Shown piece by piece: positions 1 through 31,862 of a stretch of 31,862 bases of DNA. Below the pieces are notes generated by a model that worked only from the letters and a program-made list of their open reading frames with translations, was not told the origin of the DNA and did no database searches. Location: positions 1-31,862 of IMG/VR virus record IMGVR_UViG_3300007558_000002; one strand, written 5' to 3'. Each line of letters opens with the position of its first letter. Positions within the stretch are counted from its first letter, which is position 1. The position numbers and the translations under genes are program-made. The stretch is from a virus.

Positions 1-1
1 A

Positions 2-235
2 AACAGCTCATCTGCAACAACTTTGACGATTCCAACAGATGCAACTTTAGACTTCCCAGTAGGTACTACTCTAGATGTAATTCAGACTGGTACTGGCCAG
101 GTCACCATCGCAGGTGAAGTAGGAGTTACAGTTAATGCAACTCCAGGGCTAAAGCTACGTGCACAGTGGTCATCTGTTACTCTGCTAAAGCGTGGAGCTA
201 ACAACTGGCTAGTCTTTGGTGACACATCAGCTTAA
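2..235 (+). CDS. C-terminal end of a tail/fibre structural protein (5' truncated by window)
   Basis: The reading frame is open from the first complete codon and ends at a TAA, so this is the last 77 codons of a gene that begins before the window. A TTG at position 23 is in frame, but the frame continues upstream of it and there is no ribosome site, so it is not taken as the start. The visible part is a small beta-rich domain with the pattern VGTTLDVIQTGTGQVTI, then GVTV, LKLRAQW, LLKRG and a final NNWLVFGD. From memory this resembles the C-terminal beta domain of many phage fibre and minor tail proteins. It sits directly before other fibre-like genes, which fits. The exact role cannot be judged without the N-terminal part. 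Confidence 0.7.
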   Translation, partial: NSSSATTLTIPTDATLDFPVGTTLDVIQTGTGQVTIAGEVGVTVNATPGLKLRAQWSSVTLLKRGANNWLVFGDTSA

Positions 236-265
236 TAACTAAAATTACGACAGGAGATAATTAGC

Positions 266-1111
266 ATGGCAATTGGAAAAAATCTGGGTGCAAACTCACA
301 GAGCTCTAACGACTTTTTGGAGCCACTGGCACCCATTAGCGTAACACCAAGCAACGTGACTGACCGTCCATACAACAATGGTGCGGTTTCCGTAAGCTTC
401 TCATTGCCTGCTAATTCTCCTGCTGCAACATCCTATACAGTTACAGCAACACAGAGTGGTGAGCCAACTAGGACTGCATCTGGATCTTCTTCTCCAATCG
501 TCGTAGAGGGCCTAGCTTCTGCCGTAGACACATTTGTTACAATGATTGCTACAAATGCCTCAGGCGACTCTCCTGTAGCTGATGGTGGTCAGCTTGTAGT
601 CACAACAGTGCCAGCAACTCCTTCGGCACCAACAGTTACCACACCAGTACCATCAGCTGGAACTAACGTTACTGGAGCAAGCCAGGATGTTGTAAGCTGG
701 ACCACTCCAACAAGCGGTGGTAGTGCCATAACTCAGTATACATGGACATCTTCAGATGGAAAGACTGGAACTACAACATCTAACTCTGTTACCGTAGATC
801 AAGAGGGTGGAACTGCTCAAACCTATCAGGTACGTGCTGAAAACGCCAATGGTGTTGGAGTTTATTCTGCAAATTCAGCAAGCATAACTACTTTTGGATT
901 TACTCCATTTAGCTTTGTACCATTTGGAAACTTTGGCTTTGTACCATTTAGCTTTGTGCCATTCGGAAACTTTAGCTTCGTGCCATTTAGCTTTGTACCA
1001 TTCAACAACTTTGCATTTACACCATTCAACTTTGTTCCATTTGGAAACTTTGCATTTACACCATTCAACTTTGTTCCATTTTCCTTTACGCCAAGAGTAC
1101 GTGCTGTATAG
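266..1111 (+). CDS. FN3-domain virion protein with C-terminal aromatic-proline repeats
   Basis: This 281-residue protein starts at an ATG with AGGAGA 9 bases upstream. Residues about 22-115 and 116-208 look like two fibronectin type III domains: each has alternating beta strands, a YTVTA or YQVRA strand, and a SxNxxG-like turn (ATNASGDSP, AENANGVGV). FN3 domains are common on phage tails and capsids, where they are thought to give weak carbohydrate or surface contacts. From residue 210 the protein changes abruptly into a 13-residue repeat of the form FxF[VT]PF[SN]FVPF[GN]N, four full copies plus a partial one, ending in RVRAV. There is no signal peptide or charged region in the repeat. Neighbours are fibre genes, so a virion surface or adhesin role is inferred. 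The repeat's function is unknown. Confidence 0.75.
   Translation: MAIGKNLGANSQSSNDFLEPLAPISVTPSNVTDRPYNNGAVSVSFSLPANSPAATSYTVTATQSGEPTRTASGSSSPIVVEGLASAVDTFVTMIATNASGDSPVADGGQLVVTTVPATPSAPTVTTPVPSAGTNVTGASQDVVSWTTPTSGGSAITQYTWTSSDGKTGTTTSNSVTVDQEGGTAQTYQVRAENANGVGVYSANSASITTFGFTPFSFVPFGNFGFVPFSFVPFGNFSFVPFSFVPFNNFAFTPFNFVPFGNFAFTPFNFVPFSFTPRVRAV
893..1093 (+). repeat. 39-bp tandem repeat encoding FxFxPFxFxPFxN
   Basis: In-frame tandem repeats with a 39-base period begin at 893, 932, 971, 1010 and 1049, the last being partial. Each encodes 13 residues: Phe at every second position, Pro before a Phe twice, and usually Gly-Asn or Asn-Asn at the end. The DNA copies have diverged at third positions, and Thr/Val and Ser/Asn swaps are seen, so protein sequence rather than DNA identity appears conserved. 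Within each unit there is a smaller six-residue subrepeat (FxFxPF), suggesting growth by repeated internal duplication. Confidence 0.9.
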
Positions 1112-1121
1112 TAAACCTTTA

Positions 1122-1130
1122 TGCTATAAT
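1122..1130 (+). promoter_or_regulatory. Extended -10 promoter TGCTATAAT
   Basis: A perfect TGN-TATAAT extended -10 box lies in the gap between the FN3 protein and the oxygenase gene. I see no convincing -35 box at the right distance. A second TATAAT occurs at 1138-1143. Similar boxes recur in other gaps of this window. Confidence 0.6.
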
Positions 1131-1163
1131 TGTTTTATATAATTACAGTAGAATGGAGGAGGA

Positions 1164-1829
1164 ATGCAGGAGCATCCTCAGTATGACCCAAGAATAAGCA
1201 AGAGTCACTCTTCCCAACCACATAGGTTCTTCGAGAAAAATGTGGGCAACAACCTTACAGAGTTATCAGAAGCTTTGCTAGATAGGTATGGAAGAATCGA
1301 GCGTGCAGAGCTTGAGGGGGTAACTCCAGTGACAGATAGTGACTACTGGAAAGAATCTAATAGTGTATCCACTATGAAGTGGAGACAGTATAATGTATTT
1401 CAATTTTACATTCCAGGAATACGAAAGCTTTACGATGCAGTCAGCGAAATGGTTCATGAAGCTTGTGAATACTATGAGATAGACTTTGATGAACAACAGT
1501 ACATGATTCAGGGTTGGTTTAATGTAAACTACTCTAAAAAGGGCAGACTAGACTGGCATGATCACTCACCTGTTGGTGCACCATTCTTTCATGGCTACTA
1601 CGCCGTATCTGCAGAACCATCTGAAACTCACTACTATACATTCGGTGAGCACAAGATTAACAACAACGTAAATAATAAGGCCATATTGTCAGAGATGGGG
1701 CACTCACACGCCATGGCCGACTGGGACTGGGACGGACCAAGAATAACGGTAGCCTATGATGTATCGCCGCTATCTTCATTAGAAGGTTTAGGCCCAGAGG
1801 ATGAACAGCATTGGACTCCTCTTCGATGA
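1164..1829 (+). CDS. Putative 2-oxoglutarate/Fe(II)-dependent oxygenase
   Basis: This 221-residue protein is not an obvious structural protein. It resembles the phage 2OG-Fe(II) oxygenase group (Pfam 2OG-FeII_Oxy_5 type). Near residue 129 a strand leads into WHDHSP (H132, D133, H134), followed by a GYYAVSAEP strand. Near the end there is GHSHAM (H180, H182) and then PRITVAYDV with R193. This gives an HxH/HxD facial pair, a distal His, and an Arg about 11 residues later that could bind the 2OG carboxylate, all in the expected order and spacing. The start has GGAGGAGG just upstream and its own promoter at 1122. Family members hydroxylate proteins or nucleic acids, but the substrate here is unknown. 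It sits between two fibre genes, so modification of a virion protein is possible. The family call rests on motif pattern only. Confidence 0.6.
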   Translation: MQEHPQYDPRISKSHSSQPHRFFEKNVGNNLTELSEALLDRYGRIERAELEGVTPVTDSDYWKESNSVSTMKWRQYNVFQFYIPGIRKLYDAVSEMVHEACEYYEIDFDEQQYMIQGWFNVNYSKKGRLDWHDHSPVGAPFFHGYYAVSAEPSETHYYTFGEHKINNNVNNKAILSEMGHSHAMADWDWDGPRITVAYDVSPLSSLEGLGPEDEQHWTPLR

Positions 1830-1963
1830 AAGCACTTCTATGTAAGTTAAGAGGGCATAAGGTATCAATAAATCAATGCCCAGTGACTGGAATTAAGGCT
1901 TATAGCTGTAATGCTTGTGGACCATTAGACAAGCATGAAAAAAGCAAAATGTCCTTCAACTAA
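1826..1963 (+). CDS. Small Cys-rich (possible zinc-binding) protein, 45 aa
   Basis: A 45-residue frame begins at an ATG whose ATGA overlaps the stop of the oxygenase gene, a typical translational coupling arrangement, and ends in TAA just before the next promoter. The sequence has C6, H11, C18 and a C28-x2-C31 knuckle, with basic residues around the RGHK segment. Short phage proteins with a CKxxGHK start and a CxxC knuckle are common in actinophages and usually annotated as hypothetical or zinc-ribbon proteins. The tight fit between the upstream stop and the downstream promoter, and the Cys/His pattern, support it as real. No separate ribosome site is visible. Function is unknown; a link to the neighbouring oxygenase is speculative. 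Confidence 0.6.
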   Translation: MKALLCKLRGHKVSINQCPVTGIKAYSCNACGPLDKHEKSKMSFN

Positions 1964-1972
1964 TGGTATAAT
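1964..1972 (+). promoter_or_regulatory. Extended -10 promoter TGGTATAAT
   Basis: The perfect box begins immediately after the stop codon of the small Cys-rich gene and 30 bases before the fibre gene's TTG start. A start site near 1979 would give a short leader carrying the AGGAGA ribosome site at 1989-1994. No clear -35 box is seen. Confidence 0.6.
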
Positions 1973-2001
1973 AGGTTAGATATCTATTAGGAGAACTAAC
2001 C

Positions 2002-3078
2002 TTGACAGTTCAAAGAATTACCCTTAGGCGTGGAACCGCCGAGCAGTGGACTACCGCTAACCCAGTTCTGGAATTTGGAGAGCTTGGTGTTGAGATCAGG
2101 CCAGACGGTACTACTGGATTTAAAATGGGCGATAGCTCTACTACATGGACAGACCTTCCTTATTTTGAAAGTGGTAGCTTTGCAGACTTTCTTCTTGCAT
2201 CAGCTGTAGGAGAAAACGATGGAGTTGCATCATTGGATTCCAATGGCCAAGTGCCACTAACTCAGCTAGCTAATGCTGTAGCTAAGATTAACACAGAATT
2301 AAATACCCACAACTCAGACACAACATTGGTTCATGGGATTGCAGATACTTCCAGGCTAGCAACTATAGACTATGTCGATAGTGTCGCAGCAGGAATCGTA
2401 ACAAAACCTGCTGTTGAAGCAGCAACTACTACTGCCCTAGATACCACGTATGATAACGGTGCACTTGGTGTTGGTGCAACCCTTACCTCTAACTCAAATG
2501 GTGAGTGGCCAGGCCTAGATGATTTGACAACTGGGTGGAACCAGTACGATGGAATTTTGGTAAAAGATCAGACAAATTCAGCAGAAAATGGTCGCTATGT
2601 CCTGCTTGACTCTGGATCATCATCAACACCATGGGTTCTTAGAAGGTGTAGTCTTTGCGACACAGCAGACGAAATACCAGGAATGTATCTTTTCGTAAAA
2701 TATGGAACTCTTAATGCAGGTGCTGGATATGTAGCCTTAGTAGATAATCCAAGCACATTTACTGTAGGAACAGATAGTATAACTATGACGCAATTTGCTG
2801 GAGGGCTATCTGTTACGCCAGGAGTTGGAATCGTTGTTAATGGAACACAAATTTCAATTGACCAAGCAGTAGTTGCAAAGCTAGCAGACCCAACTTTTAC
2901 TGGCACTCTATCTGCTAATGCAATATCAGCATCAAGCGTAAACGCTACGTCAATTACTGGCTCCCTAACTGGTACAGCAAGCAATGCCTCAAAGATTAAC
3001 AATAGGTCTTTATTTGTTCAATCTACTCAGCCTACAAGCGGCATGGTATCTGGGGATATTTGGGTTAAGACAGCTTAG
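2002..3078 (+). CDS. Tail fibre / receptor-binding protein with Mtd-like N-terminal domain
   Basis: The 358-residue protein is read from a TTG start, chosen because AGGAGA lies 7 bases upstream and because translation then begins with TVQRITLRRGTAEQW, the hallmark opening of the major tropism determinant N-terminal domain (residues 1-57: RRGTAxxW, NPVLxxGELG, KxGDSSTxWxxLPY). Residues about 114-270 form a second known fibre module, running through GILVKDQTNSAENGRYVL, WVLRR and YVALVDNP to TMTQFAGG, thought to make intertwined trimeric shaft beads. The C-terminal part (271-358) is Ala/Ser/Thr-rich and ends in GDIWVKTA. These modules place it on the tail tip as a host-contact fibre. There is no C-type lectin tip, variable repeat or reverse transcriptase, so it is not part of a diversity-generating system as seen here. 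Confidence 0.8.
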   Translation: MTVQRITLRRGTAEQWTTANPVLEFGELGVEIRPDGTTGFKMGDSSTTWTDLPYFESGSFADFLLASAVGENDGVASLDSNGQVPLTQLANAVAKINTELNTHNSDTTLVHGIADTSRLATIDYVDSVAAGIVTKPAVEAATTTALDTTYDNGALGVGATLTSNSNGEWPGLDDLTTGWNQYDGILVKDQTNSAENGRYVLLDSGSSSTPWVLRRCSLCDTADEIPGMYLFVKYGTLNAGAGYVALVDNPSTFTVGTDSITMTQFAGGLSVTPGVGIVVNGTQISIDQAVVAKLADPTFTGTLSANAISASSVNATSITGSLTGTASNASKINNRSLFVQSTQPTSGMVSGDIWVKTA

Positions 3079-3086
3079 GGGATTCT

Positions 3087-4631
3087 ATGGCTGGAACAAG
3101 TGGTAGCGAAACATCAGCTGCAGGTGTTGGTGGATATAAGATTAAAACAGACTGGTCAACTGTTATTATAGATGCTAACGGATCTCCTCGCCCTACAGCA
3201 AGAACTACAGTCAGAACGTATGTTATTGCACCAAGCAATAACTACTTTACTAACTACACCATAACTAGCTCTATAAAGGTTGGAAGCGTCACCCTGGCGT
3301 CAGCATCTCAACAGTATAGTACTAGTTACAATGCAACGCTACTTCTAGTTGAGAGCGTAGATAGAGACACTGACTATGCCTCAAATAGCGGTGGCACCTG
3401 GACAAAATCTTGGACAGTAGATGTCTCTGTAGATGGTAGCGGAACCAGTTCCGTTGTTCCTCAAAATATGACGCAGTCTTTAAGCGTTCCATTTGCCAAT
3501 GTATATACCGTCAGCTATGACGCTAATGGTGGATCTGTTTCAACATCATCTATTAGGGCTGGATCAGGAGATGGAGTAACCCTGCCCACCCCCAGCAGAA
3601 CTGGATATACATTTAACGGATGGTACAGTGCAGCATCTGGAGGAAGCTATCGTGGTGGGGCTGGCAGCTATTTTGCTGTAACCTCAACACAAACTTTATA
3701 TGCTCAGTGGACTATATCAACACCAGCACCTGTTTTCTGGGATACAACGCTCGGTGATTATTCTTATGGTGCATATAATAGTTCCAACAGGGTTCAGGCG
3801 TACGACACAAACTCTTATTCATGGACCAGCAAGCCGTCCTGGGCTACTGGAGGAACAAATGGATACCTTTCAGGAACACCAAACCAATCTGGCACTTTCT
3901 ATTGGTCAGTAACTGCAATTGGAGATGGTGGATCAACCCCACTTAATGGAAGTAGCTACGTATATTACCCAATACCTTCCTGGTCAGATTCATCCATGGG
4001 ATCATCTCTTCGTAGAGGAACATACTACAATGACTCAGTTTCTGCAACCATAGCCGATAGCTCAGCTATAACATACTCTTCTTCTGTGGTCAGCGGATCT
4101 TTAGTGTCTGGACTGAGCTTGGGTACAAACTCATTATCTGGTACTCCAACATCTTATGGATCTTTTACTGTAAGATTTTATGCAAGCAATTCAGATGGTG
4201 GTGCAACATCAATAGATAGAGCATTTACAGTGAGTGACTATTTTCCAGTATGGTCAGATCAGACAGTTTCAAGCGGAAACTATTCAGTAGGGCAGGCCTA
4301 CTCTGACTCTGTCAGTGCAATAGATGCTGCATACTACTCAGTATCTGGAACTCTTCCACCTGGAATAACACTGAATGTATCAACTGGACTACTGTCTGGA
4401 TCTTTTACAGCATCTGGAACATACGTCTTCACTATCAGAGCATATAACAACACAAGCGAGTATATTTCTACACCTACATACACAATGACAGTCTCTGATA
4501 TCGGAGGCAGGGTATATGTCTTCAATGGATCTATCTGGGAAGAAAAAGATATGATGTTCTATAACGGTAACTGGAACACACGTGGAACAGTATATTACTA
4601 TGATGGGTCGCAGTGGCAAAAATCAATATAG
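3087..4631 (+). CDS. Adhesin-like tail protein with InlB-type repeat and Ig-like domains
   Basis: The 514-residue protein begins 8 bases after the preceding gene with AGGGGA upstream. Residues 1-139 are an unrecognised beta-rich domain. Residues 140-209 match an InlB B-repeat/Listeria-Bacteroides repeat: TVSYDANGG, LPTPSRTGYTFNGWY and TLYAQWT. Then come three He_PIG-like immunoglobulin folds (about 213-296, 297-384, 385-471), each with an LSGTP or LLSGSF strand motif and a tail-like FTVRFYASN or FTIRAYNN strand. The last 43 residues are aromatic, with FNGSIWEE, YNGNWN and YDGSQWQ units. These domains belong to surface-adhesion proteins of bacteria and phage, so a host-surface binding role is inferred. 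It probably shares the transcript of the fibre gene before it. Confidence 0.75.
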   Translation: MAGTSGSETSAAGVGGYKIKTDWSTVIIDANGSPRPTARTTVRTYVIAPSNNYFTNYTITSSIKVGSVTLASASQQYSTSYNATLLLVESVDRDTDYASNSGGTWTKSWTVDVSVDGSGTSSVVPQNMTQSLSVPFANVYTVSYDANGGSVSTSSIRAGSGDGVTLPTPSRTGYTFNGWYSAASGGSYRGGAGSYFAVTSTQTLYAQWTISTPAPVFWDTTLGDYSYGAYNSSNRVQAYDTNSYSWTSKPSWATGGTNGYLSGTPNQSGTFYWSVTAIGDGGSTPLNGSSYVYYPIPSWSDSSMGSSLRRGTYYNDSVSATIADSSAITYSSSVVSGSLVSGLSLGTNSLSGTPTSYGSFTVRFYASNSDGGATSIDRAFTVSDYFPVWSDQTVSSGNYSVGQAYSDSVSAIDAAYYSVSGTLPPGITLNVSTGLLSGSFTASGTYVFTIRAYNNTSEYISTPTYTMTVSDIGGRVYVFNGSIWEEKDMMFYNGNWNTRGTVYYYDGSQWQKSI

Positions 4632-4636
4632 TAGTA

Positions 4637-4645
4637 TGGTAGAAT
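4637..4645 (+). promoter_or_regulatory. Variant extended -10 promoter TGGTAGAAT
   Basis: This box has one mismatch from TGGTATAAT. It lies in the 28-base gap before the LamG protein gene, followed by AGGAGA at 4651-4656 and the ATG at 4660. The start site would fall near the ribosome site, giving a very short leader. Confidence 0.4.
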
Positions 4646-4659
4646 AAGGTAGGAGAAAA

Positions 4660-7600
4660 ATGTCACAACCATCTAATCTTTATGCAGAGAAAGTGTTTTC
4701 AGAACACCCAGTGGCATTGTGGGCTCTTGACGACCAAGTAGATTTCTTATCCTTCCTATCGTCAGCTGACAAAAAAATGTCTTCCTGGTCAATCAGCGGT
4801 GGGGAGTCATCTCTAGAGAGCCTTTCTGGTATAGCTAGACCGACAGAGTCACCAACAGTAAGGCTAGACGTCCAGGCATCAGATCAGTTAGTTGCAACTA
4901 GTAATGGAATTATTAGCCCTGTCTTGATGGATCAGAGTAAAGAAAACTTTAATATATCAACGTACGTTTACTCTCAGAATTCAGCAATCACATCTATTGA
5001 TATTGGCTACGAATATACTGATGGTAGTGTAATACAGGTACTGGAAAACTTTTCAATATCTGGCACTGGAGTTTGGGCATTTTTATCTAAGACCTTTGAC
5101 ATGCCAGATACAAATGAGCCATTAAGGTTGGTGGTAAGGGTCAATGCTTCTTCTATTGGGGACTATGCATTGTTTATTAATGGAATTTCATTTTCACAGT
5201 GGAGTGAAAACCAAAACACAAAAACCTCTGGAACTTCAGGAACAAGTCTTTATTCCCTCGCCCCAAGCATAGCCATCGCTGACCAGCCAGCAATTGAAGC
5301 TCCTGCATATGGTCTAAAAAGCAGTCCTGGATACTATCTAGCATCCGATAGCAGCTTGTTGTCGTATAACGATGGACTACCAATTGTGTATGGTTCATCA
5401 AATGCAACTAAAATTAGACAAAGTGATTATGGACCATCTCTCGTACTTCCAGGCTTCGGATTCTTAAATGATGTTGGTAGAAATAAGAACATGACTTTAG
5501 AGACATGGATTCGGGTTTCTACTTCGTCCTATACTCCAACAAGAATTTTAGGACCAATAGGTTCAGATGACGGACTATATGTAGATGGCCAATTTCTAAC
5601 ATTTAAGCTAGATAACCAGACAATGTCTCACTTTGTTGGAAGCTGGGGAAGACCAATGTTGGTTCACATTAGAGTAATTAGAAACTCTGTGTCAATGCTC
5701 ATCAACGGGGAGCTAACATCTTCAATGACGATAGATACTGATACGGTGACACTGCCAAGCTCAGACAATAACACTCTTTCATCTCTTTACTATGGCAAAA
5801 ACCAGGACTGGATAGGATTTTATGGGAGCAACGACCTATTGTATTTTGACATTGAGTCACCAGCCATATATCCATACTCTGTTCCAGAAATAGTTGCAAA
5901 AAGAAGGTTTGTGTATGGACAGGGGGTAGAGTACCCAGAAAGCAATAATAGCTCATTCGGAGGGTCCTCAGCCATCATTGACTACAGAAATGCTGGATAC
6001 GCAAATAACTACTTATACCCAGACATGGGTAGGTGGAACCAGGGAGTCGTAGAGAATCTATCTGTTGATGATAACGTCTTAACATCACCAGAATATCCTC
6101 TGCCAGAAATTATACTTAATAACACAGACAGAGAGTCGTGGCTAGAATCTAATCTCTCTGCTAACAACGACTCCACTGACCCAAGAAAGTTCATAAATCT
6201 ATCCTTAGATAACTCAGATGGAGGATATCTATTCTTCAATAGTCTGGCAGTGCTTAGGCAAGATCTTAAAGCACTTTACGTTGTTTTTAGATCCACAGAA
6301 GACTCTGACCAGACCATTCTTAAAATTGAAGATTCTGTAACTAAAAACTTTTTTAGCATTACTATCACTGGTACAGAAATTGTATATACTTTGAAGTATG
6401 GAGCTAACATCACAACGGTAACTTCTGAGTCACAGCATACAGTTGGATTGGCCACCACTGCAGGCATTGATATTGACAAGTTCTCTTCTGTATATGGTTC
6501 TAACATTGCTACATTCTTTGGAGCCAAGAGTACTCTAAAGATGTACGTAGGAGATGAGCCAGATTTTTCAAGTACATTTACTGGAAAGATATATCGTGTA
6601 GGACTATCTACAAAAAGAAACCTACAAAAAATATCTCAATACTTCAATAGCAGTGGAACGGTTGCAAACATAGAAAACGTTTTCGACCAGTATGATAGTG
6701 CAACAGAGCTATCTGGTGGAGCATATGATACAGAAATAACAGACTTCTTAGATGGTGGAGACCCAACATCATTTATAGCTAGTCAGCTTTATACTCATAC
6801 AGCAAGCTATACGGTATCACCAAGGGAGTACCTGGGGTATTTTGACATAGATATTGCAATAGATGCTTCTTGGCAAGACTATATTCCACTTCAGTACTTT
6901 GCTAAAACAATAACCGACGGCTCAGGTCAGTCATCGTATAGGCTAGATTATCTACAACTAAATGTTGACAACCCAATTGTGTATACACAAGCTGGCAATA
7001 GCTTTAACACTGATGGCTCTCCAGTCAGAACATATCTGTCTTTTCAATATATGGGAAGTAACCCCAACAGCCTATCTGAGAGCATACCAAATGCATTGCC
7101 AGCACCTGTAGATAAAGTAATTCAGCCAGGATTAGAATGGACTAATACCAGGTATGAGTTTGTAGACGGAACCGTTGTCTTCCCTCCAGAAGGCCAAGAC
7201 TTCTCCAAAATAGCTTTGGTAGTTCATATAGACGCTATCATCCCTGGAATTCAAAGCTCTAAGGTAATGATTAAGTCACTGCAGATAGCTTCTCAGGTAA
7301 ACGAGGTGTACAAACAAACACCAGTTGGAACTAAGCTTGGTAATGATGTGTACCCTTATGTAAAGAGTGGCATCTATAATGACTATAAGGCAAAAAATCC
7401 AATACAAATTTATAAGGGCACAAGCCCATACCTATACCTGACCGATGATGGAGGAATCAGGTTACTGGGCAGCACAGCCACTGATCGTGGAATCATGTTC
7501 CCAGTAAATCCAGAAAAGTCATTGTCTTATCGTGTCGGTGGCATCCAGCTATTTGCCAAGTATAACTATTCATCATTTCCGCAGGTAGCAGAAAAGATTC

Positions 7601-8193
7601 TGGAGATAGAGTCGTATAGAAAAACTATCTATGCTTATGTAGTTGCAGACAATACGTCTGGATCAAGAGGTAGGATATTCTTCACCGATGACTTGGGAGA
7701 GGCTGTTGGAGGTCTTTCTCTTTATGTAAATGGAAATCTTGTATCTTCGGGATACTTATTGCCAAACGAGTGGGCAGTGCTTTCCATTCAGTCAGCGGAA
7801 AGCCTAAACTTTGACTCATTTACTGGAAACATAAAGCTAGTTGGAAATCTATCTGTTGACTCTGTAGCTTCCTACAGGATCACATCTGATAAGACTGGTA
7901 TTACAAATAAGTTTAGAACATGGGCAGAGCTAGAAAGCATTCTCGATGCTGAGGGAATTAATCCAGCAACATGGGAAGACTTTCTTTCACAAGTTCCAGC
8001 TATTACTTGGGAAAATGTATTGTATATACCAACAACAAAACGGTATTTAATTGATTTAGTAGCAATATATAAAGCTTACATAGGCACAAACAAGTTTATT
8101 GTTGGAGATTCTAGCACTTTGTCCTTTAAAAATTATGCTTATCGTGGATATATTGGTGCAGAATGGAACACAAAGGTTGTTTCTCCAGTTTAA
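4660..8193 (+). CDS. Large minor tail protein with LamG/concanavalin-like domains
   Basis: The 1177-residue protein starts at an ATG with AGGAGA 3 bases upstream. The opening NLYAEKVFSEHPVALWALDD is typical of large actinophage minor tail proteins. Residues about 38-185 look like a jelly-roll carbohydrate-binding domain. Residues about 258-412 match a LamG/concanavalin A fold: NMTLETWIRV, a VHIRVIRNSVSMLINGEL strand pair and LYYGKNQDWIGFYG. A second, weaker LamG-like region spans about 510-660 (DLKALYVVFRS, KIYRVGLS). The rest is beta-rich with no recognised motif. LamG domains bind sugars, so this is probably a tail-tip or fibre component contacting the host envelope. It is the largest gene of the pre-portal block, and lies unusually far from the tape measure region where such proteins often sit. 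Confidence 0.8.
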   Translation: MSQPSNLYAEKVFSEHPVALWALDDQVDFLSFLSSADKKMSSWSISGGESSLESLSGIARPTESPTVRLDVQASDQLVATSNGIISPVLMDQSKENFNISTYVYSQNSAITSIDIGYEYTDGSVIQVLENFSISGTGVWAFLSKTFDMPDTNEPLRLVVRVNASSIGDYALFINGISFSQWSENQNTKTSGTSGTSLYSLAPSIAIADQPAIEAPAYGLKSSPGYYLASDSSLLSYNDGLPIVYGSSNATKIRQSDYGPSLVLPGFGFLNDVGRNKNMTLETWIRVSTSSYTPTRILGPIGSDDGLYVDGQFLTFKLDNQTMSHFVGSWGRPMLVHIRVIRNSVSMLINGELTSSMTIDTDTVTLPSSDNNTLSSLYYGKNQDWIGFYGSNDLLYFDIESPAIYPYSVPEIVAKRRFVYGQGVEYPESNNSSFGGSSAIIDYRNAGYANNYLYPDMGRWNQGVVENLSVDDNVLTSPEYPLPEIILNNTDRESWLESNLSANNDSTDPRKFINLSLDNSDGGYLFFNSLAVLRQDLKALYVVFRSTEDSDQTILKIEDSVTKNFFSITITGTEIVYTLKYGANITTVTSESQHTVGLATTAGIDIDKFSSVYGSNIATFFGAKSTLKMYVGDEPDFSSTFTGKIYRVGLSTKRNLQKISQYFNSSGTVANIENVFDQYDSATELSGGAYDTEITDFLDGGDPTSFIASQLYTHTASYTVSPREYLGYFDIDIAIDASWQDYIPLQYFAKTITDGSGQSSYRLDYLQLNVDNPIVYTQAGNSFNTDGSPVRTYLSFQYMGSNPNSLSESIPNALPAPVDKVIQPGLEWTNTRYEFVDGTVVFPPEGQDFSKIALVVHIDAIIPGIQSSKVMIKSLQIASQVNEVYKQTPVGTKLGNDVYPYVKSGIYNDYKAKNPIQIYKGTSPYLYLTDDGGIRLLGSTATDRGIMFPVNPEKSLSYRVGGIQLFAKYNYSSFPQVAEKILEIESYRKTIYAYVVADNTSGSRGRIFFTDDLGEAVGGLSLYVNGNLVSSGYLLPNEWAVLSIQSAESLNFDSFTGNIKLVGNLSVDSVASYRITSDKTGITNKFRTWAELESILDAEGINPATWEDFLSQVPAITWENVLYIPTTKRYLIDLVAIYKAYIGTNKFIVGDSSTLSFKNYAYRGYIGAEWNTKVVSPV

Positions 8194-8204
8194 TGTGGTA
8201 TACT
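8177..8204 (+). promoter_or_regulatory. Promoter TTGTTT-16-TATACT with extended -10, apparently leaderless
   Basis: TGGTATACT at 8196-8204 is an extended -10 box, and TTGTTT at 8177-8182 stands 16 bases upstream of its hexamer as a reasonable -35. The hexamer ends 6 bases before the ATG at 8211, so transcription should begin at or next to the A of the ATG. Confidence 0.55.
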
Positions 8205-8210
8205 AGTGTC

Positions 8211-8594
8211 ATGAATAAAGAAAAGCCTGACGCTATGGAGCAAGCACTAAAAAGTGCTAAGCTAACAATGATGCCAAAGTCTGGTTACGCCTGGGGTATT
8301 TATGCCTGGAAGAAGTCAAATGGAAAGTTCTTTACAGATGGAAGCGGTAACGTTTTGAACATACCAGCTAACAAGGGTGACCAAAACCAGATTCAAAAAC
8401 TTAAGACAGCAGCAGCTCATCACGGAGAGCCAGACGGCGAGGCCGTATTCTTTCCTGGTACTGAAAGAATTAGCGATGAAGAGTACTCAGAACAGATTGA
8501 CAGAATGAAGCAGGGACTTATCCCTAGCATGAATGACGTTGGTGCACTTCTTGCTGCTAAGAAGAGTCTTGATGCCTATGGAGATGAGGGATAA
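8211..8594 (+). CDS. Unknown 127-aa phage protein preceding the portal
   Basis: I chose the ATG at 8211 rather than the in-frame ATG at 8163. The earlier start would overlap the preceding gene by 31 bases and lacks a ribosome site, whereas 8211 follows a good promoter at leaderless distance. The product is soluble, with no membrane segment. It has an aromatic motif, SGYAWGIYAWKKSNGKFFTD, a Gln/Lys-rich helix, a HHGEPDGEAVFFPG segment, and an acidic-basic helical C-terminus. I do not recognise the family. Its stop overlaps the portal start (TAATG), so it is translationally coupled to the portal and may assist portal or head assembly. That role is inferred from position only. Confidence 0.75.
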   Translation: MNKEKPDAMEQALKSAKLTMMPKSGYAWGIYAWKKSNGKFFTDGSGNVLNIPANKGDQNQIQKLKTAAAHHGEPDGEAVFFPGTERISDEEYSEQIDRMKQGLIPSMNDVGALLAAKKSLDAYGDEG

Positions 8595-10192
8595 TGTCAG
8601 AATACATTATTAATGCAAGAATGGGCGAGTTTGACCCAGAGCCAAACGAATTTAAAGCAAAGGATCCATTTAATAAGTCTTGGGATACACTAAAGACTCT
8701 TGGTGGGATAGATTCTAACTTTAAGCGTAGAGCTACCAGAATTTCTAAGGCTGTTGCTGTAGAGCCAACAGATAGATATCTTACATCTGCTGGTGCCATC
8801 AAGACTGGTGAGGGTGCTAGCTCAAAGGAGATCAATCCTGGTTCTGTTTATCACAATGGTTACGGAATGTTTGATGTCATTACGCCACCATGGAACCTTT
8901 ACGAACTGGCAAACTTTTATGACACTTCGTTTGCAAACCACGCAGCTATTGACGCTAAGGTTGAAAACATTGTCGGTCTTGGCTATGACTTTAGCATTGG
9001 CAAGAGAGCACTAATGCAGCTTGAGTCAAATACAAATGAGACTGCAACTCAAAAGGCACGAAAGCGTATTGAGAGGGCACGACTAGAGTTGACAGAGTGG
9101 CTAGAGAGTCTTAATCAGGACGACTCGATCACACACACCCTAATGAAATTTTTTACAGACGTACAGGCAACGGGCAACGGATATCTTGAAGTGGGACGAA
9201 AGACTAACGGTGAAATTGGTTACCTAGGTCACATACCTGCTACAACAATGCGTGTCCGTAGACTCAGAGATGGATATGTTCAGATCATTGGTCAGAAGGT
9301 TGTTTACTTTAGAAACTTCGGGGCAAAGAATCAGAATCCTATCACTACTGACCCAAGGCCAAATGAGATTCTTCACTATAAGGAATATTCTCCACTAAAC
9401 ACGTTCTATGGTATTCCAGATATTATGTCTGCTATTTCATCTCTACAGGGAGATCAGCTAGCCAGCCAGTACAATATTGACTACTTTGCAAATAAAGCAA
9501 CTCCTAGGTACATCGTAACTCTAAAAGGTGCAAAGCTATCTGGAGATGCAGAAGATAAGCTATTCAGATTTTTACAGACAAGTCTTAAGGGACAGTCTCA
9601 CAGAACCCTCTACATTCCTTTGCCAGGAGACTCAGATACCAACAAGGTAGAGTTTAACATGGAGCCAATCGAGAATGGTGTTCAAGAGGCATCCTTTAAT
9701 GAGTACAGGCTTCGTAACCGTGACGATATTCTTGTTGCCCATCAGGTTCCGCTATCTAAGATTGGTGGTGCAGATGCATCATCTATTGCATCAGCCTTGG
9801 CTCAAGATAGGACATTCAAAGAGCAGGTAGCAAGACCAGCACAGACAAATCTTGAAAAGATGATTAATAAGGTTGTTCGTGAAAAGACAGACTTGCTAGA
9901 GTTTAAGTTTAATGAGCTCACTCTTACAGATGAAATTGCACAGTCTCAGATCCTTGAGAGGTATATCAAGACCCAGGTCATGACACCCAATGAGGCTAGA
10001 GAGGCTCTAGGTATGCCTCAGAGGTCTGGAGGGGATGAAGTCTTTGATATGTCTCCAAGACAATCTACTGATGCAAGAGCAAACTTAGCTGGAAACAGAC
10101 AGCGAGATGCAGAGAGAACTAATAATCAATCAGATGGATCTGCAACTGTTTCTGGTCGTAACGCACAGGGTGAAGGAAATTCTTCAGAATAA
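8594..10192 (+). CDS. Portal protein
   Basis: The 532-residue protein forms the dodecameric ring at the capsid vertex through which DNA enters and leaves. The core matches the phage_portal family (PBSX/HK97-like). It includes a TGNGYLEVGRKTNGEIGYLGH wing, HYKEYSPLNTFYGIPDIMS near residue 265-278, QLASQYNIDYFANKATPRYIV, and HQVPLSKIGG followed by a helical crown ending in MTPNEAREALGMP. Length is in the usual range. The C-terminal 40 residues are polar and disordered-looking (Asn/Gln/Ser/Gly-rich). It begins with a TAATG overlap with the preceding gene and GAGGG 3 bases upstream. A hairpin plus T-run directly after the stop suggests transcription ends here. No terminase gene adjoins it in this window. 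Confidence 0.93.
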   Translation: MSEYIINARMGEFDPEPNEFKAKDPFNKSWDTLKTLGGIDSNFKRRATRISKAVAVEPTDRYLTSAGAIKTGEGASSKEINPGSVYHNGYGMFDVITPPWNLYELANFYDTSFANHAAIDAKVENIVGLGYDFSIGKRALMQLESNTNETATQKARKRIERARLELTEWLESLNQDDSITHTLMKFFTDVQATGNGYLEVGRKTNGEIGYLGHIPATTMRVRRLRDGYVQIIGQKVVYFRNFGAKNQNPITTDPRPNEILHYKEYSPLNTFYGIPDIMSAISSLQGDQLASQYNIDYFANKATPRYIVTLKGAKLSGDAEDKLFRFLQTSLKGQSHRTLYIPLPGDSDTNKVEFNMEPIENGVQEASFNEYRLRNRDDILVAHQVPLSKIGGADASSIASALAQDRTFKEQVARPAQTNLEKMINKVVREKTDLLEFKFNELTLTDEIAQSQILERYIKTQVMTPNEAREALGMPQRSGGDEVFDMSPRQSTDARANLAGNRQRDAERTNNQSDGSATVSGRNAQGEGNSSE

Positions 10193-10215
10193 AGTTACCA
10201 TTTCGTAACTTTTTT
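10191..10215 (+). terminator. Rho-independent terminator after portal
   Basis: AAAGTTAC at 10191-10198 pairs with GTAACTTT at 10205-10212 around a six-base loop, and the T-run continues to 10215. The stem is AT-rich and modest, but perfect, and it overlaps the last bases of the portal stop codon. Confidence 0.55.
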
Positions 10216-10228
10216 ATAAAAGAGGGTA

Positions 10229-10234
10229 TATAAT
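10229..10234 (+). promoter_or_regulatory. -10 box TATAAT of the capsid unit (near-leaderless)
   Basis: A perfect TATAAT, without the TG extension and with no strong -35, lies between the terminator after the portal and the protease-scaffold gene. Its last base is 8 bases before the ATG at 10243, so the transcript would have a leader of about 0-2 bases. No ribosome site sits at a usable distance. Confidence 0.55.
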
Positions 10235-10242
10235 AAACTAGT

Positions 10243-11619
10243 ATGACTATTTCGAAAACGCAGTTAGTTACAGACGGTGACAACGTACGTCTGTCAATGC
10301 CTTTTAGCAAGGTAGACAAAGAGAGACGCATCGTCTCAGGATTTGCTACGCTTGATAACGTAGATAGACAAGATGACATTGTAACCACAGAGGCATCAAT
10401 CAGTGCCTTCTCAAAGTTTCGTGGGAACATTCGTGAAATGCACCAGCCACTAGCAGTCGGCAAAATGGTAGCATTTAAAGAAGAGAAATACTTTGATCCA
10501 GAATCCAAGAAGTTCTTCTCTGGAGTATATGTATCTGCATATGTTTCAAAAGGTGCACAAGACACCTGGGAAAAGGTTCTTGATGGAACCCTATCTGGCT
10601 TTTCTATTGGCGGTCGCATGAATGAGTGGGACGACGCTTATGACGAGAAGATGGAAAAGCAAATTAGAGTTATTAAAGAATATGACCTAGTAGAGCTGTC
10701 CTTAGTAGACACTCCAGCTAATCAATTTGCAAACATTATGTCTATCGAAAAGGTGGACGGCGTTGACGTCGTAAAGGGCGATGCATTTGATGTAGAGATT
10801 GAAAATGTTTTTTGGGATAATGAGTCTGGCATGGTAATGGTATCGGCAGAAGACTCAGCCGTAAGTCCAGTAAATGGCAATGCTATGAAGAACATAGGTT
10901 TCGTTGAAAAGAATGACAACGAGAAAACAGAAATGATAAAGTTCTTAGTTGATAGTGCTAAAGGCATTAATCTTTCTAAGATGAACAAGGAGGAAGATCC
11001 TATGACTGAAGAAAACACAAATGCAGCAGAAGACGCTGTAGTTGAGAAATCAGACGAGATCGCTCCAGAGGCAGATGCCGTAGTTGAGGCTGCAGACTCC
11101 GCAATGGAGAAGGCAGACGACGCTGAGGTTGTCAAGACAGACGACATGGATGAAGACGACATGGAGGAGAAGGCTGATGAAGCCGATGCCACTGAGAAGT
11201 CAGCTGATATGGAGGAAGAGGACAAGTCTTATGAAGACAAGAAGTCTGATTCTGTTGAGGCAGCTGAAGAGGTATCTAAGTCAGACGATGTTTCTGTCGC
11301 TGTTGCTGAATTGCAGAGCGGTATTACATCAGCCTTTAGCGATCTTTCAGCAGTTATTAAGTCTCTTAACGAGCAAGTTGCTGATCTTAAGAAGTCACTC
11401 GATGGTGCCAATGCAGAGATTAAGTCCGTAAAGGACGAGGTTACTGCATCCAAGAGTGAGTTTAACGAATTTGGCAAGCGAGTAGATGCTGTTGAGGCAG
11501 ACACCGCTTTCCGTAAATCTGGCGATCTAGGCGAGATTGTTCAGGAAACTGAATCAGATATGGTTCAGAAATCCCTATGGGGCGGTCGTTTCCTCAAAAC
11601 TGCCGACTTATTTAATTAA
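10243..11619 (+). CDS. Fused prohead protease (S78-like) and scaffold protein
   Basis: This 458-residue protein combines two functions often encoded separately. Residues 1-170 are a HK97-type prohead serine protease: RRIVSGFATLDNVDRQDDIV, catalytic H67 in REMHQP, catalytic S121 in LSGFSIGG, and the EYDLVELSLVDTPAN strand. It cleaves scaffold and capsid termini in the assembled prohead. Residues 250-335 are extremely acidic and repetitive (Glu/Asp/Ala with Lys-Ser). Residues about 350-425 have heptad-like spacing typical of scaffold coiled coils, and the C-terminus (GGRFLKTADLFN) may bind the capsid protein. The start lacks a ribosome site and follows a -10 box at leaderless distance. An internal AAGGAGGA precedes the in-frame Met254, suggesting separate scaffold synthesis. 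The major capsid gene follows after 29 bases. Confidence 0.9.
   Translation: MTISKTQLVTDGDNVRLSMPFSKVDKERRIVSGFATLDNVDRQDDIVTTEASISAFSKFRGNIREMHQPLAVGKMVAFKEEKYFDPESKKFFSGVYVSAYVSKGAQDTWEKVLDGTLSGFSIGGRMNEWDDAYDEKMEKQIRVIKEYDLVELSLVDTPANQFANIMSIEKVDGVDVVKGDAFDVEIENVFWDNESGMVMVSAEDSAVSPVNGNAMKNIGFVEKNDNEKTEMIKFLVDSAKGINLSKMNKEEDPMTEENTNAAEDAVVEKSDEIAPEADAVVEAADSAMEKADDAEVVKTDDMDEDDMEEKADEADATEKSADMEEEDKSYEDKKSDSVEAAEEVSKSDDVSVAVAELQSGITSAFSDLSAVIKSLNEQVADLKKSLDGANAEIKSVKDEVTASKSEFNEFGKRVDAVEADTAFRKSGDLGEIVQETESDMVQKSLWGGRFLKTADLFN
10987..10994 (+). promoter_or_regulatory. Internal ribosome site for a nested scaffold start
   Basis: AAGGAGGA lies within the protease-scaffold gene, with GGAGG 8 bases before an in-frame ATG at 11002. 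It is better than the ribosome sites of most genes here, whereas the full-length start has none. Confidence 0.6.
11002..11619 (+). CDS. Probable nested scaffold protein (internal start at Met254)
   Basis: Initiation at the in-frame ATG at 11002 would yield a 205-residue protein identical to the C-terminal part of the protease-scaffold fusion: the acidic Glu/Asp/Ala-rich segment, the helical heptad region and the C-terminal FLKTADLFN. The start falls exactly at the boundary between the protease module and the scaffold module, and it has a near-perfect ribosome site. The precedent is lambda gene C/Nu3, where a scaffold is made from an internal start in the protease gene so that scaffold far outnumbers protease. 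Arginine codons in this part are all CGN (three of three), as in the abundant capsid protein. The start is inferred, not proven. Confidence 0.55.
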   Translation: MTEENTNAAEDAVVEKSDEIAPEADAVVEAADSAMEKADDAEVVKTDDMDEDDMEEKADEADATEKSADMEEEDKSYEDKKSDSVEAAEEVSKSDDVSVAVAELQSGITSAFSDLSAVIKSLNEQVADLKKSLDGANAEIKSVKDEVTASKSEFNEFGKRVDAVEADTAFRKSGDLGEIVQETESDMVQKSLWGGRFLKTADLFN

Positions 11620-11635
11620 GACAAAACAATCACTT

Positions 11636-11644
11636 AGGAGGTGA
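11636..11644 (+). promoter_or_regulatory. Strong ribosome binding site of the major capsid gene
   Basis: AGGAGGTGA is fully complementary to the anti-Shine-Dalgarno end of 16S rRNA and ends 4 bases before the ATG. It is one of the strongest sites in the window, as expected for the most abundant virion protein. Confidence 0.8.
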
Positions 11645-11648
11645 CAAT

Positions 11649-12782
11649 ATGTCGGAAGAGATTATCAAAAATCAGCCAGGTGAAACTGGTGAGCTAGGTG
11701 GAACAGCACCTGGTACATTCCAAGGTCAGGGTGCATTCGCATCTGGTGGTATTGGTGGTGTGACTGACCCAGGTGCAAGCACATTGGGCAACATTCCAAC
11801 AGCCGAGTATGGCCTAACATCTGGTGGTAACGCTGTAAACCCTTCTGGTGATGCAGGTAGTGGTATCCTACGCCCTGAACAGGCACGTCGTTTTATTGAC
11901 TACGTATGGGATGCAACTGTACTCGCCAAAGATGGTCGCAGAGTTACTATGCGTGCAAACACCATGGAGCTCGAGAAGGTCAATGTTGGAGAGAGGGTTA
12001 TCCGTGCAGCTGCACAAGCTGTCGGTGACTACACCAACACTGGTGCTCAGTTTACCAAGGTTGAGCTAACAACAAAGAAGATCCGTTTGGACTGGGAGGT
12101 CTCAGCTGAGGCCCTAGAAGATGGCGTCGAGGGTGCAGCCCTTGAGGACCACCTAGTACGCTTGATGACAAATGCTTTTGCAAATGACATCGAGGACCTA
12201 GCAATTAACGGTGATGGATCTACAGGAGACTTCCTGTCGATCATGGATGGATTTGTCAACAAGGCAAAGACTGGTGGAGCACACGAGTCAGTCGTAACTG
12301 TTGCAAACAATGCATGGACCCCAGAGGTTATGCAGAACATCATCCTAGCCATGCCACGTAAGTACCGTGCAATCAAGAACAACCTTAAGTTCTATGCAGG
12401 TACAGACGTATTCCAGGGCATCGTAAAGAACAACGGAACCCTTGCAGACGCTATTGCTGAGGCCTTTGGCTCTCACCCAGGTGCTGCAGGAACACCAGCA
12501 GGTCGTGAAGCCTACCTAGGCGGAAGCGGTCAGACATTCGGTGGTGCTCGCACTACCCGTGTTCTAGGTGTTGAGGTCCAGGAAGTTCCTTACTACCCAG
12601 CTGGCTACATCGACCTGACATTCCCACAGAACCGTGTATGGGGATTCCAGCGAGACATCACAGTAAACCGTGAATACAAGGCCAAGAAGGACACCATTGA
12701 ATACACCGTATTCGTCCGCTTCGGCATCCAGTGGGAAGAGGAAGACGCTATTGCATTTGCGGATGCAGCAGCTGACGCTTAA
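11649..12782 (+). CDS. Major capsid protein (HK97 fold)
   Basis: This 377-residue protein builds the icosahedral shell. Residues 1-71 are Gly/Ser/Thr-rich and probably flexible. From residue 72 the HK97-like body begins with GILRPEQARRFIDYVW, then a likely E-loop and beta region (VNVGERVIRAAAQAVG) and strand-helix (KKIRLDWEVSAEALEDGVEG). The spine helix is HLVRLMTNAFANDIEDLAINGD, and a late beta strand set (RVLGVEVQEVPYYP) leads into FPQNRVWGFQRDITVNREY. Length is normal for the family. It follows the protease-scaffold gene on the same likely transcript and is followed by a terminator. Seventeen of its 19 arginine codons are CGN, unlike many neighbours, consistent with very high expression. 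The N-terminal arm could be trimmed by the protease; no cleavage site can be read off directly. Confidence 0.93.
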   Translation: MSEEIIKNQPGETGELGGTAPGTFQGQGAFASGGIGGVTDPGASTLGNIPTAEYGLTSGGNAVNPSGDAGSGILRPEQARRFIDYVWDATVLAKDGRRVTMRANTMELEKVNVGERVIRAAAQAVGDYTNTGAQFTKVELTTKKIRLDWEVSAEALEDGVEGAALEDHLVRLMTNAFANDIEDLAINGDGSTGDFLSIMDGFVNKAKTGGAHESVVTVANNAWTPEVMQNIILAMPRKYRAIKNNLKFYAGTDVFQGIVKNNGTLADAIAEAFGSHPGAAGTPAGREAYLGGSGQTFGGARTTRVLGVEVQEVPYYPAGYIDLTFPQNRVWGFQRDITVNREYKAKKDTIEYTVFVRFGIQWEEEDAIAFADAAADA

Positions 12783-12802
12783 TCCAACTGAATAACCTTG
12801 AG

Positions 12803-12840
12803 AGGGGCAGGGGCTATCTGGCCTCTGTCCCTTTCATTTT
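12803..12840 (+). terminator. Rho-independent terminator after major capsid gene
   Basis: AGGGGCAG (12803-12810) pairs with CTGTCCCT (12825-12832) with one G-U pair. Further GC pairing inside the loop (GGGC with GGCC) is possible. A T-rich tract, TTCATTTT, follows. This would close the protease-scaffold-capsid transcript. Confidence 0.7.
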
Positions 12841-12844
12841 TATC

Positions 12845-12853
12845 TGCTATAAT
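12845..12853 (+). promoter_or_regulatory. Extended -10 promoter TGCTATAAT
   Basis: The perfect extended -10 box follows directly after the capsid terminator and precedes the next gene by 24 bases. The expected leader would carry the strong AGGAGGAG site at 12868-12875. No -35 is apparent. Confidence 0.65.
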
Positions 12854-12877
12854 ATTAAAAGAACCTTAGGAGGAGAA

Positions 12878-13336
12878 ATGGCAGAGTTTAACCCAGAAGC
12901 CACAGATGGTGATGGAGACGGATTTGTCCAGGACGGAACAGAGTTTGAGCGTCCAGTGGAAGAAGTTTCTGTAGAGCCAGAAGTTGCAGAAGAGCCAGCT
13001 GTAGAGCTAGCTGAAGAAGTAAAGGGAGATGAAGTTATTTCATCCCCAGAGCGTCCAGTAGACGCAGAGCCAGTAGAGCAGGCCCTAGCACCAGTTGCTG
13101 ACGGAGTCATCGGAACTGGCACAAAGAAGAAGCCAGCAAAGAAGAAGCCAGCTGCAAAGCAGGCATCTGACAAGGAAGAGACTGTAGCACTATACTCAAC
13201 ACGTAATGTAACTTGGGTTGGTGTGGGTAGAGTCCTAACTGGACTTAATCTAGTTCCAAAGTCTCAGGCAGACAAGTGGATTGGACGAGACCACATTCGT
13301 GTAGCTGATGCTGCCGAGGTATCCAAGGAGCTTTAA
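12878..13336 (+). CDS. Post-capsid structural protein with DxDxDG motif and acidic linker
   Basis: The 152-residue protein starts after AGGAGGAG. Residues 9-16 (TDGDGDGF), with D10, D12 and D14 followed by Gly, form a calcium-loop-like DxDxDG motif, then VQDGTEFERP. Residues 25-75 are Glu/Val/Pro/Ala-rich and acidic. Residues about 80-95 form a Lys/Pro/Ala-rich basic stretch (KKKPAKKKPAAK). Residues about 102-152 are a small folded-looking domain with LYSTRNVTWVGVGRV, GLNLV, ADKWIGRDHIRVA. I recall similar N- and C-terminal segments in actinophage genes next to the capsid gene, but no firm function. A capsid-associated or head-tail role is likely from position. Five of six arginine codons are CGN, suggesting it may be abundant, perhaps a decoration protein. 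Confidence 0.8.
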   Translation: MAEFNPEATDGDGDGFVQDGTEFERPVEEVSVEPEVAEEPAVELAEEVKGDEVISSPERPVDAEPVEQALAPVADGVIGTGTKKKPAKKKPAAKQASDKEETVALYSTRNVTWVGVGRVLTGLNLVPKSQADKWIGRDHIRVADAAEVSKEL

Positions 13337-13342
13337 GCTATA

Positions 13343-14224
13343 ATGGAAATACTGAGAGTTCCGCCATATGATGTTGTAGAAGCAACACTTACTATACCGA
13401 CTGGGTTTTCTAGTCAAACGTTTACTGCTTCAATTACAGATATGGCGGATCTTTCTGTATCCACTCAAGAGTTTTCTGGTGAGTCTGGAGAAGAGTTTTC
13501 TATTAGCTTGAGTGCTAAGTATGATAACAATTACTACATTGAGATCACCACTGCAGACGGAGCAATTGTAATTCACGATACATATGAGGTAGTTAGGCCA
13601 TACGTTCTTGCAGTCAATAAAGCAACAACAGCTTCTGAAATAGCTGCCTATGCTGCCAATGAGGAATTAGCCAGGGCAGTTATTGACTCAGTCATTCCAG
13701 ATGGATTCTATTACCAAAAAAAGACCCTAGAGGTTCCTGGTAATGGTACAGACTTTCTTCCAGTATGGGATAGAGTCATCAAGGTTAACGAAGTTTATGA
13801 AAACAACGTTCTGGTAACTGACAGAACTTTTGCAATGTCAAAGGATAAAACAGCCATTGTGGTTGTTGTAGAGGGAACAGACAACAGATCAGAAGGTGCA
13901 CCAATTATGTTGCCTGCAGCAGCCTCTGATAGCGGAGTTGTAGGATACACATATCTAGACTTTCCAAAGAGAAATGACTACAGGGTTGTAGTTGATCATG
14001 GATACCCAACGGTACCGTCCGATATCGTAAAGGCAACAGAGCTACTGATTAATGATATTGAGTGTGGAAAGCTAGAGTACTATAAGAGGTACGTAACAAG
14101 CTACAACACTGACCAGTTTAAGATTCAGTTCGACAAGGCTATTTTTGAAGGTACTGGAAACCTAATTGTAGATAAGATTTTATCCAAGTACCACAAGTCA
14201 ATCACCAAACTTGGAGTGTTATAA
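13343..14224 (+). CDS. Head-tail connector (adaptor) protein
   Basis: The 293-residue protein begins six bases after the preceding gene. AGGAG at 13325-13329 lies in the end of that gene. The N-terminal 100 residues are beta-rich (VVEATLTIPTGF, FTASITDMADLSV). The C-terminal region carries the strongest clue: VPSDIVKATELLINDIECGK, LEYYKRYVTSYNTDQFKI, FEGTGNLIVDKILSKY. This helical pattern is typical of adaptor proteins of the HK97 gp6/SPP1 gp15 type that bind under the portal ring. Position as the second gene after the capsid, before a head-closure-like gene, fits the conserved siphovirus order. The extra N-terminal beta domain makes it much longer than the classical ~100-residue adaptor. Confidence 0.75.
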   Translation: MEILRVPPYDVVEATLTIPTGFSSQTFTASITDMADLSVSTQEFSGESGEEFSISLSAKYDNNYYIEITTADGAIVIHDTYEVVRPYVLAVNKATTASEIAAYAANEELARAVIDSVIPDGFYYQKKTLEVPGNGTDFLPVWDRVIKVNEVYENNVLVTDRTFAMSKDKTAIVVVVEGTDNRSEGAPIMLPAAASDSGVVGYTYLDFPKRNDYRVVVDHGYPTVPSDIVKATELLINDIECGKLEYYKRYVTSYNTDQFKIQFDKAIFEGTGNLIVDKILSKYHKSITKLGVL

Positions 14225-14673
14225 TGGCAGACTGCAATACGGGAGATTACCAATTTCCGCTATCGGCAGAAATATACCACCCAATAGTTGAGCAAGGCTC
14301 CTACGGTAACGTTAAAAAGCAATGGATGTTTGATAGGACAATAAGTCTAAGCCTGTCTACACCAGGAACTGCCATGAAAGAAGAGGTAGCTCCTAACGTC
14401 AACATAACACAGGAAAAGATACTTGTTGGCAGGTCCAAGGGAGACCTAAGAATATCATCTTCAGATGGAAATAATGCCATTACAAATATTGTAGTCACAA
14501 ACATCAAAGATAGCAACTGTAATCCAATCTATGTAGAAACTTCTGGGTCTAGAGTAAACAAGTCAACTATCTTTGAGGTAGCAAGCCAGGAACCATTTGT
14601 AGGTCCATTTGGAAGCGTAGAGTATTACAAGATCGTATTGCGTAGGTCTGAGAACCAGGCGGTAGATATTTAA
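14224..14673 (+). CDS. Head closure / head-tail stopper protein
   Basis: The 149-residue protein overlaps the previous stop (TAATG) and has GGAG 7 bases upstream. It is beta-rich, with FPLSAEIYHPIVEQGSYG near the N-terminus, a central strand set around EKILVGRSKGDLRISSSD, and a final VEYYKIVLRRSENQ strand. This matches the usual layout of small SH3- or beta-barrel-like stopper proteins, whose typical C-terminal strand reports on strain or isotope-like positions. Assignment comes mainly from size and location between adaptor and the gp10-like neck gene. It probably holds the DNA in the filled head. The sequence itself gives only modest support. Confidence 0.6.
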   Translation: MADCNTGDYQFPLSAEIYHPIVEQGSYGNVKKQWMFDRTISLSLSTPGTAMKEEVAPNVNITQEKILVGRSKGDLRISSSDGNNAITNIVVTNIKDSNCNPIYVETSGSRVNKSTIFEVASQEPFVGPFGSVEYYKIVLRRSENQAVDI

Positions 14674-15341
14674 TGAAGGTAGTATTTAATGACAAGCAGC
14701 TGATGAAAGATATGAACTCTCTAGTTCAGTATACACAGGGCTTCCTTGAGGGCACAGAGCTTGCTAAGTCAGCAATACTAAATAAGCTAGGCAAAGATGT
14801 CATAGAGGCATTAAAGAATTTTGTAGACTCAAATGCTAGGGTAAACCCCTCAGCACTAAACCATATATACGAGTGGTCAATGACAGGCACACCAGCTGGA
14901 AGACTATTTGATATTGACTATTTGGTTACTGGTGCTGGCCTATCCTTTAACTCAACCTTTAGACAGTCAACGTCAATTCAAGATGGTTCAACAACGCCAT
15001 TCTATGATAAGGCTAGGATTATGGAAGAAGGAATCCCAGTAACAATTAGACCCAAGGGCAGAGTCCTAGCATTTAATGATAATGGTGAGCAGGTCTTTAC
15101 AAGCAAGCCAGTTGTTGTTACAAATCCTGGAGGGCAAGAAACCACTGGGTCATTTGATCGAGTAATTAATTCCTTCTTTGAGAGCTACTTTACTCAGTCA
15201 TACATTAGGTCCAGTGGAATATTCGACTACTTAAAGAACCCATTTCCTTATGCGAATAATATGCAGAGGGGCCTCCGTGGAGGAAAGTCCTACGGAAAGA
15301 CCGTTGGATATAACTGGGCATCAGGAGGTGCAGCAGCATAA
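14673..15341 (+). CDS. Neck protein, HK97 gp10-like
   Basis: The 222-residue protein begins with a TAATG overlap. It opens with a short beta strand (MKVVFNDKQLMKDMNSL) and a long helix (LEGTELAKSAILNKLGKDVIEALKNFVDSNAR), the usual arrangement of HK97 gp10-type neck proteins. A middle segment, PFYDKARIMEEGIPVTIRPKG, is the conserved loop that sits inside the joint. It ends in a Gly-rich, basic tail (RGLRGGKSYGKTVGYNW). The family helps attach the tail to the filled head. It is longer than the typical 130-160 residues because of the region about 60-110 and the C-terminal tail. Order in the operon (stopper before, terminator after) supports the call. Confidence 0.65.
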   Translation: MKVVFNDKQLMKDMNSLVQYTQGFLEGTELAKSAILNKLGKDVIEALKNFVDSNARVNPSALNHIYEWSMTGTPAGRLFDIDYLVTGAGLSFNSTFRQSTSIQDGSTTPFYDKARIMEEGIPVTIRPKGRVLAFNDNGEQVFTSKPVVVTNPGGQETTGSFDRVINSFFESYFTQSYIRSSGIFDYLKNPFPYANNMQRGLRGGKSYGKTVGYNWASGGAAA

Positions 15342-15889
15342 TGTCAATTTACTACCCACCAGTTTTTCTTAATGCTTATATGCAAGAAAAGGTCTCCGAA
15401 TACTTTTCCGACAACCCACTGAACGGCTTTGATGGAGATACGACACTTCCATTTTTTCCTACTAGCCCCACAGATATTGACACACTAACCGAAACCTTTC
15501 CAAATGGAAATGGTCAGTTTGCTGTATACGATAGAATGTTTAAAATGAGGAGAAGCCCATTCCCACACATAAAGTCAGAGCAGCTACTTTACTATTTTTA
15601 CGCTACTGGTGAAAACCCCATTCCATTTATAATTGAGGTTGCCCAGCAAGTTCAAGACTTGCTAGATAACGGTGATGAGTCTGCACAGGACTTGAATGAC
15701 TGGATTCGTGCAAGGCAAAGCTCAGACAATCCTCTGGTAGATGAGGCAGGCACCCCATTTGAGTTTGTATACTTTCATGACATCAAGGTTTACCAGTTAG
15801 AAGAAACCAGGGACATTGTTGACTTTGGAACAGCCAGAACTTTTGCAGGTAACAAAATAATTATTGACTATAATTGGCACAAATCGTAA
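15341..15889 (+). CDS. Tail terminator protein
   Basis: This 182-residue protein overlaps the preceding stop and has AGGAGGTG 10 bases upstream. It has an N-terminal helix (MQEKVSEYFS), then FPTSPTDIDTLTE, a core strand QFAVYDRMFKMRRSPFPHIKSEQLLYYFYA, a helix EVAQQVQDLLDNGDES, and a late strand pair VYFHDIKVYQLEETRDIVDF. That alpha/beta order, ending in a strand about the conserved diagnostic edge, is the typical arrangement of tail terminators (lambda gpU-like), which cap the growing tail and join it to the head. Being directly before the major tail protein gene supports the call. Sequence motifs alone would not prove it. Confidence 0.65.
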   Translation: MSIYYPPVFLNAYMQEKVSEYFSDNPLNGFDGDTTLPFFPTSPTDIDTLTETFPNGNGQFAVYDRMFKMRRSPFPHIKSEQLLYYFYATGENPIPFIIEVAQQVQDLLDNGDESAQDLNDWIRARQSSDNPLVDEAGTPFEFVYFHDIKVYQLEETRDIVDFGTARTFAGNKIIIDYNWHKS

Positions 15890-15906
15890 TTATATCATAA
15901 TCGTCC

Positions 15907-15914
15907 TGTATAAT
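15907..15914 (+). promoter_or_regulatory. -10 promoter TGTATAAT before the major tail gene
   Basis: TATAAT at 15909-15914 lies in the gap before the major tail gene. TG immediately precedes it without the usual spacer base, so it is not a canonical extended -10 box. The leader would be about 50 bases and ends in GAGGTGA. Confidence 0.5.
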
Positions 15915-15967
15915 TAGTAATGAGGAAACACGCCCAATTATTCTAACGAAAATGAGGTGAATAAATT

Positions 15968-16606
15968 ATGGCATATACACGTGGTTCGAGTACCAACATT
16001 ATCGTTGGTGCCGCATCTTTGTTTACGTACGGTACAACACTAACCGACGCAGACCTACCAGCCTACACTGCAGCTCAGTCATTCCGCGAGGATCTCTCGG
16101 ACGACCTTGACTTCACAAACGTAGGTTACACCATGAACGGTTTGGAGCTTCAGTTCCAGCCAGACTTCGGTGAAGTACAGGTTGACCAGGTTCTTGACGT
16201 TGCTAAGCTGTACAAGCAGGGCATGCAGGTAAACATGAACACAACTTTTGCTGAGGCTACTCTAGAGAACTTGCTAGTTGCAATTGCTGCATCTGACAAC
16301 GACCTATCTTCCCTTACAGGAACTGGCATCGGATCAAACTCTCAGGAGCTATTGATCAACGCTGGTAACTTGGGTGAGTGTCCAGTAGAGCGTGGACTTG
16401 TTGCTGTTGGTCCTGGTACAGGTGACTGTGCTCCAACAGAGCAGGTAGAGCGTGTCTACGTTGCATACCGTGCGTTGTCGATTGACAATGTTACAGTTTC
16501 TGCAAAGCGTGACGAGGCTTCTATGTTCGACGTATCATTCCGATTGCTACCAAACGACTCTGGTGCATACGGTAAGATCGTTGACCGCACAATCCCAGCT
16601 AGCTAA
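15968..16606 (+). CDS. Major tail protein
   Basis: The 212-residue protein forms the stacked hexameric rings of the tail tube. It has GAGGTGA 7 bases before the ATG. It begins MAYTRGSSTNIIVGAASLF, as expected for tube proteins that start with a strand and glycine-rich turn. It has a DVGY-like segment (DLDFTNVGYTMNGLELQF), a beta hairpin DFGEVQVDQVLDVAKL, and a C-terminal strand set with YRALSIDNVTVSAKRDEA and FDVSFRLLPND. Size and position (terminator before, chaperones after) are typical for siphoviruses. All eight arginine codons are CGN, consistent with a highly expressed gene. It has its own promoter and is followed by a terminator, so it is an independent transcription unit. Confidence 0.9.
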   Translation: MAYTRGSSTNIIVGAASLFTYGTTLTDADLPAYTAAQSFREDLSDDLDFTNVGYTMNGLELQFQPDFGEVQVDQVLDVAKLYKQGMQVNMNTTFAEATLENLLVAIAASDNDLSSLTGTGIGSNSQELLINAGNLGECPVERGLVAVGPGTGDCAPTEQVERVYVAYRALSIDNVTVSAKRDEASMFDVSFRLLPNDSGAYGKIVDRTIPAS

Positions 16607-16630
16607 TAGCTGCAAATATAACTTAATAGA

Positions 16631-16661
16631 ACTGCCCTGGCTACGGCTGGGGCAGTTTTTT
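16631..16661 (+). terminator. Rho-independent terminator after major tail gene
   Basis: ACTGCCC (16631-16637) pairs with GGGCAGT (16650-16656) around a 12-base loop, followed by a run of six T residues (16656-16661). This is the clearest terminator in the window. It abuts the next promoter directly: the last T of the run is the first T of the following TGCTATAAT box. Confidence 0.85.
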
Positions 16662-16669
16662 GCTATAAT
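16661..16669 (+). promoter_or_regulatory. Extended -10 promoter TGCTATAAT (leaderless)
   Basis: The perfect box lies 5 bases before the long chaperone ATG at 16675, so the transcript should begin at the start codon. The GGAG at 16670-16673 is only one base from the ATG, too close to act as a ribosome site. Confidence 0.65.
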
Positions 16670-16674
16670 GGAGT

Positions 16675-17355
16675 ATGGCCAATAAAGTGTATGAGAGCTC
16701 TACTGTAGAGTTAATTGACGGAACCCAGATTTATATTACCCCACTAAAGATATTTTACCTAAGAGATTTTATGTCTAAGTTTTCAGAAATAGAAAATGCA
16801 TCCACAGAAGATGAAAAGATAGATGTTCTCATTGAGTGCGTTGCCTTTGCTATGAATCAGTTTAGACCAGAGATAGCATCCCCAGAATTAGTAGCTGATA
16901 GTATGGACATAAAAACGATGTATAAGGTTGTAGAAATTGCTGGAGGAATCTCCTTTTCAGAGAAAGCCGAGAGTGGCTCCAAGCCAGTTGGTGAAGGCTC
17001 TGGCTCTAGCTGGGAAGAACTAGATTTAGTTAAGCTAGAATCAAAAGCATTTTTGTTGGGAATCTGGAAAGACTTCTATGAGCTAGAGACCTCAATCTCC
17101 ATGCCAGAGCTTATTGCAATATTGGAGTCTAAGAGCGAATCAGACTATGCTGATAAGAAGTTTCTTGCAGCTATCCAGGGGGTAGACTTGGAGAAGGATC
17201 AAGGTAGACAGGATGAGTGGACAAAGCTAAAGGAAAAGGTGTTCGGCCCAAAGAAGACAGAGGAGCAGGAAAACGATGTCACGTCACTGACAGGTAAGAA
17301 GGCTGCCGATGCTGGATTTGGCATTGGAATGGGGCTTTCCTACGAGAAACTCTAG
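16675..17355 (+). CDS. Tail assembly chaperone, long form (G-T type)
   Basis: The 226-residue protein has an N-terminal domain (1-95) that closely matches the next gene's product, including LIDGT, PLKI, LRDF, KF and CV-xx-AM-xQ. Its C-terminal extension runs SSWEELDLVKLESKAFLLGIW, MPELIAILESK and KKFLAAIQGVD, and ends KAADAGFGIGMGLSYEKL. That pattern matches the T extension of siphophage chaperones normally made by a -1 frameshift. Here the full long form is one uninterrupted frame. The start is confirmed by alignment with the paralog. It lacks a usable ribosome site, and all three arginine codons are AGA, both suggesting low output. Such chaperones bind the tape measure protein and recruit tube subunits. 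Confidence 0.85.
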   Translation: MANKVYESSTVELIDGTQIYITPLKIFYLRDFMSKFSEIENASTEDEKIDVLIECVAFAMNQFRPEIASPELVADSMDIKTMYKVVEIAGGISFSEKAESGSKPVGEGSGSSWEELDLVKLESKAFLLGIWKDFYELETSISMPELIAILESKSESDYADKKFLAAIQGVDLEKDQGRQDEWTKLKEKVFGPKKTEEQENDVTSLTGKKAADAGFGIGMGLSYEKL

Positions 17356-17373
17356 TAAAAACAAGGCTCTGTA

Positions 17374-17382
17374 TGGTATAAT
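17374..17382 (+). promoter_or_regulatory. Extended -10 promoter TGGTATAAT
   Basis: The perfect box lies in the gap between the two chaperone genes, 37 bases before the ATG at 17420. The leader would carry the strong GAGGAG site at 17411-17416. The short chaperone therefore has its own promoter and could be made at a different level from the long one. Confidence 0.65.
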
Positions 17383-17419
17383 TAGTAATCACAACAAGTG
17401 GTAAAAGGAAGAGGAGACA

Positions 17420-17746
17420 ATGGCTACAACCGTTAACGAAAACAAGGTTCTAAAGCTAATTGATGGGACAGAGATTAACGTTCGCCCGCTAAAGATCTCG
17501 TTGCTTCGTGACTTCACAAAGAAGTTCGAGGACATCGCAGATGTTGCAGACAACAATGAAAAGTCAATGGATATTCTCATGGCTTGTGTCCAGATCGCAA
17601 TGAAACAGTATAACGCTGATCTTGCAGGAGACATCAAAGCACTAGAGGATAATATAGATCTACCAACCGTCTATAAGATCATTGAAGAAGCATCTGGCAT
17701 TAATATGACAGAAGCTTTAGGTGGTAACTCTCTACCTAATAAGTAG
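17420..17746 (+). CDS. Tail assembly chaperone, short form (G type)
   Basis: The 108-residue protein is homologous to the N-terminal domain of the preceding gene, about 40% identical by eye over some 95 residues, and lacks the C-terminal extension. This equals the short G product that most siphophages make from the same gene as G-T before a frameshift site. There is no downstream open frame with T-like sequence before the tape measure start 22 bases later, so the pair appears split by gene duplication. It has its own promoter and a strong GAGGAG ribosome site 3 bases before the ATG, and both arginine codons are CGN. It is predicted to act with the long form on the tape measure protein. Confidence 0.85.
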   Translation: MATTVNENKVLKLIDGTEINVRPLKISLLRDFTKKFEDIADVADNNEKSMDILMACVQIAMKQYNADLAGDIKALEDNIDLPTVYKIIEEASGINMTEALGGNSLPNK

Positions 17747-17768
17747 AACAACACGAGGTGCTTAATGA

Positions 17769-20700
17769 ATGGCTGATATCAGGTCTAATATACAGGTAAA
17801 TATTGATACCGCTAATGCGTTATCAGCTATCAAAAATCTGCAAGCTCAGATATCAGCTTTTCATACCAGCATCCGCAATTCTGGAAATGCTGCCAATAAA
17901 GCAGTCTCAGACAATCTTACAAAAAATCTTTTAAATTCAGTTAATGCCACAAAGCAGTTTTCTGGCAGCTTAACTACGATTAGTGACAGGGCCACTAGCT
18001 TCACAAATGCCCTTGAAAAGAACAAGTTTTCCCTAGGCCAATACTTCAAGTATGGTGCTGCTACATCTAAGACTTTCAGCAGGGCATTTAGAAAAGAATT
18101 TGACACCATTGAGCTTGTGGCACGTGAGCGTGTCAAGACAATGCAGACACAATTTATCTCTCTTGGTAAAACTGCTAATGGTGCAATCGAGGCAATTAAG
18201 GTAAGACCTCTTACACTAGACATGGATAACCTTGGAACACAGGTTGCTATGACTGCACAGAAGCAGCAAATCTTTAATCAGCTACTTAAGCAGGGATCTA
18301 CAAATCTTCTAAACTTTGGTAAGAATACACAGTGGGCTGGTCGCCAGCTCATGGTTGGTTTTACCCTACCACTAGCAGTTCTAGGTTCTTCAGCAATGAA
18401 GACATTCCAGGAGATGGAAGAACAGGCTATTAGGTTTAAGCGTGTGTACGGTGAGCTATTCACAACTGAGGCTGAAACCGAAGCAATGACCAAGGAGCTT
18501 CAGAAGCTAGCATCTGAGTTCACAAAGTATGGAGTATCAATTGCCGATACCATGGGCCTTGCTGCTGACGCAGCTGCCATGGGTAAGATGGGTGCAGACC
18601 TAACTGCTCAGGTAGCAGAGGCAACTAGGCTAGCAGTTCTTGGTGGGGTAGAGCAGGCAGACGCACTTGAGACGACTATCTCTATTACGAATGCCTTTGG
18701 TGTTGCTGCAGAAGATCTTGCTGGAAAGATTGACTTCCTAAACGCAGTAGAAAACCAGACTGTAACTGCTATTGAAGATTTGACAATTGCAATTCCTAAG
18801 GCTGGACCAGTTATCCAGCAGCTAGGTGGAAGCGTAGAGGACTTGGCCTTCTTCCTAACAGCTATGAAGGAAGGTGGCATCAATGCTTCAGAGGGTGCTA
18901 ACGCACTAAAGTCTGGTCTTGCAAAGATGATCAACCCTACTGCAAAAGCAACAGAGATGCTCGGTGGCCTTGGCATTAACATTAATGGTATCGTAGAGGG
19001 TAATGCAGGAGACATCAAGAGCACCGTAATTCAATTTGCTCAAGCTTTAGATACATTAGATCCCCTGAACAGGGCCAGAGCAATTGAGGAGCTATTCGGA
19101 AAGTTCCAGTTTGCACGTATTTCCACACTATTCCAAAACGTTGTAGCTGAGGGTAATCAAGCACAAAGAGTTCTACAGCTAACTCAGGCAACCTCACAAG
19201 AGCTAGCCATCCTGAGCGAGAGAGAGCTTCAGAGAGTAGAAGATTCTCCACTCTACAAGTTCCAGAAGTCAATCGAGGACTTGCAAAAAGCACTAGCTCC
19301 AATTGGACAACAGTTTGCCGAGCTTATTACTCCAATCGTAAAGTTTGCAACAGACCTTTTAGATAAGTTTAATAATCTAAGTAGTGGAGTCAAATCATTT
19401 ATTACTGGAACTATAGCTACTCTAGGACTTCTTGCACCAGTTGCCCTAATGGTATTTGGTCTATTGGCCAACGGTGTTGCCAATATCATAAAGGGATTTG
19501 GCGTTGTAAGATCCTTGTTTATTGGTGTTTCTCAGGCTGGTACAGGGCTATCAGCCTCCATGGGATACATGACCCAAGAACACTTAGAGGCAGCAACCTC
19601 TGCAAACTCATTGGGTGCAGTACACAGTAACCTAATAAATATCTTTACTTCTGAGCAGGGTGCCATATCCAACCTCAGAGTAGCATATGAGCAGGCAACA
19701 ACTGCCATAAATAGATTTAATGTTGCATCTGGAACCAGGGTAGGCAAGGCACCAAACGGAAAGGGCGGCCTGAAGCTTGCTAGCGGAATTGTATCAGTGC
19801 CAGGTCCAAAGGGTGCTGGAGACATTGTCCCTGCCATGCTTTCTCCAGGAGAAGCAGTTATTCCAGCAGACAAGGTACAGAAGTACAGCTCTCTAATCTC
19901 TGGCATGATTGCTGACAATATCCCAGGATTTGAAAGGTCTAACGTTCAGGTTAAGGGGGCTACTTTAGCTGTAGGCGGAGCAGAGTTCTCGTCCTCTTCG
20001 CCAAAAGCAGCAGCAGAGCTTGCAAGGACAATAGATAAATTAATTGAGGCCGCAAAGCTTCTGGGTCTAAGTGCTGAAGAGGCAGAGCAGGTAGTCGTTG
20101 CGTTAGCAAAACAGACCGAAGCAGAGTCAAAAAATAAGAAGATTACAAGCGAGTCTCTTCGTGCACAAGAAGAGAAGCAGATGGGCGGCGGACTAGGCCT
20201 TGCAGGAAATAGAACGGTTGGTGTAAGAGAGGCTCTTGAAAAAGATAGACTAGTGATGGGCAATGAGGGCGTGACCCTTTCCCACGCAGGCACCCCAGTT
20301 CCACTAAGCAATGAGCAGCGTCAGAAGCTAGCTGCCCAGATGTCTCCAGGAACAAATAGGGATAGAGTTCTTAATATGGGTAAGGGACTTAACGCTTATA
20401 GCGAAGAGGTTTTCCCAACACCAGCAATCCTAAACGCCAAGGGTGGAATTCTTTCAAAGGGACAGGCCGCAGACATCATTAGAGAAAACCCAGCAGGGCT
20501 GGCAGCAGATGCTGCTCAAGCAGCAGGCTTAGATCCAAACTCCCCAGCCTTCAAGCAATTTGGACAAAATGTTGCTGACGAGCTAGCAGCAGATGCAAGT
20601 GCAGCCTTTAGCGATATGGACCTTACACCAGCGGTAAACAAGGCCATCGATAAGATGGAAGACAGTGCTGAAAAGAGAGTGCTGCAAGATCGTAAAAAGA

Positions 20701-23700
20701 CATTCCGTACTCTCGGTGGTGGAAAGGGAGAAAAGAGGTTTGGTCTAGCAAAGGATGTGGCCCTAGATATTGGAGATGGCAGAAAGATTGAGGGCGGACC
20801 TAACTACATAGATAGAAGAGATAAGAAATCCTCAGAGGCAAGGCTTGCAGAGCACAAGAAGGCAGACAAGGCAGTTATTGCTCTTGCAAAAGCAAGGATT
20901 AAAGAAGCAGAAAAGCAAGGTAAAGCAGAGGGCACTGCAAATGGAAAGGCATTTGCTAAGGCAAGGAAGCAAGTCCTAAAGAAGGAAAAAGACAGCTACG
21001 TAGAAACAAGGGATAGAAAGAGCCCTCACCGATTAGCACCCAAAGACGGTGCCGACGACGGTAAGGCCTACGGTAAAGCACGCAATAAGGCCCTGTCAGC
21101 AGAAGACAAGAAGATAGCTAAACAAGCTGCTGCACAAAAGAGATCTGGCAGGGCAGGAAAAGCATTCGGTATTTTGGGAACTGCAACCATGGTCGCTGGC
21201 ATGGCTACTCAGGTAGGTGGCCCAATAGGAGAGATTGCAGGCAAGGCTATGCAGATTCTCCCAGCCCTATCAGCAATTGTTCCTGCTCTACTAGCTTTGC
21301 CAGCACCGATTGCTATTGCCGTTGGTGCAATTGGACTTCTGGGATTCACACTATTTAAGCTACATGAGGGTCAGAAAAAAGCCTCAGAAGCAGGAAGAAA
21401 GCTTGCTGACTCGTTGGCTGCAGGTGCTGGTGCCATGGATGACTTCTCGAAGTTTGCTGGCACGGTAAACCCTACAGAGCTAATGGCCAGAACTAGAACA
21501 TCACAGTTTGGAGATATTAATGTCAAGACTGGAAAGACAGAGTTTGGAGAGAACTATCTAGCCTCTGACCCTGGGAAAGAACTTGTAACAAGCGTAGAAG
21601 AGGGCATGCTAAAGCTTGGAAAGTCTCCTACAGTATCTAGGGTAGTAACTCAGCTAGGTCAGGCCGTCGCCAGCAATATTCTGACCAAGGAGCAGGCATC
21701 TAATATTGTTTATGCTTTGGGAAACCAGCTCGGAGATAGCACCTTTGCACTTAGTGTGAACGGCCAGCTTAACGAGCTACTAGGACCAGACGGAGAAAAT
21801 ATCCTGACCCAGGGCCTAGAAATTCAGGTAAGACTAAATGAAAGGTCTCTCAACTCAGTCATTGGCCCAACTGGTAGCCTAACGCAGCTATTCTCAGAAG
21901 GTGGCGGAGCAGAGAGGAACTGGCTTACTGGAATTATTGGTAACGTAGACTGGAAGAAGCTTGGAAACCTGGAGGGTCAGGTAGCTGGAGAAATTAATGG
22001 TGTAGTTCAGCAAATCGCACTAGGCCTAGACACACTTGACGCAAGGTACTTAAAGCAAATTCAAGCACTGAAGGATAGCGGAGATCTTACTGGTGCACTT
22101 TCAAAGCAGAAAGAGTATGAGGAGGCAAGGGCAAAGCTAATCGCTTCTAATGAACAGATGAGCAACCAGCTTTTTGGAAGGATTACAGAAATTGAAGAGA
22201 GATATGATAAAGCTCTAAAGTCTGGTTACGCTGTAGATGCTGGTCTTATGACACAGTATCGATCAATCGAAGCAGTCGTAAATCAATCAGAAGAGCTAGC
22301 AAAAGCCTTCTTTGACGGAAACGAAGAAGCAAAGAAGCTAATAGAGACTCTGTCAAACAGCCTTGTTCTCAGTAGTGAAACAAAGCTAGTATTTAATGCA
22401 GCCCTGGCTAGTGATACTCTAAGCATTGATGCCGCCAAGGCCATCCTTGAGGGTGATCTTAAGTCTACAGAGATTGAGCTAGTAGCAGACATGATGATCA
22501 AGTATGGTGCAGGAACTGGTCAGCAGATGGCAAATATTTTGTCTATGTTTACTGGAGATGCAAATGCTGCACAAAAGAAATCAGACTTCTTGCTAATGAT
22601 GGATTCTCAATCAACAGAAGAATTCAATAGGGTTCTCAATCTTCTAGATATGGTTACTGCATATGAGGGTGCCATCGGCAAGGACGGAAAACTAATCTTT
22701 GACGCCTATATGAAGGATCCAAAGAAATTAGAGGCATTGCTAGGCAAGCTAACAGAGCTTAATGACCTAGCTGATGGAAACAAGCTAGAGTATGACGTAA
22801 TTATTAACACAGATATTCTAGGGTCAGATGGACTGGCTGCCCTAAAACAAGATGCAGAATACTTCAAAACACTAGACCCAGTACAGAGATTCCTATACAT
22901 ACAGACCATGCTTACTGTAGAAGGAACCTATTCTAATTCAGATGTAGACTCATTCCTAGCATCTAAGGGGATAAAGCCAGGCGGCTCATCACTGAGCTAT
23001 TCTCCAGGAGCTGATCGTGCTATTACTACTGGTAGATATACTGCAGCCCAGAGAACGCAGGGCATTCTAGATATGATGGCACGAGATGCTCAGAAGATAA
23101 CGGAAGCAGCAACTACCAACATTGTTACTGGTGAGGAGACGGAGCCTACGGACACAGGCACTGGATCAAAGAGTGACCCATTCGCAAACATCTTAACTAG
23201 GCTAAAGCAAGTTAGGAATGCTGCTATAAACGCTGCAGGTGGCGTCGCAGAGCTTATGAGAGTTCTTGGCAAGGGGAAAGAGCTAACACTATTTAAGGGA
23301 ATAAGCCAACAGCTTACATTTGCTGGGTACGGAAAAGAGTTCTCTTCATACATCTCTGGACTAGACGAAGAGACTAGATCTAAGTTTGTTTCAATTGAAA
23401 ATGGAGTTGTCAAGGTAACTGCAGCAGGTAAAGCAATGAGCAGGGCCTTCTCAGAGGCAGCACTTGGAGACTACCAGCTATCACTTGTTCAGGGTGTGTC
23501 AGATATCAATAAGCAGATTCAGGCTGTAACCACCCTAACATCCAGAGGCCTATCCCTTAATGATTCTTATGAAATTGCTAGCGATGCAAACCTTGCCTAT
23601 GCTATAGCCACAGCTGCTACCACAGAAGAGGTAGACGAGCTAATCTTTAGATTCCAAAAATTGCAAGAGGCACAAGAGAAGTGGGCAAACACAACACCAG

Positions 23701-25115
23701 AGGGAATTGAGCAAGGTCTTTCAAAAGCATTTGCATCTATCAAAGAATTCTTTGCAGCCCAGGAAGAGGCTGTCAACCTAGCTTTCCAGTCAGACACCTC
23801 ATACCTGACGAATGCTACAGATGGTTTAATCACAAAAGCTGCTCAGGAGATAGAGGACTACCAGTACCTACTCGACGATTTGAACTACGAGCTGGACGGC
23901 ATAGCTAAGCAAGAAGATGCTATCAACAAGAAATATGACGAAAGAGTTGAAGCACTTAATAAGGTATACGAGATCAATGCAGACCTAGCAAGCCAAGAAA
24001 AGGGTAAGCTAGATATTGCCTCTGCTTTGGCATCTGGTGACATTGCAGCTGCAGCCAGGGCAATTCAGGAGCAAAGAAGGCAGCAGGCAGAGCAGCAAAG
24101 AAAGAAGTCGGAAGCGATTCTTGAGGCATCTCGTCAGAAGGAGCTAACATCCGTTACCTCTTCAAACAACAGAACCAGGCTTGATATTGAAAACGAGATT
24201 AAAGATATTACAGAGAAGATCGCAGTTATTGAAGAAGAAAGACTGGAACCAAACCAGAAGCTACTCAAGGATGCAGAACGACTCAGAGATGTAAACCTAG
24301 AAGCTATTGGTAACGATGGATACTTGAACAAGACCAAGGCCGAGTGGGCTCTAGTAGAGAATGGAATCAGACTTGCCAAGGTAGAGTCAGAGGGATATTC
24401 TACATCGATTTTGGCAGCAATTAGCAACATTGAGAAGCTTAAAGCACTTTATAATGACCCAGCAACATTTACTGCAAAGTTGCCAGAAGACTTTAACCCA
24501 GTTTCCCAAAATCCAACAGCTACAGATTCTGGATCTTCTAGCACTTCTGGATCCAGCAGCTCCTCTGGTTCGTCTACAGACCCTGACCCAACTTCATCCA
24601 AGGATCCAGGCCCAATGCCTCCATATAATCCAGGTACTGGTAAATACTGGAAGCTTAAGAATAACAAATGGACTGCAGCAACTATACCACCAAAGCCAAG
24701 CTACACTCCTCTCAATACCTACTGGAAGTTTGACACAGCCAAGGGACAGTGGACATCGGTAAAGAAGACAACAACCACTACATCTGGCGGCGGCGGAGGA
24801 AGTGTAATGTACCGCTCCACTGGTGGAATGGTTCCAAAATACTTTGCAGCAGGTGGGTATGCTCGGGGAACAGACACAGTCCCAGCAATGCTGACCCCTG
24901 GAGAGTTTGTTGTGAGAAAATATGCTGTAGATAAGTTTGGAGCAGATAACCTCAAAGCAATTAATAGTGGTGCAAACCTAGGTGGAACCATGTATAATAG
25001 TTATGAAGTAAATGTCAACGTTAAGTCAGACTCTAACCCAGATCAAATTGCCAGGGCAGTCATGAATCAGATTAAGCAAGTTGACTCACAAAGACTAAGG
25101 AGTAATAGGTTCTAA
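17769..25115 (+). CDS. Tape measure protein
   Basis: This 2448-residue protein sets tail length. I chose ATG 17769 because GAGGTG lies 8 bases upstream, whereas the ATG 4 bases earlier is followed by a stop after three codons. Residues about 205-410 are the TP901-type tape measure core (ADTMGLAADAAAMGKMGAD, GGSVEDLAFFLTAMKEGG, GININ). Hydrophobic helices lie near 543-587 and 1160-1198. VPAMLSPGEAVIP near 690 recurs as VPAMLTPGEFVV near 2372. The middle (about 790-1150) is Lys/Ala/Gly-rich and basic. Residues about 2021-2185 form a long charged coiled coil, then a Ser/Pro-rich linker (about 2250-2345) with two YWK-type motifs. At about 0.15 nm per residue the tail would be near 367 nm. No lytic domain is recognised. 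Confidence 0.95.
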   Translation: MADIRSNIQVNIDTANALSAIKNLQAQISAFHTSIRNSGNAANKAVSDNLTKNLLNSVNATKQFSGSLTTISDRATSFTNALEKNKFSLGQYFKYGAATSKTFSRAFRKEFDTIELVARERVKTMQTQFISLGKTANGAIEAIKVRPLTLDMDNLGTQVAMTAQKQQIFNQLLKQGSTNLLNFGKNTQWAGRQLMVGFTLPLAVLGSSAMKTFQEMEEQAIRFKRVYGELFTTEAETEAMTKELQKLASEFTKYGVSIADTMGLAADAAAMGKMGADLTAQVAEATRLAVLGGVEQADALETTISITNAFGVAAEDLAGKIDFLNAVENQTVTAIEDLTIAIPKAGPVIQQLGGSVEDLAFFLTAMKEGGINASEGANALKSGLAKMINPTAKATEMLGGLGININGIVEGNAGDIKSTVIQFAQALDTLDPLNRARAIEELFGKFQFARISTLFQNVVAEGNQAQRVLQLTQATSQELAILSERELQRVEDSPLYKFQKSIEDLQKALAPIGQQFAELITPIVKFATDLLDKFNNLSSGVKSFITGTIATLGLLAPVALMVFGLLANGVANIIKGFGVVRSLFIGVSQAGTGLSASMGYMTQEHLEAATSANSLGAVHSNLINIFTSEQGAISNLRVAYEQATTAINRFNVASGTRVGKAPNGKGGLKLASGIVSVPGPKGAGDIVPAMLSPGEAVIPADKVQKYSSLISGMIADNIPGFERSNVQVKGATLAVGGAEFSSSSPKAAAELARTIDKLIEAAKLLGLSAEEAEQVVVALAKQTEAESKNKKITSESLRAQEEKQMGGGLGLAGNRTVGVREALEKDRLVMGNEGVTLSHAGTPVPLSNEQRQKLAAQMSPGTNRDRVLNMGKGLNAYSEEVFPTPAILNAKGGILSKGQAADIIRENPAGLAADAAQAAGLDPNSPAFKQFGQNVADELAADASAAFSDMDLTPAVNKAIDKMEDSAEKRVLQDRKKTFRTLGGGKGEKRFGLAKDVALDIGDGRKIEGGPNYIDRRDKKSSEARLAEHKKADKAVIALAKARIKEAEKQGKAEGTANGKAFAKARKQVLKKEKDSYVETRDRKSPHRLAPKDGADDGKAYGKARNKALSAEDKKIAKQAAAQKRSGRAGKAFGILGTATMVAGMATQVGGPIGEIAGKAMQILPALSAIVPALLALPAPIAIAVGAIGLLGFTLFKLHEGQKKASEAGRKLADSLAAGAGAMDDFSKFAGTVNPTELMARTRTSQFGDINVKTGKTEFGENYLASDPGKELVTSVEEGMLKLGKSPTVSRVVTQLGQAVASNILTKEQASNIVYALGNQLGDSTFALSVNGQLNELLGPDGENILTQGLEIQVRLNERSLNSVIGPTGSLTQLFSEGGGAERNWLTGIIGNVDWKKLGNLEGQVAGEINGVVQQIALGLDTLDARYLKQIQALKDSGDLTGALSKQKEYEEARAKLIASNEQMSNQLFGRITEIEERYDKALKSGYAVDAGLMTQYRSIEAVVNQSEELAKAFFDGNEEAKKLIETLSNSLVLSSETKLVFNAALASDTLSIDAAKAILEGDLKSTEIELVADMMIKYGAGTGQQMANILSMFTGDANAAQKKSDFLLMMDSQSTEEFNRVLNLLDMVTAYEGAIGKDGKLIFDAYMKDPKKLEALLGKLTELNDLADGNKLEYDVIINTDILGSDGLAALKQDAEYFKTLDPVQRFLYIQTMLTVEGTYSNSDVDSFLASKGIKPGGSSLSYSPGADRAITTGRYTAAQRTQGILDMMARDAQKITEAATTNIVTGEETEPTDTGTGSKSDPFANILTRLKQVRNAAINAAGGVAELMRVLGKGKELTLFKGISQQLTFAGYGKEFSSYISGLDEETRSKFVSIENGVVKVTAAGKAMSRAFSEAALGDYQLSLVQGVSDINKQIQAVTTLTSRGLSLNDSYEIASDANLAYAIATAATTEEVDELIFRFQKLQEAQEKWANTTPEGIEQGLSKAFASIKEFFAAQEEAVNLAFQSDTSYLTNATDGLITKAAQEIEDYQYLLDDLNYELDGIAKQEDAINKKYDERVEALNKVYEINADLASQEKGKLDIASALASGDIAAAARAIQEQRRQQAEQQRKKSEAILEASRQKELTSVTSSNNRTRLDIENEIKDITEKIAVIEEERLEPNQKLLKDAERLRDVNLEAIGNDGYLNKTKAEWALVENGIRLAKVESEGYSTSILAAISNIEKLKALYNDPATFTAKLPEDFNPVSQNPTATDSGSSSTSGSSSSSGSSTDPDPTSSKDPGPMPPYNPGTGKYWKLKNNKWTAATIPPKPSYTPLNTYWKFDTAKGQWTSVKKTTTTTSGGGGGSVMYRSTGGMVPKYFAAGGYARGTDTVPAMLTPGEFVVRKYAVDKFGADNLKAINSGANLGGTMYNSYEVNVNVKSDSNPDQIARAVMNQIKQVDSQRLRSNRF

Positions 25116-25774
25116 TGGCAACAGCACTATACATGAGCCAAAGGCAAAAATACTCACGCCCTCAAGCACTGCTATTCTCCGAAAATCCTGGAACAATTGA
25201 TTTTGTAGACCAGGGTACTGAAAATGAGCAAGTCCTATATGCTCCAGAAGGATATGAGGTAGGAGCCTTATTGCCAGAGGGAGAAGACCTGTCCCTAGCC
25301 GACCAGTTTGTAATTTTATCCGATCACAATAGAAGTGGGTTGGATTTCTCAACTAATAGAATTGAAAGCCGTGAAAGAATGGTAAACGGCAGAATGCGTT
25401 CTTACCATATTGCAGACAAGCTGGAGCTATCAGTTTCTTGGGACATGCTTCCATCTAGATCCTTTCCTGGCAGACCAGACTTTGACACCCTTGGGATAGC
25501 CCCATACTCAAAAACTGAAGAGTACACAGCCGACAACGGTGCAGGTGGCGTAGAACTAATGGACTGGTATAATAAGCACACTGATCCATTCTGGGTGTTT
25601 ATATCTTACGATAATTACAAGAGCTATGGATCAATTCCAGCTGCGTATAATCAGCTAGGAAGATATAGTCAGGTAGTAGAGATGTTCATCTCTAGCTTTG
25701 ACTATAGCGTGGTAAAGCGTGGAAACGGCACCTATGACTTCTGGAACATAAGCATGAGACTTGAAGAGGTCTAA
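25115..25774 (+). CDS. Distal tail / minor tail protein
   Basis: The 219-residue protein overlaps the tape measure stop (TAATG), with AAGGAG upstream. The sequence begins ALYMSQRQKYSRPQALLFSE and is beta-rich, with RMRSYHIADKLELSVSWDML, a WVFISYDNY strand and a final FSYxVVK-like strand set (SSFDYSVVKRGNGTYDFWNISMRLEE). The first gene after the tape measure is normally the distal tail protein (Dit), which joins the tube to the tail tip; this matches in size. The strand pattern ending in ISMRLEEV is typical of tail-tip proteins in actinophages. I cannot see a diagnostic motif, so Dit versus general minor tail protein is not settled. Confidence 0.65.
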   Translation: MATALYMSQRQKYSRPQALLFSENPGTIDFVDQGTENEQVLYAPEGYEVGALLPEGEDLSLADQFVILSDHNRSGLDFSTNRIESRERMVNGRMRSYHIADKLELSVSWDMLPSRSFPGRPDFDTLGIAPYSKTEEYTADNGAGGVELMDWYNKHTDPFWVFISYDNYKSYGSIPAAYNQLGRYSQVVEMFISSFDYSVVKRGNGTYDFWNISMRLEEV

Positions 25775-28700
25775 ATGTTTCAAAATACAGATCTTGAGTC
25801 CTACCTAACAACATCATCAACTGTAAGCAGTGATAGTCTTGTGTCTGCAGAATGGAACATGAATATTGCAGACAACATCCTGCAGGTTGGTAACTATAGA
25901 TATAGGCCCTCGGAAAGAGCTTCCCTGCCAGCATCTGCACAGTCTATCTATGCCGTAGCCAACAATACTTTTGATAGCGATGACGTAGGGAATTACTATA
26001 CTGATGCAACTTATTCAGACATAGTCATTGATGGCGGATTCGATGATGACGATACACCCACAACCTTTAAGTCTAGAAGGCAGAAGGAGCAGATGCTCTA
26101 TTCTCTCGAAGACTGCTTGGGAAGATTTAGGCCACGTTCAGGTATCAATAAGATTAGATATTTTAACAATAACTTTATTCACTTTGCTAATAGCAGTATG
26201 GCAACTAGGCCAAGATATTATATGGGGCACAGGGACGACAAGTTTAAATATTGGACATCCTATCGCATAGATGATAACGTCGAACGTGGTATTGGAAATC
26301 AGTTAATAAACGGTTCATATTACATAGACGATGCAGCACCATTTGTTGTGTATAAAAATCCAATTCCTGCAAACAGGCTTGTAGTAAAAATGCAAACCAA
26401 TGTTGGAGGATCAGACCTAGGACCCTTCTACAGCGGCTCAGGGGCCTTCTCAGACCCTTTCTACGGTGACCAGAACATGACAGTACCCTCTAAGTGGTCA
26501 GTACAATACCTAGATAATGATATTTGGATAGATGCCATATCGTTTAGTGAAAGCTCAACCAGAACAGATGGCTCAAGAATAATTAAATCAGACGGCTATG
26601 TTGAGCTACAATATGGCGTAATCATTCCAGAAAAATATAAGAATTCGTTTTTCCTTGTTGGAGAAATCTTTTCTGAAAAAGTGTTGCCAGAAACAGCTGC
26701 AGATGGTCAGTCTTATCTAGTTAAAAGACCAACTGACGTCACTGGAACATTTTATATATGGCAAGATTCGTCAGGCTCCTTCGAGTCATTTTCTCCAACT
26801 TTTGGCTGGAGCCTGGTAGAAGATGAGTCAGCTAATAATGTGTCAAATTTTGTTAACACTTTGGTATCTCCACCAGAATACACTGACCCAGTAAGCGGAC
26901 GTTCTGGTTATACAGAATTCCAAGAAATATCTGGAATAAGAATCCTGGTAGATACTATGAATAAGTCGGATGCAACCTTTGATCTAATTGAGATGTCTCC
27001 AAGACTAGTGGCAGACTTGACAGATATGACAAAGTCTTTTACAGTAAATAAAACTGCTTCAGATCTAGGGGTCACTGGATTGCCAGTAGGTCAGCTTCTA
27101 GCATCTACGGGTAGCCTAGAGCTGTTTGATACTGAACTAGCATTTAGCTCGGTAAATTCAGACAGCATAATTCAAAGCTTTATATCACAAAACTTACAGA
27201 TAAAGCTATATGATATTATTAAGAATTTGGATGGGTACAAGTACCACGTTCCACTAAAAACATTTTACGTAGATGGCATGGCAGAGACAAATGTGCAGAC
27301 AAGGTCTACAGACCTAGTTTTAAGAGATCTATTCTTTCACCTAGAGTCAATTTCAGCACCAGAGCTAATGATACCAGATACCTCTCTAAGCTATGCAATA
27401 TCTACAATCTTGGACTATGTTGGTTTTTCAAACTACACAATTAAAATGCTTGATGGTCAAGCAGAGCCTATCATTCCATATTTCTTTGTAGATTCAAATC
27501 AGACCCTAGCCGAGGTCCTAGAAAGCCTGGCGGTTTCAACACAAAGTGCCATGTTCTTTGACGAATATAATAACTTTGTAGTGATGACAAAAGAGTATCT
27601 AATGGCAAGTGAGGGCGATCGGTCTACAGACATAACGCTGCTAGGCAGCCGAGACTCTCAGGCTGCAGGTGCTTACAAGAACCTGTCAAACGGATTATCT
27701 AAGGCAAACATTATAGAGATTGCCTCTAAAGAAAACCGTGTATACAATGATGGAATTGTTAGGTATACTCCAAGGTATATTCAGAAAAACTACAAGAACA
27801 TTGGATCTGCAGACAAGTTACAAAGGGACATTAACTGGGTATACAAGGCATCAGAGCTTTGGGAGGTAGCCCCAGAAAGCAGTGTAACTTCACAGAATGA
27901 AACACTTGGAACGCAAGAGTCTTATACGCTAGGGGCATACCCAATCAATTCGGACATCCCATCCTCAGAGCCATCAGTATACAATGGTGCAGTAATCAAT
28001 AACACAATTGACATTGGCGAAGCAGTCAACTTCATGGCTAGGTATAGCGGTTACCTGTATGCAAATGGAGAAATTATTAAGTTTGACGCTGTTCAGTATA
28101 GCGTGCCAGGACTGTCGGAAATAGAGTCAACCGATGGGAATGTTTGGATTACAAGTGTAAAAGATTACCAAAAGTATTTTGCAAAGATTCCATTTAACGG
28201 AAAGATGTACCCTACTGGTTTGGTTAGAATATTTACAGAGCCAGAGTACGAAGTCGTCGATGGAGTGACAAGGCTTAAGCCAGGTTCAATAGCTAGAAAT
28301 GGAAGAGCCCAATTTGGTACACAGATTACAGAACACTCTGCAGGACTAGATTCATATTGGCATGACAACGCTAATGTTAAAGGCTGTAAGATGCGTGCCA
28401 ATCTCATATTCGGCATTGAGGATTCTAGCAATATAACTGCAGGCCTACGTGGCGTAACACTAGAAAGCGGAGCAGCTGGAACCGATAGAGCTGTCGGTGT
28501 TGCAAGCTCTAGGAATGGAATTATAAAGAATTATCTAGCATCTAACTTTCCAAAAGATGTAAATGTTGATAGGCTACTGTCAACACAGACAGGAACTGTC
28601 CAAGCATCAGCACTAGTAATGACTGGTGGAAACTTTGCCAGTACGCAAGACCCACTTAATTATATCTCCTATGTTCACAAGCCACTGTCTGATAACTTCA

Positions 28701-30103
28701 AACATTTTGGGACTAGGCTTAGGATTGTTGGCAAGAGTCAGAACAATGAGATAAACTTTCAGACGCCTTATGGAAGCACACCATATTACAATGGAGTTAG
28801 CGGCGGTAGTGCAGGCCTCGCATGCCTGATCAATCCAGAAACTAACAATGGATACTACTACGAAATTATAGCACTAGACACTGTTGACACAAAGAGTATT
28901 GAAAATAAAGACTCAATGTTTAATATTGTATTCTACAAAATTATGAAAGATGCCACCACAGGCGAGGCAGTGCCAGTAATGCTTTGGGGAGGAATCACAA
29001 AGATAACGGTAGATAGCGGTGACTTCGTAGGTCAGTATAGAATGGTGGCAGAGGAAAATCCTAGCGTATATGATCTAGCGGTAGAGTATGAAGATATCGG
29101 CACGACAAGAACCTTTTACCTTTATCTAAATAATAAGCTTATCAGAACTGTAAATGATCTAAGTCCACTGCCAGTATACAATAACATGGCACTATTTATA
29201 CGTGGAGCATCTCGTGCAATGTTTGAAAATATATATGCTATCGGATCAAACTATTCTCAAAACCCATCTTTAGCAGTTGATCTGCCAACGAGCACAGCTT
29301 TTAGCTCAGGAGAGATAAGCCTCAGCGAGTCATTCAGAAAGTACTCAATGAGCGGCATCGTGCAATCTACAGTGCTGTCTGGTATAAGTCCAGCAGAAGA
29401 TCCTAAGTACAACCTATACTTTGATGAGTTTGGAACAATTATGAGAGAGGCTGCTTACTTTAATGTGAGATATGAAAAGGCATATCCAGCACTATATGCA
29501 AGACTAGCACCAACATTTAATAGGATTAAGACATATACCGTCTCTGGCTTTATGGCAGGGGCATATGGAGCAGAGTTCATGGTATTTAACGCAACTGACT
29601 CTACCATAGACCTAAGCGAAAATAGCGGAAACTATCTTAAGATTCAGGGAATTGCATTCACCCAAAAGTCATCTAATGAGTTAACCGTGGACTCACATTT
29701 TTCCAATAGAGGATCATTTTATGATTCGGCAGTATCCAATGATCCAGAGAGCATTTCTCCAATTGTCTCTAGAGAAGAATACAACAGAATTAAGAATAGT
29801 CGGATTAAGTATGGTAAGAATGAGTTTGTCTTAGATGCATCCTACATCCAAAGCCAGGACGCAGCCTCTGACATGATGGAATGGATTGTGTCAAAAATAA
29901 TGAAGCCTAGAGCTTCCCTTGGAATAAAGGTCTTTCCTAATTCCATGATCCAGCTTGGAGACATCGTAAAGATTGAATACAAGTCAGACTCGGGAAAGGA
30001 CCTTGCGATTGATTCCACTAAGCGTTTTGTAGTATATAATATAGAATATTCCAGAATGTCTTCTGGTCCAGAAATGACGTTGTATGTAAGCGAGGTGTCA
30101 TAA
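25775..30103 (+). CDS. Large tail hub-like minor tail protein with inserted lectin-like domain
   Basis: This 1442-residue protein begins directly after the previous stop with GAGG 5 bases before the ATG. Residues about 383-610 resemble the hub core of siphovirus tail tips (KSFTVNKTASDLG, NLQIKLYDIIKN, a DLVLRDLFFHLESI helix, ILDYVGFSNYTIKML). Residues about 1334-1442 carry the familiar hub C-terminus, with FVLDASYIQSQDAA, MKPRASLGIKVFPN, IQLGDIVKI and VVYNIEYS. Between them, residues about 977-1157 look like a concanavalin-like/DUF1080-type lectin fold (HFGTRLRIVG, YYYEIIAL, LYLNNKLIRTV, FENIYAIGS), probably a sugar-binding insertion. Arginine codons are mostly AGR: 11 of the first 14. No lytic active site was recognised. 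It presumably forms the tail tip and contacts the host. Confidence 0.8.
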   Translation: MFQNTDLESYLTTSSTVSSDSLVSAEWNMNIADNILQVGNYRYRPSERASLPASAQSIYAVANNTFDSDDVGNYYTDATYSDIVIDGGFDDDDTPTTFKSRRQKEQMLYSLEDCLGRFRPRSGINKIRYFNNNFIHFANSSMATRPRYYMGHRDDKFKYWTSYRIDDNVERGIGNQLINGSYYIDDAAPFVVYKNPIPANRLVVKMQTNVGGSDLGPFYSGSGAFSDPFYGDQNMTVPSKWSVQYLDNDIWIDAISFSESSTRTDGSRIIKSDGYVELQYGVIIPEKYKNSFFLVGEIFSEKVLPETAADGQSYLVKRPTDVTGTFYIWQDSSGSFESFSPTFGWSLVEDESANNVSNFVNTLVSPPEYTDPVSGRSGYTEFQEISGIRILVDTMNKSDATFDLIEMSPRLVADLTDMTKSFTVNKTASDLGVTGLPVGQLLASTGSLELFDTELAFSSVNSDSIIQSFISQNLQIKLYDIIKNLDGYKYHVPLKTFYVDGMAETNVQTRSTDLVLRDLFFHLESISAPELMIPDTSLSYAISTILDYVGFSNYTIKMLDGQAEPIIPYFFVDSNQTLAEVLESLAVSTQSAMFFDEYNNFVVMTKEYLMASEGDRSTDITLLGSRDSQAAGAYKNLSNGLSKANIIEIASKENRVYNDGIVRYTPRYIQKNYKNIGSADKLQRDINWVYKASELWEVAPESSVTSQNETLGTQESYTLGAYPINSDIPSSEPSVYNGAVINNTIDIGEAVNFMARYSGYLYANGEIIKFDAVQYSVPGLSEIESTDGNVWITSVKDYQKYFAKIPFNGKMYPTGLVRIFTEPEYEVVDGVTRLKPGSIARNGRAQFGTQITEHSAGLDSYWHDNANVKGCKMRANLIFGIEDSSNITAGLRGVTLESGAAGTDRAVGVASSRNGIIKNYLASNFPKDVNVDRLLSTQTGTVQASALVMTGGNFASTQDPLNYISYVHKPLSDNFKHFGTRLRIVGKSQNNEINFQTPYGSTPYYNGVSGGSAGLACLINPETNNGYYYEIIALDTVDTKSIENKDSMFNIVFYKIMKDATTGEAVPVMLWGGITKITVDSGDFVGQYRMVAEENPSVYDLAVEYEDIGTTRTFYLYLNNKLIRTVNDLSPLPVYNNMALFIRGASRAMFENIYAIGSNYSQNPSLAVDLPTSTAFSSGEISLSESFRKYSMSGIVQSTVLSGISPAEDPKYNLYFDEFGTIMREAAYFNVRYEKAYPALYARLAPTFNRIKTYTVSGFMAGAYGAEFMVFNATDSTIDLSENSGNYLKIQGIAFTQKSSNELTVDSHFSNRGSFYDSAVSNDPESISPIVSREEYNRIKNSRIKYGKNEFVLDASYIQSQDAASDMMEWIVSKIMKPRASLGIKVFPNSMIQLGDIVKIEYKSDSGKDLAIDSTKRFVVYNIEYSRMSSGPEMTLYVSEVS

Positions 30104-30104
30104 T

Positions 30105-30578
30105 ATGGTTTCAGCTGAAGCAAACCTTCCAGAGTCTAGCTCTTCATCTTCTTCATCTGTGAAGGAAGCCACCCCAGACATTATTCTGGATGACCAGTCA
30201 ATAGAGATAGATGAGGGTATCTTTAACATTGCCCTAGAGCAGTTGTCTGCTCAAGAGATCATAACCATATCTAGACACGATACAATTAACGGCCAAACAG
30301 TTGCTTATCAGCCAATTAAGAATCTCGCACAACTTGCTGTCAAGTATGGACCCCAGACAATAATTCCAGTACAGAATTCATCACGGGCATTTTTTAACAA
30401 TTTCTCTATCAAGCTAGAGGACTACCTTCCCAATGAGGGCAATGGCCTAGGTGGACTTTATGTCTATATGAACTCAGAAAACTCTATTGTGATTGAGTTG
30501 GTTGGATTGGCAGAAGATGAGCAAGTTGAACTTCAGATACTAAGCTCAGGCCAGATTATTAATGATACAATATACTAG
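30105..30578 (+). CDS. Small minor tail protein with polyserine N-terminus
   Basis: The 157-residue protein starts one base after the previous stop, with GAGGTG 7 bases upstream. Residues 11-18 are eight serines, a flexible linker, followed by a helix-strand region: IFNIALEQLSAQEIITISRHD, LAQLAVKYGPQTIIPV, FSIKLEDYLPNEG and a final QVELQILSSGQ strand. The second half looks like a compact beta fold. Location between the hub protein and another minor tail protein suggests a tail-tip or baseplate component. I do not recognise the family. The gene is probably co-translated with its neighbours on one transcript. Confidence 0.75.
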   Translation: MVSAEANLPESSSSSSSSVKEATPDIILDDQSIEIDEGIFNIALEQLSAQEIITISRHDTINGQTVAYQPIKNLAQLAVKYGPQTIIPVQNSSRAFFNNFSIKLEDYLPNEGNGLGGLYVYMNSENSIVIELVGLAEDEQVELQILSSGQIINDTIY

Positions 30579-30586
30579 AGGAAAAA

Positions 30587-31798
30587 ATGATAACTAACAC
30601 AGGAAAAGACATTCTAGCCAAGTACTTGATTGGCCACGTTCCGTCATACGCATCATATTTGGCTTTTGGCTGTGGTGCAGCACCGCTATCTACATCAGAT
30701 AACTTTAACCTATCATCATACGAGCAGAAGGAAAGCCTAGACTTTGAGATGTTTAGGGCACCTATTATCTCTAGAGGATATGTTACTCAAAATGTTTTAG
30801 ACGAGAACGGTGACGTTACGGTTGACGGCGATGGAAACCCAGTACAGTATACCGAGATAGTTTTTACATCAGAGCTACCAACTTCAGAAAGATATGAGAT
30901 TACGGAGATTGGTCTATACTCTGCAGGAACAAACCCAGTAACAAGCTCTAATCAAAGTAGAAATATTTATACATTTACTAACACAGAAAACTGGGAGTAC
31001 CACACTAGCGTTTCTGCAACTGACATTCCTGTACACCCAGATACTCTCTATAACCTTGCAGACGGAACTCCTGGAGGATTGGAGTCGAGTATCAATGTTG
31101 AAGAGAAAGTTTTCCAGGCAAATGCAGACGACATCGTGCTTGATGACACGGTAAGAACTCAAAGAAACGAAAGACCAAGGTTTTTAAATAGCGTAATATT
31201 TATGCGTGGAGACACATCGTCAGTGCTTGGAACTGGAGATAATCTCTACGTAGAGTCAGATCCAGAAAGCGTTGACTACGATCCAACTCATATTCACTTA
31301 AATGGCATCCAGCTTGATCTGGATAAGTACTCTGCAAAGGATGAGCTCAGGCTCGCATTCTCAGTTATTAATAAGAATGCAGACAGCACTGCCCCAACAG
31401 ATATTAAAATTATAGTGGAGTTTGCTACGCCAGAAGGCAGCGGAACCCAGCAGTATGCCAGATTCAAGACTCACCTTCTATCTACTACAAGTGATTTTGC
31501 TAATAACAGATATTTTGTTGTAAGCAAAAGGCTGGAAGAGTTAGACAAAAGCTCAGAGTTTTCCTGGCAGGGAGCGAGCGTAGTTAAGATTTATGCATCT
31601 GCCATAAGCGGAGGAGACTTCTCATCAGACTACTACATAGCACTTGACGCTATGCGTGTAGAAAACCTGAACTCCGTAAGCCCAGTCTATGGACTAACAG
31701 GGTACACAGTAACAAAGACAGACTCAGGACTCCCAATCTTAAAGGCACCAAACACTGCCAACCTTGTGGAATTTAGATTTGCAATGGATGTAGCGTAA
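30587..31798 (+). CDS. Minor tail protein
   Basis: This 403-residue protein has AGAGGA shortly before the ATG, 8 bases after the preceding stop. It begins MITNTGKDILAKYLIGHVPSYASYLAFGCGA, which matches a family of actinophage minor tail proteins. The N-terminal segment ends with a TSELPTSERYEITEIGLYSAG stretch, similar to fibre-attachment or baseplate wedge modules. A middle insertion contains VDGDGNPVQYTEI. The second half (about 185-403) is beta-rich and includes LRLAFSVINKN and KIYASAISGGDFSSDYYIALD strands, again like a lectin or jelly-roll domain. Role in host binding or baseplate structure is inferred from position and pattern. The downstream gene overlaps its stop (TAATG). Confidence 0.75.
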   Translation: MITNTGKDILAKYLIGHVPSYASYLAFGCGAAPLSTSDNFNLSSYEQKESLDFEMFRAPIISRGYVTQNVLDENGDVTVDGDGNPVQYTEIVFTSELPTSERYEITEIGLYSAGTNPVTSSNQSRNIYTFTNTENWEYHTSVSATDIPVHPDTLYNLADGTPGGLESSINVEEKVFQANADDIVLDDTVRTQRNERPRFLNSVIFMRGDTSSVLGTGDNLYVESDPESVDYDPTHIHLNGIQLDLDKYSAKDELRLAFSVINKNADSTAPTDIKIIVEFATPEGSGTQQYARFKTHLLSTTSDFANNRYFVVSKRLEELDKSSEFSWQGASVVKIYASAISGGDFSSDYYIALDAMRVENLNSVSPVYGLTGYTVTKTDSGLPILKAPNTANLVEFRFAMDVA

Positions 31799-31862
31799 TG
31801 GCCGATAGCAATATTAAAAAAATCATTATTCGTCAGTCAGAGCTGCCGCCTCTAAACACAGA
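31798..31862 (+). CDS. N-terminal fragment of a further tail protein (3' truncated by window)
   Basis: An ATG overlaps the preceding stop as TAATG, as in several gene pairs here, and the frame is open to the window end. The visible start is MADSNIKKIIIRQSELPPLN. The segment KIIIRQSELPPLN resembles the start of actinophage minor tail proteins, but only 21 complete codons are present. Confidence 0.6.
   Translation, partial: MADSNIKKIIIRQSELPPLNT

Follow-up and report, generated by a model that had tools for sequence, protein, structure and literature searches.

A conserved internal start in a phage prohead protease gene and its probable use for making a separate scaffold protein

In phage T4, the prohead protease gp21 and the scaffold gp22 are encoded by separate genes. 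In herpesviruses (UL26/UL26.5), an assemblin-fold protease is followed by a nested scaffold that shares its C-terminus, and the UL26.5 scaffold is made from a nested mRNA. The P2 protein gpO makes its shorter product through self-cleavage. Lambda C is a ClpP-like protease. According to PMC8508860, which cites Shaw and Murialdo (1980), the genes for lambda C and Nu3 overlap; in the same paper, the protease of the lambda-like phage MD8 is modelled on ClpP. In Mu (I/Z) and the PaMx73 group, a single protease-scaffold gene carries an in-frame internal start with a Shine-Dalgarno sequence (SD) about 8-9 nt away (PMC4378225). The PaMx73 internal start is Val177, and the passage describing these genes mentions no leaderless outer start (PMC4378225).

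Here we analysed a viral DNA sequence of 31,862 nucleotides (IMG/VR record IMGVR_UViG_3300007558_000002), hereafter the window, in which a 458-residue reading frame combines an S78-type prohead protease, a disordered linker and an acidic coiled-coil tail (Table 1). The portal gene lies 5' and the capsid gene 3' of this frame. PHROG 9427 (head maturation protease) matched residues 1-455 at 1.6e-113, and both protease and scaffold-like modules were found in the single frame by Pfam, PHROG and an AF2 model. The model, computed from 46 homologues, had a mean pLDDT of 65 and a pTM of 0.37, so that its domain packing is not trustworthy. It contained an ordered part (residues ~7-239, with one weak stretch), a disordered segment (residues 241-347) and, after this linker, one helix (residues 348-426). 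Met254, which the initial annotation had proposed as a second start between the protease and scaffold modules, was indeed located in the disordered linker, just past the last ordered N-terminal element, which stops at residue 239. This kind of arrangement is already known; new are its occurrence in this large family of tailed viruses, which are related to actinobacterial phages, the type of protease, the RNA helix and the conserved outer start with its putatively leaderless mRNA.

Table 1. Positions of the features described at the protease-scaffold locus (window coordinates)
Feature	Position	Strand	Basis or remark
Inverted repeat AAAGTTAC-CATTTC-GTAACTTT and T tract, portal/protease intergenic	10191..10212 (region 10183-10220)	+	Sequence, repeat search
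TATAAT -10 box of a putative leaderless promoter, 8 nt from the full-length ATG	10229..10234	+	Conserved in relatives
Full-length protease-scaffold ORF	10243..11619	+	ATG start, without SD; Pfam and PHROG matches
Protease domain, residues 11-157; invariant His67, Ser121 (GFSIGG)	10273..10713	+	Alignments, AF2 model, gp21 match
RNA block A GCTAAAGGC, 37-45 nt before internal ATG	10957..10965	+	Exact reverse complement of part of C
Internal Shine-Dalgarno AAGGAGG	10987..10993	+	Sequence; conserved in relatives
Internal start codon ATG (Met254)	11002..11004	+	ATG/GTG in 196/196 distinct complete relatives
Candidate nested scaffold ORF, 205 aa, acidic (59 D/E, 22 K/R)	11002..11619	+	Sequence
RNA block B GATCGCTCCAGAGGC, forming the 5' side of the long-range B:C helix	11058..11072	+	Frozen codons, covariation
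Long helix, residues 348-426, coiled coil	11284..11520	+	AF2 model
RNA block C GCCTTTAGCGATC, forming the 3' side of B:C and possibly, as an alternative, of A:C	11332..11344	+	Frozen codons, covariation
Conserved C-terminal motif KSLWGGRFL	11569..11595	+	Alignments; candidate capsid-binding tail
Major capsid protein gene, next downstream	11649..12782	+	Strong SD; PHROG 1623 2e-72, phrog_10 major head protein 1.9e-09

The protease part was assigned from profiles and from the model. The Pfam Peptidase_S78 profile scored 31.9 bits on residues 105-168, against a curated cut-off of 21, and also exceeded the cut-off in L134, L199, Faust and Weasels2. A Foldseek search of the model against the PDB gave no match below E 0.001; in a second structure comparison, the modelled protease part matched T4 gp21 (5jbl_A) with a Z of 12.7 over 131 aligned residues (rmsd 2.9). 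The next structural matches were the VZV and HCMV proteases, with Z scores of 6.9 and 6.4, which as values below 8 are merely suggestive when taken alone. His67 and Ser121 were invariant in 52 and 46 aligned homologues and, by analogy with known proteases, are the putative catalytic residues. The modelled protease is thus S78/T4 gp21-like with an assemblin-like fold. In some Streptomyces and Rhodococcus relatives (L082, L083, L084, L089 and others), zinc-ribbon-like CxxC pairs lie between the protease core and the linker; they are absent from the window.

The likeness to lambda C/Nu3 suggested by the initial annotation held for the gene arrangement, as in both cases the scaffold gene overlaps the 3' part of the protease gene (for lambda, PMC8508860). 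It did not extend to the protease. Whereas lambda C is ClpP-like, the window protease is a Peptidase_S78 member with a predicted T4 gp21 fold, and the lambda C family was rejected here, no such Pfam match being found up to E 1. Mu I/Z offers a parallel that is no less apt (PMC4378225). Mu I/Z and PaMx73 belong to another phage group, and we found no sequence relation between them and the window gene. A T4/herpes-type protease joined to a nested scaffold would represent the herpes layout in a phage, with the difference that herpesviruses use a nested mRNA, whereas the window gene has an internal SD, presumably on one mRNA.

The internal start was first evident in the window itself. The motif AAGGAGGA occupies 10987-10994, and its GGAGG core ends 8 nt 5' of the ATG at in-frame codon 254. 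The SD, the in-frame Met254 and the 205-residue product had all been placed correctly by the initial annotation. Among the 10,296 coding codons of the window, Met254 was the sole in-frame ATG or GTG with a 7-nt SD match. When synonymous codons were shuffled with the protein kept unchanged, this match survived in 38% of cases; when the codon order was shuffled, a 7-nt SD arose somewhere in 17%. SD-like sequence is favoured by the Lys/Glu-rich codons. Judged from the window alone, the internal SD and ATG are therefore mildly unusual and prove little. A chance origin, compatible with the window sequence, was ruled out by conservation among relatives.

Relatives were collected in five scans of viral contigs (L002-L081, L096-L202 and L203-L282; some contigs were fetched repeatedly), and 12 named phages read from annotated records were added. 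The sample consists mostly of uncultured contigs picked through similarity to a few queries. An SD with ATG or GTG was present at the protease/scaffold junction in 196 of 196 distinct complete genes, a count that does not represent independent trials because the relatives share ancestry; the ATG/GTG switches of the internal start, at least 13 on the tree, are the better measure. The start codon was ATG in 149 genes and GTG in 47, and a search for protease-scaffold fusions without an internal start found none among these genes. Pairwise identity of the protease parts went down to 33%. When in-frame ATG/GTG codons were ranked by anti-SD pairing, the junction site came first in all 196 genes (mean -13.4 kcal/mol, versus -6.9 for the best other site).

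Two codon phases were seen for the SD. One reads AAG GAG G, encodes Lys-Glu and has a spacing of 8; the other reads GAA GGA GGT, encodes Glu-Gly-Gly and has a spacing of 7 or 10. In near relatives, Lys249 was encoded by AAG in 75 of 76 genes and Glu250 by GAG in 76 of 76, compared with gene-wide shares of 60% of Lys codons for AAG and 34% of Glu codons for GAG. The two phases, the interchange of ATG and GTG and the frozen synonymous codons argue for selection on nucleotides. In 152 of 168 distinct contexts, the internal start was followed directly by Ala, Ser or Thr (small residues, 0.91 right after the start versus 0.53 downstream), and this small second residue makes the internal start look like real N-termini.

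The site also stays beside the scaffold module despite insertions after the protease, at codon 375 in L134 and codon 329 in L199. The apparent exceptions (L134, L135, L136, L140, L143, L148, L153, L170, L172, L190, L192, L195, L196 and L199) were dismissed, as their internal start is present beyond codon 300. Of the remaining irregular sequences, L120 has the internal site although its gene is 5'-truncated, L116 and L181 stop short of the site, and L168 has a weaker SD, AAGGGGGTG. The insertion in L134 (L134:3001-4617), between protease and scaffold and 5' of the internal start, contains a domain resembling TUDOR (PF11160 in Pfam; 24.5 bits against a cut-off of 24.1), and similar sequence was found in L135, L136 and L153.

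These data bear on the alternative that the full-length protein is the sole primary product, in which case the internal SD and Met would be a fusion relic or a by-product of Lys-Glu codons and the protease itself would release the scaffold. P2 gpO provides a precedent for a shorter product arising by self-cleavage, and the 38% of synonymous shuffles that keep the site agree with this explanation as far as the window sequence goes. However, a relic would not remain the best in-frame start in 196 of 196 genes while the start codon switched at least 13 times, the SD took up two phases and large segments were inserted, and we regard this alternative as very improbable.

The outer start differs from the internal one. 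As the initial annotation had stated, no SD precedes the ATG at 10243. The closest stretch of purines, GAGGG, stops 16 nt from this ATG, on the 5' side of the TATAAT box. The protease-scaffold gene is among the few window genes without an SD. TATAAT was found 3-10 nt 5' of the ATG, mostly at 8-10 nt, in all 70 near relatives that start with ATG and whose upstream sequence was long enough, the nearer box being counted where two overlapped. Among 191 distinct upstream sequences from all clades, 190 carried TANNNT 5-10 nt 5' of the outer start (~50 expected from shuffles) and 136 carried TATAAT (3 in shuffles). A 5-nt SD-like core was present in only 14 of the 191, overlapping or right beside the -10 box. 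No conserved -35 box was found in the near-clade upstreams; in several Streptomyces phages inspected by eye, the -10 box lies 6 nt from the start, and a -35 box of the TTGC type precedes the -10 box by 17 nt.

With the -10 box so near the outer ATG, an SD-bearing leader cannot be accommodated, and an outer start without an SD is best explained by a leaderless mRNA. The full-length mRNA is thus probably leaderless or nearly so, given that a -10 box by itself is no proof of a transcription start. Streptomyces frequently produces leaderless mRNAs and translates them; in Streptomyces avermitilis, 22.2% of mRNAs are leaderless, with support from ribosome profiling (PMC8780764). The inverted repeat between the portal and protease genes, which did not appear in a terminator scan of the window, is possibly an intrinsic terminator that isolates the protease promoter, an assignment we make tentatively. 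Elsewhere in the window, at 16675, a TATAAT box right after a T tract lies 5 nt before an ATG with only GGAG between, and this gene is possibly another leaderless one.

Transcription could also account for a separate scaffold if, as with herpesvirus UL26.5, it were made from its own nested transcript and the internal SD served that short mRNA. Weak promoter-like sites were found on the + strand at 10793-10821 and 10913-10942, and TATAAT boxes precede other window genes. However, such sites were at chance level in the scan (5 found, 3.1 expected), and codons 232 and 233 under 10936-10941 vary while the outer TATAAT is fixed in the near clade. This origin of the scaffold appears unlikely.

We consider it likely that one gene gives both a leaderless protease-scaffold and an SD-started 205-residue scaffold. 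Transcription from a promoter with its -10 box right before the outer ATG would produce a (nearly) leaderless mRNA and some full-length protein, and the linker SD on the same mRNA would direct independent synthesis of the scaffold, presumably in excess. The fusion would bring the protease into the prohead via the common coiled coil and C-terminal tail, and the protease would then cut the scaffold before packaging. In effect, a dosing rule within one gene is proposed, in which a leaderless start yields scarce enzyme and an SD start abundant scaffold. At the sequence level, both start signals, their near-universal conservation, the domain layout and the protease fold as modelled are established. 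The initial annotation was right on fact and probably right on meaning.

Position, composition and shape suggest that the nested product is a scaffold. Homologue tails end in a conserved KSxWGGRFL motif, which may be the capsid-binding tail. We also considered that the internal start is real and its product is instead a protease regulator, a chaperone or a minor head protein. No homology to a proven scaffold was found: a profile search of the PDB returned coiled-coil matches only, which we took as non-homologous, and the other matches were of low complexity. On the other hand, a location directly before the capsid gene, the acidic coiled coil and the conserved C-terminal tail fit a scaffold, the C-terminus is shared with the protease, and no other candidate scaffold is annotated between the protease and capsid genes in the 12 named relatives. 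A non-scaffold role is accordingly quite improbable.

Stanwilliamsviridae (Faust, BillNye, Daubenski and others) and the Rhodococcus phages Weasels2 and Peregrin have a homologous gene between the portal and capsid genes with the same internal SD and ATG/GTG, the SD often being in the other codon phase and paired with GTG. These named relatives annotate the gene solely as a capsid or head maturation protease, without a scaffold gene, and we found no report of a nested scaffold in these phages in the open-access subset of the literature. Our results thus point to a candidate unannotated scaffold gene in a large actinobacterial phage family that takes in Stanwilliamsviridae and large siphophages of Rhodococcus as well as uncultured contigs in the hundreds.

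Within the clade of the window, four blocks showed frozen synonymous sites: codons 238-241 (A), 274-277 (B), 364-366 (C) and 443-447 (D). Just downstream of the internal start, blocks B and C form a predicted helix of 13 pairs, interrupted by a 2-nt bulge. Pairing was preserved in 95% of cells (28 distinct rows, 115 sequences), compared with 27-53% when the strands were slid, and none of 500 shuffles reached this level. At the pair 273.3-367.1, 85 sequences had C-G, 21 had U-A and 9 had U-G, and none had a mismatch; as the U-A form is confined to one group of relatives, there were perhaps three or four independent double changes overall. Mean predicted pairing was 0.66 for B:C and 0.12 for A:C, and since block A is nearly invariant, the 10-pair A:C helix is only possible. 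The exact A and C motifs were absent from 82 far sequences, indicating that the RNA element is lineage-limited, and no Rfam family reached threshold across window 8500-13500.

That the B:C helix helps set the internal start is a guess. A switch in which C pairs exclusively with B (13 pairs, covariation) or with A (10 pairs), tuning scaffold:protease initiation during infection, seems rather doubtful. Pairing of block B with the 3' end (~11569-11583) had the best duplex energy in the window but was rejected, its mean pairing probability being 0.02 in 58 sequences. The same segment, block D (11569-11583), has the codons AAA TCC CTA TGG GGC frozen synonymously in near and intermediate relatives, and no convincing pairing partner was found for it.

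Two further window features were recorded. An acidic protein encoded after the capsid gene (12878-13336) has at its start a DGDGDGFVQDGTEFERP motif that looks like an EF-hand loop; it had no Pfam match and a weak match to PHROG 7924. The C-terminal part of the protein encoded at 266-1111 consists of PFxFVPFGNF-type repeat units, whose DNA is likewise free of stops in other frames and on the opposite strand.

What the first reader, a model, noticed from the sequence alone, without database searches (positions are those of the whole stretch)
16675..17746. Tail chaperone pair encoded by two paralogous genes instead of one frameshifted gene
The short (108 aa) protein is about 40% identical by eye to the N-terminal 95 residues of the long (226 aa) protein, and only the long one has the T-type extension. 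In most siphophages the two products come from one gene by a programmed -1 shift. Here both are intact separate frames, so the stoichiometry must be set by other means. The long gene is apparently leaderless with all AGA arginines (3/3); the short has its own promoter, a strong ribosome site and CGN arginines (2/2). This suggests duplication replaced recoding, with expression tuned to keep the short form abundant. I would rank this the most unusual point in the window.
Basis: partly seen in the sequence, partly recalled or inferred. Interest (0 to 1): 0.85.

Follow-up and report, generated by a model that had tools for sequence, protein, structure and literature searches.

The report
Duplicated tail chaperone replacing ribosomal frameshift
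A group of uncultured viruses of actinobacteria makes the short and long forms of a tail-building helper protein from two separate duplicated genes, with opposite expression signals kept in more than 140 relatives, instead of from one gene by the usual ribosome slip; this gives a natural experiment on how a critical protein ratio is set.

Summary
Long (226 aa) and short (108 aa) are 41% identical over 106 aa (E 3e-26). They lie between the major tail protein and tape measure genes, and only long carries the T extension. Among 135 non-redundant relatives, 106 have this two-gene layout. The other 29, including cultured Streptomyces phages, have one N gene with T in the -1 frame; 28 of them carry a GGGAAAC or CCCAAAY slippery site. 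Short genes and the long junction have slippery sites no more often than chance. Trees fit one duplication. Long genes have a TGnTAnnnT promoter 5-9 nt before ATG and no ribosome site, so are predicted leaderless (103/106; 36/37 in a fresh set; 0 in short, single-G, MTP or TMP genes). Short genes have a 20-40 nt leader and a Shine-Dalgarno site, like the frameshift G genes. Short is closer to MTP codon usage than long in 106/106. Most likely, duplication replaced recoding, and the ratio is set by promoter, leader and codons. The two-gene solution is already reported for T4-like phages (not homologous here), so this is a new variant of a known kind. No protein ratio was measured.

The parts
15968..16606 (+). 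Major tail protein gene (upstream neighbour)
   Evidence: PHROG 2175, weak hit to phrog_885 major tail protein; same position as annotated major tail protein in Coruscant and Emma1919
16628..16661 (+). Intrinsic terminator between major tail protein gene and long gene
   Evidence: hairpin, -23.7 kcal/mol, z -6.6, then T run; terminator-like hairpin found there in 106/106 relatives
16661..16669 (+). Extended -10 promoter element TGCTATAAT of the long gene, 5 nt from ATG (predicted leaderless mRNA)
   Evidence: geometry conserved in 91-103 of 106 relatives against 0.4-2.6 in shuffles and in 36/37 fresh loci
16675..17355 (+). Long tail assembly chaperone (GT equivalent, 226 aa): N domain residues 1 to about 98 fused in frame to T domain
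   Evidence: phrog_10504 + phrog_10474; Foldseek to N15 gpGT; 106 fused homologues
16993..17352 (+). T domain, homologous to the -1 frame extension of frameshifting relatives
   Evidence: alignment A1, about 50% identity to T of frameshift relatives
17374..17382 (+). Extended -10 promoter element TGGTATAAT of the short gene
   Evidence: exact TATAAT in 101/106 short genes
17410..17416 (+). Shine-Dalgarno sequence of the short gene (AGAGGAG)
   Evidence: sequence; SD complement of at least 4 nt in 106/106 relatives
17420..17746 (+). Short tail assembly chaperone (G equivalent, 108 aa), no slippery site
   Evidence: phrog_10504; groups with frameshifting G proteins; no in-frame X XXY YYZ
17769..25115 (+). 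Tape measure protein gene (downstream neighbour)
   Evidence: PF10145 PhageMin_Tail E 1.6e-24

Best explanation
The two genes are the G-type (short) and GT-type (long) tail assembly chaperones of a long-tailed phage of an actinobacterium. In an ancestor that made both from one gene by -1 frameshifting, the gene was duplicated once. The copy next to the tape measure gene kept the G-type promoter, leader and ribosome site, and lost the T part and slippery site. The copy next to the major tail protein gene became an in-frame N-T fusion behind a promoter that starts transcription at its ATG. The excess of short over long is now set by initiation: a near-consensus -10, a leader, a Shine-Dalgarno site and favoured codons for short; a poorer -10, no leader, no Shine-Dalgarno site and AGA/AGG arginine codons for long. 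Shown here: homology, layout, lost slippery site, conserved 5' regions, codon split, and compatibility with a single origin. Inferred: the actual transcript starts, the protein ratio, and the binding of N to the tape measure and T to the tail tube (by analogy with lambda).
For: Homology and layout. Slippery heptamer in 28/29 single-gene relatives, and 53/53 in a later scan that overlaps the first set; at chance level in short and at the long junction. N-domain tree: long one clade (99/92), short one clade (100/98) beside the G proteins; long+short as one clade not rejected (p-AU 0.535). Concatenated MTP+TMP tree: 44 two-gene viruses in one clade apart from two nested frameshift viruses; one clade not rejected on MTP (p 0.755) or TMP (p 0.307). 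Leaderless geometry: long 103/106 at the looser and 91/106 at the stricter score (shuffles 2.6 and 0.4); short 0/106, single G 0/29, MTP 0/90, TMP 0/91; validation 36/37 long and 0/37 short. Short: leader and SD in all. -10 exact TATAAT: short 101/106, long 26/106. Codon adaptation to MTP: short above long in 106/106, p 4e-19; in frameshift relatives G above T in 25/27. WhiB in 15/15 large two-gene contigs. Leaderless reporters give less mRNA and protein in M. smegmatis (PMC7148126). Lambda gpG:gpGT is about 30:1 (PMC5009743).
Against: No transcript start, protein amount or ratio was measured. In the window itself the -10 to ATG spacing is 5, one less than the common 6, so the start could fall inside the AUG. 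In M. tuberculosis, leader status does not systematically change protein per mRNA (PMC7148126), so leaderless need not mean weak. The N-domain tree does not prove that long and short are sisters: the best tree puts short with G (98/99) and long outside, which could also mean that short came from a related phage. Two frameshift viruses (L085, L095) sit inside the two-gene clade on the MTP+TMP tree. Structure models are of moderate confidence (pLDDT 68 and 71.5).
Confidence: 0.8

Rival explanations
1. The short gene was not made by tandem duplication but acquired from a related frameshifting phage (xenologue), after which the resident gene was fused into long.
For: Short groups with G proteins in both N-domain trees and long lies outside; tail modules recombine, as L085/L095 and L146 suggest.
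Against: A tree with long and short as one clade is equally likely (p-AU 0.535); long evolves fast (54% mean identity between genomes against 71% for short), which can pull it outwards. Gene order fits a tandem copy.
Confidence: 0.25
2. The paralogues exist for different functions (for example long only starts assembly), and the leaderless promoter sets timing rather than amount.
For: Long N has diverged (within-genome identity to short 42%); a separate promoter would allow separate timing.
Against: No terminator-like element is conserved between long and short, and both promoters are of the same extended -10 type; the codon split points to amount.
Confidence: 0.2
3. A hidden frameshift or internal start still yields a second product from one of the genes.
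For: The window's long gene has one in-frame heptamer CCCAAAG at gene nt 573.
Against: It lies late in the T domain and is not conserved; junction heptamers are at chance level.
Confidence: 0.03
4. The pair is an assembly or frame error: one frameshifted gene misassembled as two.
For: The sequences are metagenomic contigs.
Against: Three other contigs carry it identically, and over 140 diverged relatives carry two complete copies only about 42% identical to each other.
Confidence: 0.01

Closest known systems
gpG/gpGT tail assembly chaperones made by -1 frameshift (lambda; Stanwilliamsviridae such as Emma1919; Rhodococcus NiceHouse and Francesca)
   Same: Same place between major tail protein and tape measure genes; N and T domains homologous to those of the Streptomyces phages; same pair of short and long products
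   Different: Two genes instead of one, no slippery site, separate promoters, long predicted leaderless
T4-like phage short and long chaperones made from two genes (Vladimirov, Gautam and Davidson 2022, as described in PMC10274946)
   Same: One short gene plus one longer fused gene, no frameshift
   Different: No detectable homology to T4 gp26 or gp51. That gp26/gp51 are the T4 pair is my inference: they are weakly related, E 2e-6, and divergently transcribed, here tandem. Frameshifting sisters with the same domains are known here.
Microbacterium cluster EA phages with two tail chaperone ORFs and no evident frameshift (PMC7302621)
   Same: Actinobacterial siphophages, two chaperone ORFs reported as separately expressed
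   Different: The report does not say that the long protein is a full N-T fusion with a duplicated N domain; not tested here

Membership tests
gpG/gpGT-type tail assembly chaperones | Encoded between major tail protein and tape measure protein genes | tested here: met
gpG/gpGT-type tail assembly chaperones | Short and long products share an N domain and only the long has T | tested here: met
gpG/gpGT-type tail assembly chaperones | Long product made by programmed frameshift at a slippery site | tested here: not met
   In-frame N-T fusion; no conserved heptamer in long or short, 28/29 in single-gene relatives
gpG/gpGT-type tail assembly chaperones | Fold like known gpGT | tested here: inconclusive
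   Foldseek to N15 gpGT, E 6.5e-4, probability 1.00, but TM only 0.36/0.33 with a moderate model; no PDB match
gpG/gpGT-type tail assembly chaperones | Short in large excess; proteins bind tape measure and tail tube and leave the virion | not testable with these tools
   needs proteomics and binding assays
T4-like two-gene chaperone system | One short gene and one fused long gene | tested here: met
   precedent read in PMC10274946
T4-like two-gene chaperone system | Homology to the T4 proteins | tested here: not met
   hhalign probability under 1%, BLASTP E 0.045, against gp26 and gp51
Leaderless mRNA | Transcription start at or within a few nt of the start codon | tested here: inconclusive
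   -10 position predicts it in 103/106 and 36/37 relatives; start site not mapped
Leaderless mRNA | No Shine-Dalgarno site | tested here: met
   SD complement at most 5 nt and mostly 3 or less in long genes
Phage of Actinomycetota | Host of that phylum | tested here: inconclusive
   WhiB genes in 15/15 large relatives; nearest cultured relatives infect Streptomyces and Rhodococcus; host of this virus not known

The most novel reading that the evidence does not exclude
A long-tailed virus lineage has replaced programmed frameshifting by gene duplication and set the chaperone ratio by pairing a leaderless, weaker-promoter, AGA/AGG-rich long gene with a leadered, strong-promoter, common-codon short gene: a conserved use of leaderless initiation to fix a stoichiometry.
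Probability: 0.65. Interest if true: 0.7.

Novelty: new variant of a known kind. Interest (0 to 1): 0.58.

Why it matters
The -1 frameshift in tail chaperone genes is among the most conserved recoding events in phages, and it is usually explained by the need for a fixed short:long ratio. Here two sister groups with the same proteins solve the same problem in different ways, so one can ask what the frameshift is for: a ratio, a linked timing, or co-translational assembly. It also gives a clean case for whether leaderless mRNAs are used for low output in actinobacteria and their phages, and a warning that chaperone pairs without a slippery site are not always annotation errors.

Tried and rejected
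Pfam gave no family for either protein, and neither sequence nor fold search of the PDB found a relative, so naming rests on position, PHROGs, the annotated Streptomyces phage relatives and the N15 fold match. The simple sigma-70 scan listed neither promoter nor terminator at 16628-16669: it demands a -35, and its stem rule did not pick up this hairpin; folding and family conservation were used instead. The genome-contig scan found no relative, so no host genome or prophage was reached. A T-domain tree suggested four changes between states, but it has 120 columns and many unsupported forks; MTP and TMP gave two changes, and one clade was not rejected. I looked for intermediates (a frameshift gene plus a short gene, or a fused gene without short) in all fetched loci and found none apart from contigs cut at an end. 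I considered that the arginine codon point was chance, which five codons would allow; the family-wide test rejected that. I considered the arrangement categorically new until the T4-like precedent was read.

Full report
Check of the observation. The two frames are at 16675-17355 (226 aa) and 17420-17746 (108 aa). They align over 106 residues at 41% identity, E 3e-26. Both match phrog_10504 (E 4e-19 and 1e-16); the C-terminal part of the long protein matches a separate family, phrog_10474. The genes sit between the major tail protein gene and the 2448-aa tape measure gene (PF10145), which is the place of tail assembly chaperones. In PHROGs the N and T parts are separate families, as expected if reference phages encode them in two frames.

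Relatives with a frameshift. tblastn against annotated phages found 127 Streptomyces and 3 Rhodococcus phages. Emma1919, NiceHouse and Francesca are annotated with a joined, frameshifted chaperone; Coruscant has T in the -1 frame overlapping the end of N. IMG/VR scans gave hundreds of relatives. Of the first 242 loci, 190 have a fused N-T gene followed by a separate N gene and 47 have one N gene overlapped by T in the -1 frame; the remaining five show only part of the locus. No locus has a mixture. After removing redundancy, 135 remain: 106 two-gene and 29 single-gene.

Slippery sites. Of the 29 single genes, 28 have an in-frame X XXY YYZ heptamer about 30-40 nt before the G stop (GGGAAAC 13, CCCAAAC 12, CCCAAAT 3) against 7.8 expected from synonymous shuffles. 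A later scan of 53 distinct frameshift loci, which overlaps the first set, had 53/53. Short genes have 4/106 in the same stretch (6.1 expected) and the long junction 28/106 (23.5 expected).

Origin. In the N-domain tree all long N domains form one clade (99/92) and all short ones another (100/98), with the single-gene G proteins next to short. With a mixture model and fewer rows, short plus G is supported (98/99), but long plus short as one clade is not rejected (p-AU 0.535). The tree from major tail protein plus tape measure places 44 two-gene viruses in one clade that also holds two frameshift viruses, L085 and L095; single-protein tests do not reject one clade of two-gene viruses. I read this as one duplication, with some module exchange since. 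Short evolves more slowly than long N (71% against 54% mean pairwise identity), and single-gene G is nearer to short (60%) than to long N (45%). Short therefore looks like the direct heir of G.

5' regions. Before every long gene in the set there is a terminator-like hairpin with a T run after the major tail protein gene (106/106; window hairpin -23.7 kcal/mol, z -6.6). An extended -10 then ends 5-9 nt before ATG: 91/106 at the strict score, 103/106 at the looser score, against 0.4 and 2.6 in shuffles, with 6 nt the commonest spacing. From general knowledge of bacterial promoters, start sites lie about 7 nt downstream of the -10, so these mRNAs should begin at or next to the ATG. None of 106 short, 29 single-G, 90 major tail protein or 91 tape measure genes has that geometry. 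In 37 further two-gene loci not used to form the idea, 36 long and 0 short genes have it. Short genes all have TGnTATAAT-type promoters 23 or more nt upstream and a Shine-Dalgarno site; single G genes look the same. The -10 is exactly TATAAT in 101/106 short and 26/106 long genes.

Codons. Relative to major tail protein codon usage, short is better adapted than long in 106/106 genomes (p 4e-19). AGA/AGG make up 9% of arginine codons in the major tail protein gene, 28% in short, 82% in long and 68% in the tape measure gene. In frameshift relatives G is better adapted than T in 25/27, so codon usage follows expected expression there too.

How it most likely works. In lambda the short product is in about 30-fold excess and the ratio matters; N binds the tape measure, T binds the tail tube protein (PMC5009743). 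Here two mRNAs can be drawn: one from the leaderless promoter through long, short and the tape measure gene, and one from the short promoter through short and the tape measure gene. Leaderless reporters in M. smegmatis gave less mRNA and protein than leadered ones (PMC7148126), although genome-wide data in M. tuberculosis show no general penalty per mRNA. The host is probably an actinobacterium: WhiB genes occur in 15/15 large relatives. The ratio itself is inferred, not measured.

Structure. AlphaFold models share two strands and a helical bundle in the N domain of both proteins. Foldseek finds N15 gpGT (E 6.5e-4, probability 1.00, low TM-score) and other tail chaperones for the long protein, nothing in the PDB for the short one.

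Comparison with what is known. The PRFect paper states, citing Vladimirov, Gautam and Davidson 2022, that some T4-like phages carry one short chaperone gene and one longer fused gene instead of a frameshift (PMC10274946). The original was not held. T4 gp26 and gp51 are weakly related to each other (E 2e-6) and show no relation to the proteins here, so the two cases look independent. Cluster EA Microbacterium phages are reported with two chaperone ORFs and no evident frameshift (PMC7302621). I found no report of the leaderless and leadered pairing. Hence: a new variant of a known kind, with an unusually good comparative test of the mechanism.

Noticed in passing
L085, L095 (frameshift loci): Frameshift-type chaperone genes inside the two-gene clade on the MTP+TMP tree, next to two-gene L214: possible module exchange or return to frameshifting.
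   Followed up: partly
single-gene relatives, for example L042 and L131: Two slippery types, GGGAAAC and CCCAAAC/T, sit at the same codon and largely follow sub-clades, so the heptamer has switched while its position stayed fixed.
   Followed up: no
window 17769-25115 and 25775-30103: Tape measure and a 1442-aa tail gene use AGA/AGG for 78-79% of arginines, while capsid and tail tube genes use CGN: arginine codons may mark expression level in this virus.
   Followed up: partly
window 3087-4631: 514-aa protein with a Listeria-Bacteroides repeat and a putative Ig domain (Pfam), possible adhesion or decoration protein.
   Followed up: no
window 4660-8193: 1177-aa protein with a weak carbohydrate-binding domain match (CBM_4_9, below cut-off) upstream of the portal gene.
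   Followed up: no
window 4660 and 30587 (starts): Extended -10 elements 14-15 nt before the start codon, giving very short predicted leaders.
   Followed up: no
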